The notes under the pieces are model-generated. The model ran no database searches. It saw nothing but the letters and a program-made list of their open reading frames with translations, and had not been told where the DNA came from. Position numbers and translations under genes: made by a program. A DNA stretch of 64,000 bases from Mycobacterium parmense (GTDB lineage: Bacteria > Actinomycetota > Actinomycetes > Mycobacteriales > Mycobacteriaceae). Position 1 is the first letter of the stretch; each line of letters starts with the position of its first letter. Below, in pieces: positions 1 through 64,000 of the stretch. The stretch is from contig NZ_AP022614.1 in assembly GCF_010730575.1 (NCBI RefSeq), positions 3,906,001 through 3,970,000 of the forward strand. The letters are read 5' to 3'.

Positions 1-1131
1 GTTCACCCGGGGCAGGTTCTCCGGATAGATGTAGGGGTTGGGCGCCCCGCCCACCAGGCCCGCGACGCCACCGAGGCCCATCGTCAGCAACGCGACCGTC
101 GCCAGCGACAGCGGGTTGGCCACCAGCCCCAGACCCGACAGCGCCTGGGTGTGGCTGTTGAGCGAGTAGCCGTTGCCGCCGAGGAACGCGGCGGCTTTGG
201 GCTCGATGTCGTGGTAGTTGCGCAGCGTGCAGTAGATGGCCGGGCTGTAGGTGTCCAACAGCTGGGCCGAGGGCACCAGGTCGGTGGCCCCGCGCGCCAG
301 ATACGGCCCGCCCCGGTTGAAGATGTCGGCACCGGTATTACCGAACCCGGCCGCCGCCAACAACGCCTGATCCAAATCCTTCTGATTGGCATTGATCGAA
401 CGCGCCGTGACCACCGCATTATTCAAAAAATCGAACAGATCCGGCGAGGCCTTCGCATACGTGTCCCCCAACGCCGCCAACGCCGCAATATCCCGACGCG
501 CCTGCGGCATCTGCGGATTGACATCATCGAGGACCGCGTTGGCGTTGACCACCGACTGCCCCAACTTCTCACCCAACCCCGCCAACGACTGCGCCGCCGC
601 GCTCAACGTCAAATTCAGCTTGACCGGATCCACCTTCTGCGCAATCGAGGTCACCGTCTCAAACAACGTATTGATCTCGGTGGTCACCGACCGCGCATCA
701 ATCACCGTCTGCGGCGAAATCCGCTGCGGCGACGGGCTCTTCGGCGTCGTCAACGACACATACTTCCCACCGAACACCGTCGTGGCCTTGATATCGGCGG
801 TCACATTCGCCGGAATCAACGACAAATACCGCGGATAGACATCCAACGTGAACTTCGCCCCCGGCCTACCATCACGCACGACCTCCGAAATCGAGGCCAC
901 CCGGCCGATCTCCACCCCGTTATAAGTCACCTTCGACCCCGGATCCATCACCAACCCGGCCCGCGACGCCACCATCGTCAACTTCGTCTTCGGCGTGAAA
1001 TCACCCCGAAACTGCCCATACACCAGGACCAGCACCACCGCACCGACGATCAGCAGCGCGATCCCGGCCAGCTTGTAGGGCGGGTTGCGCGGGGCGTTGA
1101 CCTTGCCGGGGCCTCTCACGGGTGCCGTCAT
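1..1131 (-). CDS. mce1A: Mce-family lipid-import protein Mce1A (3' end cut off by window)
   Basis: The first 377 codons are present and the frame runs off the left edge; the M. tuberculosis protein is about 454 residues, so some 75 residues are missing. A hydrophobic anchor lies at about residues 20-42 and is followed by an MCE domain at about 45-125 (DPGSKVTYNGVEIGRV). The rest is helical. Mce proteins form the periplasm-spanning tube that feeds lipids to a YrbE permease; the mce1 system is linked to fatty and mycolic acid import. The ATG lies 4 bases after the yrbE1B stop, so it is the third gene of the permease operon. The assignment to mce1 rather than another mce locus rests on the fadD5 and mce1R neighbours. 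Confidence 0.93.
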   Translation of the reverse strand, partial: MTAPVRGPGKVNAPRNPPYKLAGIALLIVGAVVLVLVYGQFRGDFTPKTKLTMVASRAGLVMDPGSKVTYNGVEIGRVASISEVVRDGRPGAKFTLDVYPRYLSLIPANVTADIKATTVFGGKYVSLTTPKSPSPQRISPQTVIDARSVTTEINTLFETVTSIAQKVDPVKLNLTLSAAAQSLAGLGEKLGQSVVNANAVLDDVNPQMPQARRDIAALAALGDTYAKASPDLFDFLNNAVVTARSINANQKDLDQALLAAAGFGNTGADIFNRGGPYLARGATDLVPSAQLLDTYSPAIYCTLRNYHDIEPKAAAFLGGNGYSLNSHTQALSGLGLVANPLSLATVALLTMGLGGVAGLVGGAPNPYIYPENLPRVN

Positions 1132-1135
1132 CGCG

Positions 1136-2005
1136 CTATACCGTCAGCGCGAAGTTGGGGTTGACGCCGTAGAGCGCCAACGCGGCGGCCAGAACGACAA
1201 CCTGCACCGACACCAGCGAGAAGCGCATCGACCGGCCGACCGCCTCTCCCACGCCGACGGGCCCACCGCCGGCGTCGTAGCCGTAGAAGCAGTGGGTGAT
1301 CATCACGACCGCGGTGATGATGATGGCTTCGAGGAAGGACCAGAACACGTCGTCGGGACGCAGGAACGTCCGGAAGTAGTGCTCATAGGTGCCGTGGGAT
1401 TGCCCGTAGATGACCGTCGTGGTGATCTGCGGCGACAAGAACGACATGATCATGGCCAGCGCGTAGAGCGGGATGATCACGACCAGCCCGGCCATGATGC
1501 GGGTGGCCGCCAGGAACGAGACCGACTTGATACCCATCACTTCCAGGGCGTCGATCTCTTCGCTGATGCGCATCGCGCCCAGCTCCGCCGTGGCGCCGGC
1601 GCCGACCGTGGCGGCCATCGCGATGCCGGTGACGACGGGCGCGGCGATGCGCACGTTGATCAGCGCGGCAAAGAAGCCGGTGAAGGCCTCGACCCCGATA
1701 TTGCCCAGGGAGGCGAAACCCTGGATGGCGACCAGTGAGCTGCCGGATAGGGTCACGAAGCCGACGATTGCGACGGTGCCGCCCACCACGGCCATGGCGC
1801 CGGTGCCCATGCCGATCTGCGCGATCAGGCGCAGCGTCTCCTTGCGGTAGTTGCGCAGCGCATGCGGGATGTGGCCGACGGCGACCGTCCCGAACCAGGC
1901 CATCTGCCCGATGTCGTCGACCGCGCGGATGGCGGCGCCGCCGTAGCGGTTGAGGTTTTCGATGGAACGCGGGAAGCGCGCGCGCAGGACGGCGGATGTC
2001 GACAT
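1136..2005 (-). CDS. yrbE1B: MlaE/YrbE-type ABC permease YrbE1B
   Basis: A 289-residue membrane protein of the MlaE permease family, with about five or six hydrophobic segments and the conserved cytoplasmic stretch EEIDALEVMGIKS, which in this family contacts the ATPase. It should pair with YrbE1A to form the inner-membrane channel of the mce1 lipid importer. Its ATG is one base past the yrbE1A stop and its stop is 4 bases before mce1A, so the three genes are one translationally linked unit. Length and order match the M. tuberculosis mce1 operon. Confidence 0.95.
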   Translation of the reverse strand: MSTSAVLRARFPRSIENLNRYGGAAIRAVDDIGQMAWFGTVAVGHIPHALRNYRKETLRLIAQIGMGTGAMAVVGGTVAIVGFVTLSGSSLVAIQGFASLGNIGVEAFTGFFAALINVRIAAPVVTGIAMAATVGAGATAELGAMRISEEIDALEVMGIKSVSFLAATRIMAGLVVIIPLYALAMIMSFLSPQITTTVIYGQSHGTYEHYFRTFLRPDDVFWSFLEAIIITAVVMITHCFYGYDAGGGPVGVGEAVGRSMRFSLVSVQVVVLAAALALYGVNPNFALTV

Positions 2006-2006
2006 G

Positions 2007-2822
2007 TCAGTGTCCCGTTCCGAATCGCACGCCGATCGTCGTCAGCACGACGTTGACCGCGTAGAGCGCGACCACGCACAGCACCACCGTTTCGTTGACG
2101 GCGGTGCCCAGCCCCTTGGAGCCGCCGCGCACGGTCAGACCGCGGAAGCACCCGACCAGTCCGGCGATCAGTCCGAAAGTCGCCGCTTTGATCGTCGCGA
2201 TGATCACCTCGGGCAGACCGGTGATGGTGGTCAGGGTGGCCAGGTAGGCCCCGCCCGACACGTTCTGCAGGTAAACGCCGAACAGGTAGCCGCCCACCAG
2301 CCCGACGGTGATCACCAGGCCGTTGAGCAGCGTGGCGACCAGGGTCGCGGCGATCACGCGGGGCACCACCAGCCGGTGGATGGGGTCGATGCCGAGCACC
2401 TCCATCGCGTCGATCTCCTCGCGGATGGTGCGGGCACCCAGATCCGCGCAGATCGCCGTGGACCCGGCGCCGGCGACCACCAGCACCGTGGTCAGCGGGC
2501 CCAGCTGGGTCACCGCACCGATCGCGGCCCCGGCACCCGACAGGTCGGCCGCGCCGAACTGAGCCAGCAAAACGTTGAGGGTGAAGATCAACAGGACGGT
2601 CAGCGGGATCGACACCATGATCGTCGGCAGGAACGCCACCCGCATGATGAACCAGCACTGCTGGATGAACTCGCGCCACTGGAACGGCCACCGGAACAAC
2701 GCCCGCCCGGTCAGCACGCACATGCGGAAAAAACCGCCGATGAGGGTCAGCGGCGTCTGCAGTTGGTCGCGCACGTAGCTGACCAGGTAGGGGCCGCGTC
2801 GACTCGTCGACGTTGAAGTCAC
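2007..2822 (-). CDS. yrbE1A: MlaE/YrbE-type ABC permease YrbE1A
   Basis: A 271-residue MlaE-family permease carrying EEIDAMEVLGIDPIHR, the coupling-helix signature shared with YrbE1B. A longer frame opens at 2864, but I choose the GTG at 2822: it is preceded by GAGGGGG at good spacing, and it gives an N-terminus close to the M. tuberculosis protein, which starts just before YVRDQLQTPLTL. It is the first gene of the yrbE1A-yrbE1B-mce1A unit. It is separated from fadD5 by 215 bases, so it may have its own promoter as well as read-through from fadD5. Confidence 0.93.
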   Translation of the reverse strand: MTSTSTSRRGPYLVSYVRDQLQTPLTLIGGFFRMCVLTGRALFRWPFQWREFIQQCWFIMRVAFLPTIMVSIPLTVLLIFTLNVLLAQFGAADLSGAGAAIGAVTQLGPLTTVLVVAGAGSTAICADLGARTIREEIDAMEVLGIDPIHRLVVPRVIAATLVATLLNGLVITVGLVGGYLFGVYLQNVSGGAYLATLTTITGLPEVIIATIKAATFGLIAGLVGCFRGLTVRGGSKGLGTAVNETVVLCVVALYAVNVVLTTIGVRFGTGH

Positions 2823-3037
2823 CGCTGCCCCCTCAAACCTGCGCCGCGTGGTCGTGAACGCCACCGCGGATCGTGTTGCATGCCCCCGCTTTGCCCCGAT
2901 CCCCGGTGTGTGATCATCGGCTCCCTACTCGCTGGTAGTAACGGAGACCACAGGAATGTACCCGATGGCCAACCACGTGTGAACCGCATCCGCACAATTA
3001 ACCCTTCGTCAACAACGGGCGAACGTTACAGTATCGG
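2823..3037. promoter_or_regulatory. fadD5-yrbE1A intergenic region
   Basis: This 215-base gap inside the mce1 locus is unusually long for the operon and AT-richer than its surroundings near 2980-3050. No credible ORF is present. It may hold an internal promoter for yrbE1A, but I could not assign clear -10 or -35 boxes. Confidence 0.3.
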
Positions 3038-4699
3038 TCAACTTTCTCCCCCCGCCGTGTGATTGCCTGTGGCAGAACAACTTTCGCTTGAAACCGCGGC
3101 CCCGTAGCGGGCGCGTAGTTCAGTCTTGAGCACCTTTCCGGCCGGGTTCCGGGGTAGTGCGTCGACGATTTCGAGCGCCTTGGGATGCTTGTAGCGCGCG
3201 AGCCGCTCGGTCAGGAAATCCGCCAGGTCTTCGAGGCGCAGCTCGTCGGCAGCCACGGCGGCGACCGCGATGGGCACCTCTCCCCACTTGTCGTGGGCCC
3301 GCCCGATGACGGCGACCTCGACGATGCCGGGATGGCTGGCCAGGACGTTCTCGACCTCGGCGCAGTAGATGTTCTCGCCGCCGGAGATGATCATGTCCTT
3401 CTTGCGGTCCACCACCCAGACGTAGCCTTCCTCGTCCATCCGGACGAGGTCTCCCGAGTGAAACCAGCCGCCGGCGAACGCCTCCGCCGTAGCCTGCGGG
3501 TTGTTCCAGTAGCCGCTCATCAATGTTGGTGCGCGATATACGATTTCGCCGACTTCGCCAATCGGCACATCGTTCATGTTCTCGTCGACCACCCGGGCGG
3601 CGACCGTCGGGATGACTTTGCCGACTGACCCGCGTTTACGGATCGCGTCCTCCCCCAGCAACATGCACGTGACCGGTGACATCTCGGTCTGGCCGAAGGC
3701 CGCCAGTATCTGCGTGCCGGGGAACGTCGCCGACATCTCACGCAACAACGCGTCCGGCGCCGGCGCCGCCCCCCAAGACATCACGCGCAGCCGGAGGTCG
3801 CGGGGGCGCGCGCGTTGCTCGGCGCACACGGCCTGCCACTGGGCGGGCACCAGGAAGAGGCCGGTGACTTTCTCTTCGGCCAGCACGTCGAGCAGCTGGC
3901 CGGGGTCGAACGCGCCCAGCGGATAGATCACCGTCGGGGTGCCCAGCAGCATCCCGCTCAGGAGGTTGCCGATCCCGGCGATGTGAAAGAACGGGACGCC
4001 GATGAAACCGACGTCGCTGTTGATGTCGGCGCCGTTGGTGTAAAGCCCGCTCATCGTCTGGCCGGTCAGGTTGGTGTGGGTCAGCACGGCGCCTTTCGGC
4101 CGGCCGGTGGTGCCCGAGGTGTACATGATCAGTGCGGGCGCGTCGTTCGGGATGTCGGGCATCTCCACCTCACCGGCAGATCCTTCGCGCTCGGCGATGA
4201 TGTCCTCGTAGCCCGGCATGCTGTCTTCGGTCGATCCGCCCGCCACGACGATCAGGTCCAGCAGTGGCTGGATCTCCCTGACCCTCGCCGCGACGGGGGC
4301 GAGCACCTCTTCGGTGATCACCGCCCGGGCCTCACAGTCCTCGACCAGGAATGCGATCTCGGCCGCGGTGAGCCGGAAGTTCAACGGGACGGCGATGGCC
4401 CCGAGCATGTTGACCGCCAACACCGACTCGACGAACTCCGTGCGGTTGAGCATCAGAATCATCACCCGGTCGCCGAAGCCGACCCCTCGGCGGCTCAGCG
4501 CGCCGGCCAGCGCCGCCACCCGGCGCCGAAGTTCACCCCACGTGACGGTCCTGCCCAGAAATCGCAGCGCCGTCGCCCCGGGTTGCATGAGCGCATGGCG
4601 TTCCAGTTGGTTCACCCAGTTCTGGCGACGAGCCCGGTACGGCTGCTCCGTGGCGGGTTCGGACCCCTGGGTGCGATGGCTGGCCAATTGCGCGGTCAA
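3038..4699 (-). CDS. fadD5: Fatty-acid--CoA ligase FadD5
   Basis: An ANL-superfamily acyl-CoA/acyl-AMP ligase of 553 residues. The P-loop-like motif YTSGTTGRPKG is at residues 193-203; the A8-type region WFHSGDLVRMDEEGYVWVVDRKKD and the lysine-bearing C-terminus PRNPAGKVLKTELR are intact. FadD5 of the mce1 locus is thought to activate fatty acids brought in by the Mce1 transporter. The frame is open upstream to 4870, but I choose the TTG at 4699: AAGGGAAG lies 7 bases before it, and the product then starts TAQLASH and has the family length. It faces mce1R across a 161-base gap. Confidence 0.95.
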   Translation of the reverse strand: MTAQLASHRTQGSEPATEQPYRARRQNWVNQLERHALMQPGATALRFLGRTVTWGELRRRVAALAGALSRRGVGFGDRVMILMLNRTEFVESVLAVNMLGAIAVPLNFRLTAAEIAFLVEDCEARAVITEEVLAPVAARVREIQPLLDLIVVAGGSTEDSMPGYEDIIAEREGSAGEVEMPDIPNDAPALIMYTSGTTGRPKGAVLTHTNLTGQTMSGLYTNGADINSDVGFIGVPFFHIAGIGNLLSGMLLGTPTVIYPLGAFDPGQLLDVLAEEKVTGLFLVPAQWQAVCAEQRARPRDLRLRVMSWGAAPAPDALLREMSATFPGTQILAAFGQTEMSPVTCMLLGEDAIRKRGSVGKVIPTVAARVVDENMNDVPIGEVGEIVYRAPTLMSGYWNNPQATAEAFAGGWFHSGDLVRMDEEGYVWVVDRKKDMIISGGENIYCAEVENVLASHPGIVEVAVIGRAHDKWGEVPIAVAAVAADELRLEDLADFLTERLARYKHPKALEIVDALPRNPAGKVLKTELRARYGAAVSSESCSATGNHTAGGES

Positions 4700-4860
4700 C
4701 TGAACACTTCCCTTCACTCGCGCACCGCTTGCGACAGGTTGATATTTGATAAAACATAGTGTTGTCTGGGTCACATTATGACCTAGGGCGGCCGCCTGAC
4801 AACCCCCGTGACAACTTCGATAGCACCCCAGCCACGCCTCCGAAAGTCCTGGCAGCACAC
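4700..4860. promoter_or_regulatory. Divergent fadD5/mce1R promoter region with inverted repeat
   Basis: The gap between the divergent starts of fadD5 and mce1R is AT-rich around 4740-4780. It contains the inverted repeat GGTCA-CATTA-TGACC at 4769-4783. GntR/FadR-type regulators such as Mce1R bind short dyads in their own promoter regions, so this is a reasonable candidate operator. The link to Mce1R is inference from position. Confidence 0.5.
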
Positions 4861-5547
4861 GTGAACGCACCGATATCTACGCCGCCGAGGAGCCGACGAC
4901 GCCTGCGCCGGGCCCAGCTGTCGGACGAGGTGGCGGGTCACCTGCGGGCGGCGATCATGTCCGGCACGTTGCGGCCGGGCACCTTCATCCGCCTCGACGA
5001 GACGGCCGCCGAGCTCGGGGTCAGCGTCACTCCGGTACGTGAGGCCCTGCTGAAGCTGCGCGGCGAGGGCATGGTGCAGCTCGAGCCGCACCGCGGTCAC
5101 GTGGTGCTACCCCTGACCCGCCAGGACATCGAGGACATCTTCTGGCTGCAGGCAACGATCGCGCGGGAATTGGCGGCCGCGGCCACCGAGCACATCACCG
5201 ACGCCGACATCGACGAGCTCGAGCACATCACCGACACGCTCGCCGCGGCCGTCGGGTCCAGCGATACCGATACCATCGCCGGCCTGGAGTTCGCCTTCCA
5301 CCGCGTCTTCAATCAGGCCGGCGGGCGGATCAAATTGGCGTGGTTCCTGCTCAACGCGGCGCGCTACATGCCGGTGCAGGTGTACGCCGGCGACCCGGAA
5401 TGGGGTGCGGCCGCCGTCAACAACCACCGGCAGCTGATCGCCGCGCTGCGCCGACGCGACGCCGCCGCCGTGGTCGAGCACACCGTGTGGCAGTTCACCG
5501 ACGCGGCCGAACGGCTGACGGAGTTACGCGACCGCCTGGGGATCTAG
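4861..5547 (+). CDS. mce1R: GntR/FadR-family repressor Mce1R
   Basis: A winged helix-turn-helix of GntR type at about residues 15-83 (LSDEVAGHLRAAIMSG, LRPGTFIRLDETAAELGVS, TPVREALLKLRGEGMV) is followed by an all-helical FCD effector domain with a likely metal- or ligand-binding set (AFHRVFNQ, NNHRQLIAALRRRD). In M. tuberculosis this protein represses the mce1 operon. The start is uncertain: the frame is open from a GTG at 4759, but the GTG at 4861 gives the family-like N-terminus NAPISTPPRSRRRLRRAQ and 228 residues. The gene is divergent from fadD5. Confidence 0.9.
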   Translation: MNAPISTPPRSRRRLRRAQLSDEVAGHLRAAIMSGTLRPGTFIRLDETAAELGVSVTPVREALLKLRGEGMVQLEPHRGHVVLPLTRQDIEDIFWLQATIARELAAAATEHITDADIDELEHITDTLAAAVGSSDTDTIAGLEFAFHRVFNQAGGRIKLAWFLLNAARYMPVQVYAGDPEWGAAAVNNHRQLIAALRRRDAAAVVEHTVWQFTDAAERLTELRDRLGI

Positions 5548-5645
5548 CGGCGATCGCGAGCGCGGCGCAGCCGGGCGAAGCGGGTCGCCGCGCTCAGGCC
5601 CAGCGGCGATCGCGAGCGCGGCGCAGCCGGGCGAAGCGGGTCGCC
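5546..5645. repeat. Tandem pair of identical 44-bp repeats
   Basis: Two perfect copies of a 44-base GC-rich sequence occupy 5546-5589 and 5602-5645, 56 bases apart, between the convergent mce1R and SRPBCC genes. The first copy begins in the mce1R stop codon. Each copy contains short self-complementary stretches (GGCGATCGC) and may act as a transcription end signal or be a dispersed mycobacterial intergenic repeat. I found no further copy in this window. Confidence 0.85.
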
Positions 5646-5660
5646 CGGCCCCCGTCGACC

Positions 5661-6098
5661 TCAGGCCGAGAGCTGCTCGGCGCGTTGCTTGAGGTTCTCG
5701 GCGAGGTGGTCGAGGACCTGGTTGAGCATCTGCTTGACCATCGGCGCGGGTATCGGCATCGAGGTCTCGACGTCCATGTCCACCGTCAGCAGGCTCGACG
5801 TACCGGCCTCCACCACGCTGAACAGCTGCTCCTGCTTGGAGAACAGGTCACCCTGCTGCAGGACGGTCTGGATCTGGTTCTCCCCGGGGTAGTACACCGC
5901 CTGGATGAAGGTGCTCTGCATCCCTTGCACGTCGGTGTCGAGCCGCAGTTGGCTGGGGCGCCCATCGTCGTAGCGGGCGAGCACCCAGGTGCCCTTGATC
6001 CCCTCGTTCCACTGCGGGTAGGCCTCGAAGTCGGCGACGATGGCCATGATCGACGCGGGGTCGGCGCTGACTTCGACGGTCTTGCTCAAAACTGGCAT
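5661..6098 (-). CDS. SRPBCC (START/Bet v1-like) protein, TB18.5/Rv0164 homologue
   Basis: A 145-residue single-domain SRPBCC protein (MPVLSKTVEVSADPASIMAI at the start, then AVYYPGENQIQTV and a C-terminal long helix ending AENLKQRAEQ). This fold makes a hydrophobic pocket for lipids or other apolar ligands; the exact ligand is unknown. The frame is open to 6170, but the ATG at 6098 matches the expected domain start. It lies tail-to-tail with mce1R, as TB18.5 does in H37Rv, and is last in a run of minus-strand genes coming from the accessory block. Confidence 0.85.
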   Translation of the reverse strand: MPVLSKTVEVSADPASIMAIVADFEAYPQWNEGIKGTWVLARYDDGRPSQLRLDTDVQGMQSTFIQAVYYPGENQIQTVLQQGDLFSKQEQLFSVVEAGTSSLLTVDMDVETSMPIPAPMVKQMLNQVLDHLAENLKQRAEQLSA

Positions 6099-6173
6099 TG
6101 GCGAAGCATAGCGGGGCCGGCGGTGCGCGCTGCCAGCGCGGCCGGGCCGAAAGGGTCGGCGTCGCGCCACATC

Positions 6174-6635
6174 TCAGGCTGATGGCGCAACTGACGCCGT
6201 CGACAACAGGGCGCGGATGGCGTCGGGAATCGGGACGGGCTTGCGGCTGACCCGATCGACGTAGACGTGCACCCAATGACCCAGCGCGGTGATCGGCGCC
6301 GCTTCCGTCGGGCGGAACACCCCCAGCCGGTAGGTGACGCTGCTGCGGCCCAGCCGCGTCACCGCGAGCCCCACCACGAGCCCCTCCGGGAAATGCAGTT
6401 CGGAGAAGTAGCGGCAGCCCGACTCGGCGACGATGCCCAGGGCCGGAGTGGTGAGGGGTTCGAGGCCGGTGCCGGTGTTGATCCACGCGTTGATCGCGGT
6501 GTCGAACAGTTGGTAGTACACCGCATTGTTGAGGTGACCGAACATGTCGTTGTCGGCCCACCGCGTTCCCACCGGCCACAGCACCGGGAAATCGTCACTG
6601 GTGAGCCCGTCCGGGGCGGGCGGAACCGAAGTCAT
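6174..6635 (-). CDS. Hotdog-fold acyl-CoA thioesterase (4HBT), Rv0163 homologue
   Basis: A 153-residue 4-hydroxybenzoyl-CoA-thioesterase-like protein. The signature WADNDMFGHLNNAVYYQLFD at about residues 26-45 contains the catalytic-type Asp and the G-H-x-N-N turn. It should hydrolyse short or aromatic acyl-CoA esters; the substrate is not predictable. It is 9 bases downstream of the iron alcohol dehydrogenase gene and 75 bases before the SRPBCC gene. This gene is the left conserved border of the accessory block. Confidence 0.9.
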   Translation of the reverse strand: MTSVPPAPDGLTSDDFPVLWPVGTRWADNDMFGHLNNAVYYQLFDTAINAWINTGTGLEPLTTPALGIVAESGCRYFSELHFPEGLVVGLAVTRLGRSSVTYRLGVFRPTEAAPITALGHWVHVYVDRVSRKPVPIPDAIRALLSTASVAPSA

Positions 6636-6644
6636 GCGTCCTGA

Positions 6645-7946
6645 CTACCAGTACCGCATCGCTTGCCGAAACAGTTCCGCCAGAACCGGTTTGGTCATCT
6701 CCCTCGGAGCGTTTTGCAGGAGACGCTGCTGGGGAAGGGCGCCCTCGGTCAGGGCGGCCACATCGTCGTCGGTGTAGCCCACCCCGCCGAGCCCGTTCGG
6801 CATCCCCACCGCCCGCATGATGCGGATGAGCTCGCCCGCGAGCACCTCGCCGGCATCCGGCGCACCGGCCCCCCGCGTGTCAGCCCCGAGCAGTCGCGCG
6901 CCCTCCAGGTGCCGCTCGGGGCTCGCCTGCGCGGTGAACCGGAACGACGACGGCGCGTTGAGGATGACGGCCATGCCATGCGGCACCAGCGGCTCGTCGG
7001 CGGGGTAGCCCGAGGGCCGGAAGTCACGCACCAGCCCCGCCACCGCATAGGCCATGCCGTGCGGTGCGTGGACGCCGGCGTTGCCGAACGCGATGCCGGC
7101 AAGCGTTGCCGCCCACATCATCTGCTCGCGGGCCTCGCGGTCGGAGGCGTCGTGGACCGCACGTTGCAGGAACTGCCCCAACAGGCGTAGGGCCTCCCGG
7201 CAGCCCAGGTCGCTCCACGGATTGGCGCCCTGGCTCATCGGTCGAAGACTGGGCCGCTCCGGAGCGCGCCGCCGCAGGTAAGGCCGCGCGGTGTAGGACT
7301 CCAGCGCGTGTGACAGCACATCCAGCCCCGCGGCGGCGACGACCTCGGCGGGCAGGGTCGCGGTGCAGTCGGGGTCGACGATCGCCTCGGTGGGACGCAG
7401 CGCGTGCGACGCGATGCCCGTCTTCGCAGAGAGCGCCACGAGGTCGAAGATGGCGATGCCGGTGACCTCGCTGCCGGTGCCCGCCGTGGTGGGACACGCG
7501 ATATGCGGCCGCAGCGGGCCGGGTACGGGTTTGGCCTCCCCGACGGGTGCGTTGACGTAGGTCAGGAAGTCGGCGGGATGACTCGCATAAAGGTTGGCGG
7601 CCTTGCACGTGTCGATGACGGAGCCGCCACCCAACGACACGTAGCCATCGGGATTGCACTCCTGCGCGAAGCGCGCGGCCTCCGTGAAGGAGGCGTCGGT
7701 GGGCTCCACATGTACGTCGGTGTAGGTGATCACGTCGAGACCGGCCGCGACCAGGCAGTCGTGCGTCTTCGCGAAGATGGGCAGTTCGGCGATGCCGGCG
7801 TCGGTGAACAGCGCCACCCGCCGCAACCCCAGGGCGCCGGCCCGGTCGCCCACCTCGCCCAGGCAACCGCGGCCAAAGGTGACCCGCGACGAGTCGACGG
7901 TGAAGGCTTCGTCGCAGTCCCCGCGGGGGACATCGCAGCACGCCAT
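6645..7946 (-). CDS. Iron-containing alcohol dehydrogenase (hydroxyacid-oxoacid transhydrogenase type)
   Basis: A 433-residue group III (Fe-dependent) alcohol dehydrogenase. The nucleotide loop [15 protein letters not shown], the conserved [12 protein letters not shown] and the metal-site histidines in [12 protein letters not shown] and [14 protein letters not shown] are all present. Length and motifs fit the hydroxyacid-oxoacid transhydrogenase (ADHFE1) branch, which interconverts a hydroxyacid and a keto acid. The start at 7946 is secured by a strong AGGAGGAC 3 bases before the ATG region, although the frame is open upstream. It occupies the place of adhE1 (Rv0162c) in H37Rv, to which it is not related in sequence type. 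Confidence 0.9.
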
Positions 7947-8011
7947 CCGTCCTCCTGAACCGGCCAACGCAACCTGAGGTTCCTGCCATCCTGTCAGACG
8001 GCGACGGGCGG

Positions 8012-9205
8012 CTACCTCGGGTGCAACGGCGCGACCGGTTCCACCCGGGTGTCGGGCAGCCGGTGGTTTTCGATGTAGTCCCAGCGGATCTGGTAGCCAA
8101 GCCCGGGCTGTTGGGGCACGGTGACGAAGCCGTCCGGGCCCAGCGGGTCGCAGGCCGCATCGAGATACGGCGGCGGGGTGTCGTAGCGGACCCCCGGGCC
8201 CAGCAGCCCCCGCTCGTAGTACTCGCAGACGTCCGCACTGGTGGCGCCGAGGACCTGCAGATTGCCGAACCCGCTCATGTGGATCTCGCACCGCATGCCG
8301 ACCGCCTCGCACATCCCCGCCAGCTTCATCGCACCGGTGATGCCCCCGCGCAGGACGTCGATGCGGCTGATGTCGGAGGCGTTGCGCAGGATCCAGTCCG
8401 CCCGGGTGTAGATGCCACCCTCGGCGATTTCCGGCGAGCAGATCGGGATGTCGAGTTCGGCCGCCAGTTTCACGTAGGACGCAACGCGGGATTCCGGCAT
8501 CGGGTGCTCGTACCAGTAGAAGTCGAGCCGCTCCAGCTCGCGGCCCACCCGCAGGGCTTCCGCGTAGGTCTCATATGTGCCCCACGGGTCGAACATGAGG
8601 ACCATCTGGTCGCCGACCGCCTCCCGAACCTTCCGGCACACCTCGATGTCCGAGTCGACGTACGACGGCCTGGGCAGCGCGGGCCGGCGTGTGAGGGGAT
8701 TCCAGTAGCCGTACGGATGGATCTTGTAGGCACGGTATCCCTGACGCCGGCATTCGGCGGCGTGGGCGGCATATTCGTCGGGCGATCCCAGGTTGTTGAA
8801 GCTGCTGGCGTAGGCCGCGACGCGGTCGCGCGCGCCGCCCAGCAGTTTGTACACCGGCAGCCCGGCAACCCGGCCCGCCAGATCCCACAGCGCGAGATCG
8901 ATTACACTGCACACATTTTCGGGAAGTTTGGCCGCCCACAGCTGCCGCCAGATCTCGTTGCGGTCCAGGGGGTCCTGGCCGGCGAGGAGGCCGCTGAGGA
9001 ATTGCCCGATCAGCGCCTGGTCGGCGGGCAGCAGGCCGTCCTGGTCGCCGTGAAAGTGGCCACCGAAGTAGTGGCCCTGTGCGCCCTCGTCGGTGAGCAC
9101 CGTGGTGACCGTCTGCACCACACGGTAATCGGTGGTCAGCTGGCCGAAAGAGATCCGGTCGACGAATGTCTCGAACGGCACCACTTGTAGGCCGGTGATC
9201 TTCAT
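8012..9205 (-). CDS. Enolase-superfamily enzyme (mandelate racemase/sugar-acid dehydratase group)
   Basis: A 397-residue enolase-superfamily protein: an N-terminal capping domain, then a TIM barrel with the K-x-H motif YKIHPYG, metal ligands in [16 protein letters not shown] and CSPEIAEGG, and a late histidine in CEIHMSGFG. These enzymes abstract the proton alpha to a carboxylate and commonly dehydrate hydroxyacids. In this cluster a role in dehydrating or isomerising a ring-opened hydroxyacid is plausible, but the substrate is unknown. Gaps of 65 and 63 bases separate it from its neighbours on the same strand. Confidence 0.88.
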
Positions 9206-9268
9206 GAGCGCCGATTGTGCCGCCGGGCCGCGCGCCCGCAGTAGAGCCGAAGGTCCCGCACCCCGGTG

Positions 9269-10204
9269 TCAGAGGTTGTCCGGGATGTCCGCCAGCGCTT
9301 GGCCGTGCAACGCGAACAACCGCTGCGAGGTCTCCCAGTCGGGCAGCAGCGAGTCGAAGCCGTGGCAGGTGCGCGCGAACAGGTGCAGCTCGGCGGAGAC
9401 CCCGGCGCGAAGCAGGGTCAGCGCGTAGTCCACCGCCTCGTCACGGAAGGGGTCCACTTCCGCGCACGTGATCAAAGCCTGTGGCAGACCGGCGAATTGG
9501 GCATGCCGCGCGGGGACGGCGACGGCTGACTCGGCCGTGGGCCCCAGGTAATAGCGCCACATCAGTTCGGCGGCCTCGCTGTCGAATGCCGGGCTGGTGC
9601 AGAACTGCGCCTTGGAGGCCGTCTCCCGGTCGTCCAGCACCGGCTGATGCAGGAGCTGGAACACGATCGGCGGCAGCGTCCCCGCGGCGGAGGCGTGGGC
9701 CAGGCAGGCGGCCAGGGTGGCCCCGGCGCTGCTGCCCGCGACGGCCAGCCGCGACGCGTCGACGTTCAGTTCCGCCGCATCGCCGGCCACCCACCTCAGC
9801 ACGGCACCGGCGTCGTCGAGCGCCGCGGGGTAGGGATGCTCGGGGGCCAGCCGGTAGTCGACCGACACCACAGTGCACCGGCCGCGACGCGCCAGTTCGA
9901 CGCAGTGGCGGTGATCGGTGTCGAGGTTGCCCAGCGCGAATCCACCGGCGTGACAGTAGATGACCGCCGGGGCGAGCGCCCGCGCGCCGCGGTAGATCCG
10001 CACACCGACGCCGCCGTACTCTCCGGGTGCGTGGCCGTCGACGATCTCGACGCCCTGGGCATCGGTCTGTGCGGCGGCGGCGCGGCGCCGCTCGTTGAAC
10101 GGTTCGCGCATGGCCCCAATGGCGGAAAGCGAGAAGTCGGTTCGCGTGGTGGCGACCGCACGCAGGACCGGGTCGAGCCGTGCGGCGCCGTCGAGTGGGA
10201 TCAT
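9269..10204 (-). CDS. HSL-family alpha/beta-hydrolase (esterase/lipase)
   Basis: A 311-residue hormone-sensitive-lipase-type esterase. The oxyanion-hole motif reads HAGGF (usual form HGGG/HGGF), followed by SVDYRLAPEHPYPAA and the nucleophile elbow GSSAGA; the C-terminal acid and histidine fall in CAEVDPFRDEA and TCHGFDSL. Such enzymes cleave carboxylesters or lactones. Its ATG overlaps the stop of the Baeyer-Villiger monooxygenase gene by 4 bases (ATGA), so hydrolysis of the ester or lactone made by that enzyme is a natural guess. Confidence 0.9.
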   Translation of the reverse strand: MIPLDGAARLDPVLRAVATTRTDFSLSAIGAMREPFNERRRAAAAQTDAQGVEIVDGHAPGEYGGVGVRIYRGARALAPAVIYCHAGGFALGNLDTDHRHCVELARRGRCTVVSVDYRLAPEHPYPAALDDAGAVLRWVAGDAAELNVDASRLAVAGSSAGATLAACLAHASAAGTLPPIVFQLLHQPVLDDRETASKAQFCTSPAFDSEAAELMWRYYLGPTAESAVAVPARHAQFAGLPQALITCAEVDPFRDEAVDYALTLLRAGVSAELHLFARTCHGFDSLLPDWETSQRLFALHGQALADIPDNL

Positions 10205-11694
10205 CGGCCACGCCCCCCGGGGGCCGCGTCGAAAGTGAAGTCGGCCGGTTTGAACCTGCGCGTCATCTGCCAGAAGCTACGCGCGCTGCGCGGCCACTGG
10301 GTGACCACGCGCCCGTTGGCGGCGCGGAAGTAGTTGCTGCACCGGGTGGTCCACACGGTCCCCTCCATCCAGCGATCGACGTTGCCGACGAAGTCGGCCA
10401 GTGCCGCGGGGCGCACCGCGATGTACGTCTTGCGCTTGCGCCGCAGGTATTTCAGCGCCCGCACGATGTAGCGGGCCTGCGCCTCGAGCATAAAGATGAC
10501 GCTGTTGGAGCCGACGTTGGTGTTCGGCCCGTAGAGCATGAAGAAGTTGGGGAAACCCGGCACGGCCATCCCGAAGTAGGCCTGCGCACCGTCGCGCCAG
10601 ACCTCACGCAGCGTGGTTCCATTCTCGCCGCGGACGTCCAGTTCGCCCAGATAGTCGGCCGCGGCGTAGCCGGTGGCACAGACCACGACGTCGACCTCAC
10701 GCTCGCTGCCGTCCTCGGTGATCAGGGAACGGGCGCGCAGGTAGCGCGCCGGGCTGTCGAGCACTTCGACGTTGGGCCGGGCGAGGGCGGGCAGGAAGTC
10801 CGAGGAGAACACCAGGCGCTTGCAGCCCATCGGATGGTCGGGGGTCAGCTTGCGGCGCAGCTCCTCATCGCCGATGGACGCTTCAAGCATGGTTCTGGCG
10901 ATGCCGGTGAACTGTTGCGTCTTGTCGCTGCCGTTCTCGATCACCGAGATGTTCGACTCGCTGCGCAACCACAACCGGGTGCGGTAGAGCCGCGCGGCGA
11001 GCGGCACGTGGGCGAAGATCCACCGCTCCCGCCGCGTGTATTGGCGGTCCGGCTTGGGCAGTATCCAGGTTGCGGACCGCTGCACCGAGTACACCTTGCT
11101 CGCGACCCGCGCTAGCTCGGGCACCAGTTGCGATGCCGTCGATCCGGTGCCCAGCACGGCGACCCGCGCGCCCTGCAGCGGCACCGAATGATCCCAGCGC
11201 GACGAATGCATGATCCTGCCGGTGAACGGCTCCTGTTCGACGAGGTCGGGGAACAGCGCACGGGTGAACAGGCCGACGGCGGACACCACGACGTCGAATT
11301 CGTGCCGGTCGCCGCCGGCCGTGGTCAGACACCAGCGCCGGGTGTCGTCGTTCCAGTGCGCGCAGCGGATCTCGGTCCGCAGCTGCAAATGCGTTCGCAG
11401 ACCGTATTTGTCGGCGCAGCGCTGAAAGTAGGCCAGGATCTCGGGCTGTCCGGACCACAGCCGCGACCAGTTCGGATTGAGGTCGAAGGAGTAGGAATAG
11501 AGGTGCGATTTGACGTCGCACGCCAGCCCGGGATAGGTGTTGATCCGCCAGGTGCCGCCGACGTCGTCCTCGCGGTCGAAGATCGTGAAATCATGAAACC
11601 CGGCGCGCTTGAGCAGGATTCCCAGGGCCAGGCCGCCGGGTCCGGCGCCGATGACGCCGATCGTCAGCTGCGGGTTCACCGGATCTGCAGGCAT
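10201..11694 (-). CDS. Flavin-dependent Baeyer-Villiger-type monooxygenase
   Basis: A 497-residue class B flavoprotein monooxygenase. The FAD Rossmann motif GAGPGG is near the N-terminus, the NADPH motif GTGSTASQ is in the middle, and the sequence FTGRIMHSSRW fits the Baeyer-Villiger fingerprint F-x-G-x3-H-x3-W exactly. It should insert oxygen into a ketone to give an ester or lactone, using NADPH and O2. The frame is open to 12213, but the ATG at 11694 gives the usual N-terminus just before the FAD motif. It overlaps the upstream SDR gene by 19 bases and the downstream esterase gene by 4. Confidence 0.93.
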   Translation of the reverse strand: MPADPVNPQLTIGVIGAGPGGLALGILLKRAGFHDFTIFDREDDVGGTWRINTYPGLACDVKSHLYSYSFDLNPNWSRLWSGQPEILAYFQRCADKYGLRTHLQLRTEIRCAHWNDDTRRWCLTTAGGDRHEFDVVVSAVGLFTRALFPDLVEQEPFTGRIMHSSRWDHSVPLQGARVAVLGTGSTASQLVPELARVASKVYSVQRSATWILPKPDRQYTRRERWIFAHVPLAARLYRTRLWLRSESNISVIENGSDKTQQFTGIARTMLEASIGDEELRRKLTPDHPMGCKRLVFSSDFLPALARPNVEVLDSPARYLRARSLITEDGSEREVDVVVCATGYAAADYLGELDVRGENGTTLREVWRDGAQAYFGMAVPGFPNFFMLYGPNTNVGSNSVIFMLEAQARYIVRALKYLRRKRKTYIAVRPAALADFVGNVDRWMEGTVWTTRCSNYFRAANGRVVTQWPRSARSFWQMTRRFKPADFTFDAAPGGRGR

Positions 11695-12431
11695 TGTCCG
11701 CCGTCGACGACGAGTTCGGCACCGGTGATGAACGACGCGTGCTCGGAGGCCAGGAACGCGACGGCGTCGGCCACCTCCGCCGGCTGGCCGATGCGCCCGA
11801 ACAGCGAGGCCGCCGCCAGCCGCGCCTGGGTGGCGTCGTCGAGCATCGGCGTCGCGATCGGCCCGGGGAACACGGCGTTGACCCGAATGCCCGACGGCGC
11901 GAGCTCGGCCGCGGCGGTCTGGGTCAGGCCGCGCAGCGCCCACTTCGCCGAGCCGTACGCGCTGTGCTGTGGGAACGGCCGGACCGCGCCCGTGCTGCAG
12001 ATGTTGACGATGACCGCGTGCTCGGCTCGACGCAGCAGGCCCAACGTTGCGCGCATGCCGAGGAAGGCGCCCAGACAGTTGACGCGCCAGGAGTTTTCGA
12101 ACCCTTCGGCCGTCTCGTCGGCCAGGGAGGCCCGGTGCAGCAGCCCGGCGTTGTTGACCAGCACCCTGAGCGACCCGAAGCGATGCGCCACGCTTTCGAC
12201 GACCGCGTCCCACTGCGCCGCGGAGGTGACATCCAGCTCGGCGGCGATCACCCCGGCGTCGTCGAGTTCTCGCACCCTGGCGGCGAGCTCGTCGGCCCGC
12301 CGGTCGCAGGCGGTAACCGAATAGCCTTCGGCGCGAAGTCGTCTCGTGATGGCCCAGCCCTGACCGCCGGCGGCACCGGTGACCAGCGCGACTCGCTGGT
12401 TCATGTCGGCGGCTCGGTCACCGGGGGTCAT
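11676..12431 (-). CDS. Short-chain dehydrogenase/reductase
   Basis: A 251-residue classical SDR with the cofactor motif TGAAGGQG, NNAG, the catalytic Ser in NICSTGAV and Y-x3-K in YGSAKWA, ending VVDGGQCLQIR. It should interconvert a hydroxyl and a carbonyl with NAD(H) or NADP(H). I choose the ATG at 12431, which overlaps the aldolase stop as ATGA and follows a GAGG; a second ATG at 12404 lacks a ribosome site. It probably supplies the ketone for, or processes the product of, the adjacent Baeyer-Villiger enzyme. Confidence 0.9.
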   Translation of the reverse strand: MTPGDRAADMNQRVALVTGAAGGQGWAITRRLRAEGYSVTACDRRADELAARVRELDDAGVIAAELDVTSAAQWDAVVESVAHRFGSLRVLVNNAGLLHRASLADETAEGFENSWRVNCLGAFLGMRATLGLLRRAEHAVIVNICSTGAVRPFPQHSAYGSAKWALRGLTQTAAAELAPSGIRVNAVFPGPIATPMLDDATQARLAAASLFGRIGQPAEVADAVAFLASEHASFITGAELVVDGGQCLQIR

Positions 12432-13186
12432 TCGTTCGCCTCGCGCAAATGCTCGGCCGCTCCGCGCCGCAGGGCCTGTGATTCGGCAGCCAGGGTGATC
12501 ATCCGAAAGCCCAACTGCGCCAATACTCTTCCCGCCTTGCCGGCTCCGGCATGGATACCGGTGATCAGGCCGGCGTCGGTGGCCACCCGGTGGATACGCC
12601 CGATCGCCTCCAGGGCCTGTGGATCCCGGGTGGCCCCGGCGACGGCGACACCCATCGAGATGGCCAGGTCGGCAGGGCCGACGTAGATCCCGGTCAGGCC
12701 GTCGACGGCGCAGATCCGTTCCAGCTCGGCCAGTGCCGCCGCCGTCTCGATCATGGCGAACACGCTCACCCGCGACTCGTGGTCGGCCGGGTCGTGGCCC
12801 AGGCTGGCGCGCAGCGGGCCGAAGCTGCGGATCCCCCGCGGCGGATAGCGGGTCGCCGCCACGGCCGCCGCGGCCTGCTCGGCCGACTCGATCATGGCGA
12901 TGACGACGGCGTCGGCACCCGCGTCCAGCACTCGCCCGATGGGCGCCGCGTCGGCATTCGGCAGGCGCACCGCGGTGCCGAGGGGGAGGTGTTCGATGCG
13001 CCGCAGCATACCGGCGACGTCGGCGTCGTCGAGGTAGCCGTGCTGGGCATCGAAGCCCACGTAATGGTAACCGGCACGGGCGAATTCCTCGGGCCCGAGC
13101 AGCGTGGCGCCGGTGATCCAGCCACCCCATATCGGGTCGGCCGCGCCCAGGGCGCGCTGCAGATTGCTCTGTGTCACAGTCGACAT
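12428..13186 (-). CDS. HpcH/HpaI-family aldolase
   Basis: A 252-residue class II pyruvate aldolase of the HpcH/HpaI family. Diagnostic stretches are VGFDAQHGYLD, the regular GIRSFGPLRA, MIETAAALAEL and the motif GPADLAISMG. Family members split hydroxy-keto-diacids to pyruvate (or oxaloacetate) and an aldehyde, as in aromatic meta-cleavage pathways; citrate-lyase-like roles occur too. The ATG at 13186 is one base past the stop of the dehydrogenase gene upstream, and its stop overlaps the SDR start. It points to a C-C cleavage step late in the pathway. Confidence 0.9.
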   Translation of the reverse strand: MSTVTQSNLQRALGAADPIWGGWITGATLLGPEEFARAGYHYVGFDAQHGYLDDADVAGMLRRIEHLPLGTAVRLPNADAAPIGRVLDAGADAVVIAMIESAEQAAAAVAATRYPPRGIRSFGPLRASLGHDPADHESRVSVFAMIETAAALAELERICAVDGLTGIYVGPADLAISMGVAVAGATRDPQALEAIGRIHRVATDAGLITGIHAGAGKAGRVLAQLGFRMITLAAESQALRRGAAEHLREANE

Positions 13187-13187
13187 C

Positions 13188-14156
13188 TCACTCGGTGATC
13201 GCGATCTTGATGCGACCGGGGTCCGGCCGGCAGGCCAGGTCGAACGCGCGCTGAACGTCGTCGAGACCGAACGTGTGCGTGAGGTACGCCGGAAGAAGGC
13301 CGGGGTGTTCGGCGGCGAACTTGCCTGCGAGGTCCAGCATCCGGCGACGCTCGAGGGTGACACCGGATTTCAGCGTCAGGTTCTTGCGCAGCACGCTGCG
13401 CATGTCGATGGGGTAGATGTCGTCGTCGGCGACGCCGAAGTAGAAGATGGTGCCGCCGGGCGCGGCGGCCTCGACGGCGTGTCCGAGCGTGGCCACCTGG
13501 TGGCCGACGGCCTCGATGACGACGTCGGCGTGGTCGGTGAGAGCCAGCCGGCTCACCCATCGGTCGCTGGGTGCGCGCACCGCCTCGTCGACGCCGAAAG
13601 TGGCTGCCGCGCCGCGTCGGTCGACGGGATCGACGCCGGTGACCCGCCTGGCGCCGGCCGTCTTGGCGACATAGGAGAACAGCAGCCCGATCGAGCCCTG
13701 ACCGATGATGGCGACATCGCGACCGGCCAGGTCCGGCAGTTGCTCGCAGGCGTAGAGCACGCATGCCAGCGGTTGCAGGCCGACCGCCTCCGCGGGGCTC
13801 AGCGACGGATCGTAGGGAGCCAACCCGTCACCGTCGCTGACAACCCGTTGCATCAGGCCGTCGAACCCGGACGCCCAGCCCACCACGCGGTCACCGGGCC
13901 GGTGTTCGGGGTGCCGGCTGGCGAGCACCTCGCCGACCACCTCATGGATCGGGAACCCGTCTTTGCCCGCGGCGCTGGGTCCGTCGTCGCCCGGGAGACG
14001 CCCCCGCGCGCCGCGGAAGGCCGGCAGGTCGCTGCCGCAGACACCGGCGGCCAGGAAGCGCAACAGCACCTCGCCGTCGGCGAGGTCCTCAGGGGTCCTG
14101 TCCGGAATGGATGTCCGCTCGAACACATAGGGGGCGACGATGCGGTAGGACCACAC
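13188..14156 (-). CDS. MDR-family zinc-type alcohol dehydrogenase
   Basis: A 322-residue medium-chain dehydrogenase. The catalytic-zinc motif GVCGSD and the segment FPIHEVVGEV (where GHE is usual) are present, and GQGSIG marks the nucleotide-binding fold. The four-cysteine structural-zinc lobe usual in alcohol dehydrogenases is missing, so the protein is shorter than typical. It probably oxidises the secondary alcohol made by the P450 encoded next to it. It starts one base after the P450 stop and ends one base before the aldolase start. Confidence 0.88.
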   Translation of the reverse strand: MWSYRIVAPYVFERTSIPDRTPEDLADGEVLLRFLAAGVCGSDLPAFRGARGRLPGDDGPSAAGKDGFPIHEVVGEVLASRHPEHRPGDRVVGWASGFDGLMQRVVSDGDGLAPYDPSLSPAEAVGLQPLACVLYACEQLPDLAGRDVAIIGQGSIGLLFSYVAKTAGARRVTGVDPVDRRGAAATFGVDEAVRAPSDRWVSRLALTDHADVVIEAVGHQVATLGHAVEAAAPGGTIFYFGVADDDIYPIDMRSVLRKNLTLKSGVTLERRRMLDLAGKFAAEHPGLLPAYLTHTFGLDDVQRAFDLACRPDPGRIKIAITE

Positions 14157-14157
14157 C

Positions 14158-15384
14158 TCAGACCTCCACCGGGATCGTGTTCCAGCCCCACTGGAAGCTG
14201 GAAGGCAGTCGGGTGGCGGCGTCGCCCCGGACGGCGAAGTCGGGAACCCGGCGCAGCCATTCCTGCAGCATCACATCGATTTCCAGCCTCGCCAGGTGGT
14301 ATCCGATGCAGAAGTGCTGGCCGCGCCCGAACGCCAGTGACCGCTTGATGGGCCGGTTCCACACGAACTCGTCCGGCTGGGGGTATTCGCGTTCGTCGCG
14401 GTTGGCCGAAGCCAGCAGCGTCATGACACGCTGGCCCGGCTCGATGGTGCGGCCGTGAATGGTGAAGGGCCTGCGTGCGGTTCGGGCGAACCACTGCGCG
14501 GGTGCGCAGAACCGGATCATCTCCTCACGCACCAACGGCACGGTGGTCGCGGGGTCGGCTCGCACCGCCGCCATCTGCTCGGGGCGCCTGCTGAGCTCCC
14601 AAAGTCCGTGGGCGACGATCTTGGGCACCGTTTCCGTGCCGCCGATGAAGATGCACAGCATCTGGGTCGCGGCCTCGAGGTCGGTGAGCGCGCTGCCGTC
14701 CGGCAACCGGTAGCCGAGCAGCCCGTCGACGACGGGCAGTGCCGCCCCGGACTTCTCGGCCCGCCGGCGCTCGACCACCGACACCAGGAACTGGAGGTAA
14801 TTCGGTCTGGCTTCGGCGGTGTCGACACCGACGCCGGGCTCGGCGAGGCTGCCCGCGTTCACTGCTGCGAGCACCTGTGGCGCCAGATCGGTTGGCAATC
14901 CCAAGAGTTGGCATACCATCGATGCGGCGACGATACCCCCGTACTCCTGGGTCAGGTCGAAGGACCCGCGCGGCAACAACAGGTCGAGGCGCTCGTTGGC
15001 CAGGGCCCGGATCCGGTCCTCCAGCCCCGCGACCGCACGCGGCCGCAACGGCTGCGAATGCGCGCGCCGGATCTCGGCGTACAGATCGGTATCGAAGACG
15101 GCGTGAAACGGCAACGGGTGCAGCGGCGGATCGGCGACGGGTCCGGTGTTGTGTACGGCCAGTGCCGCGGCCGGGGGCAGGGTTCCCTCGGAGGCGACGA
15201 ACGTTCCGTCATTGACCTCCAGGACGCGCCAGATGTCCTCGAATCGGGAGAGGGCGAACGTATCCCACTGAGGCATGTAGTAGACCGGGTGCTCGTCGCG
15301 CAGAATGCGGTAGTAGGGCAGCGGGTCTGCCATCACGGCCGCGTCGAACGGGTCGTAGCTGAAATCTACGCGCCCGGCGCTCAC
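14158..15384 (-). CDS. Cytochrome P450
   Basis: A 408-residue soluble bacterial P450. Visible motifs are the I-helix FIGGTET, the K-helix E-x-x-R in EEMIRF, and the haem loop FGRGQHFCIG with the ligand Cys at residue 359. The start is a GTG at 15384 that overlaps the stop of the upstream gene (GTGA); the longer open frame reads through that gene and is not used. Its location with a dehydrogenase and a Baeyer-Villiger enzyme suggests it performs the first hydroxylation of an alicyclic or aliphatic substrate. No redox partner (ferredoxin or reductase) is encoded nearby. I cannot name its CYP family. Confidence 0.92.
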   Translation of the reverse strand: MSAGRVDFSYDPFDAAVMADPLPYYRILRDEHPVYYMPQWDTFALSRFEDIWRVLEVNDGTFVASEGTLPPAAALAVHNTGPVADPPLHPLPFHAVFDTDLYAEIRRAHSQPLRPRAVAGLEDRIRALANERLDLLLPRGSFDLTQEYGGIVAASMVCQLLGLPTDLAPQVLAAVNAGSLAEPGVGVDTAEARPNYLQFLVSVVERRRAEKSGAALPVVDGLLGYRLPDGSALTDLEAATQMLCIFIGGTETVPKIVAHGLWELSRRPEQMAAVRADPATTVPLVREEMIRFCAPAQWFARTARRPFTIHGRTIEPGQRVMTLLASANRDEREYPQPDEFVWNRPIKRSLAFGRGQHFCIGYHLARLEIDVMLQEWLRRVPDFAVRGDAATRLPSSFQWGWNTIPVEV

Positions 15385-16085
15385 TGCAGCGGCGACGGCG
15401 GTAGTGCCTGCAGGATCGAGTCTTCCCAGCCGTCGCGCAACGCCGGGGCCACGCTCATCCAGGTCACGATCTCGGCGGGCGGGGCTTCCTTCCACGAGGG
15501 GTAGTGCTCGGCGAAGCACTCCCAGCCGCCGTCCAGCGCCCAGTAGTGGATGACCTCGTTGTAACGGAAGGTCGTGGTGAACGAGCCCAGCCAGCGTTTG
15601 CCGGTGCGTTCCGACCATGGCACGTAGAGCCGCTCCAACTCGCGGATATAGTCGTCCTGACGCCCGGGTTTTGTCTGCATGATCTCTTGGATGACCAGTG
15701 GCGCAGCGAAATTCGCCTCCAGCAGCTGGTCCAGCGTCTTGTTGCTCGGTCCCGGGTACATGATGCGGCCCTCCCCGGAGGCGCCGATGTCGGACAGGAA
15801 CGCCGACCACTTGCCCGCCGCGGCCTCGTGGCTGCCACCGCGCGATTGGGCGGCCCCGATCCGGGCGTAGTCCTTGAACCCGTCGATCTCCCAGATGATC
15901 GTCACCTGCGGCCAATGCCCGTTGTACGGGGTGCACTCCCAGATCGCGAACAGCCTCGCACCCAGCTCGTCCATCATCGGCCGGTAGGTGTCGCCGAAGG
16001 TCTCGGTGAAGCATTCGGTCCGGCCGGCACCCAGGGAGATCGTCTCGTGCAGGTAGAGAAGTGTGTGGCCGTAGTACTTCTTCAT
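15381..16085 (-). CDS. NIPSNAP/EthD-like two-repeat protein
   Basis: A 234-residue protein built of two similar ferredoxin-like halves (first around PMMDELGARLFAIWECTPYN, second around VPWSERTGKRWLGSFTTTF), as in NIPSNAP and dimeric alpha/beta-barrel proteins. EthD, a relative, is needed for P450-dependent ether breakdown, and this gene sits directly before a P450 with overlapping stop and start. No catalytic residues can be assigned. It overlaps the upstream gene as ATGA. A role as an accessory or small-molecule-handling protein in the P450 step is inference. Confidence 0.75.
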   Translation of the reverse strand: MKKYYGHTLLYLHETISLGAGRTECFTETFGDTYRPMMDELGARLFAIWECTPYNGHWPQVTIIWEIDGFKDYARIGAAQSRGGSHEAAAGKWSAFLSDIGASGEGRIMYPGPSNKTLDQLLEANFAAPLVIQEIMQTKPGRQDDYIRELERLYVPWSERTGKRWLGSFTTTFRYNEVIHYWALDGGWECFAEHYPSWKEAPPAEIVTWMSVAPALRDGWEDSILQALPPSPLQ

Positions 16086-16648
16086 CGGTCGAGCCGGACC
16101 ACCTCGGGCCCCAGAGTAAAGGCCGCGTCACACAGCAGCGCTTCCGTCGACGCGATTGTCGCACAATCGATCCCGGCCGCCGAGAGCGCCTGGGCCTTGA
16201 ACGTGCGTGCCGCCGCGCTGAGCTCGTATTGCGCTCGCGTCATCGCGCGGTTCACCCCGATGGGCCAGCCCTCGCCCCACAGGGCGACCTCGGTGAGCCG
16301 GTCGTCCAGGGACTCGAGGACCTTGTCACGGGTGCGCGCGTCCGCCGCGAAAGCCTCGGCGCTGACGGCAAGGCTCCGGCATCTCGCCGCCGCCGGGTCG
16401 AACGACTCCAGGCCCGATATCTCGGCCCCGATGATGCGCAACGACCGGCTGTCGCAGCGCTGCGGAAGCAGCACGGTCACCTGCCAGCCGGCCATCACGC
16501 GGTCGAACAGCCAGCCCCCCGCGGATTGCACGACGTCGGCGGCGCTGGTCGCGATGACGTCGAGTCGGTAACGCAGGCAGTCCCCCGCCGCGCGGGGGGT
16601 TCGTGTCGCGCCGGCGCGGTCCATGATGCTGATCGTTGGAGTGACCAT
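16082..16648 (-). CDS. Conserved-looking protein of unknown function, first gene of the P450 operon
   Basis: A 188-residue soluble protein that I do not recognise. It has a Trp-rich central patch (GGWLFDRVMAGWQVTVLLP) and a helical C-terminal half (VNRAMTRAQYELSAAARTF). No signal peptide, membrane segment or cofactor motif is visible. The frame is open to 16726, but the ATG at 16648 follows GAGGAAC at good spacing. It is the promoter-proximal gene of an eight-gene chain with overlapping or abutting ends, and the 27-bp regulatory element lies 135 bases upstream. Confidence 0.7.
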   Translation of the reverse strand: MVTPTISIMDRAGATRTPRAAGDCLRYRLDVIATSAADVVQSAGGWLFDRVMAGWQVTVLLPQRCDSRSLRIIGAEISGLESFDPAAARCRSLAVSAEAFAADARTRDKVLESLDDRLTEVALWGEGWPIGVNRAMTRAQYELSAAARTFKAQALSAAGIDCATIASTEALLCDAAFTLGPEVVRLDR

Positions 16649-16782
16649 CCGTCCGTTCCTCACCGCCACACGCCGGAGGTGGGCCGGCGGGGCTGCAGCG
16701 CTTGTCGTGGGCTGTGACCGCATCACGCTGTGCGCCGCACCCGGGCGGGCCGGGTTCGGCGGCGACGCGGCTCACGCACAGC

Positions 16783-16809
16783 GTGACACTTCCGCACAAA
16801 TTTGTAAAG
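16783..16809 (+). promoter_or_regulatory. 27-bp regulon element, copy A
   Basis: GTGACACTT, 9 spacer bases, TTTGTAAAG. It sits between the CoA-transferase stop and the start of the P450 operon, which runs on the minus strand. The two half-sites contain a weak dyad, TNACA...TGTNA. It shares both halves and the exact spacing with three more copies at 22676, 22892 and 24607. It is most likely a binding site for the TetR protein encoded at 24642. Confidence 0.75.
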
Positions 16810-16824
16810 GTCCCGACGGGCGGG

Positions 16825-17994
16825 TCAGGGCCCGTGTCGCGCCTCGAGTTCGGCGAGAACCTCGTCGGTGTGCTGTCCGAGTAGCGGTGCCGCGGAACGA
16901 GGCGCCCACGGCGTGCCGTGGAAATCCGCGGGTGTGGCCGCCATCGGGATGACGGAGTCGCCGTCGGGCACGTCGACGATGCCGCCCGCGGCGTGGAACT
17001 GCTCGTCGGCCACGACATCTTCCAGCGTGTTGATCGGTGACCAGAAGAAATCCGGCTCGCTTGCGAACACTTTCGCCCACTCGTCGAGGGGGCGCGTCGC
17101 GAAGATCTCGTCCAGCCCGCCGATCAGGGCGGCGGCGTTTTGCGCCCGCGCGCGGGCGTCGGCGAAACGCGGGTCGGTCAACCACTCGGGGCGACCGATC
17201 GCCCGACACAGCGCGGGCCAATGGCGATCGGCTTCGAGTCCCACGATCCAGAACCGGCGCCCGTCGCCGGCGGTGTAGTTGTTCATGCAGGGGTTGCCCA
17301 TGGATTCGCGCTGCCCGACCGCGATCGGTTGGCCGGTCAGCAGGTAGGTGTTGAGATCGAAGCTCACGGTGTAGGCGCCCTGGCGGTACAGCGAGGTGCT
17401 CACCTGTTGACCGGTTCCGGTGCGGGCGCGGGCAACCAGAGCGGCACAGATGGCCGCCGTCAGGGTCATCCCGGCGGAATGGTCGCCCATGCCGCCACGC
17501 TGGAACGGCGGCGTGTCCCCGGGCCGGGTGAGCAGGTGGGCGACGCCGGCCCGCGACCAGAACGCGGCGACGTCATAGGCGGCGCGGTCGGCGTCGGGGC
17601 CCGTCTCGCCGTAACCGGTGATCAGCCCGTAGATCAGGCGGGGGTAGCGCTCCGCCACCGACTCGTAGTCGAGGCCCAGGCGTCGTAGCGCGCCGGGGCG
17701 CACGTTGGTCACGAAAACGTCTGCGCCGGAGAGTAATTGGAACGCGGCCCGAAGGCCCGACGGCGTTGTCAGGTCCAGGACGACGCTGCGCTTGGAGCGG
17801 TTGTCCATTTCGAACGGCGGGTTGACCCCGAGATCGCAGCCCAGCATCCGGCCGAACATGCGCCCCGGGTCTCCCGTTGGTGGCTCGATCTTGACGACAT
17901 CGGCGCCCCAGTCGGCCAGGATGCCCCCGGCGGCCGGTCCGGCCACCCAGACGCCGAGCTCGACGACTTTGACGCCTTCCATCGGTCCCGCCAT
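16825..17994 (-). CDS. Class III (CaiB/BaiF) CoA-transferase
   Basis: A 389-residue family III CoA-transferase. It opens with VKVVELGVWVAGPAAG and KIEPPTGDPGR, and the catalytic Asp is predicted at residue 171 in GGMGDHSAGMT. These enzymes move CoA from a thioester donor to a carboxylic acid through a mixed anhydride at that Asp. In the accessory block it could activate an acid product for beta-oxidation by the nearby acyl-CoA dehydrogenase. It lies 45 bases after the secreted-protein gene on the same strand, and 16825 is the last base before the copy A region. Confidence 0.92.
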   Translation of the reverse strand: MAGPMEGVKVVELGVWVAGPAAGGILADWGADVVKIEPPTGDPGRMFGRMLGCDLGVNPPFEMDNRSKRSVVLDLTTPSGLRAAFQLLSGADVFVTNVRPGALRRLGLDYESVAERYPRLIYGLITGYGETGPDADRAAYDVAAFWSRAGVAHLLTRPGDTPPFQRGGMGDHSAGMTLTAAICAALVARARTGTGQQVSTSLYRQGAYTVSFDLNTYLLTGQPIAVGQRESMGNPCMNNYTAGDGRRFWIVGLEADRHWPALCRAIGRPEWLTDPRFADARARAQNAAALIGGLDEIFATRPLDEWAKVFASEPDFFWSPINTLEDVVADEQFHAAGGIVDVPDGDSVIPMAATPADFHGTPWAPRSAAPLLGQHTDEVLAELEARHGP

Positions 17995-18039
17995 GGCTAC
18001 TTCCTACTCCGCGGCGCCTCTGCACCGGCGATCGGGCCA

Positions 18040-18726
18040 TTACATGAACGGCATCCTCAGAACTCCCGTCGTCACGGGCCCGGATTGCGGCGGCGCCACC
18101 GGTGTCCCCGGCGCGGGGTTGGGGCCCAACGGCGCCATCGGCATCCCCGGCGCGGGATTGGCGCCCAACGGCGCCATCGGCATCCCCGGCGCGGGATTGG
18201 CGCCCAACGGCGCCATCGGCATCCCCGGAGCGGGGTTGGCGCCCGGGAGCCCGAGCGGCCCGGGCGAGCCGGGATTGCCGGCCAGGCCCTGCAAAGGTCC
18301 CTGCAGGACGCCGGGCATCTGGCCGTTGGCCAGCGACTGCATGAAACCCGGGCAACCCATCTGTATCGCCATGGTCGCGACCATCCCGGCGATGCCGGGG
18401 GAAACGCCCCCGCTTCCGGTCAGCTGCGACGCGATCGAGGCGACCGTCGCGCCCGGCTGCACCAGCATCGGGCAGATGGACTGCCCCATTCCGGCCAGGG
18501 CGTTGCTCATTGGGCCGTTGTTGCCGATGCCGAGGTTGGTCAACGGCGAGCCGGGTGGCGGGTCGGCGTGCGCCGTCGGCATCGACGCGGCCCCCGCGGC
18601 GATGACACCCGCCGCGACCACAAGCGGGCGGAGCATCGGTTTGATGCGGTCCGCGGGCGTGCGGACCCCCAAGGCGCGTGGGGTCGTCTGCTCGCCCCGT
18701 GCGCCGTCACTAGTCGGTGCAGTCAT
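18040..18726 (-). CDS. Secreted Pro/Ala/Gly-rich protein with C-terminal tandem repeats
   Basis: A 228-residue exported protein. A signal peptide at about residues 31-54 (LRPLVVAAGVIAAGAASMPTA) ends in AHA-D, a good type I cleavage site, although a 30-residue polar extension precedes it. The mature part has a helical domain with two Cys (SICPMLV, MGCPGFM) and a tail of four 13-residue units of the type LGANPAPGMPMAP. The ATG at 18726 follows GAGGAG. Proline-rich mature exported proteins of this sort are common in mycobacteria; the function is unknown. It is an odd neighbour for the catabolic genes. Confidence 0.8.
   Translation of the reverse strand: MTAPTSDGARGEQTTPRALGVRTPADRIKPMLRPLVVAAGVIAAGAASMPTAHADPPPGSPLTNLGIGNNGPMSNALAGMGQSICPMLVQPGATVASIASQLTGSGGVSPGIAGMVATMAIQMGCPGFMQSLANGQMPGVLQGPLQGLAGNPGSPGPLGLPGANPAPGMPMAPLGANPAPGMPMAPLGANPAPGMPMAPLGPNPAPGTPVAPPQSGPVTTGVLRMPFM
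18092..18247. repeat. Four tandem 39-bp units inside the secreted-protein gene
   Basis: Units lie at 18092-18130, 18131-18169, 18170-18208 and 18209-18247. The two middle units are identical; the outer two differ at a few bases. The unit keeps the reading frame (13 codons), so copy number could change without breaking the protein, as in a VNTR. Confidence 0.92.
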
Positions 18727-18950
18727 TCGTTGCTCCTCGGTGGTAACGGGAATGCATGTGCACTCATTTCACTTTGGCAACGATGGACTACTTTGGTCAC
18801 AGCAACAACACGGTTGGGTCAAGGTTTGTGATTCGGCCGTTTCCTTACCGTTGTCTCAAAGACTTCGTGGGACGCTTCGCAGTTTGCTCGGGCACCGACG
18901 GGGCGGGCCGTATCGTGGGCATCGCCGGTGAACCGGGCGGAAGGAACACC

Positions 18951-19652
18951 ATGACGTTGGCAGCCGGACGCGGTCCGATCAGCGGCGACCCGGCCGGGCG
19001 CTTCGTACCCGCGCTGCCGGCCGGCGTCGTCTACATCGAGCCGCACCCAAGGCGCGTCCAAGCCTTCCGCGGCGGGCGTGCGGTGATCGACACCGAGCGC
19101 GCGCTGCTGGTGCACCGGCACGGGCAGCCACTGGGCTACGCCTTCCCGGTGGACGAGGTCGGCGAACTCCCATCCGAACCCGAGCCGGGGGCGCCGGGCT
19201 TCGTCCGCGTGCCTTGGGACGCCGTCGACACCTGGCTGGAAGAGGGCCGAGTGCTGGTCCACTACCCGCCGAATCCCTACCACCGCATCGACTGCCGCCC
19301 GACGCGGCGGCACCTGCGCGTCTCGGTGGCGGGCATGACCCTGGTGGACACGCCGGACACCGTCATCCTCTTCGAGACGGCCCTCGAGCCGAGGTTGTAC
19401 GTCGATCCGGCCCATGTGCGCACCGAGCTGCTGCGCCGCTCGGACACGTCCAGCTACTGCAACTACAAGGGCTACGCCACCTACTGGACCGCCGTCGTGG
19501 GCGACACCGTCATCGACGACGTTGCCTGGAGCTACCCGGACCCGCCCCCGGAAAGCCTGCCCGTCAAGGGTTTTCTGAGTTTCGACAGCGCCCGTGCGGA
19601 TGTGCGCGCCGAGCTGCCCCTCAGCCGCCGTAGTGAGGCCGGCCGAGCTTGA
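18951..19652 (+). CDS. DUF427-domain protein
   Basis: A 233-residue protein with two DUF427-like segments: a first around YIEPHPRRVQAFRGGRAVID and a second ending YCNYKGYATYWTAVVGD, with the hallmark aromatic pattern of the family. DUF427 proteins are small beta-rich proteins of unknown biochemical role. The frame is open from 18756, but the ATG at 18951 follows GGAAGGAA. It converges with the acyl-CoA dehydrogenase gene and their 3' ends overlap by 32 bases. A second, shorter DUF427 gene is at 57430. Confidence 0.82.
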   Translation: MTLAAGRGPISGDPAGRFVPALPAGVVYIEPHPRRVQAFRGGRAVIDTERALLVHRHGQPLGYAFPVDEVGELPSEPEPGAPGFVRVPWDAVDTWLEEGRVLVHYPPNPYHRIDCRPTRRHLRVSVAGMTLVDTPDTVILFETALEPRLYVDPAHVRTELLRRSDTSSYCNYKGYATYWTAVVGDTVIDDVAWSYPDPPPESLPVKGFLSFDSARADVRAELPLSRRSEAGRA

Positions 19653-20811
19653 GCTCGTGCTGGGCGATCATGTTGCGGAAAACCTCCATGGTGCCGCCAT
19701 AGATCCCGGCGGGCACGCCATGCCGGAAGATGAACTCGACGGCACCGCCGTCGGCATACTCGGCCGAACCCGTTGTGCCGGTGGGCAGTGCCGATGCGGC
19801 CCCCAGCAGATCCATCAATTCCGGTGAGCTGTCGCGCATCGTCTGGATGAGCGCGACACGGCCGTACATGCCGGGAGTCGACAGTGCCGCCTCGATCCGG
19901 GCGATGCTGCGCCCGAGCCGGAATTTGATCGACTCGTCGTCGATGCGCCGCCGCCCATGCGCATCGGGCGTGCCGAGGACCGCCGCGACCCCGTCGGCCG
20001 CCTCCGCCATCACGTGGCCGTGCTCGGACATCATCGAAATGTTCTGCAGGCCATGGTCTTGGGCGTCGGTGATGCCGTGCTCCGCATCAAGGGCATACCG
20101 CATCACCGTCCAGCCGCCGTTGACCTCTCCGATGCGGTACAGGTCGTCGACGCGCACGTCGCTGTAGTAGACGATGTTGGTGCGGTCGCCGTCCACCGTG
20201 CGGATGCCCTGGATCTCGATGCCCGCCGAGTCCAGCGGCACCAGGAACATGGTCAGATTCCGGTGTTTACGTCCCTGCGGGTCGGTGTTGGTGAGCAGGA
20301 AGACGTACTTGGCGTTATGGGCGTTGGAGGTGAACATCTTGGAGCCGTTGATGATCCAGCTCGATCCACCCGCCTCCCGCACGGCGCGAGTCTTGCAGGT
20401 GGCGACGTCCGAGCCGCCCTCGGGCTCGGTGTAGCCCAGACACAACCGGATCTGGCCGGACAGCACGCCCGGGAGCACCTCGTCGACGAGCTCGGGCGCC
20501 CCGAACTGCTGCACCAGCCGCGCGACGACCGCGGTGGTGCCCCAGTGGTACCACGGCGTGTGGGCACGGCCGATCTCGAGATGGAAGATCCGCCGGCGCA
20601 CCGGATCGAAACCGCCTTCGGACTCCAGTTTCCAGTCCGACGTCAGATAGCCCGCTTCACCCAGGGCTAAATGCACTGGCTCGCTGAAGTTTTCGCCGGT
20701 CTCACGATCACGCTGGCGGATCTCGTCGGTCACGTGCTCGGCGATGAACGCCCGGGTGCGGTCGAAGAATTCCTGCTCTTCGGGCGAGAGTGCGACGCGG
20801 GAGAAGTCCAT
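19621..20811 (-). CDS. Acyl-CoA dehydrogenase (FadE family)
   Basis: A 396-residue flavin acyl-CoA dehydrogenase. The FAD/substrate segment LCLGYTEPEGGSDVATCKT, WIINGSKMFTSNA and the C-terminal YGGTMEVFRNMIAQHELKLGRP are typical. It introduces the alpha-beta double bond into an acyl-CoA and passes electrons to ETF. The ATG at 20811 overlaps the stop of the LLM oxidoreductase gene as ATGA. It belongs to the thioesterase-LLM-FadE unit that starts at 22636 beside regulon element copy B. Confidence 0.92.
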   Translation of the reverse strand: MDFSRVALSPEEQEFFDRTRAFIAEHVTDEIRQRDRETGENFSEPVHLALGEAGYLTSDWKLESEGGFDPVRRRIFHLEIGRAHTPWYHWGTTAVVARLVQQFGAPELVDEVLPGVLSGQIRLCLGYTEPEGGSDVATCKTRAVREAGGSSWIINGSKMFTSNAHNAKYVFLLTNTDPQGRKHRNLTMFLVPLDSAGIEIQGIRTVDGDRTNIVYYSDVRVDDLYRIGEVNGGWTVMRYALDAEHGITDAQDHGLQNISMMSEHGHVMAEAADGVAAVLGTPDAHGRRRIDDESIKFRLGRSIARIEAALSTPGMYGRVALIQTMRDSSPELMDLLGAASALPTGTTGSAEYADGGAVEFIFRHGVPAGIYGGTMEVFRNMIAQHELKLGRPHYGG

Positions 20812-21731
20812 CAGGCGGCGTCGATCACGAGGGCACGGAAACGGTCGAGGGTCTCCAGCGCGTGCGCCACGCTGTCGCCGGGCAGGTGCACACTGACCCA
20901 CGTCACACCCAGCTTCGCCAGCTTCTGAAGCCCCTCGAGGTAGGCGTCGGCGTTGAATGCGTCGTCGGCGGGGCTGCCGCCCTCGAAGTTGGTGAAGGTG
21001 ATGTCGATCGCCGACCAGTCCCTGCCCGCCGCATCGCACCGGCGCCGCAGGTCGTCGATGCCACCGGTGAGCCTTTCCACGGAGTCGATGACCGCGGTGC
21101 CGGCGGTCTGAGCGAGTTGCGGCGGGGCGGGAAACGGGCACCAGCCGTCGCCGTACTGCGCCACCCGCTGGCGCGAGGCCGTCGTGTTGCCGCCGATCCA
21201 GATCGGCGGATGCGGCTCGCTGACGGGACGGGGGTGGGCGGTGATCCCCTTCGCGCTGAAATGCTTTCCCTCGAAGGAGATGTCGTCACCGGTCCAGATG
21301 GCCCTGATCACCTGCAGCGCCTCCTCGAACAGCTCGGCGCGCTCGTCGTAGCTGACCCCCAACGCGGCGAATTCCCGCTTGAGGTAGCCCACTCCGACGG
21401 CCAGCGTGAAACGGCCGCCGGACAGCAGGTCCAATGTGGCGCCGGACTTGGCCACCACGAACGGGTTTCGGTAGGGCAGCACCACGATGTTGGGGATCAG
21501 CCGCAAAGTCGACGTCGTGGCTGCCGCGAAACCCAGTGCGACAAAAGGGTCCAAAGCGTCGTGCCCGCCGGCCTCCAGCCAGCGCTGCGACGGCGCCGGG
21601 TGGTCGGTGAAGCCGAAACCGTGGATCCCCGCCGCCTCGGCGGCCGCGGCCACTGTGCCGATGCCGTCCCCACTGACCAGCTCGGGGTTGTAGGGATGGC
21701 TGTGCATCGGGTGGGTGATGGTGAAACGCAT
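20811..21731 (-). CDS. LLM-class flavin/F420-dependent oxidoreductase
   Basis: A 306-residue luciferase-like monooxygenase-fold protein: GFGFTDHPAPSQ, LRLIPNIVVLPYRNPFVVAK and GGRFTLAVGVGYLKREF are typical of the mycobacterial F420-dependent subgroup (probable TIGR03619 type). It would oxidise or reduce an alcohol or ketone with F420 or FMN. The frame is open to 21824, but the ATG at 21731 begins the domain (RFTITHPMH). It is translationally linked to the downstream acyl-CoA dehydrogenase gene and follows the thioesterase gene by 14 bases. Confidence 0.88.
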   Translation of the reverse strand: MRFTITHPMHSHPYNPELVSGDGIGTVAAAAEAAGIHGFGFTDHPAPSQRWLEAGGHDALDPFVALGFAAATTSTLRLIPNIVVLPYRNPFVVAKSGATLDLLSGGRFTLAVGVGYLKREFAALGVSYDERAELFEEALQVIRAIWTGDDISFEGKHFSAKGITAHPRPVSEPHPPIWIGGNTTASRQRVAQYGDGWCPFPAPPQLAQTAGTAVIDSVERLTGGIDDLRRRCDAAGRDWSAIDITFTNFEGGSPADDAFNADAYLEGLQKLAKLGVTWVSVHLPGDSVAHALETLDRFRALVIDAA

Positions 21732-21745
21732 GGTGTTCGAGGCCT

Positions 21746-22636
21746 TTAGAACCGCGCGCGCGAGTCGATCGCCGTGTCGCTGGTGCGCAGCGGACGGATC
21801 AGCGCCTCCTGCGCAAAGGAGCACAGCAGCTCACCGGCCTCGGAGTGCACGGTGCCGCGCACATACGACATGCCCGCGCCGACCTGGGTGCTCTCGTGGG
21901 TGTAGAGCAGCCAGCCGTCCCAACGCACCGGTTCGTGGAACGCGACGGAGATGCTCATGGGCGCGGTGGACACGGTCAGGTGCGCCTGGGCCGTGCCGAT
22001 GCCGGCGTGCGCGCGCATCGTGGTGGAGATCCCGAGGTGGCCGGTGAAGTATGCCAGGAGCGCCTTGGCCAGGTCGTCGCGCGTCGGGATCGGGTCGTAG
22101 TGCAGCCACGCGTGCAATTCGGGCGGCCCGACCTCGTCGGGGCTGTTGACGTCGACGACGTCCACCAGCCGCAGCTCGCGCCCCACCATCGGCATCGGCG
22201 ATTGGTGTGCGTCGGCCGGGCCGGCGACGTCGGGGCGCGGCAGGTGGTGGCGGATGACGTCGCCCGTCGGAACGTCGGCCAGCACGGTGATGCTCAGGCA
22301 GCGCCGGCCGTTCTGGTGCACGGCCACCACCGCGGTGGCGGTGGACCGGCCCTCGGCCACGACGTCGAGCACGAGTTCGATCGGCGGACCGACGGTCACG
22401 GCGCGGGAGAAGACGGCGTGTGCGGAGCGCACCGACTTGTCGGGGAATCGTTTGGCCACCGCGACTATCGCCTGGGCGAGCACCTGGGTGCCCTCGACCA
22501 CCTGCCGTTCGTCGCCGGCGGCGATGCCGGTGTCGCCGCTGAACCGATCCTGCCCGCCGGACTGCACGTCGAACAGGTCCAGCAGGCCCTGCACCGTCCA
22601 CTCGGTCTGCTCGGACTCCTCAGAAACCTTGCTCAA
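21746..22636 (-). CDS. TesB-like acyl-CoA thioesterase (double hotdog)
   Basis: A 296-residue protein with two hotdog domains, as in acyl-CoA thioesterase II: the N-terminal half carries RSAHAVFSRAVTVGPPIEL, and the C-terminal half carries HAWLHYDPIPTRDDLAKALLAYFTGHLGI and SISVAFHEPVRWDGWLLYTHEST. It should release CoA from acyl-CoA intermediates. It is first in the minus-strand unit 22636 to 19621. Regulon element copy B is 40 bases upstream of its ATG. Confidence 0.88.
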   Translation of the reverse strand: MSKVSEESEQTEWTVQGLLDLFDVQSGGQDRFSGDTGIAAGDERQVVEGTQVLAQAIVAVAKRFPDKSVRSAHAVFSRAVTVGPPIELVLDVVAEGRSTATAVVAVHQNGRRCLSITVLADVPTGDVIRHHLPRPDVAGPADAHQSPMPMVGRELRLVDVVDVNSPDEVGPPELHAWLHYDPIPTRDDLAKALLAYFTGHLGISTTMRAHAGIGTAQAHLTVSTAPMSISVAFHEPVRWDGWLLYTHESTQVGAGMSYVRGTVHSEAGELLCSFAQEALIRPLRTSDTAIDSRARF

Positions 22637-22675
22637 ATCCGCCTCGCCTCTCCCGGTAGCAGCTCACGGCTCAGC

Positions 22676-22702
22676 GTGACACTTTGCATAGGATTTGTAA
22701 AG
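22676..22702 (+). promoter_or_regulatory. 27-bp regulon element, copy B
   Basis: GTGACACTT, 9 bases, TTTGTAAAG, with the same flanking CAGC and GGT as copy A. It lies 40 bases before the thioesterase ATG (minus strand) and 78 bases before the small plus-strand reading frame at 22780. Confidence 0.75.
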
Positions 22703-22779
22703 GTCGGCTAACAACACCACGGACCGGCGTCCGCACGGCGAACGCGTCGTGGGACGGGATGCTCAGGGAGGCAACATAA

Positions 22780-22932
22780 ATGGGCATCGTGAACAGCACG
22801 TCGGAGACCACCTTCACCCAGTCCGCGGAGGCCGTCTACGACGGCGGCATGGAGGGACCGGTCGCAAAATTGACACCGGCACCCGCAGTGCGTGACACTT
22901 TCCCGGTGTTTTGTAAAGGCATGATCGGATGA
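22780..22932 (+). pseudogene. Short frame resembling the 5' end of an SRPBCC gene (probable remnant)
   Basis: A 50-codon frame with a very good ribosome site (AGGGAGG, 6 bases before ATG). Its first 21 residues (GIVNSTSETTFTQSAEAVYD) look like the start of an SRPBCC/START-domain protein, where the family would continue into a longer domain. Here the similarity stops after about residue 21 and the frame closes inside the start region of the next gene. I read it as a truncated gene left by deletion; a genuine small peptide is possible. Regulon element copy C lies in its 3' part. Confidence 0.4.
22892..22918 (+). promoter_or_regulatory. 27-bp regulon element, copy C
   Basis: GTGACACTT, 9 bases, TTTGTAAAG, ending 10 bases before the ATG of the SMP-30-like gene. 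Read as a promoter it gives GTGACA, 16 bases, TAAAGG, which would place the transcript start at or next to the ATG (leaderless). Confidence 0.75.
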
Positions 22933-23744
22933 TCCCGAAGCCGCTCGCCAACGGGTTCTGCTTCGGTGAGGGCCCCCGCTGGTTCGAGGGCTTGCTGTGG
23001 TTTTCCGACATGCTGGGCGAGGCCGTGCACACCGCGGACATGCGCGGGACGCTGACCACCGTCCCACTGCCCGGGCGCCGCCCGTCCGGCCTGGGCTTCC
23101 GCCCCGACGGCTCGTTGCTGATCGTCTCGACCGAGGACCGGCAGGTGTTGCGCTACGACGGCGAAACCGTCACTCCCCTGGCCGATCTCGCCGACCTGGC
23201 ACCGGCCAACCTCGGCGACATGGTCGTCGACGCGGCGGGCCGCGCCTACATCGGGTGCCAGGCATTCTCCGGCGGCGTCATCATCCGCCTCGACCAGGAC
23301 GACAGCGCCACGGTGGTCGCCACGGACCTCGACTTCCCCAACGGGATGGTGATCACGCCGGACGGCGAATTGATCGTCGCCGAATCGGTCGGCCGACGGC
23401 TCACTGCGTTCGCCATCGGCGACGGCGGCGAGCTGACGGGCCGCCGCGTGTTCGCCGACGGCCTCGACGGCCCGCCCGACGGCATCGCGCTCGACGCCGA
23501 GGGCGGGGTGTGGACCTCGATGACGCTGGCCCACCAGTTCGAGCGGATCATCGACGGCGGCGCCGTGACGGACCGCATCGACATGGGCGGGCGGGTCGCC
23601 GTCGCCTGCGCGCTGGGAGGACCCCAGCGGCGCACGCTGTTCCTACTGTCGAGCACCGACGCGTATCCTCAGCGCCTGATCGGCACCCGGCAGTCCCGGC
23701 TGGATGCCGTCACGGTCACCGCCCCCGGCGCCGGCCTGCCCTGA
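22929..23744 (+). CDS. SMP-30/gluconolactonase-like protein
   Basis: A 271-residue six-bladed beta-propeller of the SMP-30/LRE family. The metal-site Glu is in CFGEGPRWFEG, the Asn/Asp ligands are in DLDFPNGMVITPDG and GLDGPPDGIALDAEGGVW. Such proteins are Ca/Zn lactonases. In this cluster it could open the lactone formed by the Baeyer-Villiger enzyme. No Shine-Dalgarno is seen, in keeping with a leaderless start. The next gene follows after 26 bases. Confidence 0.88.
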   Translation: MIPKPLANGFCFGEGPRWFEGLLWFSDMLGEAVHTADMRGTLTTVPLPGRRPSGLGFRPDGSLLIVSTEDRQVLRYDGETVTPLADLADLAPANLGDMVVDAAGRAYIGCQAFSGGVIIRLDQDDSATVVATDLDFPNGMVITPDGELIVAESVGRRLTAFAIGDGGELTGRRVFADGLDGPPDGIALDAEGGVWTSMTLAHQFERIIDGGAVTDRIDMGGRVAVACALGGPQRRTLFLLSSTDAYPQRLIGTRQSRLDAVTVTAPGAGLP

Positions 23745-23770
23745 AATCCGACCCAGTGAGGAGTGGACGA

Positions 23771-24589
23771 GTGAGCGACTCCTACTACGAGCTCGTCGAT
23801 GACGCCGATCCGCTGGGGGAGAAGTTCAGGGCGACCGACCTGGCGCGCGGCACCTGGTCGGCGGCAATACAGCACGGCGGACCGGTGTCCGCGCTGCTGG
23901 TCCGGGCGCTGGAGCGGTGTGCCCGGCGCGACGACACGCGCCTGTCGCGAGTCGTCATCGACCTGCTCGGCGGTGTGCCGTCCGACGGCGATCTGTGGGT
24001 CACCTCGCGCCTGCAGCGCGCGGGCAAGCAGATCGAACTCGTCGGCGCCGAGATGCTGGCCCTCGGCCCCGACGGCGAACCGCGCCCCGTCGCGCGCGCC
24101 AGCGGGTGGCGGCTGCACCAGCAGGACACCCGGGCGCTGGCCCACGCCGCCGCCGAGCTGCCCCGCCCGCGCGACGAGGCCGTCAACCGCAACCTCAAGG
24201 CGCGGGAGTGGGACCGCAACTACGTGCACAGCCTGGACTGGCTGTGGCTGACCGAACCACTGAGCCCGGGGCCGGGCGAGTCGTGGATCAACCCGACGGT
24301 GGACCTGGTCGGCGGCGAGTCCATGACGCAGCTGGAGCGGCTGTTCGCGGTGGCCGACTGCGCGAACGGAATCGGCAGCAAGCTCGACATCACCAAGTGG
24401 ACCTTTCTCAACACCGACCTGGCCGTGCACGTGTTCCGCGTCCCCGACGGTGACTGGATCGGAATCCGGGCCGAGACGAGCTACGGACCCGACGGTGTCG
24501 GTACCACCGTCGGGACGTTGTTCGACGAGCGCGGCGCGGTCGGTGCGATTCAGCAGTGCGTGCTGGTGCGCTCGCGCGGCGGGAAATAG
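23771..24589 (+). CDS. Acyl-CoA thioesterase-like protein (double hotdog, TesB/DUF3824 type)
   Basis: A 272-residue thioesterase-family protein. The N-terminal half has FRATDLARGTWSAAIQHGGPVSALLVRALE, the second half has SWINPTVDLVGGESMTQLERLFAVADCANGIG and TDLAVHVFRVPDGDWIGIRAETSYG, the usual active-site stretches. The GTG start at 23771 follows GAGGAG. It forms a two-gene unit with the SMP-30-like gene under element copy C. It is the second double-hotdog thioesterase of the block, distinct from the one at 21746. Confidence 0.85.
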   Translation: MSDSYYELVDDADPLGEKFRATDLARGTWSAAIQHGGPVSALLVRALERCARRDDTRLSRVVIDLLGGVPSDGDLWVTSRLQRAGKQIELVGAEMLALGPDGEPRPVARASGWRLHQQDTRALAHAAAELPRPRDEAVNRNLKAREWDRNYVHSLDWLWLTEPLSPGPGESWINPTVDLVGGESMTQLERLFAVADCANGIGSKLDITKWTFLNTDLAVHVFRVPDGDWIGIRAETSYGPDGVGTTVGTLFDERGAVGAIQQCVLVRSRGGK

Positions 24590-24606
24590 CGGGAAGCGAA
24601 AAGGCC

Positions 24607-24633
24607 GTGACACTTCGCCGATACTTCGTAAAG
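24607..24633 (+). promoter_or_regulatory. 27-bp regulon element, copy D
   Basis: GTGACACTT, 9 bases, TTCGTAAAG (one change from the other three copies), 8 bases before the ATG of the TetR gene. The hexamer TAAAGT fits the mycobacterial -10 pattern TANNNT and would start a leaderless transcript at the ATG. A site here implies autoregulation. Confidence 0.78.
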
Positions 24634-24641
24634 TTTGACAT

Positions 24642-25178
24642 ATGAGCGGGCCGGTGCAGGCGGCGGACAGTGACACCTCGACGCGTCAGCGGATCCTCGC
24701 GGCCACCGCGGAAGTGCTCGGGCGGAACGGAAAGACGAAGCTGAGCCTCTCCGACGTCGCCACCCAGGCGGGGGTCTCGCGCCCGACGCTGTACCGCTGG
24801 TTCGCCTCGAAAGAGGAGTTGCTGTCGGCCTTTTCGAGCTACGAGCGGCAAATCTTCGAGAGCGGTCTGGTGAAGGCCACTGCAGGGCTCAAGGGCGTGG
24901 ACAAGCTCGACGCCGTGCTGCGGTTCATCGTCGAATACCAGCACTCCTACTCCGGTGTGCGCATGGTGGACGTCGAGCCCGAACACACCATCGCCCAGTT
25001 CTCCTGGGTCATCCCCCAGATGCGCGAGGGGCTGCAACGCCACCTGCCCGGGCCCAATGCCGCGGTGAAGGCGGCCACCGTGATCCGGATCGCGATCTCG
25101 CACTACATCGTCCGAAGCGACGACGCCGACCAGTTCCTCGCGCAGCTGCGCCACGCGGTGGGCATCAAGGGCAGCTAG
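24642..25178 (+). CDS. TetR-family regulator, likely controller of the accessory block
   Basis: A 178-residue TetR protein. The DNA-binding domain covers about residues 14-62 (TRQRILAATAEVLGRNG, then LSLSDVATQAGVSRPTLYRWFASKEELL). The C-terminal ligand domain is short, about 115 residues. It is the only regulator in the 6.6-25.2 kb block. Element copy D directly before its start, and three more copies before the catabolic units, point to a local autoregulated repressor that responds to a pathway intermediate, perhaps an acyl-CoA. It converges with the FAD oxidase gene. Confidence 0.9.
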   Translation: MSGPVQAADSDTSTRQRILAATAEVLGRNGKTKLSLSDVATQAGVSRPTLYRWFASKEELLSAFSSYERQIFESGLVKATAGLKGVDKLDAVLRFIVEYQHSYSGVRMVDVEPEHTIAQFSWVIPQMREGLQRHLPGPNAAVKAATVIRIAISHYIVRSDDADQFLAQLRHAVGIKGS

Positions 25179-25292
25179 CCCCACCCCCGGCAGGCCCGTT
25201 GCCCCGCGAGCGCGCGTGTCTGCACGGCGACACGCCGTGTTGGGCGTACATCTGCGGCCCCTCGCGGGCGGTCTCCGACGAACAACAGCCCG

Positions 25293-26642
25293 CTACTCGA
25301 ACAGCACCGCGGCGTTGAGATAACCGGTCGGGTCCAGCGCCGCCTTGACCGTCCGCATCGCGGCGATGTCGGCGGGCTCTCGCGACATCGCCAGATAAGG
25401 CCGTTTGCGGCTGCCGACACCGTGCTCGGAGCTGACGTTGCCGCCGCACCCGGCGATCAAGTTCATCATCGGTTCGTACAGCGCCTGCTCCCGGTCGGGC
25501 GGGCAGCGCAGGACGTTGAGGTGCAGGTTGCCCTCGCCGACATGGCCGAACAACACCGGCAGCGCGCCGGGAGCGCGCTCGTCGATCAAACCGACCGCCT
25601 CCCTTGCGAATTCGCCGATCGCCGACAACGGCAACGAGACGTCGAACTTCAGCGGCGGACCGTACACGCCGAGCACGTCGGCGAGCGACTCGCGTACCTG
25701 CCACAACCGTTGCTGGGCGGCAACATCCACGCCGACGGCGGGTTCGCCGCACAGCCGCACCGCCTCCAGCAGGTCGGCAAGCCGCTCCGTCTGGTCGTGG
25801 TCGGCGGCCAACTCCACCAGCAACAGCCACTCCGCCGGCACGGGGGCACCCACCCCCGCGTGCTCGCGGGTCAGCGCCGCGCCCCGACCGTCGATCAGCT
25901 CCAGCGCGGCGATCCCGTCGACCTCCCGAAACGTCCGCCCCGCATCCACCAGGGCCTCGATGTCGTCGAAGCCGCAGATCGCGGTCACCCGGTGCGACGG
26001 GACGGGGTGCAGCCGCAGGTCGAGCGCTGTGATCACGCCGAGCGTGCCCTCTGCCCCGACGAACAGCGCCGGCAGGTCGTAGCCGGTGTTGTCCTGGTTC
26101 ACCCGGCTGTGGCGGCGCAGCAGCGAACCGTCGGGCAACGCGACCTGCATCCCGACCACCTGTTCGCCCATGTTGCCGTAGCGGACCGTGCGCAAGCCGC
26201 CGGCGTTGGTCGACGCCATGCCCCCGATGGTCGCGGTGTCACGGGCGGCCAGGTCCACGCCGAACACCAGGCCGGCCGCGATCGCGGCCTGTTGCACCGC
26301 GGCCAGCGTGACCCCCGCCTCGGCCCCGATGCGGCGCTCGACGGTGTCGACGTCGGTGATGGCGCGCAAGCGCTCGGTGGACAGCAGCACGTCGTCGTGC
26401 TCGGGGACGGCGCCGGCGACCAACGAGGTGCGACCGCCCTGCACGGTCACGTGCGCGCCCGCGTCGCGGCACACGCGCAGCACCCCGGCGACCTGCTCGG
26501 CCGAGCCGGGCCTGACCAGGGCGCCGGCCCGGCCCCGGTAGCGGCCGGTGTAGTCGACGCTGCGCGCCGCGAGCACGTCGGGATCGGTGACGACATGGTT
26601 CGAGCCGACAATGGCTTTCAGGTCCTCGAGGCTGCCGGGCAT
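25293..26642 (-). CDS. FAD-linked oxidase (D-lactate/glycolate dehydrogenase family), Rv0161 homologue
   Basis: A 449-residue PCMH-type FAD-binding oxidase: an FAD-binding-4 domain (VTVQGGRTSLVAGAVPE, GGMASTNAGGLRTVRYGN) followed by the FAD-oxidase C-terminal domain with GHVGEGNLHLNVL and SSEHGVGSRKRPYL. The family oxidises 2-hydroxyacids; the exact acid is unknown. The length equals that of Rv0161 as I recall it. It is the right conserved border of the accessory block. Confidence 0.9.
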   Translation of the reverse strand: MPGSLEDLKAIVGSNHVVTDPDVLAARSVDYTGRYRGRAGALVRPGSAEQVAGVLRVCRDAGAHVTVQGGRTSLVAGAVPEHDDVLLSTERLRAITDVDTVERRIGAEAGVTLAAVQQAAIAAGLVFGVDLAARDTATIGGMASTNAGGLRTVRYGNMGEQVVGMQVALPDGSLLRRHSRVNQDNTGYDLPALFVGAEGTLGVITALDLRLHPVPSHRVTAICGFDDIEALVDAGRTFREVDGIAALELIDGRGAALTREHAGVGAPVPAEWLLLVELAADHDQTERLADLLEAVRLCGEPAVGVDVAAQQRLWQVRESLADVLGVYGPPLKFDVSLPLSAIGEFAREAVGLIDERAPGALPVLFGHVGEGNLHLNVLRCPPDREQALYEPMMNLIAGCGGNVSSEHGVGSRKRPYLAMSREPADIAAMRTVKAALDPTGYLNAAVLFE

Positions 26643-26711
26643 GCTCGCGGTTATAGCACCGCTTGCGGCGGGTCCCGGCGCCGGTGCGCGAAAGCAGCCT
26701 CGGGAAAAACC

Positions 26712-27452
26712 CTAGAACTCCTTGTGGTTGACGTCGGTCACCAGCCCGCCGTCCATGACGAACTCGCTGCCGGTCGCATAGGAGGATTCGTCGCTGGCCA
26801 GGAACACCACGAACGTCGCGACCTCCCGCACCTCGCCCGGCCGGCCCATCGGGATGGTGACCAGGTCCTCGGGCAGGTGCGCGGTCATCGGGGTGCGGAT
26901 GAAGCCCGGGTGGATCGAATTGACCCGAATGTTCAACGGCGCCAACTCCAATGCGGCCGACTTGGCCAGCCCGCGCACCCCCCACTTCGACGCGACATAC
27001 GGGTGCACCGCCGGGGCGCCACGCAGGCCCTCGATGGACGACACGTTGATGATCGAGCCCCCGCCGGCCGCGGTCATCGGCTCGACGGCCACCCGCATGC
27101 CCAGGAAGGTGCCCGTCAGGTTGACGTCGATCACCCGCTGCCACTTGCCCAGGTCGAAATTCTTGAGTTGCCCGAGCGCGACGGTGCCGGCGTTGTTCAC
27201 CAGCACGTTGAGCTTTCCGAACTCGCCGACGGCCGTGGCGACCGCGGCGTCCCACTGGTCGGGCTGGGTGACGTCGAGGTGCACATAACGCGCGGAGTCA
27301 CCGATCTCGTCGGCCAGCGCCTTGCCCTGGTCGTCGAGGATGTCGCCGATCACCACCTTGGCGCCCTCCTCGACCAGCAGCCGCGCGTCTTCGGCGCCCA
27401 TGCCGCCGGCGCCGCCACTGATCAGCGCTACCTTGCCGTCTACCCGTCCCAC
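26712..27452 (-). CDS. SDR of the 3-alpha/20-beta-hydroxysteroid dehydrogenase (FabG3) type
   Basis: A 246-residue classical SDR: SGGAGGMGAEDARLLVEEGA (cofactor loop), DVTQPDQWD (Asp after beta-3, NAD preference), NNAG, INVSSIEGL and YVASKWGVRG (catalytic Ser-Tyr-Lys). It closely resembles the mycobacterial 3-alpha-(20-beta)-hydroxysteroid dehydrogenase group; the true substrate may be steroid-like or another secondary alcohol. It lies 15 bases after the dehydrogenase gene at 27468 on the same strand, and the two probably form an operon. Confidence 0.88.
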   Translation of the reverse strand: MGRVDGKVALISGGAGGMGAEDARLLVEEGAKVVIGDILDDQGKALADEIGDSARYVHLDVTQPDQWDAAVATAVGEFGKLNVLVNNAGTVALGQLKNFDLGKWQRVIDVNLTGTFLGMRVAVEPMTAAGGGSIINVSSIEGLRGAPAVHPYVASKWGVRGLAKSAALELAPLNIRVNSIHPGFIRTPMTAHLPEDLVTIPMGRPGEVREVATFVVFLASDESSYATGSEFVMDGGLVTDVNHKEF

Positions 27453-27467
27453 GCGGGTCTCCTTTCG

Positions 27468-28568
27468 TTAGGTGCTCACCAAAGCGTTTGGTGCATAGAG
27501 GCCTTTGCCGGTGACGAGCGGCAGGTCCAGCGTCGTTCTGATGCCGGGCGGTGCCGCGATGACATCAGGGATCGAATTCACGATGCGACCGGCCGCGCCG
27601 GCGATCGCGGCATGGTTGTGGTCGCCCTTGCGACTGGTCGGCACGATGTCCACGGCGTAGGACGGCTCGCCGGTGATCTCGACGCGGTAGGAACCGCCAC
27701 CGGCGGCGGGCTGCGGCAGGTCGGGCCGCAGGTCCGGTCGCAGGCGGGTGACGTGCTCGATGACGATCGCCGGGTGGCCTTTGACCATCCCGCGGATCTC
27801 GAACTGGAGCACCGCGAGCGTGCCCTTGGCCACCCGCCCCACCGCGATGTCGAAGTCCTCCGGAGCCGGCTCGCGCTGGTAGGACTCGGTGATCTCATCG
27901 ACCTCGATGCCCAGGCCCGCCGCCAGCTGCCGGATGGCCGTTCCCCACGCAATGCTGAGGACGCCCGGCGCCAGCAGCATCGGCACCTCGTCCAGGGGCT
28001 TGGCGAACCCCATGTAGTCCATCACCTCGGTGCCGTTGTAGGACGCGTAGTCGTGAATCTCCATGCAGCGCACCTGCTCGACGCGCTGACAGGTCCCGGC
28101 CAGCGCGAACGGGATCAGGTCGTTCGCGAACCCAGGGTCCACACCGGTGATGAAGATGCTCGAACCACCTTGCCGGGCAGCATCTTCCACGCGGTTGATG
28201 TATTTTTCGGGCATCACGCCCCACGGGTACTGCAGCAACCCGGGCGAGGAACCCACCACGTTGATGCCCGCGGCCAGGATGCGCATGACGTCGGCCATCG
28301 CGTCGGGCAGGCGGGTGTCGCCCATCGCGCAGTAGACGATGCAGTCGGGCCGGGCGGCGATCAGGGCGTCCAGGTCGCCGACGGCCGCGACACCGGTGGC
28401 GGTGGGCGCGTCCAGGCCGACACCGCACAGCTCTCCGGCGTCCTTGCCCACCTTCTCAGGCGACGACACGCACACCCCGGTCAACTCGAACTGCGGGTTG
28501 GTGATGAGCTCGGCGAGGGCGAGCCCTCCGACGTTCCCGGTACCGACGTGCGCGACGCGGATCGCCAT
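27468..28568 (-). CDS. NAD(P)-binding DapB/2,4-diaminopentanoate dehydrogenase-like protein
   Basis: A 366-residue Rossmann-fold protein starting AIRVAHVGTGNVGGLALAEL. The N-terminal fold resembles dihydrodipicolinate reductase, and the whole resembles the mycobacterial dihydrodipicolinate-reductase-like group that is commonly found next to steroid or lipid genes (inference). No lysine-pathway neighbours are present, so a true DapB role is unlikely. The ATG at 28568 follows GGAGAC; the frame is open further upstream but only over the divergent promoter and the next gene. Confidence 0.8.
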   Translation of the reverse strand: MAIRVAHVGTGNVGGLALAELITNPQFELTGVCVSSPEKVGKDAGELCGVGLDAPTATGVAAVGDLDALIAARPDCIVYCAMGDTRLPDAMADVMRILAAGINVVGSSPGLLQYPWGVMPEKYINRVEDAARQGGSSIFITGVDPGFANDLIPFALAGTCQRVEQVRCMEIHDYASYNGTEVMDYMGFAKPLDEVPMLLAPGVLSIAWGTAIRQLAAGLGIEVDEITESYQREPAPEDFDIAVGRVAKGTLAVLQFEIRGMVKGHPAIVIEHVTRLRPDLRPDLPQPAAGGGSYRVEITGEPSYAVDIVPTSRKGDHNHAAIAGAAGRIVNSIPDVIAAPPGIRTTLDLPLVTGKGLYAPNALVST

Positions 28569-28676
28569 TTCAGTCTCCGTCCCGTTGCAGCCTGGAAAAA
28601 CTTTTCTAGACACTAGTCCACTAATTTTGTGGCGGGTACCACCCGGGATCGATCCGGCAGGCACAATGAGGCGCTG
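28569..28676. promoter_or_regulatory. Divergent promoter region
   Basis: The 108-base gap between the minus-strand dehydrogenase and the plus-strand hydrolase holds an AT-rich core at about 28595-28630. The pentamer CACTA occurs twice, at 28611 and 28619, around a central ACTAGT. This is a plausible regulator-binding site, but I see no clean dyad. Confidence 0.35.
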
Positions 28677-29591
28677 ATGACACAACGCGAAGACGTCCAG
28701 TTCACCTCGGGCCGCGACCGGATCAGCGCGTGGCTCTACCGACCCGCCGGTGGCACCGGGCCCGTGCCGCTGCTGGTGATGGCGCACGGCCTCGGCGCGG
28801 TGCGCACGATGCGACTCGACGCCTACGCCGAGCGATTCAGCGCGGCCGGCTACGCCTGCCTGGTGTTCGACTACCGCAACTTCGGCGACAGCGGGGGCAG
28901 CCCCCGCCAACTGATCGACATCGGCATGCAGCTCGCGGACTGGTCGGCGGCGGTCGACTACGCCCGCACCCTCGACGGCATCGATCACCGGCGAATTGGA
29001 TTGTGGGGCACGTCATTCGGCGGAGGACACGTGATCGCCACCGCGGCCCGGCTGCCGGGCATCGCGGCCGCCGTGGCGCAGTGCCCCTTCACCGACGGAC
29101 TGGCCTCGGCGCGCACGATCACCAACCCGTGGGCCACCGCGCGCATCTTCGCGCGCGCGGTGCGCGACGTCGTCGCGAGCCGGCTGGGCAGGCCGCCCGT
29201 CATGGTCGCCACGGCGGGCCGGCCCGGCGACACGGCGTTGATGAACACCCCCGACGCCTATTCGGGTTACCTGAGGCTGGTGCCGGCGGGCGCGCAGCTG
29301 ACCAACGAGGTGGCGGCCCGAATCGCCTTGCACGTCATGACCTACCGGCCGGGTCGCTCAACCTCACAGATCGCCTGCCCGATCCTGTTCTGCGTGTGCG
29401 AGACCGACTCGGTGGCACCCGCGGCACCCACGCTGCGATACGCGGCCAGGGCTCCCCGCGGCGTGGTGAAGACCTATCCCGACGGCCATTTCGGGATTTA
29501 CGTCGACGACGCCTTCGACCGAGCCGTCCGCGACCAAATCGCATTCCTGGACGAACACCTGAAACCTCGGGCGCTTAATTCGGAAAAATAG
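28677..29591 (+). CDS. Alpha/beta-hydrolase (dienelactone hydrolase/prolyl oligopeptidase-like)
   Basis: A 304-residue alpha/beta-hydrolase: MAHGLGAVRTMRLDAYAERF, VFDYRNFGDSGG and the nucleophile elbow GLWGTSFGGGHV (G-T-S-F-G), with late acid in CVCETDSVAP and histidine in YPDGHFGIY. The natural substrate is unknown. I use the ATG at 28677, which follows a GAGG. It is divergent from the dehydrogenase/SDR pair and 75 bases before the PE4-type gene. It has no counterpart between Rv0160c and Rv0161 in H37Rv as I recall it. Confidence 0.85.
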   Translation: MTQREDVQFTSGRDRISAWLYRPAGGTGPVPLLVMAHGLGAVRTMRLDAYAERFSAAGYACLVFDYRNFGDSGGSPRQLIDIGMQLADWSAAVDYARTLDGIDHRRIGLWGTSFGGGHVIATAARLPGIAAAVAQCPFTDGLASARTITNPWATARIFARAVRDVVASRLGRPPVMVATAGRPGDTALMNTPDAYSGYLRLVPAGAQLTNEVAARIALHVMTYRPGRSTSQIACPILFCVCETDSVAPAAPTLRYAARAPRGVVKTYPDGHFGIYVDDAFDRAVRDQIAFLDEHLKPRALNSEK

Positions 29592-29666
29592 GCAAACGGC
29601 CTTATTGGGAACGGCGCGGCTCTACCCTGCGTGGAGGTCCCGGTCTTTGCGAGAAAGGACGGGAAG

Positions 29667-31154
29667 ATGTCGTATCTGGTGACGGCCCCGGCGATTCTGG
29701 CGTCCACGGCCGACGATGTCGCATCCATCGGTTCGACGATCAGCGCGGCCGGCGCGAATGCCGCCGGCCCGACAACCGGTTTGATGGCCGCGGCGGGCGA
29801 CGAGGTGTCGGTGGCCATCACCGACGTCTTCACCGCGTACGGCCGCCAATACCAGGCGTTCGTCTCGCGGGCCTCGGCGTTCCACAGCGCGTTCACCCAA
29901 GCCCTGACCACCGCGGCGAACAGCTACGCCCATGCCGAGTACGCCGGCGCGGGTCTGTTGTCGAGCGAGCTGGGCGTGCCGATGGGCGCCCTGCCGGGCC
30001 AGGGCACCAGCGCGGGCTCCGTCGCGCTGACGTCGGCGGCGAGGTCGATCCCCGGAGACCCTCTGTACGCGTTGATCATGGGGTACACCAGCCTCGCGGA
30101 ACCCGACTCGGTGTACCTCAACGCCATCACCAACGCGTTCCTGCAGCCGCGGTTCGCGCCCAACTTCATCCAGGGCGTGTTCACCCCCGAGCAGTTCTGG
30201 CCGGTCACCCCGCAACTCGGCAATCTGACCTTCGGCCAGTCCCTCGCCCAGGGCATCCCCCTGTTACACAACGCGATCACCACCACGTTGACCAACCCGC
30301 TCAACAGTGCCGTGGTGTTCGGCTACTCGCAGAGCGCCACCATCGCCACCTACGAGATCAACGCCCTCATGGCGGCCGGTTCTCCCTACACGGGTCAGCT
30401 GTCCTTCGTGCTCGTCGGCAATCCGAACAATCCCGTCGGCGGCATCCTCGAACGTTTCCCCGGTTTCTACATCCCGTTCCTGGATGTGGCGTTCAACGGC
30501 GCGACCCCGCCGAATTCGCCGTATCCGACCAGCATCTTCACCGCGCAGTACGACGGCATCGCCGACCTGCCGCAATATCCGCTCAACCTGGTCTCAGATC
30601 TCAATGCCTTCATGGGCTACTTCTTCGTACACGACCAGTACCCGATGATGAGCGCCGGCCAGGTCGCCAACGCCGTGCCGCTCCCGACGTCGCCGGGCTA
30701 CACCGGCAACACCGCGTACTACATGCTGATGACCCAGAACCTGCCGCTGCTGGAACCGATCCGCGACATCCCCTACGCGGGGCCGCCGATCGCCGACATC
30801 TTCCAGCCCGACCTGCGGGTGCTGGTCGACATGGGCTACGCCGGTTACGGACCCGGCTACGACTACGCGAACATCCCCACCCCGGCCGGGCTCTTCTCGG
30901 TGCCGAACCCGTTCACGATCATCCCGGATCTCGCCCTGGGCGCCGTGCAGGGACCCTACGGCGCGGCCGTCGAGATCGGGGTCGAGTCGGGGTTGGCCTC
31001 GCCGTCGCTGTTCCCCGACACCTACCCGTGGGTTCCGTCGACCGACCCGCAGCTGACCTTCCCGATCATCCAGTCGAGCACCACACTGTTGTCGCTGCTG
31101 AGCGGCGGTGCCGGGAGCGTGCTGGACCTCATTCCGGCGCCGAACTTCGGGTGA
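29667..31154 (+). CDS. PE4: PE-PPE-domain serine hydrolase, PE4-like
   Basis: A 495-residue cell-envelope or secreted protein. The N-terminal PE domain covers about residues 1-95 and ends with the type VII secretion motif YxxxD/E as YAHAE. The C-terminal PE-PPE domain has an alpha/beta-hydrolase fold with the nucleophile motif GYSQSA at about residue 218. Such proteins act as esterases or lipases at the cell surface. The ATG at 29667 starts SYLVTAP, the usual PE start, after GAAAGGAC. It is first of a tandem pair with the PE3-type gene. Confidence 0.9.
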   Translation: MSYLVTAPAILASTADDVASIGSTISAAGANAAGPTTGLMAAAGDEVSVAITDVFTAYGRQYQAFVSRASAFHSAFTQALTTAANSYAHAEYAGAGLLSSELGVPMGALPGQGTSAGSVALTSAARSIPGDPLYALIMGYTSLAEPDSVYLNAITNAFLQPRFAPNFIQGVFTPEQFWPVTPQLGNLTFGQSLAQGIPLLHNAITTTLTNPLNSAVVFGYSQSATIATYEINALMAAGSPYTGQLSFVLVGNPNNPVGGILERFPGFYIPFLDVAFNGATPPNSPYPTSIFTAQYDGIADLPQYPLNLVSDLNAFMGYFFVHDQYPMMSAGQVANAVPLPTSPGYTGNTAYYMLMTQNLPLLEPIRDIPYAGPPIADIFQPDLRVLVDMGYAGYGPGYDYANIPTPAGLFSVPNPFTIIPDLALGAVQGPYGAAVEIGVESGLASPSLFPDTYPWVPSTDPQLTFPIIQSSTTLLSLLSGGAGSVLDLIPAPNFG

Positions 31155-31249
31155 GGTGAAATTCCCCAACCGCCGGACGAACCCGGACGAGCGTTCTAGT
31201 CTCGATTGACACCGGGTGCCGGCGGTTTCGGGGAGGAGACCGGGGAAAC

Positions 31250-32722
31250 ATGTCGTATCTGGTCACCAGTCCCGAGGCGCTGACGGCAACGGCCGCCGAC
31301 GTGCAACGAATCGGGTCGGCCCTGCGCGCCGCCGCCGGCGAGGCCTCCGGTCCTACCACCGGGGTGGCCGCGGCGGCCGAGGACGAGGTGTCGCTGGCGA
31401 TCGCGCGGCTGTTCGGCGCGTTCGGCCAGCAGTATCAGGCGGTCCTGACCGACGCCGCGGCCTTCCACAGTCAGTTCACCCAGACGCTGTCCGCCGCGAG
31501 CACCACCTACGCACAGGCCGAGACCGCGGCCGCCGGACTGGTGTCGGGCGAGGTCGCACCCCTGCGGGCGCTGCTGTCGCCGACCACCGGGGGCGCGCTC
31601 GAGAGCGTCAGCAGGTTCCCCCCGTTGTCGACCACGCTGATCTCACCGGTGACGGCCCTGATCATGGGCGGCGCCCACAATCCGGGCCCGATCCCGTCGT
31701 ACATCGCGGCCGTCGACAGCGCCTACATCCAGCCGGTCGTCGCGGGCGCCGCCGCCCTGGGCGTGTACACACCCGAGCAGTTCTGGCCGGCCACCCCCGA
31801 GCTCGGCAACACGCTGACGTTCGGCCAGTCCGTCGCCCAGGGCGTGAGCCTGCTCAACAGCGCGATCAACACCCAACTCACGGCGGGCCACAGCGCCCTG
31901 GTGTTCGGCTACTCCGAGAGCGCCACCGTCGCCACCAACGAGATCCGGGCGCTCATGGCGCTGCCCCTCGCCCAGCAGCCCACCGCCGGCCAGCTCGCGT
32001 TCACGCTCGTCGGCGACCCGAACAACCCCGTCGGGGGCCTGCTCGAGCGCTTCCCCGGCTTCTACGTTCCGGGCCTCGACGTGGCCTTCAACGGCGCGAC
32101 ACCCCAGTCGCCTTGGGCCACAAGCATTTACACGATCCAGTACGACGGCTTCGCCGACTTCCCGCAGTACCCGCTCAACTTCCTGTCGGATCTCAACTCG
32201 CTGATGGGCATCTCGCTGCACAGCGACTACCCGTGGCTGACGGCCAACCAGGTGGCCAACGCGGTGCTGCTCCCGACCTCGGGCGGCAACACGAACTACT
32301 ACATGTTCATGACCCAGAATCTGCCGCTGCTGGACCCGATCCGGCAGATCCCCTACGTCGGCAATCCGCTCGCCGACCTCGTCCAGCCCGACCTGCGGGT
32401 GATCGTCGACATGGGCTACGCCGACTACGGAGCGGGTGCCAACTACGCCAACGTCCCCACCCCGGCAGGCCTGTTCGCGATACCCAACCCGTTCACCGTG
32501 ATCCCCGACCTCGGGACGGGAGCCGTGCAGGGCGTGCAGGCCGCGCTCGTGGACGTCGGGGCGCTCCCGCAGTCCGCGCTGCCGAACGCCTACCCCTATG
32601 TGCCGTCGCTGGACCCGGGACTCAACGTGTCCTTCGGTCAGTCGAGCGCGACGCTGTTGTCGGTCCTGAGCGGCGACGTCGGCAGCGTCCTCGAGCTCAT
32701 TCCGCCGCCAAACCTGAGCTGA
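31250..32722 (+). CDS. PE3: PE-PPE-domain serine hydrolase, PE3-like
   Basis: A 490-residue paralogue of the preceding gene: PE domain with secretion motif YAQAE near residue 88, then a PE-PPE hydrolase domain with GYSESA near residue 220. The two proteins align over nearly their whole length, including TPEQFWP, QPDLRVIVDMGYADYG and the tail SVLELIPPPN. A tandem duplication is the simple explanation. A strong GGGGAGGAG lies before the ATG. Its 3' end overlaps the convergent TetR gene by 26 bases. Confidence 0.9.
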   Translation: MSYLVTSPEALTATAADVQRIGSALRAAAGEASGPTTGVAAAAEDEVSLAIARLFGAFGQQYQAVLTDAAAFHSQFTQTLSAASTTYAQAETAAAGLVSGEVAPLRALLSPTTGGALESVSRFPPLSTTLISPVTALIMGGAHNPGPIPSYIAAVDSAYIQPVVAGAAALGVYTPEQFWPATPELGNTLTFGQSVAQGVSLLNSAINTQLTAGHSALVFGYSESATVATNEIRALMALPLAQQPTAGQLAFTLVGDPNNPVGGLLERFPGFYVPGLDVAFNGATPQSPWATSIYTIQYDGFADFPQYPLNFLSDLNSLMGISLHSDYPWLTANQVANAVLLPTSGGNTNYYMFMTQNLPLLDPIRQIPYVGNPLADLVQPDLRVIVDMGYADYGAGANYANVPTPAGLFAIPNPFTVIPDLGTGAVQGVQAALVDVGALPQSALPNAYPYVPSLDPGLNVSFGQSSATLLSVLSGDVGSVLELIPPPNLS

Positions 32723-33377
32723 CCTCGCGTCCCCGGGCGTTCGGGGTCCCCAGCGGCGACGTCTGGCGGACCGCGTCGTCGCGAATCAGCCCCCGCAGCA
32801 GCGCCGTGCTGAACTCGGCGGCGATCTCCTTGGCGCTGCGGCGCCCGCTCGGCCGCAGCCACCGGTACGCGCCGAGCGTCATGCCGATGTAGCCGAGCGC
32901 CAGGACGTGGGAGTCGCACTCGTAGAACTCGCCGCTGGCGATGCCCCGGTCGATCAGGCCGTGCACATGCTCGTAGACCTGGGTCTCCTTCTCGCGGACC
33001 GCTGCGACCTGTTCCTCGGAGAACCACTCGGTGATGTAGGGCTGCTCCTGGAAGTACACCGCCGCGCCCTCGGGGTTGGCGGCGATCTGGTCGAGCAGCC
33101 GGACGGTGTATTGGTACAGCGCCTCGCGGGCCGACATCGTGGGGTCGTCGTGGACGGCGGCCAGGGTGCGCTCGGCGGCCTGCTGATAGATGTCGTAGAG
33201 GATCAGCGACTTGCTGGCGTAGTAGTGGTAGACCGTCGCCTTGTTCAGGCCGATCACGTCGGCCACGTCGTCCATCCGGGTGCCGTGATAACCGCGTGCG
33301 GCGAACAGCTTGGTGGCCACGGCCAGCAACTCTTCGCGGCGCGTCAGCCCGTTGGGGGCGCTGCTGTCGGATGGCAT
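32697..33377 (-). CDS. TetR-family regulator, Rv0158 homologue
   Basis: A 226-residue TetR protein. The helix-turn-helix is at about residues 11-58 (RREELLAVATKLFAARGYHGTRMDDVADVIGLNKATVYHYYASK in outline: recognition helix LNKATVYHYY). The ligand domain contains YFQEQPYITEWFS and ALGYIGMTLGAYRWLRP. I use the ATG at 33377 (PSDSSAPNG), two codons inside a GTG alternative at 33383. It diverges from the 41-residue gene at 33550, with an AACNNGTT-type dyad between them. Confidence 0.9.
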   Translation of the reverse strand: MPSDSSAPNGLTRREELLAVATKLFAARGYHGTRMDDVADVIGLNKATVYHYYASKSLILYDIYQQAAERTLAAVHDDPTMSAREALYQYTVRLLDQIAANPEGAAVYFQEQPYITEWFSEEQVAAVREKETQVYEHVHGLIDRGIASGEFYECDSHVLALGYIGMTLGAYRWLRPSGRRSAKEIAAEFSTALLRGLIRDDAVRQTSPLGTPNARGREVSSGLAAE

Positions 33378-33440
33378 CTGCACTCACTATCGTCACAGCC
33401 GGCCGGGCCGGCCGGACCCGTGGGCAAGGTTAATGATCAA

Positions 33441-33454
33441 TCAACTGGTTGGAC
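33441..33454. promoter_or_regulatory. Candidate TetR operator, ATCAACTGGTTGGA
   Basis: An AAC-NN-GTT dyad (CAAC-TG-GTTG) 64 bases before the TetR gene and about 96 before the microprotein gene. It fits the TNNAACNNGTTNNA consensus of KstR at all fixed positions but the first. It may be the site for the adjacent TetR or a degenerate KstR site. Confidence 0.4.
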
Positions 33455-33549
33455 AGTCTAGGCAAACGCCGGGTACCGCCCCGACACCGATGGGACTAGA
33501 CTCGCTGACGAGCTTCGGTCGCGACTAAAGGGACTAAAGGGGTGGACCA

Positions 33550-33675
33550 ATGGATCCGAGTCCGGACTACGACGGCAGCGACGAAATCGAGTTCTTCTTC
33601 CGCTACGTTCCCTGGGGTCTGCGCGGCGTGGTGGACGGCAACGGCTACCCGCCACCCGCCTACCCGCCCGTCTGA
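33550..33675 (+). CDS. 41-residue conserved microprotein, Rv0157A homologue
   Basis: A short gene (42 codons with stop). The protein is acidic at the start (DPSPDYDGSDEIE), has an aromatic core FFFRYVPWGLRGVVDG and a Pro/Tyr tail YPPPAYPPV. A tandem 9-base repeat GACTAAAGG at 33523-33540 ends in AAAGGGGTGG, a good ribosome site before the ATG. H37Rv has a similar small gene (Rv0157A) at the same place between the TetR gene and pntB. Function unknown; no transmembrane helix is evident. It converges with pntB 24 bases away. Confidence 0.75.
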   Translation: MDPSPDYDGSDEIEFFFRYVPWGLRGVVDGNGYPPPAYPPV

Positions 33676-33699
33676 TCGGGCCCCCGGGCCAGCAGGGCT

Positions 33700-35127
33700 C
33701 TACAGCGCCTTGAGTTCTTCGGCGACCGCGGTCACCGACTTCTTCGCGTCCCCGAACAGCATGGTCGTGCCGTCGGCGTAGAACAGCGGATTGTCGATGC
33801 CGGCGAACCCGGAGTTCATCGACCGCTTGAGCACGATCACCGACTTCGCCTTGTCCACGTTGAGGATCGGCATCCCGTAGATCGGGCTGGAAGACTCGTT
33901 GCGGGCCGCCGGGTTGGTGACGTCGTTGGCGCCGATGACGATCGCGACGTCGGTGCGCCCGAACTCGTCGTTGATGTCGTCCATGTCCTTCATCGCGTCG
34001 TAGTCCACCTCGGCCTCGGCCAGCAGCACGTTCATGTGCCCGGGCATCCGGCCGGCCACCGGGTGGATGGCGTACTTGACCGGCACACCCTTGGCCTCCA
34101 GCAGGCTGGCCATGTCCTTGACGGCGTGCTGGGCCTGCGCGACGGCCAGGCCGTAGCCGGGCACGACGATCACCTGGTTGGCGTAGGCCATCTGGATCGC
34201 GGCGTCGGCCGCCGACGTGGCCTTGGCGGTGCGGTCGCCCGCCGCGCCCCCGCCGCCCGGCGCGACGCCGCCACCGCCGAAGCCGCCGGCGACGATCGCC
34301 GGGATGGACCGGTTCATCGCCTTGGCCATCAGGTTGGTCAGGATCGAACCCGACGCGCCGACGATCATGCCCGCGACGATCATCGCGGTGTTGTTCAGCG
34401 CCAGGCCGGCGGCGGCGGCCGACAGGCCGGTCATGGCGTTCAGCAGCGAGATCACCACCGGCATGTCCGCGCCGCCGATCGGCAGGACCACCATCAGGCC
34501 CAGCACCGCGGCCGCGACGAGCAGCCCGATCATCCACCACAGCGACGCGCCACCGGTGCCGGGATGCGCGTGCACGCCGATCACCACCGCCGCGCCGACC
34601 GCGGCGGCCAGCAACAGCAGGTTGACCGGTTGCTGGGCCTTGCCCAGGCCGATGGGCGCCCCGGAGATGATCTCCTGAAGTTTGCCGAACGCGATGATCG
34701 ATCCCCAGAACGAGATCGAGCCGATGATCGCGGCGAACAACGACGCCACCACAATGTGCACGGTCGGTGACTCCCCGTGCTTGAAGGCCGAAAAACCGGT
34801 CGTGTCGATGAATTCCGACAGCGCGATCAGGGCTACCGTGCCGCCGCCGACGCCGTTGAAGAACGCCACCAGCTGCGGCATGGCGGTCATCTTGGTCAGC
34901 CGCGCCGGGGGGACGCCGAGCGCCACCCCCACCACCAGGCCGGCGATGATCAGCACCCAGGACTCGGTGTGGCGGATCTTGACCAGCGTCGCGGCCACCG
35001 CGAGGGCCATGCCGACGGCCGCGATCAGGTTGCCCCGCACCGCGGTCTTGGGCCCGGTGAGGCCCATCAGCCCGTAGATGAACAGCGCGAAGGAGATGAT
35101 GTAGAGGACGGTGACGAGGTAGTTCAT
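33700..35127 (-). CDS. pntB: NAD(P) transhydrogenase beta subunit PntB
   Basis: A 475-residue membrane protein with about eight or nine transmembrane segments (from NYLVTVLYIISFALFIYGLM on) and a C-terminal NADP(H)-binding dIII domain with GYGLAVAQAQHAVKDMASLL, GRMPGHMNVLLAEA and VIVIGANDVTNPAA-like residues. With PntAa and PntAb it forms the proton-driven transhydrogenase that makes NADPH from NADH. Its ATG overlaps the pntAb stop as ATGA. Confidence 0.96.
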   Translation of the reverse strand: MNYLVTVLYIISFALFIYGLMGLTGPKTAVRGNLIAAVGMALAVAATLVKIRHTESWVLIIAGLVVGVALGVPPARLTKMTAMPQLVAFFNGVGGGTVALIALSEFIDTTGFSAFKHGESPTVHIVVASLFAAIIGSISFWGSIIAFGKLQEIISGAPIGLGKAQQPVNLLLLAAAVGAAVVIGVHAHPGTGGASLWWMIGLLVAAAVLGLMVVLPIGGADMPVVISLLNAMTGLSAAAAGLALNNTAMIVAGMIVGASGSILTNLMAKAMNRSIPAIVAGGFGGGGVAPGGGGAAGDRTAKATSAADAAIQMAYANQVIVVPGYGLAVAQAQHAVKDMASLLEAKGVPVKYAIHPVAGRMPGHMNVLLAEAEVDYDAMKDMDDINDEFGRTDVAIVIGANDVTNPAARNESSSPIYGMPILNVDKAKSVIVLKRSMNSGFAGIDNPLFYADGTTMLFGDAKKSVTAVAEELKAL

Positions 35128-35453
35128 TTGGCGGCCAGATCTTCCGTCTTGACGGGTACGACTTTCTTCTTGCCCTTGAACATGCCCAGCATGCGGTCGG
35201 TCACGATGAAGCCGCCGATGACGTTGAGCGTGCCGAACACCACGGCGACGAACAGGATGATCTGCACCGCCAGCGACGGGTGCTCGACCTCCCCGAACAC
35301 CACCAGCGCGCCCAGCACGACGATGCCGTGAATGGCGTTGGTGCCCGACATCAGCGGCGTGTGCAGCGTGTTGGGCACCTTGGAAATGACGGCGAACCCG
35401 ACGAAACCGGACAAGACCAGGATCGCCAAGTTGGCCAATAGCTCGTCGTACAT
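35124..35453 (-). CDS. pntAb: NAD(P) transhydrogenase alpha-2 (membrane) subunit PntAb
   Basis: A 109-residue protein with three hydrophobic segments (NLAILVLSGFVGFAVIS, GIVVLGALVVF, IILFVAVVFGTLNVIGGFIV). It is the split membrane part of the alpha subunit, as in other mycobacteria where PntA is encoded by two genes. It lies 13 bases after pntAa and overlaps pntB. Confidence 0.95.
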   Translation of the reverse strand: MYDELLANLAILVLSGFVGFAVISKVPNTLHTPLMSGTNAIHGIVVLGALVVFGEVEHPSLAVQIILFVAVVFGTLNVIGGFIVTDRMLGMFKGKKKVVPVKTEDLAAK

Positions 35454-35466
35454 CTAGGAGTCCTCC

Positions 35467-36552
35467 CTAACCGGCCCGCGTCACACAGGATGCCGCGATG
35501 ACCTCGTCCTCGAAGTCCGGGGCCAGCTTGCCGTCTTTGAGCAGCAGGTCCAGCAGCGCGGTGATGTTCTTGCTGTAGAGCTCGCTGGCGTGCTCGGGCA
35601 TGGTCGCCGGCAGGTTCAGCGGTGAGGCGATGGTGACGCCGTGCTTGACCACGGTCTGCCCGGGCTCGGTGAGCTCGCAGTTGCCGCCGGTCTCCCCGGC
35701 CATGTCCACCACCACGCTGCCGGGCTTCATCGACTCCACCGCGGACGCGGTCACCAGGCGCGGCGCGGGCCGCCCGGGGACCAGCGCCGTGGTGATCACC
35801 ACGTCGAAACCGGCGATCGCCGCCTCCAGGGCCTTCTGCTGCTGCGCGCGCTCCTCGTCGGTGAGCTCGCGGGCGTAGCCGCCCTCGCCGGCCGCGTCGA
35901 TGCCCAGGTCCAGCCACTGGGAGCCGACCGAGCGGACCTGGTCGGCCACCTCGGGACGGACGTCGTAGCCGGTGGTCTTCGCGCCCAGCCGCTTGGCGGT
36001 CGCGAGGGCCTGCAGCCCGGCCACACCGACCCCCAGCACGAGCACGCTGGCCGGCTTCACGGTGCCGGCCGCCGTCGTCAGCATCGGGAAGAACCTGGTC
36101 GACTCCGAGGCCGCCAGCAGGACCGCCTTGTAACCGGCCACGTTGGCCTGTGACGACAATGCGTCCATGACCTGGGCGCGCGAGATGCGCGGGATCGCCT
36201 CCAGCGCGAAAGCCTGCACGCCGGCCTCGGTGAGCGCGCCGATCGAGTTGTCGGCGTTGCGGGGCGCCAGGAACCCGATCAGGGTCTGCCCGCGGCGCAG
36301 GCGGGTCACCTCGGCGGCCGTCGGCGGTGCCACCTTGACGACGATGTCGGCGGCCCAGGCGTCCCCGACGCTGGCCCCGGCCCCGGTGTAGAGGTCGTCG
36401 GGCAGCAGCGCGCGGTCGCCCGCGCCGGACTCGATGACTACCGCCACACCGCTGTTGACCAGCGACGCGACCGCCTTGGGCACCAGGGCGACCCGCCGCT
36501 CGTCGGCCCCCGACTCGGCGACCACCCCTACCGTCGTCTGCGCATTTGTCAT
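35467..36552 (-). CDS. pntAa: NAD(P) transhydrogenase alpha-1 (NAD-binding) subunit PntAa
   Basis: A 361-residue soluble dI subunit related to alanine dehydrogenase: VVAESGADERRVALVPKAV at the start, the NAD fold VLVLGVGVAGLQALATAKRLGA, and GFDVVITTALVPGRPAPRLVT. It binds NAD(H) and hands hydride to the PntB dIII domain. First gene of the pntAa-pntAb-pntB operon; the 255-base region upstream (36553-36807) has no gene I can support and must hold the operon promoter. Confidence 0.96.
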   Translation of the reverse strand: MTNAQTTVGVVAESGADERRVALVPKAVASLVNSGVAVVIESGAGDRALLPDDLYTGAGASVGDAWAADIVVKVAPPTAAEVTRLRRGQTLIGFLAPRNADNSIGALTEAGVQAFALEAIPRISRAQVMDALSSQANVAGYKAVLLAASESTRFFPMLTTAAGTVKPASVLVLGVGVAGLQALATAKRLGAKTTGYDVRPEVADQVRSVGSQWLDLGIDAAGEGGYARELTDEERAQQQKALEAAIAGFDVVITTALVPGRPAPRLVTASAVESMKPGSVVVDMAGETGGNCELTEPGQTVVKHGVTIASPLNLPATMPEHASELYSKNITALLDLLLKDGKLAPDFEDEVIAASCVTRAG

Positions 36553-36807
36553 GGCGCGTTTATCTACTTTCCGTACTTATCTGCTGCTGAATGTTTCTCC
36601 GCATATGCCGCTGACTCGGCCGCACGCCCCGCTACCTTAACGCCTGGCGGATTTCACCACGGACGCGCGATCACCGAGGTGGGAGACCGCCGGCGAGCGA
36701 TCGGCTTCCCAGCTCGATGCTTCGCCATCCGGGCTCGCCGCAGTAGCGGTCACGGTGTTGTGGGGCCACAAAAAACCGTTGTGTGGTGCGTCGATAGACG
36801 AACCGGA

Positions 36808-37269
36808 TCACCAGAGCGGGATCTCCAGGCCGCGTTCTGACTCCGGCCGGGGCCCGAAGTAGCGCCGTTCGGATTCGTCGATCGGCACGTCGTTGATGCT
36901 TGCCTCGCGCCGCGCGTTCAGACCGTCGGGCGTGAATTCCCAGAGCTCGTTGCCGTAACTGCGATGCCACTGGCCGTTGGTGTCGCGGCACTCATATTGG
37001 AACCGCACCGCGATTCGGTTGTCGTGAAAGTCCCAGAGGCTCTTTCGCAGCACGTAGTCGAGTTCGCGCCGCCATTTGCGGGTCAGGAACTCGACGATGG
37101 CCTCGCGGCCGACGATGTGCTCGCCGCGATTGCGCCAGTGCGAGTCCGGTGTGTACGACAAGCTGACCCGGTGGGGGTCGCGGGTGTTCCACGCGTCCTC
37201 GGCCGCCTGAACCTTCGCCAGGGCAGTCTCCGATGTGAACGGCGGGAAGGGCGGGCGGGGGTCGGTCAT
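36808..37269 (-). CDS. DUF1348 (NTF2/SnoaL-like) protein
   Basis: A 153-residue protein of the DUF1348 family in the NTF2-like superfamily: [46 protein letters not shown] and [23 protein letters not shown] match the family pattern. The fold is a cone with a pocket; function is not established. I take the ATG at 37269 ([10 protein letters not shown]), not the in-frame start 8 codons upstream. It is divergent from fadE2 and has no counterpart here in H37Rv as I recall it. Confidence 0.85.
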
Positions 37270-37364
37270 GGCGTATATCCTGCTTCGCCGCATGCGGCGC
37301 CCGCCAGCCCTGGTTTTCCCGCTGCCGTCGTCTTGGTTGTGACCCGTGTCCTATCGTGGCGAAC

Positions 37365-38597
37365 ATGGACTTCGCGATGTCGGCCAAAGCCAGCGACTAT
37401 CACAAGCGGCTCTCCGACTTCATGACCGAGTATGTGTTTCCGGCCGAGGCCGACTACGACAAATATCGCGACGAAGCCGGCCCGCACGACCACACGGTCC
37501 CGCCCGTCATCGAGGAACTCAAGGTCAAGGCCCGGGCCCAGGGCCTGTGGAACCTGTTCTTGCCGGCGGAGTCGGGCCTGACCAACCTGGAATACGCTCC
37601 GCTGGCCGAGATCACCGGCTGGAGCCTGGAAATCGCGCCCGAGGCGCTCAACTGCGCGGCGCCCGACACCGGCAACATGGAGACGCTGCACCTGTTCGCC
37701 ACCGAGGAGCAGCGCAAGCAGTGGCTCGAGCCGTTGCTGGCCGGCGAGATCCGCAGCGGCTTCTCGATGACCGAGCCCGCGGTTGCCAGCAGCGACGCGC
37801 GCAACATCGAGACGTCCATCGTCCGCGACGGCGGCGACTACGTGATCAACGGCCGCAAGTGGTGGACGTCCGGCGCTGCGGACCCGCGCTGCAAGATCCT
37901 CATCGTGATGGGCCGCACCAACCCCGAGGCGGCCAGCCACCAGCAGCAGTCGATGGTCCTGGTCCCGATGGACACCCCGGGCGTGACGGTGGTCCGCTCG
38001 ACCACGGTCTTCGGCTTCCAGGACCAGCCGGGGCACTGCGAGATCGTCTACGACAACGTCCGGGTGCCCGCCACCAACCTGCTGGGTGAGGAAGGCGGCG
38101 GCTTCGCGATCGCGCAGGCCCGCCTGGGGCCGGGCCGCATCCACCACTGCATGCGCGCGCTGGGCGGCTCCGAACGGGCGCTGGCCCTGATGGTGGACCG
38201 GGCGTCCAAGCGGGTGGCGTTCGGCCGCCCGCTGGCCGAGCAGGGCGTGGTCCGCGAGGCGATCGCCAAGTCCCGCAACGAGATCGACCAGGCCCGGCTG
38301 CTCTGCGAGAAGGCCGCGTGGACCATCGACCAGCACGGGAACAAGGCCGCCCACACGCTCGTTTCGCAGATCAAGGCGGTCGCCCCGCAGGTGGCGTGCA
38401 ACGTGATCGACCGCGCCATCCAGGTGCACGGGGCCGCCGGCGTCAGCGAGGACACGGTGCTGGCCCGGATGTACGCCTGGCACCGGGCCATGCGGCTGTT
38501 CGACGGACCCGACGAGGTGCACATGCGCACGATCGCGCGGGCCGAGCTCGGCCGGGAGAAGTCTCCGCTCGCCGCGGCGGTCACCGCGCATGACTGA
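37365..38597 (+). CDS. fadE2: Acyl-CoA dehydrogenase FadE2
   Basis: A 410-residue acyl-CoA dehydrogenase: SGFSMTEPAVASSDARNIET, YVINGRKWWTSGAADPRCKILIVMG, and the C-terminal GAAGVSEDTVLARMYAWHRAMRLFDGPDEVH. The family includes the large ACAD10/11-like group acting on branched or hydroxylated acyl-CoA. Start uncertain: GTG 37356, ATG 37365 or ATG 37377; none has a clear ribosome site. Its 3' end overlaps ptbB by 8 bases, so the two genes are co-expressed. Confidence 0.92.
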   Translation: MDFAMSAKASDYHKRLSDFMTEYVFPAEADYDKYRDEAGPHDHTVPPVIEELKVKARAQGLWNLFLPAESGLTNLEYAPLAEITGWSLEIAPEALNCAAPDTGNMETLHLFATEEQRKQWLEPLLAGEIRSGFSMTEPAVASSDARNIETSIVRDGGDYVINGRKWWTSGAADPRCKILIVMGRTNPEAASHQQQSMVLVPMDTPGVTVVRSTTVFGFQDQPGHCEIVYDNVRVPATNLLGEEGGGFAIAQARLGPGRIHHCMRALGGSERALALMVDRASKRVAFGRPLAEQGVVREAIAKSRNEIDQARLLCEKAAWTIDQHGNKAAHTLVSQIKAVAPQVACNVIDRAIQVHGAAGVSEDTVLARMYAWHRAMRLFDGPDEVHMRTIARAELGREKSPLAAAVTAHD

Positions 38598-39408
38598 GGC
38601 TCTCCGAGAACTGTCGGGCGCCTGGAACTTTCGCGACGTCGCCGACGGCGCACCCGCGTTGCGGCCGGGTCGGTTGTTCCGGTCCAGCGAGCTGAGCCGC
38701 TTGGACGACGACGGCCGCGACGTCCTGCGCGAGCTGGGCATCACCGACGTCGCCGATCTGCGCGCCGCCAGGGAGGTCGCCCGGCGCGGGCCCGGACGGG
38801 TTCCCGACGGCGTCGACATCCACCTGTTGCCCGTCCCCGACCTCGCCGACGACGAACAGGGTGACGACGCGGCGCCCCACGAGCACGCGTTCCGGCGCAT
38901 GCTGACCGACAACGACTCCGACGAGTCCATCGACGAGGTCGCCGCACGCTTCATGGTGGACGAATACCGGCAGTTTCCCGTCAGGAACGGGGCCCAACGC
39001 GCGCTGCGCCGGGTCATCACGCTGCTCGCCGCCGGGCGTCCGGTGCTGACGCACTGCTTCGCCGGCAAGGACCGCACCGGCTTCGTGGTGGCGACGGTGC
39101 TCGAGATCATCGGGATCGATCGCGACACCATCGTCGCCGATTTCTTGCGCAGCAACGACGCCGTGCCCGAGCTGCGCGAGCGGATCTCGGAGATGATCGA
39201 GCAGCGCTCGGACACCGAGCTGACCCCGGAGGTGGCGACCTTCACCGAGGCCCGGCTCTCCGACGGGGTCCTCGGCGTCCGCGCGGAGTACCTCGCCGCC
39301 GCGCGCCAGACGATCGACGAGCGGTTCGGCTCGCTGGACGGCTACCTGCGCGACGCGGGCATCTCCGAGAACGACGTGCAGCGACTGCGCGCGGCGCTGC
39401 TCGCCTGA
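38590..39408 (+). CDS. ptbB: Secreted-type tyrosine/lipid phosphatase PtbB (MptpB)
   Basis: A 272-residue protein of the bacterial dual-specificity/tyrosine phosphatase family. The catalytic P-loop HCFAGKDRTG has Cys at residue 156; the N-terminus reads WNFRDVADG. A lid-type insert with acidic residues follows at about 80-110. In M. tuberculosis the orthologue is secreted into host cells and dephosphorylates phosphotyrosine and phosphoinositides. No classical signal peptide is seen, as for that orthologue. Confidence 0.93.
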   Translation: MTEALRELSGAWNFRDVADGAPALRPGRLFRSSELSRLDDDGRDVLRELGITDVADLRAAREVARRGPGRVPDGVDIHLLPVPDLADDEQGDDAAPHEHAFRRMLTDNDSDESIDEVAARFMVDEYRQFPVRNGAQRALRRVITLLAAGRPVLTHCFAGKDRTGFVVATVLEIIGIDRDTIVADFLRSNDAVPELRERISEMIEQRSDTELTPEVATFTEARLSDGVLGVRAEYLAAARQTIDERFGSLDGYLRDAGISENDVQRLRAALLA

Positions 39409-39669
39409 GGCGACGCCCCGGGGGGCGTATCCGGTTGTCGGCGCAGGCCTTTCGCGGCCGAAGATGCGGCGGCGGCCGGTATCGAGCGGCGAGCGAACGG
39501 GCGCCGCTGACGACACACAAGACCGGCGGTCTCTAATACCGCAAATGCCAGACAGCCAGGCAAGTTAGATCTACTCTGCTTGAATGTCGACTCCGCGATG
39601 ACGGGGGGTCATTGGTTCATGGTCGTCGACAGCGTTACTCAATAGCCCCGGCGTCGAAGGAAATGGCCG

Positions 39670-41427
39670 ATGACAACCTTGATCACTCAACCCCAACTGT
39701 TGACTGCGGCCGCGGACGACGTGTCGCAGATCAATTCGGTGATCAATCAGGCCAGGACCGCCGCAGCCGGATCGACGACCAACCTGGTCGCCGCCGCCGA
39801 GGACGAGGTGTCAACGGTGACCGCCGCGTTCTTCGGCGGATTCGGCCAGGAGTACCAGGCGCTGTTGCAGCAGGCGACCCTGTTCCAGGAGCAGTTCACC
39901 GCGGCCCTGGCCGCGGCCGGAAACGCCTACACGGCAGCCGAAGTCGAGGCGCAGAGCGCGCTCGGGATCGCGCCGCTGGCCAACCCGGTGTTCGGCACGT
40001 ACACCCCGCCGACACCCAACTCGATCGCCGTCACCGCCAACTTGATCATGACGGGGAGCGGCACGGCCACGCCGTCATCGACCTACATATCCAATGTGGT
40101 GGGCCGTTACCTGACTCAATTCATGACCACTATGAACACTCCGGTGTCCACGGCCGAGGGCCTGTACCCGTTCACCGGCGTCAAGGACCTGACGCTCGAC
40201 ATCTCGCTGGCCCGCGACGTCACCGAGCTCAACAACGCCATCACCCAGCAGTTCACGAACTTCGGCGGCCCGATCTCCGTTCTGGGTTACTCGCAGAGCT
40301 CGATCGTCGCCTCCATGGAGATGCCGATACTCGCAGCGCACGGCTACACCCCGAGCCAGATCTTCTTCACCTTGCTGGGTGACCCCAGCGCCCCCAACGG
40401 CGGCCTGTTCGCCCGCTTCCCGGGTCTGAGCCTGCCCAGCCTGGGCGTCACCTTCGGCACCTCCACCCCGGCCGACCTGTTCAACACGACCATCTACACC
40501 CTCGAGTACGACGGGTTCGCCGACTTCCCGCAGTACCCGATCGACATCTTCTCCGACATCAACGCGCTCGCGGGCATCGTCTTCGTGCACGGCACCTACC
40601 CGACCCTCTCGGCGGCGCAGCTTGCCTCGGGTTTCCTCCTGCCGGGTTCGGCAGGCCTGGGCACCGTCGGCAGCATGACCAACTACGTGATGATCCCGAC
40701 GGCGAACCTGCCGATCCTGGACCCGCTGCGCCTGATCCCGGTCGTGGGCAACCCCCTGGCCGACCTGGTGCAGCCGGACCTCACCGCGCTGGTCAACTGG
40801 GGCTACGGCAACCCGGCCTACGGGTTCTCGACGGGCCCGGCCAACATCCAGACCCCGTTCGGCTTCCTGCCGCCGCTGGCCGACACCCTGGCCCTGGGAC
40901 CCGCGCTGGTCAGCGGAACCCAGGCGGGCGTCAGCGCCTTCGCGAACGACATCTCGGCCATGGTGCCGACCGCGCTGCCCAGCTTCTCGCTGCCCAACCT
41001 CACGCTGTCGAGCCTCACCGGCGCGCTCAGTGGTGGCGCGGCGGGAACCGGCGCGCTCGCGCTCACCAGCCCTGCGTCGATCCAATCCACCCTCACCGGC
41101 CTCATCTCGGGCATCCAGTCGGCGAACACCAACATCGTCGGCACCCTGACCACCGACGTCACCACCGCTTACGCGACGCTGCTTCCCACGGCCGACATCG
41201 CGACGGCCGTGGTGGTCTCGCTGCCGTCGTACGACGTCAACCTGTTCCTCAGTGGAATCAGCCAGGCCATCAACGGTGATCCGGTCGGCGGACTCATCAA
41301 CGCGTTCGGTGACCCGATCGCGGCCAACGTCGGCCTGACCACCCTCGCGGGCGGCTTCGAACTGATCAACATCGAGAATGCGCTGGACACGATCGTGACC
41401 GGCAACCCTAACCCGGGGCCCTTCTGA
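39670..41427 (+). CDS. PE2: PE-PPE-domain serine hydrolase, PE2-like
   Basis: A 585-residue protein: PE domain (TTLITQPQLLTAAADDVSQI onward) with secretion motif YTAAE at about residue 93, then a PE-PPE hydrolase domain with GYSQSS near residue 205, and a Gly/Ala/Ser/Thr-rich C-terminal extension (about 400-585). A GAAGGAAA precedes the ATG at 39670. The 261-base gap from ptbB shows no further gene. It forms a tandem pair with the next gene. Confidence 0.9.
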   Translation: MTTLITQPQLLTAAADDVSQINSVINQARTAAAGSTTNLVAAAEDEVSTVTAAFFGGFGQEYQALLQQATLFQEQFTAALAAAGNAYTAAEVEAQSALGIAPLANPVFGTYTPPTPNSIAVTANLIMTGSGTATPSSTYISNVVGRYLTQFMTTMNTPVSTAEGLYPFTGVKDLTLDISLARDVTELNNAITQQFTNFGGPISVLGYSQSSIVASMEMPILAAHGYTPSQIFFTLLGDPSAPNGGLFARFPGLSLPSLGVTFGTSTPADLFNTTIYTLEYDGFADFPQYPIDIFSDINALAGIVFVHGTYPTLSAAQLASGFLLPGSAGLGTVGSMTNYVMIPTANLPILDPLRLIPVVGNPLADLVQPDLTALVNWGYGNPAYGFSTGPANIQTPFGFLPPLADTLALGPALVSGTQAGVSAFANDISAMVPTALPSFSLPNLTLSSLTGALSGGAAGTGALALTSPASIQSTLTGLISGIQSANTNIVGTLTTDVTTAYATLLPTADIATAVVVSLPSYDVNLFLSGISQAINGDPVGGLINAFGDPIAANVGLTTLAGGFELINIENALDTIVTGNPNPGPF

Positions 41428-41608
41428 TCGGGCTGACGTCCGGCGGCCGGACTGAAGTCAGGCGCCGCAACATATTCGGCCGGCGGAGTGGCTTCGTCGC
41501 GGACTAGGCGACAAGCACGGCTTTGACTTAAGCTAACTTTCGCCGGCTTCACGGCGATGGGTCCTCCAGGTTGCCGGCTCTGCTGTCTGACCGCGAAGGA
41601 ACGGACCC

Positions 41609-43408
41609 ATGACGGGCTTGCTCACCCAGCCACACATGCTCGCAGCGGCCGCGGCGGACGCGTCGCAGATCAGTTCGGCGATCACCTCGGCCAGGGCCGC
41701 CGCCGCAGGCCCGACCACCAGTGTGGCCGTCGCGGCCCAGGACGAGGTCTCGGCGGTCACCGCGGCGTTCTTCGGCGAGTACGGCACGGCGTACCAGGCG
41801 CTGCTGCGGCGGGCGACCACCTTCCAAGAACAGTTCGCCACTGCGCTGTCCGCCGCCGGAAACGCCTACGCGGGCGCGGAGGCCTCGGCGTCAAAGGCGT
41901 TGGGCGCCTTGCAAACCGACACACTGGCGCTATTGGGCGGCAACGTCGCCCCGGCCGTGTCCACAGTGCGAACCGGCGTAGCGGTCGCGGCCCCGGCGGT
42001 GGCGCCCGGTGACCCCGTCTACACCCTGGTCCTGGGCGCCAGCGGTCTGCCCATTCCGCCGCCGGAGTACATCCAGGGCATCCCACCCCTGTACATCAAC
42101 CCTTTCTTCGGGGCGGGCACCAACATCGGCATCAGCACGCCGGAGGGCCTGTATCCCCTCACCGGGATCAAGGACCTGACCTTCGACATCTCGGCGGCGC
42201 GCGGCCTCACGATCCTGGACAACGCGATCCAGCAGTACGCCACCCTGGGCGGCACTGCCAACACCATCAACATCTTCGGCTATTCACAGAGCGCGGCCAT
42301 CGTGTCGATGGAGATGCACGCCCTCAACCCCACCAACACGCCCGGGGGCAGCCTGCTGCCTTCCGGGGTGAACCTGAACATCACGCTCGTCGGTGATGTG
42401 AGCAATCCAAACGGCGGCCTGCTCGCCCGCTTTCCGACCCTGAGCCTGCAGAGCCTGGGCTTCACGTTCGGCACCGCGACTCCGGACAACTCCTTCCCGA
42501 CCCACATCTACACGATCGAATACGACGGCTTCGCCGACTTCCCGCAATACCCGTTGAACTTCGTATCCGATCTGAACGCGTTCCTGGGCATCATCGAATT
42601 GCACGGCACCTATCCGTTTTTCAGTAGCGACCAGATCCTCAATGCGATTCAGTTGACGAACACGGTCGGCACCCCCCTGACCCAGTACTACATCCTGCCC
42701 ACCCAGAATCTGCCGCTGCTGGATCCCGTCCGAGCCATCCCGGTGATCGGCAACCCGATCGCGGACCTGCTGCAACCCGATCTACGGGTCGTCGTCGACT
42801 TGGGCTACGGCAGCACCACCCAGGGATGGTCGCCGGGCCCACCGAATGTGCCCACTCCCTTCGGAGTGATCCCCCCGGTCACGCCCGGCGCCGTCCTCGG
42901 CGCCCTGGCCACCGGAACCCAGCAAGGCATCGGCGCCTTCGCGAGCGATGTCGCCTCCCTGTCAGGGTCCCCACCGGTCCTGCCGTTGCCGAGCCTGGCG
43001 TCGATCACGGGATCGATGGGAAGCGGTGCGCCGAGCCTGCTCCCGACGCTGTCGCCGGCGCTGCCCTCACCGCAGAACTTGATCGCGAGCTTCCAGGCGG
43101 CCAACAGCTATCTCACCAACGGCGCCGTGACCTCCGCGTCGGCGGCCTACGCGACGCTCCTCCCGACGGCCGACGTCGCCACCGCGATCGTGGTCACGGT
43201 CCCGTCCTATGACCTGAACCTGTTCCTGGACGGCGTGAAGGACGTCATCAACGGAGACCTGGTGGGCGGACTGGAGTACGCGCTGGGCGCGCCGCCCGCC
43301 GCGGACACTGCGCTGTTCACCCTGTTCGGCGGGTTCGAAGTCCGGGTCATTCAGCACGCGGCGCAGACGATTGTCGGCGCGTGGACCGCGCCGGCGACAC
43401 AGGACTGA
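41609..43408 (+). CDS. PE1: PE-PPE-domain serine hydrolase, PE1-like
   Basis: A 599-residue paralogue of the PE2-type protein: PE domain with secretion motif YAGAE at about residue 92, hydrolase domain with GYSQSA near residue 224, and the same C-terminal extension, sharing the segment AYATLLPTADVATAIVV. GAAGGAAC precedes the ATG. The gene ends 3 bases before the convergent quinone oxidoreductase gene. Likely surface esterase; the extension may anchor it or bind a partner. Confidence 0.9.
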   Translation: MTGLLTQPHMLAAAAADASQISSAITSARAAAAGPTTSVAVAAQDEVSAVTAAFFGEYGTAYQALLRRATTFQEQFATALSAAGNAYAGAEASASKALGALQTDTLALLGGNVAPAVSTVRTGVAVAAPAVAPGDPVYTLVLGASGLPIPPPEYIQGIPPLYINPFFGAGTNIGISTPEGLYPLTGIKDLTFDISAARGLTILDNAIQQYATLGGTANTINIFGYSQSAAIVSMEMHALNPTNTPGGSLLPSGVNLNITLVGDVSNPNGGLLARFPTLSLQSLGFTFGTATPDNSFPTHIYTIEYDGFADFPQYPLNFVSDLNAFLGIIELHGTYPFFSSDQILNAIQLTNTVGTPLTQYYILPTQNLPLLDPVRAIPVIGNPIADLLQPDLRVVVDLGYGSTTQGWSPGPPNVPTPFGVIPPVTPGAVLGALATGTQQGIGAFASDVASLSGSPPVLPLPSLASITGSMGSGAPSLLPTLSPALPSPQNLIASFQAANSYLTNGAVTSASAAYATLLPTADVATAIVVTVPSYDLNLFLDGVKDVINGDLVGGLEYALGAPPAADTALFTLFGGFEVRVIQHAAQTIVGAWTAPATQD

Positions 43409-43411
43409 TCC

Positions 43412-44377
43412 CTACGGCTCGAGGACGACCTTGCCGAGCACGCCGCCGTCGGCCAGGCTCTGCAATGCGGCAGGGGCCTCTGACAGCGGATAGCGTTGCG
43501 GCGGAGGTGGTTTGAGGCCCAGGAAGACCAATTGGCCCAGCCCCCAGGAGAACAGGGCCGCCGAGCCGGGCACCTTGTTGAGGTATTCGCCCCACGCGAC
43601 GCCCATCACGCTGACGTTGCGCAGCAGCAGCCGGTTCACCTTCACCGTGGGGATGCTGCCCGCGGCGAAGCCGATCACCAGCAGCTTGCCGTCGATCGCC
43701 AGCACCCGCACGGCGTCGTCGAACGCCGGCCCGCCGATGGGATCGACGACGATGTCCACGCCCCGACCGCCGGTGTACTCCCGCGCCAGCTCGGCCCAGT
43801 TGCCGGACAACGGCAACACCAGGTCGGCGCCCAGCGAGGCGACGTAGTCGGCCGCCGCCTCGCGGTGCACCACGCCCAGCACCTTCTTCGCGCCCATCGC
43901 CTTGGCGACCTGGATCGCGGCGGTGCCCACCCCGCCGGCGGCGCCGAGCACCAGGACCGTGTCACCCGGGCGCATCGCCGCGCGGCGGGCGAGCGCGAAA
44001 TACATGGTGTTGTAGTTCACCAGCAGCGACACGGCTTCGGCGTCGTCGAGCCCGGCCGGGCTGCGGATCACGTTGGCCGCCGGCACGGCCACCCTCTCGG
44101 CGTAGGCGCCCAGGATGCCGAATGCGGAAACCCGTTCGCCCACTTTGAAACCCGAGCCTGCTGGCGCCGAACGAACCACGCCCGCGGCTTCCATGCCGGG
44201 GACGAACGGCGGCGGCAGCTTCAGCTGATACTCGCCCTTGCTCAGCAACAGGTCCGGAAAGCAGACCCCGGCGGCCCGGACGTCGATGACGACGTTCCCG
44301 TCGCTGACGACGTCGTCGATGTCGGTGTACACCATGCCGGACGGGCCCGACAGCCGTTGTACCACACAGGCTTTCAT
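43412..44377 (-). CDS. NADPH:quinone oxidoreductase-like (zinc-free MDR), Rv0149 homologue
   Basis: A 321-residue medium-chain dehydrogenase of the quinone-reductase group: no zinc ligands, cofactor loop LGAAGGVGTAAIQVAKAMGA, and GRGVDIVVDPIGGPAFDDAV. It should reduce quinones or activated alkenes with NADPH. The frame is open upstream into the SDR gene, but the ATG at 44377 (KACVVQRLSGP) is the natural start, 5 bases past the SDR stop. Confidence 0.92.
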   Translation of the reverse strand: MKACVVQRLSGPSGMVYTDIDDVVSDGNVVIDVRAAGVCFPDLLLSKGEYQLKLPPPFVPGMEAAGVVRSAPAGSGFKVGERVSAFGILGAYAERVAVPAANVIRSPAGLDDAEAVSLLVNYNTMYFALARRAAMRPGDTVLVLGAAGGVGTAAIQVAKAMGAKKVLGVVHREAAADYVASLGADLVLPLSGNWAELAREYTGGRGVDIVVDPIGGPAFDDAVRVLAIDGKLLVIGFAAGSIPTVKVNRLLLRNVSVMGVAWGEYLNKVPGSAALFSWGLGQLVFLGLKPPPPQRYPLSEAPAALQSLADGGVLGKVVLEP

Positions 44378-44382
44378 GGCGA

Positions 44383-45243
44383 TTACAGCTTGAACGCAGC
44401 CCTTTGCGCGTTCGAGAGATCGTCGATCTCGCCCCAGTGGTCGGCGATGTCCTGCACCGACGGCGGCTTCTCGAAATTGGCGCCCTCGTTCTGGAACAGC
44501 GCGACCCGCTGCACCTTGCCGCCGCCCACGACGTAAACGGCGGCGCTGTCCGGGTTTTCCTCGGTGCACAGGTAGGCAACCACCGGCGCGACGTACTCGG
44601 GTGTGAGCTTCTCGAGAACTTCGGGCGGCAGGATGTCCTCGGTCATCCGGGTGGCCGCGATCGGCGCGACGGCGTTGGCGTGGATGTTGTACTTGGCGCC
44701 TTCCTGGGCCAGCGTGTTGATCAGGCCGACCAGGCCCAGCTTGGCCGCACCGTAGTTGGCCTGGCCGAAGTTGCCGAACAGTCCGCTGGTGGAGGTGGCG
44801 ACCACGACCCTGCCGTAGCTCTGCTCGCGGAAGTGCGGCCACGCGGCCCGGACCACGTTGTAGCCGCCGTAAAGGTGCACCTTGAGCACGGCGTCCCAGT
44901 TCTCGAACGACATCTTGTGAAAGGTGCCGTCGCGCAGGATGCCGGCGTTGCTCACCACACCGTGGACGGCGCCGAACTCGTCGAGCGCAGTTTTGATGAT
45001 GTTCTCGGCGCCCTCGGCCTCGGCCACGCTGTCGTAGTTGGCGACCGCCCGGCCACCGGCCTCCTTGATCTCGGCGACCACCTGATCCGCCATGGCCGAG
45101 CCGGCACCGGTGCCGTCGCGGGCTCCACCGAGGTCGTTGACGACGACGCTGGCGCCTTCCCGGGCGAGGGTCAGGGCGTATTCACGGCCCAGTCCCCCGC
45201 CGGCTCCGGTGACGACGATGACGCGATCCTGCACTCCGGGCAT
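44383..45243 (-). CDS. SDR of the multifunctional beta-oxidation (hydroxyacyl-CoA dehydrogenase) type, Rv0148 homologue
   Basis: A 286-residue SDR: VVTGAGGGLGREYALTLAREGASVVVNDLGG is characteristic of the 17-beta-HSD4/MFE-2-like dehydrogenase group, with SNAGIL, ATSTSGLFGNFGQANYGAAKLGL (catalytic Ser/Tyr/Lys). It probably oxidises 3-hydroxyacyl-CoA. It heads a two-gene unit with the quinone reductase. An 87-base gap separates it from the aldehyde dehydrogenase gene. Confidence 0.92.
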   Translation of the reverse strand: MPGVQDRVIVVTGAGGGLGREYALTLAREGASVVVNDLGGARDGTGAGSAMADQVVAEIKEAGGRAVANYDSVAEAEGAENIIKTALDEFGAVHGVVSNAGILRDGTFHKMSFENWDAVLKVHLYGGYNVVRAAWPHFREQSYGRVVVATSTSGLFGNFGQANYGAAKLGLVGLINTLAQEGAKYNIHANAVAPIAATRMTEDILPPEVLEKLTPEYVAPVVAYLCTEENPDSAAVYVVGGGKVQRVALFQNEGANFEKPPSVQDIADHWGEIDDLSNAQRAAFKL

Positions 45244-45330
45244 CGGGCTCTCTCTCCTGTCAAGGTCCGGGCTGTTCGGGACTAGATGCTATAGGGGACG
45301 GCCGGGACGGCCGCCAGCAGCTACGCGGTC

Positions 45331-46764
45331 TCAGAACAGCTTGCGCGCCATCTTGAACGCCCGTTCGGTGTAGGGCGGGTAGATGAAGCTCGACAGGTCG
45401 GGCCGGGTCGGCTTGGTCAGCACCGACTTGCGGTGGCTGAACTCCTCGAAGCCGTAGCGCCCGTGGTAGGCGCCCATGCCCGAGGCGCCGACCCCGCCGA
45501 ACGGCAGCTTGGCCGTCGATACCTGAAAGGCGATGTGGTTGACCAGCATGCCGCCGGCCGGCACCTCCTGGATCACCCGCTCACGGGTCGCGCGATTCTT
45601 GGTGAACAGGTAGGCCGACAGCGGCTTGGGTCGCGAGTTGACGAAACGTATTGCGTCGTCCAGGGATTGGACGGTGACCACCGGCAGCACCGGGCCGAAG
45701 ATCTCGTTTCGCATCAGCGGTCCGTCCGGATCCGGGTCGACGACCACGGTTGGTTGGATCCGCATGCTCGACGCGTCACAGCCGCCGCCCACGGTGACCT
45801 TGCCGTCGCCGCCCGAGAGGTAACCACTGATCCGGTCGAACTGCCGCTGGTTGACCACGCGCATGCCCGCCTGCGGGTCCTTGGAACGAAACTTGGTGAT
45901 GGCCGCGCCGATCTTGTCGACGAGCTCGTCGCGGATCTTGGCGTCGGCGAGTACATAGTCGGGCGCGACGCAGGTCTGACCGCCGTTGAGCAGCTTCATC
46001 CAGGCGATCCGCTTGGCGGCGACGTCGACGTCGGCGTCGGCCGCGACGATCACCGGGCTCTTGCCGCCGAGTTCGAGCGTGCACGGCGTCAGGTGCGGCG
46101 CCGCCCCCTCGTAGACCTTGCGGCCGATCTCGGTGCCACCGGTGAACATCACCCGGTCCAGTGCCTGCGCGATCAGCTCCTGGCTCACCGCGCCGTCGCC
46201 CTCGATCACCACGATCGCGTCGTTGTCGAGATAGCGGGGCACCAGCTGGGCCATCAGGCGCGAGGACGCGGCGGCGATCTCCGACGGCTTGAGGATGACG
46301 GTGTTTCCGGCGGCGATCGCGCCGACCGCGGGACCCAGGGTCAGGTAGAACGGGTAGTTCCAGGCTCCGATGATCAGGACCGTGCCGTAGGGCTCGTACT
46401 GGACCCAGCCGCGGCCCGGCAGCTGCGGCATCTCCAGCAGTTGGTACCGGCGTCGGGTCCACCTGCGCACCCGCTTGGCCGCGTACTTGGCCTCGCCGAC
46501 GGTCGTGGCGACGTCGGCGATGTACGCCTCGAACGGGTTGCGGTCCAGGTCCTCGACCAGCGCCGCGGCGATCGCGTCTTCGTTCTCCTCCATCAACTTC
46601 TGCAGCTGCAGCAACTGATGTTTGCGCCAGGCGACGTCGCGGGTGCGCCCCGTGGCAAAGGTTTTGCGGAGCCGGGCCACCGTCGAAGGAATGTCGACCG
46701 GCCGGAGCTCCGGTACGGGGGTCGCGGGTGCGGATGTCTTCGGTGCAACCGATTCGGTGGTCAT
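45331..46764 (-). CDS. Aldehyde dehydrogenase (class 3-like), Rv0147 homologue
   Basis: A 477-residue aldehyde dehydrogenase: IIGAWNYPFYLTLGPAVGAIAAGN, the Glu motif LELGGKSP, and the catalytic Cys in GGQTCVAPDYV. Length and the ending YPPYTERAFKMARKL fit the fatty-aldehyde (class 3) branch. The ATG at 46764 follows GGGAAGGGA; an in-frame start 10 codons upstream is less likely. It likely oxidises long-chain aldehydes. Confidence 0.94.
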   Translation of the reverse strand: MTTESVAPKTSAPATPVPELRPVDIPSTVARLRKTFATGRTRDVAWRKHQLLQLQKLMEENEDAIAAALVEDLDRNPFEAYIADVATTVGEAKYAAKRVRRWTRRRYQLLEMPQLPGRGWVQYEPYGTVLIIGAWNYPFYLTLGPAVGAIAAGNTVILKPSEIAAASSRLMAQLVPRYLDNDAIVVIEGDGAVSQELIAQALDRVMFTGGTEIGRKVYEGAAPHLTPCTLELGGKSPVIVAADADVDVAAKRIAWMKLLNGGQTCVAPDYVLADAKIRDELVDKIGAAITKFRSKDPQAGMRVVNQRQFDRISGYLSGGDGKVTVGGGCDASSMRIQPTVVVDPDPDGPLMRNEIFGPVLPVVTVQSLDDAIRFVNSRPKPLSAYLFTKNRATRERVIQEVPAGGMLVNHIAFQVSTAKLPFGGVGASGMGAYHGRYGFEEFSHRKSVLTKPTRPDLSSFIYPPYTERAFKMARKLF

Positions 46765-46945
46765 CGTTGTCCCTTCCCGAGCAGAGTTGCCCACGGCGTT
46801 GCGGGCGACCGCTCATCGGTGATAACCGCGATCCTAACCATCCGGTTGGGAGAGCAGTAGAAAAGATCGGGCGGATCCACCTGTTACCGGGGTGTCCGGG
46901 AGATCGTCGTGCACGCGTGCCGGTGGCGATGCGGGGGGTCGACGG

Positions 46946-48511
46946 TTATTTGACGCAGGGAATGCTCGCGGCCGTCATCTGACTGAGGTCGGTCGGCGCC
47001 GGAGCCTGAGCACCGGTGCCGGTCGCGGCCACCGCGGTCACCCGGCCCGGCCCCGACCGCTCGGATGAGGATCCGTAATGTGCGAGATAGCCCTCTGCGG
47101 AAGCCCGCGTTCCAACCGTCAGCCGCACGGTTCCCGGCGCCACCGTGTCCGTTGCGGTCACGGGCACGTGCAGTTGGTCGGCCAGGAGCTGCGCACCATC
47201 GGAAGCGCCGCGGCCATATTCGATGAGGCTGTCTTCTTCCGGGTGCGCGGCCGTGGTGGCGGTGCCCCGGGTGAAACCACGCCCGGCGAAGGCGGCCTCG
47301 ATCGCCGCGGCCAATCCGTCGTGTGGGGTGGCGTTGACGACGTCGAGGACCACGGGTTCGGACAGCTCGGGCGGTGGTTGAGGCACCGAGGTCACCGCAT
47401 CCGGCGCGGCCGGCGTGTCCGATGAGAAGCGCTCGGCGACGATCCGGCGGATGGCTGGGAGATCGACGAGATTGACGTCGGACCCGTTAGCGTCGTGGCC
47501 GAACTCGGAGATCGGAAGGGTGTAGAAGGACACCGGTCTGTCATTGAGTTCGGAGGCCTGCGCCGAGAGATCGACGAGATTCAGACCGGCGTCGACCGCG
47601 ATGTTGTCGCGGACGACCTGAAGCAGGCTGCGCAGCCTACCGAAGCTGGACAGAGCACCGCCGTCACGAACCGCCTTCAACAACGAGACCAGAAACGCCT
47701 GCTGCCGGCGAGTCCGGTCGAAATCGGTGAAAGATCCGTCGTTCTCGTCGCGCCGTTGCCGCACGAAGGCCATCGCCTGCGCGGCATCGATCCGCTGGAC
47801 CCCTTCATGGAAATCCGCGCCCGAATAGCTGTCCACCGTGTCCCCGTTGAGGCACACCGTGATCGGCTCCACGACCTTCGCGATTTGAAAGAACGCGCCC
47901 AAGGTGACCTCGACGAAATGATCGACCGAAATCCCCAGCAGCTCATTCACGGTGCCGATTTCGGCTTTGCGGCCGGCCTCGCGGGCGGCTTGCTCGCGAG
48001 CGGCGAGGTCGGTTGCGCCCGCTGCGTCCGAATTGCCGTTCGCCTGCGACTCCAGCGACTGCTGATAGGCGAGTCCGTATGCCTGCTTGACTTTGCCCTT
48101 GCACACCGACCCCGGACAGCCCGCCAACTCGACGTAATCGTCGCGGGGAATCGACACCGCGGTGATCGCGCCATGACCGCCCGAAATGTGAACGACGATC
48201 AGGACGTTCGCGTTGTACCCCCCCGAGCTTTCGTCGCCGGCATGGAGCGCCTCATAGACGTCAGAAGGTAATGGATGGCCATTCTGATCCAACCGACTGT
48301 CCAAGCCCATCAAAAGAATGTTCTGGTCGGCGCCCGATGACGTCGCCACACCCGGCAAAGCATGCGAGATGATGATCTTGCCCATCGCGGTGTGCAGGCC
48401 CGTCCACCCGACTCCCGTCACAGCCATGATGAGAGCCGAAGCCAGACTTGCGATCAGCCGCCCTTTTAACAGCACCCAGCGGCGCGATTCTCCGAATTCG
48501 CCGCTGCTCAT
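46946..48511 (-). CDS. LytR-CpsA-Psr (LCP) family wall-polymer ligase with LytR_C domain
   Basis: A 521-residue membrane-anchored protein. After a short cytoplasmic stretch there is one transmembrane helix (LIASLASALIMAVTGVGW), then an extracytoplasmic LCP domain with ILLMGLDSR, AITAVSIPRDDYVEL and MAFVRQRRDENDGSFTDFDR, and a C-terminal LytR_C domain (about 370-470). In mycobacteria LCP enzymes attach arabinogalactan to peptidoglycan. Start uncertain: ATG 48511 or GTG 48559, neither with a clear ribosome site. No LCP gene lies between Rv0146 and Rv0147 in H37Rv as I recall it. Confidence 0.88.
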   Translation of the reverse strand: MSSGEFGESRRWVLLKGRLIASLASALIMAVTGVGWTGLHTAMGKIIISHALPGVATSSGADQNILLMGLDSRLDQNGHPLPSDVYEALHAGDESSGGYNANVLIVVHISGGHGAITAVSIPRDDYVELAGCPGSVCKGKVKQAYGLAYQQSLESQANGNSDAAGATDLAAREQAAREAGRKAEIGTVNELLGISVDHFVEVTLGAFFQIAKVVEPITVCLNGDTVDSYSGADFHEGVQRIDAAQAMAFVRQRRDENDGSFTDFDRTRRQQAFLVSLLKAVRDGGALSSFGRLRSLLQVVRDNIAVDAGLNLVDLSAQASELNDRPVSFYTLPISEFGHDANGSDVNLVDLPAIRRIVAERFSSDTPAAPDAVTSVPQPPPELSEPVVLDVVNATPHDGLAAAIEAAFAGRGFTRGTATTAAHPEEDSLIEYGRGASDGAQLLADQLHVPVTATDTVAPGTVRLTVGTRASAEGYLAHYGSSSERSGPGRVTAVAATGTGAQAPAPTDLSQMTAASIPCVK

Positions 48512-48621
48512 AACGACTGACCATTGTTCCGGACCGACCAGCGAATTCCCGGTAGCCACAACCGCGAGCCGCGGATGAATGCGGCGCCCGGCGACTCACG
48601 AGAGGCGCGAACGACCCCCGG

Positions 48622-49548
48622 TCAGGACTTGGCGGCAGTCACGAAGCTGTTGGCGAACGGCCGGTCCTCCGATTGCGGCGCACGGCCCAGTCGCAGCGCC
48701 TCTGCCCGGGCGCTCACGGTCTCGGTGCGCCAGCCGTGTCCGCCGAACCAGTCGGCGCAGTCCGGGCGGCCGTCGTCGTCGAACCACAGGTCGAACGGGT
48801 TGAACGAGGTGTCCTGGCCGCGCGCTTCGCGTTTGGCCTTCAACTCGAGCCACCGCTGCTGGGCCTCCTGGCGCTTCTGGGCGTCGACCCCGAATATCTC
48901 GACGGCCACGCGGCTGCCCGGCGCGCTCAGCGTGTCGATCGAGGCGAACATGGCCTCCTGGGCGGCCGCCGGCAGGAACGGCAGCAATCCCTCGGCGAGC
49001 CAGGCGGCGGGAGAGGCCTCGTCGAATCCGGCGTCGCGCAGGGCCCTGGGCCAGTCGTGGCGCAGGTCGACGGGCACCGGCCGGCGGTCGGCGATCGGCT
49101 TCGCGCCGTGGCCGGCGAGCGTGTGGGCCTTGTACTCGAGCACCTTGGGCAGGTCGATCTCGTAGACGACGGTGCCGTCGGGCCAGGGCAGTCGGTAGGC
49201 GCGCGAGTCGAGCCCGGCGGCCAGGATCACCACCTGCCGGATGCCGGCTTGGGTGGCCCCGTCGAAGTACGCGTCGAAGAAGTGCGTGCGTACCGCCTGG
49301 TAGTCGACCATGTTCTGGGCGTCGACCGCCAGGGCCGGATCGTCTTCTTCGTCGGGGCCCGCCCACCACGCGGCCACCTGCTCGCGCACGCCCGCGAGCT
49401 CGGGCGTGGAGACCAGCGGTTCGGCGAACGGATCCCGAATCAGCGGCTCCGCGGCCGCGGTCTCGCGGGCGCGCGCCAGGGCGACCATCACCGCGGTCGC
49501 ACCGACGCTGGTCGCGATGTCCCAGGAGTCGTCCAGGCTGCGCGCCAT
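48622..49548 (-). CDS. SAM-dependent methyltransferase (PF04072/TIGR00027), Rv0146-like
   Basis: A 308-residue member of the mycobacterium-expanded leucine-carboxyl-methyltransferase-like family. Visible are [15 protein letters not shown], the SAM-binding [30 protein letters not shown] and [12 protein letters not shown]. The substrate is unknown; related proteins are annotated as putative O-methyltransferases. Its ATG at 49548 abuts the stop of the paralogue upstream. Confidence 0.92.
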   Translation of the reverse strand: MARSLDDSWDIATSVGATAVMVALARARETAAAEPLIRDPFAEPLVSTPELAGVREQVAAWWAGPDEEDDPALAVDAQNMVDYQAVRTHFFDAYFDGATQAGIRQVVILAAGLDSRAYRLPWPDGTVVYEIDLPKVLEYKAHTLAGHGAKPIADRRPVPVDLRHDWPRALRDAGFDEASPAAWLAEGLLPFLPAAAQEAMFASIDTLSAPGSRVAVEIFGVDAQKRQEAQQRWLELKAKREARGQDTSFNPFDLWFDDDGRPDCADWFGGHGWRTETVSARAEALRLGRAPQSEDRPFANSFVTAAKS

Positions 49549-50517
<969 letters not shown>

Positions 50518-51462
50518 CTAGGCACTTGGTTGGTCGAGGCGCGCACGCAGCAGGGTGCTGCGCACGGCGTCTTCGGAGAGGTCTTCGGGCACCGGACGGC
50601 CCAGGCGGGCCATCTCGTCGCGATTGTTGGTCGCACGCACCCGCCAGCCGTGTTCGGTCAGCCACTGCGCCGCGTCGGAACGGTCGGGCTCGTGGAAGGT
50701 GAGCGCCTGAACATTCACGTCGAGGCCGAGGCGCGCCCGCATGCGGGCCCACCGCTGGTTGTTGCTGCTCGAGTTCATCCCGAAGACCTCGATGGCGACC
50801 TGGCTGCCCGGGGCACTCAGGGCGGTGAACATCTCGAACAGCCGGTCCTGCGCGTCGCTGGGCAGGTACGGCAGCAGGCCCTCGGCAAGCCACGCGGTCG
50901 GCTGGGTCCGGTCGAATCCGGCGGCAATCAGGGCGGCCGGCCAGTCGTCGCGCAGGTCCGCCGGGACCGTGCGCCGGTGCGCGGCGGGAACCGCGCCGTG
51001 CGACTGCAACGTCGCGGTCTTGTATTCCAGGACTTTGGGCTGGTCAATCTCGTACACCACGCTGTCGGGCGCCCAGCTCAGCCGGTAGGCCCGCGCGTCG
51101 AGACCGGCGGCGAGGATCACGGCCTGGCGGAGACCGTCGCGGATGGCATCGGCGAAGTACTCGTCGAAGAAGTGGGTGCGCACCGCCTGGTAGTCGATGC
51201 CCAGCCGGTGCGCGCGCTGCCCGTGCTCGTCGCCGTCCAGCCAGCCCACCTCGGGATCGGCCAGCCGTGCCCAGGCCGGACCGGCGGACGACACCAGGAC
51301 GCTTGCGAATTCGTCGCGGATCAGCGGGCTGGTCCCGGCCGTCTCGGCCGCCCTCGCGGCGGCGACGCCCAGGGCGGTGGCTCCGACCAGCTCGGTGATC
51401 GCCCAGGAATCACCCGAGGTCCGCAACGACGATGGCGAGGGAGGGTCACTGAGATCAGTCAT
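50518..51462 (-). CDS. SAM-dependent methyltransferase (PF04072/TIGR00027), third tandem paralogue
   Basis: A 314-residue copy: [67 protein letters not shown] and [17 protein letters not shown]. It is the promoter-proximal member of the array. The region before it (51463-51545) contains an AT-rich stretch around 51480-51510 that probably holds the promoter. H37Rv has two such genes here, so this looks like a lineage-specific extra copy. Confidence 0.92.
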
Positions 51463-51545
51463 GACACGACCATGTTACGCGCGTAAGTTAGGCAAACTAT
51501 ACGCTTTGTGGGCCACGTCACTGCGCGCAGTCGCGACCGGGCGGA

Positions 51546-52181
51546 TCAGGCCTCAGGATGCCAGAGCGCGCCTTCCAGGAGCTGCCGCAGCACGTCGGTG
51601 ATGGCGAGCATCTCCGCGTAGGTCCGGACGTAGCCGGCATAAAAGCCCACGCCGCAAAGGACGATCAGCAACGTCTCGACCAGCGCGGCGACGTCGATAT
51701 CGGGCGCAAGCTCGCGACGCTCGACCGCGTCATTGACCAGGCCGGCGAGGAATTCGCGACTGAGTATTATCGAGTCGTTTTGCATTCCGCTCAATTCCGG
51801 GTGGCGCTGCGACTCCAATACACCGCTGATCAGAAACGCCGATCCCGCCGGGTTTTCCGAATTCGCGCGGACGGCGGCGGAGATGAACGCTGTCAGACGC
51901 GCCACCAGGGTGGTTTCGTGCGACGCCTGGCGAATGCCTTCGCCGATCACCAGGTCGTTGGTCCGATCCAGAACCTCCCGATACAGGACGCGCTTACTGG
52001 AAAAGTAGTGATTGATGGCCGGTCTGGTCAGGTCGGCCCGGGCGGCGATCGCCTGGAATGTCGCGCCGTCGTAGCCGCGTTCGCTGAACACCAGCCGCGC
52101 CGCCTGCACAATGCGCTGTCGGGTGTCATCCGCCTTGGCGGCAGGTGGGCGGCCGGGCCTGCGATTCGCCGTGGGCGACAT
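51546..52181 (-). CDS. TetR-family regulator, Rv0144 homologue
   Basis: A 211-residue TetR protein. The DNA-binding domain is at about residues 18-65 (TRQRIVQAARLVFSERGYDGATFQAIAARADLTRPAINHYFSSK in outline: recognition helix LTRPAINHYF). The ligand domain is rich in hydrophobic residues (AALVETLLIVLCGVGFYAGYV). The gene starts 2 bases after the pirin stop, so the two are one operon. A palindrome before the pirin gene is a good candidate for its operator. Confidence 0.9.
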   Translation of the reverse strand: MSPTANRRPGRPPAAKADDTRQRIVQAARLVFSERGYDGATFQAIAARADLTRPAINHYFSSKRVLYREVLDRTNDLVIGEGIRQASHETTLVARLTAFISAAVRANSENPAGSAFLISGVLESQRHPELSGMQNDSIILSREFLAGLVNDAVERRELAPDIDVAALVETLLIVLCGVGFYAGYVRTYAEMLAITDVLRQLLEGALWHPEA

Positions 52182-52183
52182 TA

Positions 52184-53161
52184 CTAAAGTGTGCCACCGC
52201 CACGGTGCGGCATTAGTGCATTCGGAGGAATGCTGCCGAACTTTCCCGCTTGATAGTCCTCGAGCGCCTCAATCAATTCGGCGCGGGAGTTCATCACGAA
52301 AGGACCGTAGTGGAATACCGGCTCGCGAATGGGTTGACCGCCGAGGATCAATACCTCGAAGGCGCCGGCCGAATCCCGGGTGGCCGGGCCGTTGAGCGTT
52401 ATCCGGTCGCCCGCACCCAGCACCGCCAGTTGGGCCTGGCGAATCGGGTGAGCGGCGGGGCCGACGGTGCCGCTCCCGGAGAGCACGTAGACCAGCGCGT
52501 TGAAGTCGCGTCGCCACGGGATCCCGAGACGGGCCCCGGCCTCGACCGTCGCGTGCGCCAGCGTGATCGGCGTGTGCGTCACCCCCGGTCCACGATGACC
52601 GTCGATCTCACCCGCGATGATTCGGAGCAGCGCGCCACCGTCGTCGGAGGCCAGCAACCTGACGTCGCCGCCTTCGATCGCCTGATAGCGGGGTGGGGCG
52701 AACTTGTCTTTCTTGGGCAGGTTCACCCACAGCTGGATGCCGTGGAACGTCCCGCCGCTGTCCACCAGCTCGGCCGGGGGGGTCTCGATGTGCAGGATGC
52801 CCGAACCGGCCGTCATCCACTGCGTGGCGCCGTCGTTGATGAGGCCGCCGCCGCCGTGGGAGTCCTGGTGCGCGAACTTCCCGTCGATCATGTAGGTGAC
52901 CGTTTCGAAGCCGCGGTGTGGGTGCCAGTCGGTGCCCCGGGGCTCGCCGGGCTGGTACTCGACCTCACCCATCTGGTCCATGTGCACAAAGGGGTCGAGG
53001 GCGGCGGTAGGCACGCCCGCGAAGGCCCGGACGACCGGGAATCCCTCGCCCTCATAACCGCGCGGCCCCGTCGTGATCGACACGACCGGACGCTCGGTGT
53101 CGGCAGGGCCCGCGGGACTGACCCGCGGCAGTAACAGTGTGTTTGCGGTCACGGCCGGCAT
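52184..53161 (-). CDS. Pirin-family bicupin protein
   Basis: A 325-residue pirin: the N-terminal cupin carries the iron ligands in WHPHRGFETVTYM and GSGILHIETPP, and the C-terminal pirin domain follows (FGPFV-like HYGPFVMNS near the end). Some pirins have quercetinase activity; others act as redox-linked regulators. I choose the ATG at 53161, which has AAGGAG 6 bases upstream, over an in-frame TTG at 53179. It is first in a two-gene operon with the TetR gene and divergent from the ClC gene. Confidence 0.93.
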   Translation of the reverse strand: MPAVTANTLLLPRVSPAGPADTERPVVSITTGPRGYEGEGFPVVRAFAGVPTAALDPFVHMDQMGEVEYQPGEPRGTDWHPHRGFETVTYMIDGKFAHQDSHGGGGLINDGATQWMTAGSGILHIETPPAELVDSGGTFHGIQLWVNLPKKDKFAPPRYQAIEGGDVRLLASDDGGALLRIIAGEIDGHRGPGVTHTPITLAHATVEAGARLGIPWRRDFNALVYVLSGSGTVGPAAHPIRQAQLAVLGAGDRITLNGPATRDSAGAFEVLILGGQPIREPVFHYGPFVMNSRAELIEALEDYQAGKFGSIPPNALMPHRGGGTL

Positions 53162-53190
53162 GTGGATCTCCTTGCTCAACAGTCATCCAT

Positions 53191-53214
53191 ATAACCGGAC
53201 TGCGGTCCGGATAT
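53191..53214. promoter_or_regulatory. 24-bp palindromic operator candidate before pirin gene
   Basis: ATAACCGGAC-TGCG-GTCCGGATAT: 10-base arms with a single mismatch around a 4-base centre. It is 30 bases before the pirin ATG, on the promoter side of a pirin-TetR operon. TetR proteins bind such palindromes in their own promoters. Confidence 0.65.
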
Positions 53215-53378
53215 TCCCTCGTGGTTGAGGGGTTAGCCGACGGCCGTTCCCGGATATGTGTAACCACAAGAACTGTTTGGTCATGCAACATTTGCCGGGG
53301 TGAAGATTCGCGCCGGCATCCCCGATGCTGAGATATTCGAAGACGCCGCCGCACAGGTGGCGGCGGAAGGTGACGCGG

Positions 53379-55382
53379 ATGCAACAGGAGAAGGCCCCAG
53401 GAGCCACGCGGTCGCGGCGGGCGGTGTCCGTCGCGGTGGCGCAGACGGCCGGCTGGCTGCGTGCCAACCGGCTCGGCTTGTTCGGCGTGGCGATCGTGGT
53501 CGGTGTCGGCGCGGGGCTCGGGGCCGCGGCGTTCCGGTATTTGATCTTCGGTTTCACCTGGCTGGCGACCGGCAAAGACGAGTTCGGCCAGCAGGGATGG
53601 GTGGGCAGCGACCACCTGCCGTGGCTGGGCATCGGCTTCTTCGTGGTGATCCCGGTCGTCGGCGGATTGCTCTACGGGCCGCTGATCTCCCGGTTCGCCC
53701 GCGAGGCTCGGGGGCACGGCGTGCCGGAAGTCATGATCGCCGTCGCCGAGAACGGGGGCCGCATCCGCCCGCAGGTCACGGTGGTCAAAGCGCTGGCCTC
53801 GGCGCTGTGCATCGGGACCGGCGGCTCGGTGGGCCGGGAGGGGCCGATCGTGCAGATCGGGGCGGCCCTGGCCTCCAGCCTCGGCCAGTGGGTGCGGATG
53901 CCGGAAAACCGGCTGCGCGTCCTGGTGGCCTGCGGCGCCGCCGGCGGCATCTCGGCCACGTTCAACGCCCCCATCACCGGGGTGTTCTTCGCCGTCGAAC
54001 TGATCCTGCGGGAGTTGTCCGTCGAGGCCGTCTTCACGATCATGCTGTCCGCGATGGTTGCCGACGTGATCTCCCGGGTCTTCTTCGGTTCGGCGCCGTT
54101 CCTCACCCAACTCCCGGCCGGCATCGAGCTCGACCACATCGCCAACTACCTGCTGGTGGCCCTCCTCGCCGCGGTGGCGGGCCTGATCGGGATCCTGTTC
54201 AAGAACGTCCTGTACTCGACGGAGGATTTCTGCGACCGGATCTGGGGCGACCGTCCCGAATGGGCGCGACCGGCCGTCGGGGGCCTCGTGCTCGGCCTGC
54301 TGCTGCTCGCGGTGCCTCAGCTGTACGGGGTGGGCTACCCGGTCATGTACGCCACCTTCGCGGGCCACTACGCCATGTGGTTCCTGCTGATCCTGGCCGT
54401 GGGCAAGATGCTGGCCTGCAGCCTGACCATCGGCATCGGTGGTTCGGGCGGCGTGTTCGCGCCGTCGCTGTTCATCGGGGCCACCTCCGGCATGGCCTTC
54501 GGCGTGTTGGCTCATCACCTGATCGGCCCGGCGGTCGGTGAGCCAGCGCTGTACGCCGTCGTCGGCATGGGTGCCGTGTTCGCCTCCGCCGCGCGGGCGC
54601 CGCTGACGGCGCTGGCCAGCACGGTCGAGATGACGGGCGACTTCACCCTCACCCTGCCCGTCATGCTCGCCGTCGCCGTCGGCACGACCGTGTCGCGCGG
54701 GATCTCCTACGGCACCATCTACACCACCAAGTTGCTGCGCCGCGGGATCGACATCGACCGTCCCACGCCCACCCACGCGTTCGCCGAACTGACCGCCGCC
54801 GACGCCATGCACCAGTTCCCGGCCCCGCTCGACCTGAACCATCCGGTGGCCGACGCAGACCGCGACTGGACGCCCCTGCTGGGCCCCGTCACCCGCGTCC
54901 GCGAGCCCCAGGCGCTGTTCGCCAATGACAGCCTCGCCCAGGCGCTGCGCCAACTGGTCCTCTACGGCCGCGACGGATTGCCGGTTATCGACACCGAGGC
55001 CCGGCGGGTTCAGGGTTGGCTGACCAACCAGAACGTCTTGCGCACGGTCGGCGCACGCTTCACCGATGCCGTCCCCGACATCGCCGCGGGCCGCGAAGCC
55101 GCCGAGTGGGCCAACCCACAAAGCGCGGACGCGCAACACGATCCGCGCAGCCAACTGACCGGGTATTGCATCGTCGAACACACGCTCGCCACCGACTCCG
55201 CCGCCGTCGGCCGCGCCGTCAGCGAACTCGACTGGCCGGCCGGGCACATTCCCGTGTCGATCGTCCACAACCGGCAACTCGTCGACGCCGACGCCTCGGT
55301 GCGGCTGGCCGCGGGTGACCGGATCAACATCTTGGTCCCCAAAAACGGTTCAGGAGAACAAAATCCGGCGCCCCGGTCTTAG
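53379..55382 (+). CDS. ClC-family chloride channel/transporter with C-terminal regulatory domains, Rv0143c homologue
   Basis: A 667-residue ClC protein with about ten or more membrane helices. Selectivity motifs are seen: GTGGSVGREGP with the gating Glu at residue 154, and GIGGSGGVFAPSLFIGA. A Glu at this position fits both channels and H+/Cl- exchangers. After the membrane part come CBS-like residues (LTAADAMHQFP, YGRDGLPVIDTE) and a TrkA-C-like end (LVDADASVRLAAGDRINILVPK). The ATG at 53379 follows GGAAGG. Confidence 0.93.
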   Translation: MQQEKAPGATRSRRAVSVAVAQTAGWLRANRLGLFGVAIVVGVGAGLGAAAFRYLIFGFTWLATGKDEFGQQGWVGSDHLPWLGIGFFVVIPVVGGLLYGPLISRFAREARGHGVPEVMIAVAENGGRIRPQVTVVKALASALCIGTGGSVGREGPIVQIGAALASSLGQWVRMPENRLRVLVACGAAGGISATFNAPITGVFFAVELILRELSVEAVFTIMLSAMVADVISRVFFGSAPFLTQLPAGIELDHIANYLLVALLAAVAGLIGILFKNVLYSTEDFCDRIWGDRPEWARPAVGGLVLGLLLLAVPQLYGVGYPVMYATFAGHYAMWFLLILAVGKMLACSLTIGIGGSGGVFAPSLFIGATSGMAFGVLAHHLIGPAVGEPALYAVVGMGAVFASAARAPLTALASTVEMTGDFTLTLPVMLAVAVGTTVSRGISYGTIYTTKLLRRGIDIDRPTPTHAFAELTAADAMHQFPAPLDLNHPVADADRDWTPLLGPVTRVREPQALFANDSLAQALRQLVLYGRDGLPVIDTEARRVQGWLTNQNVLRTVGARFTDAVPDIAAGREAAEWANPQSADAQHDPRSQLTGYCIVEHTLATDSAAVGRAVSELDWPAGHIPVSIVHNRQLVDADASVRLAAGDRINILVPKNGSGEQNPAPRS

Positions 55383-55397
55383 TGACCGAGGCGCCGG
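55365..55397. terminator. Stem-loop terminator between convergent ClC and Dps genes
   Basis: Arms CCGGCGCCCCGGTC (55365-55378) and GACCGAGGCGCCGG (55384-55397) pair with one mismatch around the loop TTAGT. The ClC stop codon lies in the loop. No U-tract follows, which is common in mycobacteria. Its position between convergent genes fits a bidirectional terminator. Confidence 0.7.
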
Positions 55398-55421
55398 AGT
55401 TGCTCTGTGCTCAGAACCGGA

Positions 55422-55970
55422 TCACGGATTGGCGCGCGCGCTGCTCGCCGCGTCCTTCTCCGTGGTCGAGCCCTGGTGCGTCAGTTGGCCGCCCGAGCTC
55501 TCCAGGTGCGCACGCACGAACCACTGGAACTTCTCCAGCTGGCCGGCCTGCCCGATCAACAGGTCCTGGGTGACCTGGTCGAGTTCGTCCGTCTCATCGA
55601 TGGCCTTGCGGATGTCCTCGATCACACCGGTGTAGACGAGGTCCAGCGCAGCCAGATGGGATTGCACGCAATCCCGGCCGACGGAGTAGTCATCCCAGGT
55701 CCGGTCCCTGATGATCGCGCCCGGGGTGCCTTCCGGTGAGGCGCCCAGCGCCGCGATCCGCTCGGCCACGTCGTCGGCGAACCCGCGCACGGCGTCGACC
55801 TGCGGGTCGATCATCTCGTGCACACCAATGAAGTTGGGCCCCACCACGTTCCAGTGCACATGCTTGAGCGTGAGGTGCAGGTCGTTGTAGGTGCTCAGTT
55901 GCCGTTGCAGCAGTTCAGCAAGCCGCGCCCCCTGCTTGTCGGTCAATCCGGGAATAGTGAACTGCGTCAT
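55422..55970 (-). CDS. Dps-family DNA-protecting ferritin
   Basis: A 182-residue Dps protein: the ferroxidase ligands are in LKHVHWNVVGPNFIGVHEMIDPQVDAV-type order (His and the HE-x3-D part), followed by a helical core with GTPGAIIRDRTWDDY. It forms a dodecamer that stores iron, uses H2O2 and protects DNA. The C-terminal tail is polar. It is convergent with the ClC gene, and no Dps gene lies at this place in H37Rv as I recall it. Confidence 0.93.
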   Translation of the reverse strand: MTQFTIPGLTDKQGARLAELLQRQLSTYNDLHLTLKHVHWNVVGPNFIGVHEMIDPQVDAVRGFADDVAERIAALGASPEGTPGAIIRDRTWDDYSVGRDCVQSHLAALDLVYTGVIEDIRKAIDETDELDQVTQDLLIGQAGQLEKFQWFVRAHLESSGGQLTHQGSTTEKDAASSARANP

Positions 55971-56062
55971 CGATCACTCCTGATTTCATAACTATCTTGA
56001 CCAGGGGCGCATACCCCGGCTCGCCGGCCCGTAATCGTTGGCCCGCGCCCGGGTAGTCGAGC

Positions 56063-56992
56063 TCACAGCGAATCAATCCGCTGCACCGGCAGCCGTGCGC
56101 CGCGACGCGGTTCGTATGCCAAACCGCTCGCCTCGAGCAGGCGGACCACGCGGTGGCGGTGCGGTCGCATCGGTTCGAGGAGCTCGAGCATGCCGGCGTC
56201 GTCGACCGGGTGCCCCAGCAACGTCCACCCCACCATCTTCGGGACGTGGTAGTCACCGACGGACAGCGCGTCGGCGTCGCCGAACGCCCGCTGCGCCGTC
56301 TCGGCGGCGGTCCACTCGCCCACCCCCGTCAGCGACGTCAACGCCGCACGGGCCTGCGCGGCGGTCCGCGTTACCAGCCGCTGAAGCGAATCCGCCCGCC
56401 GCGCACAACCCACGATCGTCTGCGCCCGCCTGGGGTCGACGTTGGCGCGGTGGAACTCCCACGACGGGATGTGGCGCCACTGTTCGGCCGACGGCGGCAC
56501 CCGCATCCGGGCGGGCGCCGGGCCCGGCGCGGGTGTCCCGTACTTGGACACCAGCACGCGCCAGGAGCGGAATGCGTCTGCGCCGGGCACCCGCTGCTCG
56601 ATGATCGCGGGAATCAGCGCCTCCAGCACCAGACCGGTGCGGCCCAGGCGCAGATGTCCGACGCGCCGGTGCGCGTCGGCCACCACCGGGTGCAGTGCGA
56701 CGAAATCCGAGGCGTCGTCGTAGCGCCCGAGCATCGCCGGCAACATCTCGAGGAACTCCGCGGCACCGTCGCCCCAGGCCACCCCGTGGGCGGCGGTCGC
56801 GGATTCGCGGGTGATGCGGGCCGTGACGGGCCCGCTGGGCAGCAGGCTGGTGCGCCAGATCGCTCCGTCACCGAGCAGCTGGAAGCACGGGTCGCCGGGG
56901 CCGCGGCGCAGCGGCGCGAGGGTGTGCCGGAAGCTGACCGCCCCCGGGAACGTGACTGTGCGTGTGTACTCCACCGGTTCGCCCCGACTCAC
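56063..56992 (-). CDS. AlkA-type DNA-3-methyladenine glycosylase, Rv0142 homologue
   Basis: A 309-residue HhH-GPD protein. The helix-hairpin-helix and catalytic segment read SLTGVGEWTAAETAQRAFGDAD and then LSVGDYHVPKMVGW, with the catalytic Asp in GDYHVP. It should excise alkylated bases. A large N-terminal domain (about 1-110) precedes it, as in AlkA. It is divergent from the small gene at 57034, with 41 bases between the two starts. Confidence 0.87.
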   Translation of the reverse strand: MSRGEPVEYTRTVTFPGAVSFRHTLAPLRRGPGDPCFQLLGDGAIWRTSLLPSGPVTARITRESATAAHGVAWGDGAAEFLEMLPAMLGRYDDASDFVALHPVVADAHRRVGHLRLGRTGLVLEALIPAIIEQRVPGADAFRSWRVLVSKYGTPAPGPAPARMRVPPSAEQWRHIPSWEFHRANVDPRRAQTIVGCARRADSLQRLVTRTAAQARAALTSLTGVGEWTAAETAQRAFGDADALSVGDYHVPKMVGWTLLGHPVDDAGMLELLEPMRPHRHRVVRLLEASGLAYEPRRGARLPVQRIDSL

Positions 56993-57033
56993 CCTGATTG
57001 ACCGCCAACTGCGTACCAGGTCAATATTGGCGT

Positions 57034-57441
57034 GTGACGACGCCGTTCGATGCCCCGCACGGCGAACTGGCCTGGATGTTCCTGCAGTGCGCCGCCGAGG
57101 GCGGCGACCTGGACGAGGGTTTCTCGCTGCTCAGCGACGACTTCACCTACTGGACGCTGGCCACCCGGACCACCTCCGACAAACACACGCTGCGGCGTTC
57201 GATCGAACGGCGCAAGGAGTTGCTCGAGGTGACAGTGGACCTGATCGGCTGCGTCAACGAGGGCAGCACGGTGGTCGTCGAGGCGCAGGCCGCCGGCACC
57301 ACCACCGACGGCGCCGCCTACGACAGCCCGTTCGTGTGCATCTTCGAGACGCGCGACGGGCTCATCGCCTCGATGCGCCTCTACAGCGACACCCGCGCCC
57401 TCGAGCGAGCGCTTCCGGGGGCGGAACTCCTACTGGGCTGA
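57034..57441 (+). CDS. SnoaL-like/NTF2-fold protein, Rv0141c homologue
   Basis: A 135-residue SnoaL-like protein: GFSLLSDDFTYWTLATRT, RRSIERRKELLEVT and SPFVCIFETRDGLIASMRLYSDT fit the cone-shaped fold with a ligand pocket. Function unknown; members include cyclases, epoxide hydrolases and isomerases. The start is the GTG at 57034 (TTPFDAPHGEL), rather than the upstream in-frame ATG at 56998. Its 3' end overlaps the convergent DUF427 gene by 12 bases. Confidence 0.82.
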   Translation: MTTPFDAPHGELAWMFLQCAAEGGDLDEGFSLLSDDFTYWTLATRTTSDKHTLRRSIERRKELLEVTVDLIGCVNEGSTVVVEAQAAGTTTDGAAYDSPFVCIFETRDGLIASMRLYSDTRALERALPGAELLLG

Positions 57442-57810
57442 TACGAGGATCTCGGCCCGGTCCGGGTAGAAGGCGACATGGCCGCCGATGGCCGCCACGG
57501 CCGGATAGGGTTTCTCGTAAGTCCAGATCACGTCGTCCACGGTGTCACCGGCCGAGGTGGTGACGCTGTAGTAGCTGGCCTCGCCCTTGAACGGACAGTA
57601 CGTGGTGGTGTCGGTGGCCGTCAGCCGCTCCTGCACCACGTCGCTCATCGGAATGTATTGCACGACAGGCAGAGTCGCCTCCCGTAATTGCAACGCCGCG
57701 GTCGTGTCGGCGACGAGCTCGCCGTTGACGCGGACCTGGACCCGCCCTTCGGTCGGCTCGATCGTGATCGGGTGCCCGGCGCTGGGTTCCTTGATTTCCG
57801 GGTGGCTCAT
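57430..57810 (-). CDS. DUF427 protein, Rv0140 homologue
   Basis: A 126-residue single DUF427 domain: VQVRVNGELVADTTAALQLREA, PVVQYIPMSDV and the signature TTYCPFKGEASYYSV. Biochemical role unknown. It is the short paralogue of the two-domain DUF427 protein at 18951. Confidence 0.88.
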   Translation of the reverse strand: MSHPEIKEPSAGHPITIEPTEGRVQVRVNGELVADTTAALQLREATLPVVQYIPMSDVVQERLTATDTTTYCPFKGEASYYSVTTSAGDTVDDVIWTYEKPYPAVAAIGGHVAFYPDRAEILVSAQ

Positions 57811-57910
57811 GACAGATTCCTCCTGTGCTGCGGATTACGGTTGCAACACCGTGCGGCCGCCGAGACTTCCCGTCATCGCGAACCGGTCAGGGCGCCCCGG
57901 ACGTCCCCGG

Positions 57911-58936
57911 CTACTCCGGCGACGCGGTGGTGCTCTTCTTCGTGCCCGTGCGCATGGCCGCCCAGAATCGGGCCGCCTCGCGGATAGACTCCTCGACCGG
58001 GCGCGGCTCCCAGCCCAACTCCCGCTTGGCCTTGCTGCTGTCGACGTCGGCCTCGGCGCGCATCATGCGCACCGACGCGAGGCTGAGCTCGGCGTCCTTT
58101 CCGGTCAGCTTGGCCCTCAAGGTGCCGAGGGCGGCCATGGCGTAGAGCGTCGGGACCGAGATGGATCGCCGCGGCGGTGGCACGCCGGCCTCGTCGGCGG
58201 CGATCCGCACGACGTCGTTCAGCGCGATCATCCGCTCGGAGATCAGATAGCGCTCCCCGACGCGGCCCCGCTCGGCGGCCAGGATCATGGCCCGCGCGGC
58301 GTCGTCGACTCCGACGACCTCGAGCGCAATACCGTTCATCAGGAAGGGCAGCTTGCCGAAGACCGCGCCGGCGATGAAGGCACCGTGCGGCGTGCCTCCC
58401 CAGTCGCCGCTGCCGTACGTCGTCGAGACGCACATCGCGACGGCGGGCAGCCCCGCCTCGGCGACATACCGCATCACCAAATCTTCGGCCTGGACCCGGG
58501 ATTGGACGTAGGGCGTGAGTCCGTGCGGGTCGATGATGTCCTCTTCGGTCGCCACGTGGCCGTGCCGGCGGCCCACCGTCGCGTAGGTGCTGGTGAAGAC
58601 GAACCGGCGCAGGCCGGGCTGCTGCACGGCGACGTCGAGGACGTTGCGCAGCCCTTCGACGTTGGTGCGGAACAGCGGCGCGGGATCGCGCAGCCAGGCA
58701 CGGGTGTCGACGACGCAGTAGTAGACGTCGTCGACCCCGTCCATCGCCGCGGTGAGGGTGGCGGTGTCGAACACATCCCCGTGAAACCGTGTCAGCGCGA
58801 GATCGTCGATGGCTCGGGTGTTCGCGCCTTCGCGCACCATCGCGCGTACCTCTTCGCCGTCGGCGACGAGCTGGCGGGTGACATGCGAACCCAGAAATCC
58901 GTTGGCGCCGACGACCAGCTTGGGTTTCGTGCTCAT
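57911..58936 (-). CDS. NAD-dependent epimerase/dehydratase (extended SDR), Rv0139 homologue
   Basis: A 341-residue extended SDR with the cofactor motif VVGANGFLGSHVTRQL, FTSTYATVG and YVQSRVQAE (Tyr near the active site; the usual Y-x3-K reads YVQSR). Such proteins reduce or epimerise sugars, flavonoids or 3-beta-hydroxysteroids. The ATG at 58936 overlaps the stop of the SnoaL-like gene as ATGA. The longer open frame upstream reads across that gene and is not used. Confidence 0.88.
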   Translation of the reverse strand: MSTKPKLVVGANGFLGSHVTRQLVADGEEVRAMVREGANTRAIDDLALTRFHGDVFDTATLTAAMDGVDDVYYCVVDTRAWLRDPAPLFRTNVEGLRNVLDVAVQQPGLRRFVFTSTYATVGRRHGHVATEEDIIDPHGLTPYVQSRVQAEDLVMRYVAEAGLPAVAMCVSTTYGSGDWGGTPHGAFIAGAVFGKLPFLMNGIALEVVGVDDAARAMILAAERGRVGERYLISERMIALNDVVRIAADEAGVPPPRRSISVPTLYAMAALGTLRAKLTGKDAELSLASVRMMRAEADVDSSKAKRELGWEPRPVEESIREAARFWAAMRTGTKKSTTASPE

Positions 58937-59436
58937 GACCCTCCGTTCTGCCGCATCCAATCGGCGGCGTCGTCGTCGAGGGTGCCCAGCGCCTGCGCCT
59001 TGCGGCACCACTTCTTGGCGGCCCGCAAGAAGCGCAGCGGGTTGTAGATGTCCTCCTGTCGTGACCACAGGCCGTCGCCGGCGTAGGTGATGATGGAGAT
59101 GTTCGTCGCGGTGACGACGCTGCCGTCCCCGGGATCCTTCATGGGGTTGTCCAGCTCGCAGATGACCCGCCCGGTCGACTCGTCGATCACCGACCACAGC
59201 GACGGGAAAGCCACCATGTGGCTGCCCGGGAACGTCGTCATGGTCCGCTTGATCCACTCGCGAACCTCGTCGCGGCCGTGCATGGTGCCCGCCGCGTGCT
59301 CGACGTATTCGACGTCCGGCGTGTAGTGCTCGATCCAGGCGTCCCAGTCCCGCGACCGCGCCGCCTGGTCGACGGTCGCCTCGAATTTGTCGAAAGCGGC
59401 AGCCAATTCGCTACGGGAGAACTTTGGCGTGCTCAT
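58933..59436 (-). CDS. SnoaL-like/NTF2-fold protein, Rv0138 homologue
   Basis: A 167-residue SnoaL-like protein: RDWDAWIEHYTPDVEYVEHAAG, GRDEVREWIKRTMTTFPG and ICELDNPMKDPGDGSVVTATNISI. The ligand is unknown. Its length equals that of the H37Rv homologue. It is translationally coupled to the epimerase gene; its start region is divergent from msrA. Confidence 0.9.
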   Translation of the reverse strand: MSTPKFSRSELAAAFDKFEATVDQAARSRDWDAWIEHYTPDVEYVEHAAGTMHGRDEVREWIKRTMTTFPGSHMVAFPSLWSVIDESTGRVICELDNPMKDPGDGSVVTATNISIITYAGDGLWSRQEDIYNPLRFLRAAKKWCRKAQALGTLDDDAADWMRQNGGS

Positions 59437-59523
59437 GATTTTGCGGCACCGTTGCAGCCCATCGGCGGAGTGTAGCCTGGGGATTGATTGCGCCCGCGTC
59501 GTGGCCGACAAGGAAGGCATGCA

Positions 59524-60039
59524 ATGACAACCACCGAAAAAGCGATTCTGGCCGGCGGCTGCTTCTGGGGCATGCAGGACCTCGTCCGCAAGCAGCCCGG
59601 CGTCATCGCGACGCGGGTCGGGTACACGGGCGGCGACGTGAAGAACGCGACCTACCGCAACCACGGCACCCATGCCGAGGCCATCGAGATCGTCTACGAC
59701 CCTTCGGTCACCGATTACCGCACGATGCTGGAGTTCTTCTTCCAGATTCACGACCCCACAACCAGGAACCGGCAGGGCAACGACCGCGGGACCAGTTACC
59801 GCTCGGCCATCTTCTACCTCGACGACGAGCAGAAGCGGGTCGCGCTCGACACCATCGCCGACGTCGAGGCGTCCGGCCTGTGGCCGGGCAAGGTCGTGAC
59901 CGAGGTCAGCCCGGCCGGTGATTTCTGGGAGGCCGAGCCCGAGCATCAGGACTACCTGCAGCGCTATCCCAACGGCTATACGTGCCACTACATCCGGCCC
60001 GATTGGAAGCTTCCCCGGCGGGCGACCGCCGGCCAGTAG
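59524..60039 (+). CDS. msrA: Peptide methionine-S-sulfoxide reductase MsrA
   Basis: A 171-residue MsrA with the catalytic motif GCFWG, Cys at residue 13, and [17 protein letters not shown]. It reduces the S form of methionine sulfoxide in proteins. The ATG at 59524 follows CAAGGAAGG. A later Cys ([10 protein letters not shown]) may serve as the resolving residue. The following 230 bases up to the cyp138 stop hold no gene I can support. Confidence 0.96.
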
Positions 60040-60269
60040 GTCCTGCGCTCGCGCCGTTTTCTGCAGCGCCGCTGTGGACCATCACCCTTTTTGCAGGCAC
60101 GAGGATTTCGGCAGCGACATCGACAAGAGCTTCGGGCTCATGCCGCCTCAACCCACCGTGTGGGATGCGTGCGAGGATCGCGATGACGGCATCCCGCCCC
60201 GAGCGGGGGTCGACGACCGTGTTCGACCGCGACGTGGTCGCGGTGACGGCCATCGCTGACGCCATGCGT

Positions 60270-61595
60270 TCAGCGCCGGTGGACCACCACGCGGCCGCCG
60301 TCTTTGGGCGTGAAGGCCACACCCCGCCCGTGCCACCGCTCACCGGGAGCCGACGTCGTCTCGATGGTGAACTGACGCAGCACCGTTCGTAGCACCACGT
60401 CCATCTCCATATTGGCGAAGGCGGCGCCCACGCAGCGCCGGGTGCCGCCCCCGAATGGGATCCACGCGAAAAAGGACGGCTTGGTGCCTACGTAGCGCTG
60501 CGGGTCGAAACGCTCCGGATCGGGGAAAACGTCGGGACGCCGGTGTATCTGGGCGATTCCGACCAGGATCGAGTGCCCGCGGGGAATTACCCAGTCGCCG
60601 AGGGCGAACAGCTGCGGGTAGACGTGGCGCCCGGCGAAGTCGATGACCGTCCTGGCCCGCTGGACCTCCAGGATCGTTGCCTGGCGCAGCTCTTGGCCGC
60701 CGCTGTCGGCCTCCTCGACTAGGGCGGTCAACACCTCCGGATGCCGGGTGAGCCGCTCGAATGCCCACGCCAACGTAGACGCCGTGGTTTCGTGGCCGGC
60801 GGCCAGCAGCGTCAACAGCTCGTCGCCGATGTCCTTGCGCGACATCGCCGATCCGTCGTCGTAGGTACTGCGCAGCATCAGCGCCAGCACATCGGTCCGG
60901 TCGGCGAAGTCGGGATCCGCCCGCTCGGCGTCGATGAGCTTGCCGATGACCACGTCGTAGCGGCGGCGCCACTCTTCGAGCCGGCCCCACGGCGTGTAAC
61001 GGCCGTAGCTGCGTTTGGGTTTCGGCATCGTCGCCATCCGCGAGCCCAGGGTGACCCACGGCGGGATGAGCCGGCGCAGCTCGTCGAGTTCGGCGCCCTC
61101 GGCCCCGAAGACGGCGCGCAATATGGCGTTGAGCGTGATGCGCATCATCGACGGCAGCGTCGCGATCGGCCGGCCCTGCGGCCAACCGGCGATCTCGCGT
61201 AGGGTCTCCTCTTCGATGATCGCCTCGTAGTTCTTCATGCTCTTGCCGTGGAACGGCGGCGCCAGCAGCCGCCGTCGCTGGCGGTGCGCCTCCCCGTCGA
61301 GGGCGAAGACCGAGCCCGTACCGAACAAACGGCTCAGGTTGGGCTGAATGTTGCCCAAGATGTCGGGGCTGGTGGTGAAAACCTGCTTGGCCAGCTGCGG
61401 GTCACTGACCACCACGGCGGGGCCATAGATCGGCAGGTCCAAGCTGAAGACCTCGCCGTGACGGCGCGCCAGATATTCCATCATGCGCCGACGCGACAAC
61501 GCAAACCCTATGCCCTGCACCAGCTTCGGGATTCGAGCTGCCGGAGGCAACCGGACGGCGGTGGGCTCCGGGGGTGCGGTGACTACTTCGCTCAT
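60270..61595 (-). CDS. cyp138: Cytochrome P450 CYP138
   Basis: A 441-residue P450, the same length as M. tuberculosis CYP138. The I-helix reads LLAAGHETTAST, the haem loop FGGGTRRCVG has Cys at residue 388, and PPFHGKSMKNYE matches the family. The natural substrate is unknown. The frame is open to 61706, but the ATG at 61595 (SEVVTAPPE) is the expected start. A divergent TetR gene and a pair of palindromes upstream suggest induction by a small molecule. Confidence 0.95.
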   Translation of the reverse strand: MSEVVTAPPEPTAVRLPPAARIPKLVQGIGFALSRRRMMEYLARRHGEVFSLDLPIYGPAVVVSDPQLAKQVFTTSPDILGNIQPNLSRLFGTGSVFALDGEAHRQRRRLLAPPFHGKSMKNYEAIIEEETLREIAGWPQGRPIATLPSMMRITLNAILRAVFGAEGAELDELRRLIPPWVTLGSRMATMPKPKRSYGRYTPWGRLEEWRRRYDVVIGKLIDAERADPDFADRTDVLALMLRSTYDDGSAMSRKDIGDELLTLLAAGHETTASTLAWAFERLTRHPEVLTALVEEADSGGQELRQATILEVQRARTVIDFAGRHVYPQLFALGDWVIPRGHSILVGIAQIHRRPDVFPDPERFDPQRYVGTKPSFFAWIPFGGGTRRCVGAAFANMEMDVVLRTVLRQFTIETTSAPGERWHGRGVAFTPKDGGRVVVHRR

Positions 61596-61634
61596 GGCGG
61601 CGCTGCTCCCAACATCTCGCCCCGCAACCGGGGT

Positions 61635-61685
61635 GGTACTACAACGTACCGCGACCTTCACCCCCGTACGGTACTCTGGGGTACC
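61635..61685. promoter_or_regulatory. Two GGTAC-N6-GTACC palindromes in the cyp138/TetR promoter region
   Basis: GGTAC-TACAAC-GTACC is at 61635-61650 and GGTAC-TCTGGG-GTACC at 61670-61685. Their starts are 35 bases apart. Both lie in the 132-base gap between divergent cyp138 and the TetR gene and share nothing but the arms, which suggests binding sites for the TetR protein. Confidence 0.75.
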
Positions 61686-61727
61686 AAACCTGACAAGGTG
61701 CCGCACTCACCGAAAGGGGCGCCGGCT

Positions 61728-62342
61728 TTGACATCAGCGGTGACCGCCGGCGAGGCGGCTGTCCACCACGACCCGTTTCGCCTCCGCCTGCTCGACGGGC
61801 TCGCCTTGTCCATCACCGAGCGCGGCTACCGCGCCAGCACGGTCGCCGACGTCGTCCGCAACGCCCACACCTCCAAGCGCACGTTCTACGACCAGTTCGC
61901 CAGCAAGGAGGAATGCTTTCTGGAGCTCCTGCAAACGGACGTCGAAAGGCTCGGCGACGAGATCGCCGCAGCGGTCGACACGGCCGCCGACTGGCAGGCG
62001 CAGATTCGTCAGGCGGTCGAGGCCTACGTCGGACACATCGAGGCCCGCCCGGCCATCACCCTGAGCTGGATCCGGGAGCTTCCCTCGCTCGGCGCCGTCG
62101 CCCGCCCGGTCCAGCGCCGCGGTCTGCAACTGCTGTCCGGCCTGCTGATCGACCTGAGCTCCAGCCCGGGATTCCGCCGGGCGGGCCTTCCCCGGCTGAC
62201 GCCGCCCCTGGCCGTGGTGCTGCTCGGGGGCCTACGGGAGCTCACTGCGCTCGCGGTCGAGGACGGCACGCCCGTCCGTGCAATCTTCGAGCCGGCGGTC
62301 GACGCGTCCGAGGCCCTGTTGGGCCCGCGGTTGCCCCATTAG
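61728..62342 (+). CDS. TetR-family regulator, Rv0135c homologue
   Basis: A 204-residue TetR protein with helix-turn-helix at about residues 16-64 (LSITERGYRASTVADVVRNA, then TSKRTFYDQFASKEECF). I choose the TTG at 61728, with AAAGGGG 8 bases upstream; the longer open frame covers the cyp138 promoter. It likely represses cyp138 and itself through the palindromes just upstream. Confidence 0.88.
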   Translation: MTSAVTAGEAAVHHDPFRLRLLDGLALSITERGYRASTVADVVRNAHTSKRTFYDQFASKEECFLELLQTDVERLGDEIAAAVDTAADWQAQIRQAVEAYVGHIEARPAITLSWIRELPSLGAVARPVQRRGLQLLSGLLIDLSSSPGFRRAGLPRLTPPLAVVLLGGLRELTALAVEDGTPVRAIFEPAVDASEALLGPRLPH

Positions 62343-62380
62343 GCTCGGCGCGAACCCTCACCGAAATGGAGGCTCCGCCA

Positions 62381-62593
62381 ATGCGCCTGTCGACTCGAAA
62401 CCAGCTCAAAGGGACCATCACCGAAGTCGATCTCGGCAGCGTGATGGCGATCGTGAAGGTCAAGCTCGATGGCGGTCAGCAGATCGTCACCTCCTCTGTC
62501 ACCAAGGACGCGGCCACCGACCTCGGCCTGAAGGTGGGCCAGCCCGCGACGGTGTTCATCAAGTCGACAGAGGTCACAATCGGCGTCGAGTAG
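62381..62593 (+). CDS. Single-domain Mop/TOBE molybdenum-binding protein
   Basis: A 70-residue molbindin: STRNQLKGTITEVDLGSVMAIVKVKL and the ending LKVGQPATVFIKSTEVTIGV are typical of a lone Mop domain, which assembles into oligomers that bind molybdate or tungstate. GGAGG precedes the ATG at 62381. It follows the TetR gene by 38 bases on the same strand. No other molybdenum gene is nearby. Confidence 0.88.
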   Translation: MRLSTRNQLKGTITEVDLGSVMAIVKVKLDGGQQIVTSSVTKDAATDLGLKVGQPATVFIKSTEVTIGVE

Positions 62594-62604
62594 CCTGACC
62601 GGCT

Positions 62605-63657
62605 ATGCCTTCGACTCTGCCGACGATGCGCGCTGAGCGCTTCTACGCCGACACCAAAAAGGTTGTCATAGAAGACGTTGCGATCCCCGAACCCGGGCCG
62701 GGTGAAGTTCTGGTCAAGGTGGCGTTCTGCGGGATCTGCCACTCGGACCTGAGCCTGATCAGCGGCACGTTCCCGGCCCAGCGGCCGGTGGTGACCCAGG
62801 GCCACGAGGCGTCGGGCACCGTCGCGAAGCTCGGCGCGGGGGTAACCGGCTGGGCCGAGGGCGACCGGGTGGTGGTCGCCGCCGGGCGCCCGTGCCTGAG
62901 CTGCCCGAACTGCCGCCGCGGCGACGTGCTGAACTGCCTGCGGATCCAGCTGATGGCCTTCGCCTACGACGGCGCGTGGGCCGAATACACCGTGGCGCAG
63001 GCGGCGGGTCTGACCCACATCCCCGACAACGTGCCGCTCGATCAGGCGGCGATCCTTGCCGATGCCGTCTCGACGCCCTACGGCGCCGTCGTGCGAACCG
63101 GAAGGGTGGCGGTCGGGGAATCGGTCGGCGTGTGGGGTGTGGGTGGCCTCGGCACGCACATCGTCCAGCTCGCCCGTCTGGTCGGCGCGGTCCCGATCGT
63201 CGCCGTCGACATCAATCCGGCGGTGTTGGACAGGGCCCTCGACGTCGGCGCGGACCACGCCTTCAGCTCTCGCGACGAGCGGTTGCACGACAAGATCGCC
63301 GAGGTCACCGGTGGGCGGAAGCTGGACGTGGCCTTCGACGCCGTCGGGCTGAAGGCGACGTTCGAGCAGGCGCTCGACTGCCTGAGCACCGGTGGGCGGC
63401 TGGTCGGAGTCGGGATGAGCGCCGAGGCACCCACCATCGGACCGACGTCGGCGTTCGGGTTGACGCGCCGCCAGGTGCTGGGGCATCTCGGCTACCAGAA
63501 CGTCGACATCGAGACGCTGGCGAAGCTGGTTTCGGCTGGGCGCCTTGACTTGTCGAGGTCGATCAGCGACGTCGTCTCGCTCGAGGACCTGCCGTTGGGC
63601 ATCCAGAAGCTGGAGCACCAGGACGGCAACCCGATCCGCATCCTCGTCAGGCCCTGA
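62605..63657 (+). CDS. Zinc-dependent alcohol dehydrogenase
   Basis: A 350-residue zinc alcohol dehydrogenase with catalytic-zinc ligands in CGICHSD and GHEASG, the structural-zinc lobe CLSCPNCRRGDVLNC and the NAD fold GVGGLGTHIVQLARLVGA. It oxidises primary or secondary alcohols with NAD. It lies 11 bases after the Mop gene. No ribosome site stands out; the ATG at 62605 is followed by a second ATG 7 codons in (RAERFYADT), which could be the real start. Confidence 0.92.
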   Translation: MPSTLPTMRAERFYADTKKVVIEDVAIPEPGPGEVLVKVAFCGICHSDLSLISGTFPAQRPVVTQGHEASGTVAKLGAGVTGWAEGDRVVVAAGRPCLSCPNCRRGDVLNCLRIQLMAFAYDGAWAEYTVAQAAGLTHIPDNVPLDQAAILADAVSTPYGAVVRTGRVAVGESVGVWGVGGLGTHIVQLARLVGAVPIVAVDINPAVLDRALDVGADHAFSSRDERLHDKIAEVTGGRKLDVAFDAVGLKATFEQALDCLSTGGRLVGVGMSAEAPTIGPTSAFGLTRRQVLGHLGYQNVDIETLAKLVSAGRLDLSRSISDVVSLEDLPLGIQKLEHQDGNPIRILVRP

Positions 63658-63688
63658 TCGCAGGCACACCGAAAAGCGTCGCAGCGCT

Positions 63689-64000
63689 TCATGTTCCGGC
63701 GCGCAGGAAGGCCCGCAGCCGGTCCAGCACCAGGTCGGGCCGTTGCTCGACGATCCAGTGGCCGACGTCGTCGACCAACTCCAGCTCGAAGTCGGCTATG
63801 CGGTCGGCGTACCCGTTCAGCAGATCCGGCGTCAGGACCGGGTCCTTGGTGCCGCTGAGCCACCGGACCGGGACATTGACGCGCGCGCCGTCCTTCAGGT
63901 CGTATTCGCCCCGCATCCAGCTCCACAACTCTTTGGTCTGGAAGGTCCGGTACCACCGCGACCCGGCGACCGCGTGCCCCGGCTCGCGCATGCATTCGAT
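63689..64000 (-). CDS. ephF: Epoxide hydrolase/alpha-beta-hydrolase, EphF-like (5' end beyond window)
   Basis: The last 103 codons of a minus-strand gene; the frame is open at the right edge. It holds the cap-to-core part (RTFQTKELWSWMRGEYDL), PVRWLSGTKDPVLTPDLL with the likely acid, and the C-terminal histidine in DVGHWIVEQRP. This matches the C-terminal third of the epoxide-hydrolase group; the nucleophile lies outside the window. Synteny with H37Rv supports ephF (Rv0134). Confidence 0.8.
   Translation of the reverse strand: MECMREPGHAVAGSRWYRTFQTKELWSWMRGEYDLKDGARVNVPVRWLSGTKDPVLTPDLLNGYADRIADFELELVDDVGHWIVEQRPDLVLDRLRAFLRAGT

Follow-up and report, generated by a model that had tools for sequence, protein, structure and literature searches.

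The window, a stretch of 64,000 nucleotides of the Mycobacterium parmense genome (NZ_AP022614.1, positions 3,906,001 to 3,970,000), carries four copies of a 27-bp element among genes for an oxidative pathway, which raises the question of what reads this element and how. The most likely answer is that a single-domain TetR protein represses the P450/Baeyer-Villiger monooxygenase (BVMO)/acyl-CoA pathway by occlusion. Specifically, we consider it very probable that the element is the operator of a 178-aa TetR-type regulator encoded in the same block (24642-25178), and that four local units are repressed through it by promoter occlusion.

A preliminary description had reported the pattern GTGACACTT-N9-TTYGTAAAG at four places, and all four copies prove exact there, with a spacer of always nine bases, a uniform strand and, as also noted, a single base difference in the right half of one copy (TTC, in the copy preceding the TetR gene). 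At up to three mismatches the window contains only these four sites, where shuffled sequence would give 0.01. The whole 5,952,912-bp genome has four exact matches, all in the window; at up to three mismatches there is one extra match (C1:3836770, carrying two), and the reversed control pattern likewise gives one. The exact matches are thus not scattered through the genome, all four lying within 7.9 kb of the TetR gene. Their placement before genes, or over the end of a doubtful short frame, also agrees with the gene positions. Site 1 (16783..16809, + strand like the others) precedes the leftward F1-NIPSNAP-P450-ADH-HpcH-SDR-BVMO-hydrolase(-enolase) operon, which is confirmed with eight or nine genes (8012-16648), and lies 15 bp past the 3' end of a CaiB-type gene. 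The next two copies fall, as had been stated, in the divergent region between a leftward thioesterase operon and a rightward SMP-30 gene. Site 2 (22676..22702, + strand) is 39 bp upstream of the leftward thioesterase-LLM-acyl-CoA dehydrogenase operon, with a remnant SRPBCC-like frame of 50 aa (22780-22932) starting 77 bp on; site 3 (22892..22918, + strand) is 10 bp before the rightward SMP-30 gene and overlaps the end of this frame, which is similar to the first part of a gene that in relatives has about 155 aa and that we take to be SRPBCC-like. Site 4 (24607..24633, + strand; right half TTCGTAAAG) stands directly before the TetR gene, 8 bp from its start codon.

The first gene of the leftward operon behind site 1 encodes F1 (16082..16648, minus strand; 188 aa, no family above cut-off). 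On the same strand follow genes for a NIPSNAP-like protein (15381..16085; 19.1 bits, under the Pfam cut-off of 22.3), a cytochrome P450 (14158..15384), a zinc alcohol dehydrogenase (13188..14156), an HpcH/HpaI aldolase (12428..13177), a short-chain dehydrogenase (11676..12431), an FMO/Baeyer-Villiger-type monooxygenase (10201..11679; Pfam FMO-like above cut-off, its best NCBIfam match being a Baeyer-Villiger enzyme, far under the cut-off of that model), an alpha/beta hydrolase (Abhydrolase_3; 9269..10204) and, possibly as the last operon gene, an MR/MLE enolase-superfamily enzyme (8012..9205). The second minus-strand operon comprises an acyl-CoA thioesterase (21746..22636), a luciferase-like F420-type oxidoreductase (20811..21731; TIGR03619 above cut-off) and an acyl-CoA dehydrogenase (19621..20811; scanned from an earlier start), and on the plus strand lie an SMP-30/gluconolactonase (22929..23744) and a second acyl-CoA thioesterase (23771..24589). 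Judging by these predicted families, the pathway would oxidise a lipid-like compound, cyclic or branched, to a ketone, form and open a lactone, and continue with CoA-linked breakdown.

The proposed binder (24642..25178, + strand) scores 50.4 bits against the Pfam TetR_N model (cut-off 24), with the helix-turn-helix spanning residues 18-63. Its AlphaFold model (mean pLDDT 84.1, pTM 0.78) has nine helices and no strands, in keeping with the all-helical TetR fold, and Foldseek matches it best to TetR-type structures (E about 1e-4, TM 0.4-0.7). Repression by members of this family is lifted by a ligand at the C-terminal domain. We propose that the TetR, by binding the element, would cover the promoters of four transcription units in the block, namely the P450/BVMO operon, the thioesterase/LLM/acyl-CoA dehydrogenase operon, the SMP-30/thioesterase unit and, in the window genome, the TetR gene itself; once bound, it would block RNA polymerase, and a pathway compound at the C-terminal domain would, by family precedent, release it.

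We then turn to how far element and regulator keep company. Taking a TetR match at E 1e-10 or better and a site at up to two mismatches as presence, 193 of 248 Mycobacterium genomes have both, 16 the TetR only, one the motif only and 38 neither. The TetR group is accordingly present in 209 of the 248, and the motif tracks with it: a site occurs in 193 of the 209 TetR genomes, and none in 38 of the 39 TetR-less ones (Fisher p 8e-31, kinship ignored). The reversed control pattern matches 15 of the 248 genomes, so that a few per cent of two-mismatch matches are to be expected by chance. Motif and TetR are retained together in clusters of differing gene content, and all 80 named TetR loci, which are the best 80 of 320 relatives and for the most part close ones, have at least one site. 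Fourteen genomes whose TetR match is strong (E 1.4e-68 or better) have no site at up to two mismatches. Among three of these that were scored, a weaker site precedes the TetR gene in G162 (14.2), and G055 and G196 have no clear site there (-17.8 and -16.5; random intervals have a mean of -32 and sd of 8). Co-occurrence alone does not single out the TetR among the genes of the cluster, that for SMP-30 included.

In 19 of 61 neighbourhoods the 260 bp preceding the TetR gene contain a site that scores above 10 on a weight matrix; autoregulation is not universal, and the TetR's own site is often degraded, with mainly the right half kept in seven relatives of the window (G132, G242, G164, G031, G110, G143 and G235). 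A relaxed TKACA-N14-TGTMA framework is found immediately upstream of 9 of 15 outgroup or paralogous TetRs, its control frequency being 6 in 2066 200-bp intervals. It precedes the TetR start in 5/5 genomes of g23, 1/1 of g11 and 3/3 Mycobacterium paralogues, and four of these five g23 genomes have the start codon at the same distance as the window, 8 bp (10 bp when counted from the TGTMA core); the recognition helix SRPTLYR is kept in the two g23 TetRs that were aligned. The g20/g24 loci have no framework directly before the TetR (3/3), though two have a site elsewhere nearby, and the same absence holds for the G049 paralogues (3/3). Taken together, the co-occurrence, the local matches and the framework before some distant TetRs support the earlier suggestion that the element is linked to the TetR at 24642, which we accept as a prediction from sequence.

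Closer inspection of the element itself revealed a feature overlooked in the preliminary description: it is an imperfect palindrome with half-sites AGCGTGACA and AGCTTTACA at a fixed distance of 19 bp, which can be written out as AGCGTGACACTT-N9-TTTGTAAAGCT. In 207 sites, picked without use of most of the differing positions, the halves differ systematically, GTGACACT versus TTTACAAA, and the symmetric match at pairs 1/26, 7/20 and 8/19 is 0.00, 0.02 and 0.02; the two equal half-sites of a classical palindromic TetR operator were not found in this set. The shared half-site framework is T.ACA/TGT.A with a fixed 14-bp gap: in the 61 neighbourhoods TKACA/TGTMA occurs 240 times at spacing 14 and at most twice at each other spacing from 8 to 21. 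The same count gave 33 symmetric TTACA-N14-TGTAA sites and no symmetric TGACA-N14-TGTCA site. In a related genus four half-sites stand before the TetR, TTACA at 0 and +9 and TGTAA at +19 and +28, and this four-half-site operator may, as far as sequence can tell, be the ancestor of the 27-bp element. The size of the site suggests two dimers rather than one, and a simple homodimer is no explanation for the strict asymmetry. Readings of the halves as a direct repeat or as two small palindromes were looked at by eye and set aside.

The sites also share an orientation. Of 200 sites in the 61 neighbourhoods, 198 are on the same strand as the TetR, and the genes behind them point both ways. Start codons peak exactly 8 bp to the right of the 27-mer, with 32 of the 112 that fall within 60 bp, and 9 bp to its left, with 31 of 89; both peaks are 8 bp from the respective edge of the pseudo-palindrome, so that the site would cover the promoter; four gene families contribute most of the peak. 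The idea that orientation is set by the TetR strand itself was set aside, since distant and inverted sites keep their gene side: sites more than 1 Mb from a TetR match (L035, acyl-CoA dehydrogenase; L006, LLM) and an inverted P450 site (G117) have the gene on the same motif side, and hence side follows gene. G054, where the TetR is on the opposite side, departs from this rule, and sites of L005, L297 and G144 could be assigned no neighbour. Allowing for shared divergent gaps, a count by eye gives about nine independent site types, on which a coin-toss count puts the one-way layout at about 0.004, which is suggestive and falls short of proof. A replication-strand bias as the source of the uniform orientation was dropped after the positions in some one-contig genomes gave a mixed picture by eye.

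These patterns bear on who reads the element. That an alternative sigma factor uses it as a promoter (GTGACA as -35; TAAAG or AAAGCT as -10), and that it is no repressor site, is hardly credible to us. The -35 consensus is TTGACA, to which GTGACA and TTTACA are each identical at 5/6 positions; a start codon at 8 bp would put the hexamer at -12..-7 with a spacer of 17 bp; and the outer bases are conserved on the gene-facing side of the site (A at -2 in 27/27 left-hugging versus 16/37 right-hugging sites; T at 29 in 30/37 right-hugging versus 10/27 left-hugging sites). However, orientation does not follow transcription as a sigma-factor promoter requires: same-strand sites precede leftward-only genes (46, plus four inside called genes) as well as rightward-only genes (32), and the asymmetric motif is kept in 49 sites without a called start within 60 bp. 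We dropped a promoter-only reading, since the sites are oriented without regard to the direction of the gene and those distant from any start still carry the motif. The expected -10 (AAAGCT or CACGCT) also departs from TANNNT, which, in the part of PMC3898074 drawn on here, marks 73% of the primary start sites in M. tuberculosis and is absent from 27%. A -10 of TAAAGT with 16-bp spacing fits the window's TetR and not most sites. Similarly, it is very unlikely that the motif belongs to an unlinked regulator with the local TetR as merely one target: in 42 of the 61 neighbourhoods the 260 bp preceding the TetR do lack a clear site, one scoring above 10, but the nearly complete co-occurrence and the framework directly before 9 of the 15 outgroup or paralogous TetRs speak against it.

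An unlikely, if somewhat less strained, alternative is that each half is bound by a different TetR-type protein, the two forming a heterodimer that gives rise to the asymmetry. The consistent difference between the halves would fit, 24 of the 61 neighbourhoods have a second strong TetR homologue, and Mce3R, as portrayed in parts of PMC11667970, combines two different helix-turn-helix units with an asymmetric operator. Against this, 37 of the 61 neighbourhoods have a single strong homologue (34 of the 37 with sites), and the window genome has one TetR at E 1e-10 or better, the sites being equally asymmetric in both cases; a partner TetR could still be encoded at a distant, unlinked place. Within our preferred reading of the element as the TetR's operator, we tentatively raise the possibility, which we regard as doubtful, that an ordinary TetR with one domain recognises an operator of genuine asymmetry, whose two half-sites, 19 bp apart, are unlike, are conserved independently of each other and are what is left of an ancestral operator with four half-sites; the polar, one-direction layout over up to 30 kb might then reflect an ordered directional assembly (e.g. 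loops or arrays) with different outputs on the two sides of each divergent gap.

Literature searches, including one with the string TGACACTT plus TGTAAAG, did not find the motif by title among the matches listed, the 11 motif logos of PMC4482099 being figures and outside the comparison, and those on the TetR group of 209/248 Mycobacterium genomes found nothing. The unlike halves, the same-strand layout, the 8-bp start-codon peaks and the four-half-site version in a related genus are new here, and the TetR group thereby gains a candidate operator. As switch and repressor co-occur across the sampled genus, the whole oxidative P450/Baeyer-Villiger/SMP-30/acyl-CoA pathway can be ascribed to one predicted regulator, and its substrate can therefore be sought as inducer.

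The fixed asymmetry and same-strand layout pose the question of how a TetR of one unit reads half-sites that are not alike; among mycobacterial TetRs, the asymmetric case with a structure behind it that we found, in the portions of the literature covered, is the double-unit Mce3R. The best PDB sequence match to the TetR profile is the second helix-turn-helix region of Mce3R (E 3.6e-8). KstR, KstR2 and BkaR regulate catabolic genes, and the window TetR reaches 28.5 bits against the NCBIfam KstR model (cut-off 280), which does not make it a KstR. In the sections of PMC4482099 used here, these likewise mycobacterial TetR regulators bind palindromic motifs, whereas the window element has unlike halves. 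Mce3R of M. tuberculosis, going by parts of PMC11667970, is a mycobacterial TetR-type repressor of lipid and oxidative genes with long non-palindromic operators of 25-27 bp; it differs in being a 406-aa chain with two TetR units, whereas the window TetR has 178 aa and one TetR_N stretch. GTGACA has no occurrence in the main text of PMC11667970, the Mce3R operator sequence being shown in figures and hence likened by description. The EthR motif, also larger, multi-copy and beyond a simple palindrome in a mycobacterial TetR according to sections of PMC4482099, is likened to the element by description. The same sections describe a QacR-type operator as a 28-bp palindrome bound by a tetramer; the length of our element, its half-sites 19 bp apart and the four half-sites in the related genus resemble it, a resemblance only, yet suggestive of two dimers on one operator as in QacR.

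The preliminary description had claimed four exact copies of a 27-bp pattern with a 9-bp spacer, lying ahead of a P450/BVMO operon, on both sides of a thioesterase/SMP-30 region and before a TetR gene, and both number and placement were borne out. Searching the whole genome (5,952,912 bp) recovered four exact matches, every one inside the window (sites 1 to 4, starting at 16783, 22676, 22892 and 24607), along with one two-mismatch match; the reversed control pattern matched once. With up to 3 mismatches allowed, no shuffle of the window reached four matches (0.01 expected), and the four-copy element is real. The core TGACA-N14-TGTAAAG by itself retrieves sites 1-3 and one unrelated place, missing site 4 because the latter carries CGTAAAG.

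Gene calling with a codon model and family assignment with Pfam/NCBIfam agree with this placement. Site 1 is upstream of a leftward operon coding for F1 (a 188-aa protein without family assignment), a NIPSNAP-like protein, a P450, a zinc ADH, an HpcH/HpaI aldolase, an SDR, an FMO/BVMO-type enzyme and an alpha/beta hydrolase, to which an enolase-superfamily enzyme possibly belongs as an additional gene. Site 2 is situated between a second leftward operon (thioesterase-LLM-acyl-CoA dehydrogenase) and a 50-aa frame, site 3 ahead of the rightward SMP-30 and second thioesterase genes, and site 4 ahead of the rightward TetR gene (24642..25178, plus strand; 178 aa). The 50-aa frame (22780-22932) matches the opening part of a roughly 155-aa gene found in relatives, which we take to be SRPBCC-like, and looks like a remnant left by a deletion that brought sites 2 and 3 nearer each other; their starts are 216 bp apart here versus 588 bp in the Mycobacterium genomes G046 and G224. 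In many of the listed genomes TTGACA stands about 20 bp ahead of the motif at SMP-30 sites (e.g. window 22860-22918) and may be the -35 box for SMP-30. Elsewhere in the region, a tandem repeat (18091-18244; 39-bp unit, 3.9 copies) lies within a frame (18040-18636) with a weak, below cut-off match to DUF732.

The proposed link of the motif to the TetR is supported across the sampled genus. Among 248 sampled Mycobacterium genomes, the motif (up to 2 mismatches) was found in 194, against 15 for the reversed control, and the TetR (E 1e-10 or better) in 209: both occur in 193, the TetR only in 16, the motif only in one (G241) and neither in 38 (Fisher p 8e-31, which is only a guide, since genomes share ancestry). 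The TetR match is weak in two of the 16 TetR-only genomes (G098, G115) and strong in 14; among three of these 14 that were examined, G162 has a weaker site immediately ahead of the TetR gene, and G055 and G196 have no clear site. All 80 named TetR loci (the best 80 of 320 relatives, mostly close ones) contain at least one site, and every one of their 229 sites shares the strand of the TetR.

This one-way layout recurs in 61 neighborhoods, namely the window and 60 40-kb regions picked by hand among the TetR matches listed (TetR identity 98 to 68%, long contigs preferred). Of their 200 sites, spread over 58 of the 61, 198 share the strand of the TetR and 2 are opposite; 113 lie in gaps between leftward and rightward genes, 46 between leftward and 32 between rightward genes, the rest being inside called genes (6), reversed (2) or at an edge (1). 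The site-adjacent proteins form 22 groups, and each of the 14 with at least three members is found on a single side of the motif: on the right SMP-30, TetR, SRPBCC-like, aldehyde dehydrogenase, DUF427-type and one membrane protein, and on the left F1, thioesterase, P450, NIPSNAP-like, acyl-CoA dehydrogenase, SDR and two others. Apart from those for genes of the window itself, the group labels are presumptive and follow sequence appearance rather than a family search. One P450 has its site inverted together with the gene, and two sites more than 1 Mb from a TetR match retain their gene side, with G054 as an exception.

Scanning for TKACA-N(8-21)-TGTMA gave 240 matches at spacing 14 and at most 2 at each other spacing; these 240 comprise 204 of the G/A kind, 33 symmetric T/A, 3 reversed and none of the other symmetric kind. 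In 207 G/A sites from both strands, selected on TGACA and TGTAA alone, symmetric agreement between the halves outside the selected bases is 0.00 at positions 1/26, 0.02 at 7/20 and 0.02 at 8/19. The half-site asymmetry is thus no artefact of site selection, and 49 sites more than 60 bp from any called start retain it. At about -1.2 kb relative to the TetR, clusters with two TetRs (e.g. G081, G125) carry a symmetric TTTACAAAT-N9-TTTGTAAAC site in a divergent gene gap, in contrast to their own asymmetric sites.

Start codons within 60 bp peak at 8 bp on the right (32 of 112) and 9 bp on the left (31 of 89); as the pseudo-palindrome extends one base further left, both peaks are 8 bp from its edge. 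They come mainly from TetR (14/38), aldehyde dehydrogenase (11/19), P450 (11/22) and acyl-CoA dehydrogenase (11/19), and other families often start off-peak (at the peak: SMP-30 2/53, thioesterase 3/38, F1 2/41). Position -2 is A in 27/27 left-hugging versus 16/37 right-hugging sites, and position 29 is T in 30/37 right-hugging versus 10/27 left-hugging sites. The conserved end bases resemble promoter bases belonging to the adjacent gene, though each group represents few families; this promoter reading is tentative, because the hexamers at the expected -10 place, AAAGCT and CACGCT, differ from TANNNT. In M. tuberculosis, leaderless transcription is frequent, affecting 26% of the genes that have a primary start site (PMC3898074).

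Across the family, 48 of 351 genomes, representing 5 of 31 genera, encode the TetR at E 1e-20 or better. A relaxed framework stands directly ahead of 9 of 15 outgroup or paralogous TetRs, against 6 of 2066 control stretches of 200 bp. All five genomes of the related genus g23 show half-sites (by the relaxed pattern) at 0, +9, +19 and +28 directly ahead of the TetR, four of them with the start codon 10 bp after the TGTMA core as in the window, and in the single g11 genome three of these half-sites are present. The asymmetric pair is present at the three Mycobacterium paralogues examined in G102, G133 and G022; no framework was found upstream of the three G049 paralogues or directly ahead of the TetR at the three g20/g24 loci. 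Of the latter, L294 has a Mycobacterium-type site between NIPSNAP-like and SMP-30 genes and L297 a weaker one immediately 3' of the TetR gene, both on the TetR strand, and L293 has none in its 1.7 kb. The recognition helix SRPTLYR is retained in the two aligned g23 TetRs, g20, g24 and the B-type paralogue; the G049 paralogues show variation there. At the sequence level, these data offer the strongest indication that the site is read by the TetR itself. The four-half-site arrangement in g23 suggests a possible loss of two half-sites from the Mycobacterium operator.

We classify the system as a local TetR regulon, and its attribution to this TetR is very probably right. The protein would bind the motif, repress by covering the promoter and be released by a pathway ligand. 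The half-site centers are 19 bp apart, compared to an average of 32-38 A between helix-turn-helix units of DNA-bound TetR-type proteins (PMC11667970), and hence two dimers may occupy each site. The structure model shows an ordinary TetR fold. The best PDB sequence match is the second helix-turn-helix region of Mce3R, whose operator is likewise asymmetric; unlike Mce3R, the present TetR has a single unit. Literature searches on motif strings and on the enzyme and regulator combination, covering mainly open-access papers, listed no report. A single-unit TetR with a strictly asymmetric operator, combined with the one-way layout, makes this a variant worth a test.

Copies also occur away from the cluster. 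The two-mismatch copy L005 (ATGACACTTTTGG...TTTGTAACG; G000:C1:3836770-3836796, minus strand, some 86 kb away from site 1) could be an outlying but conserved member or part of another regulator's set, given that similar copies recur in five other genomes among the matches listed (G117, G247, G233, G061, G038). The unusually many sites at up to 2 mismatches in G067 (17), G112 (9) and G049 (8) suggest that the regulon expanded in some species. Among the matches listed, two off-cluster variants recur, GTTACACTA...TTTGTAAAG in G057, G108, G161, G211 and G216, and GTGACAYTT...TTTGTATAG in G007, G108, G211 and G236.
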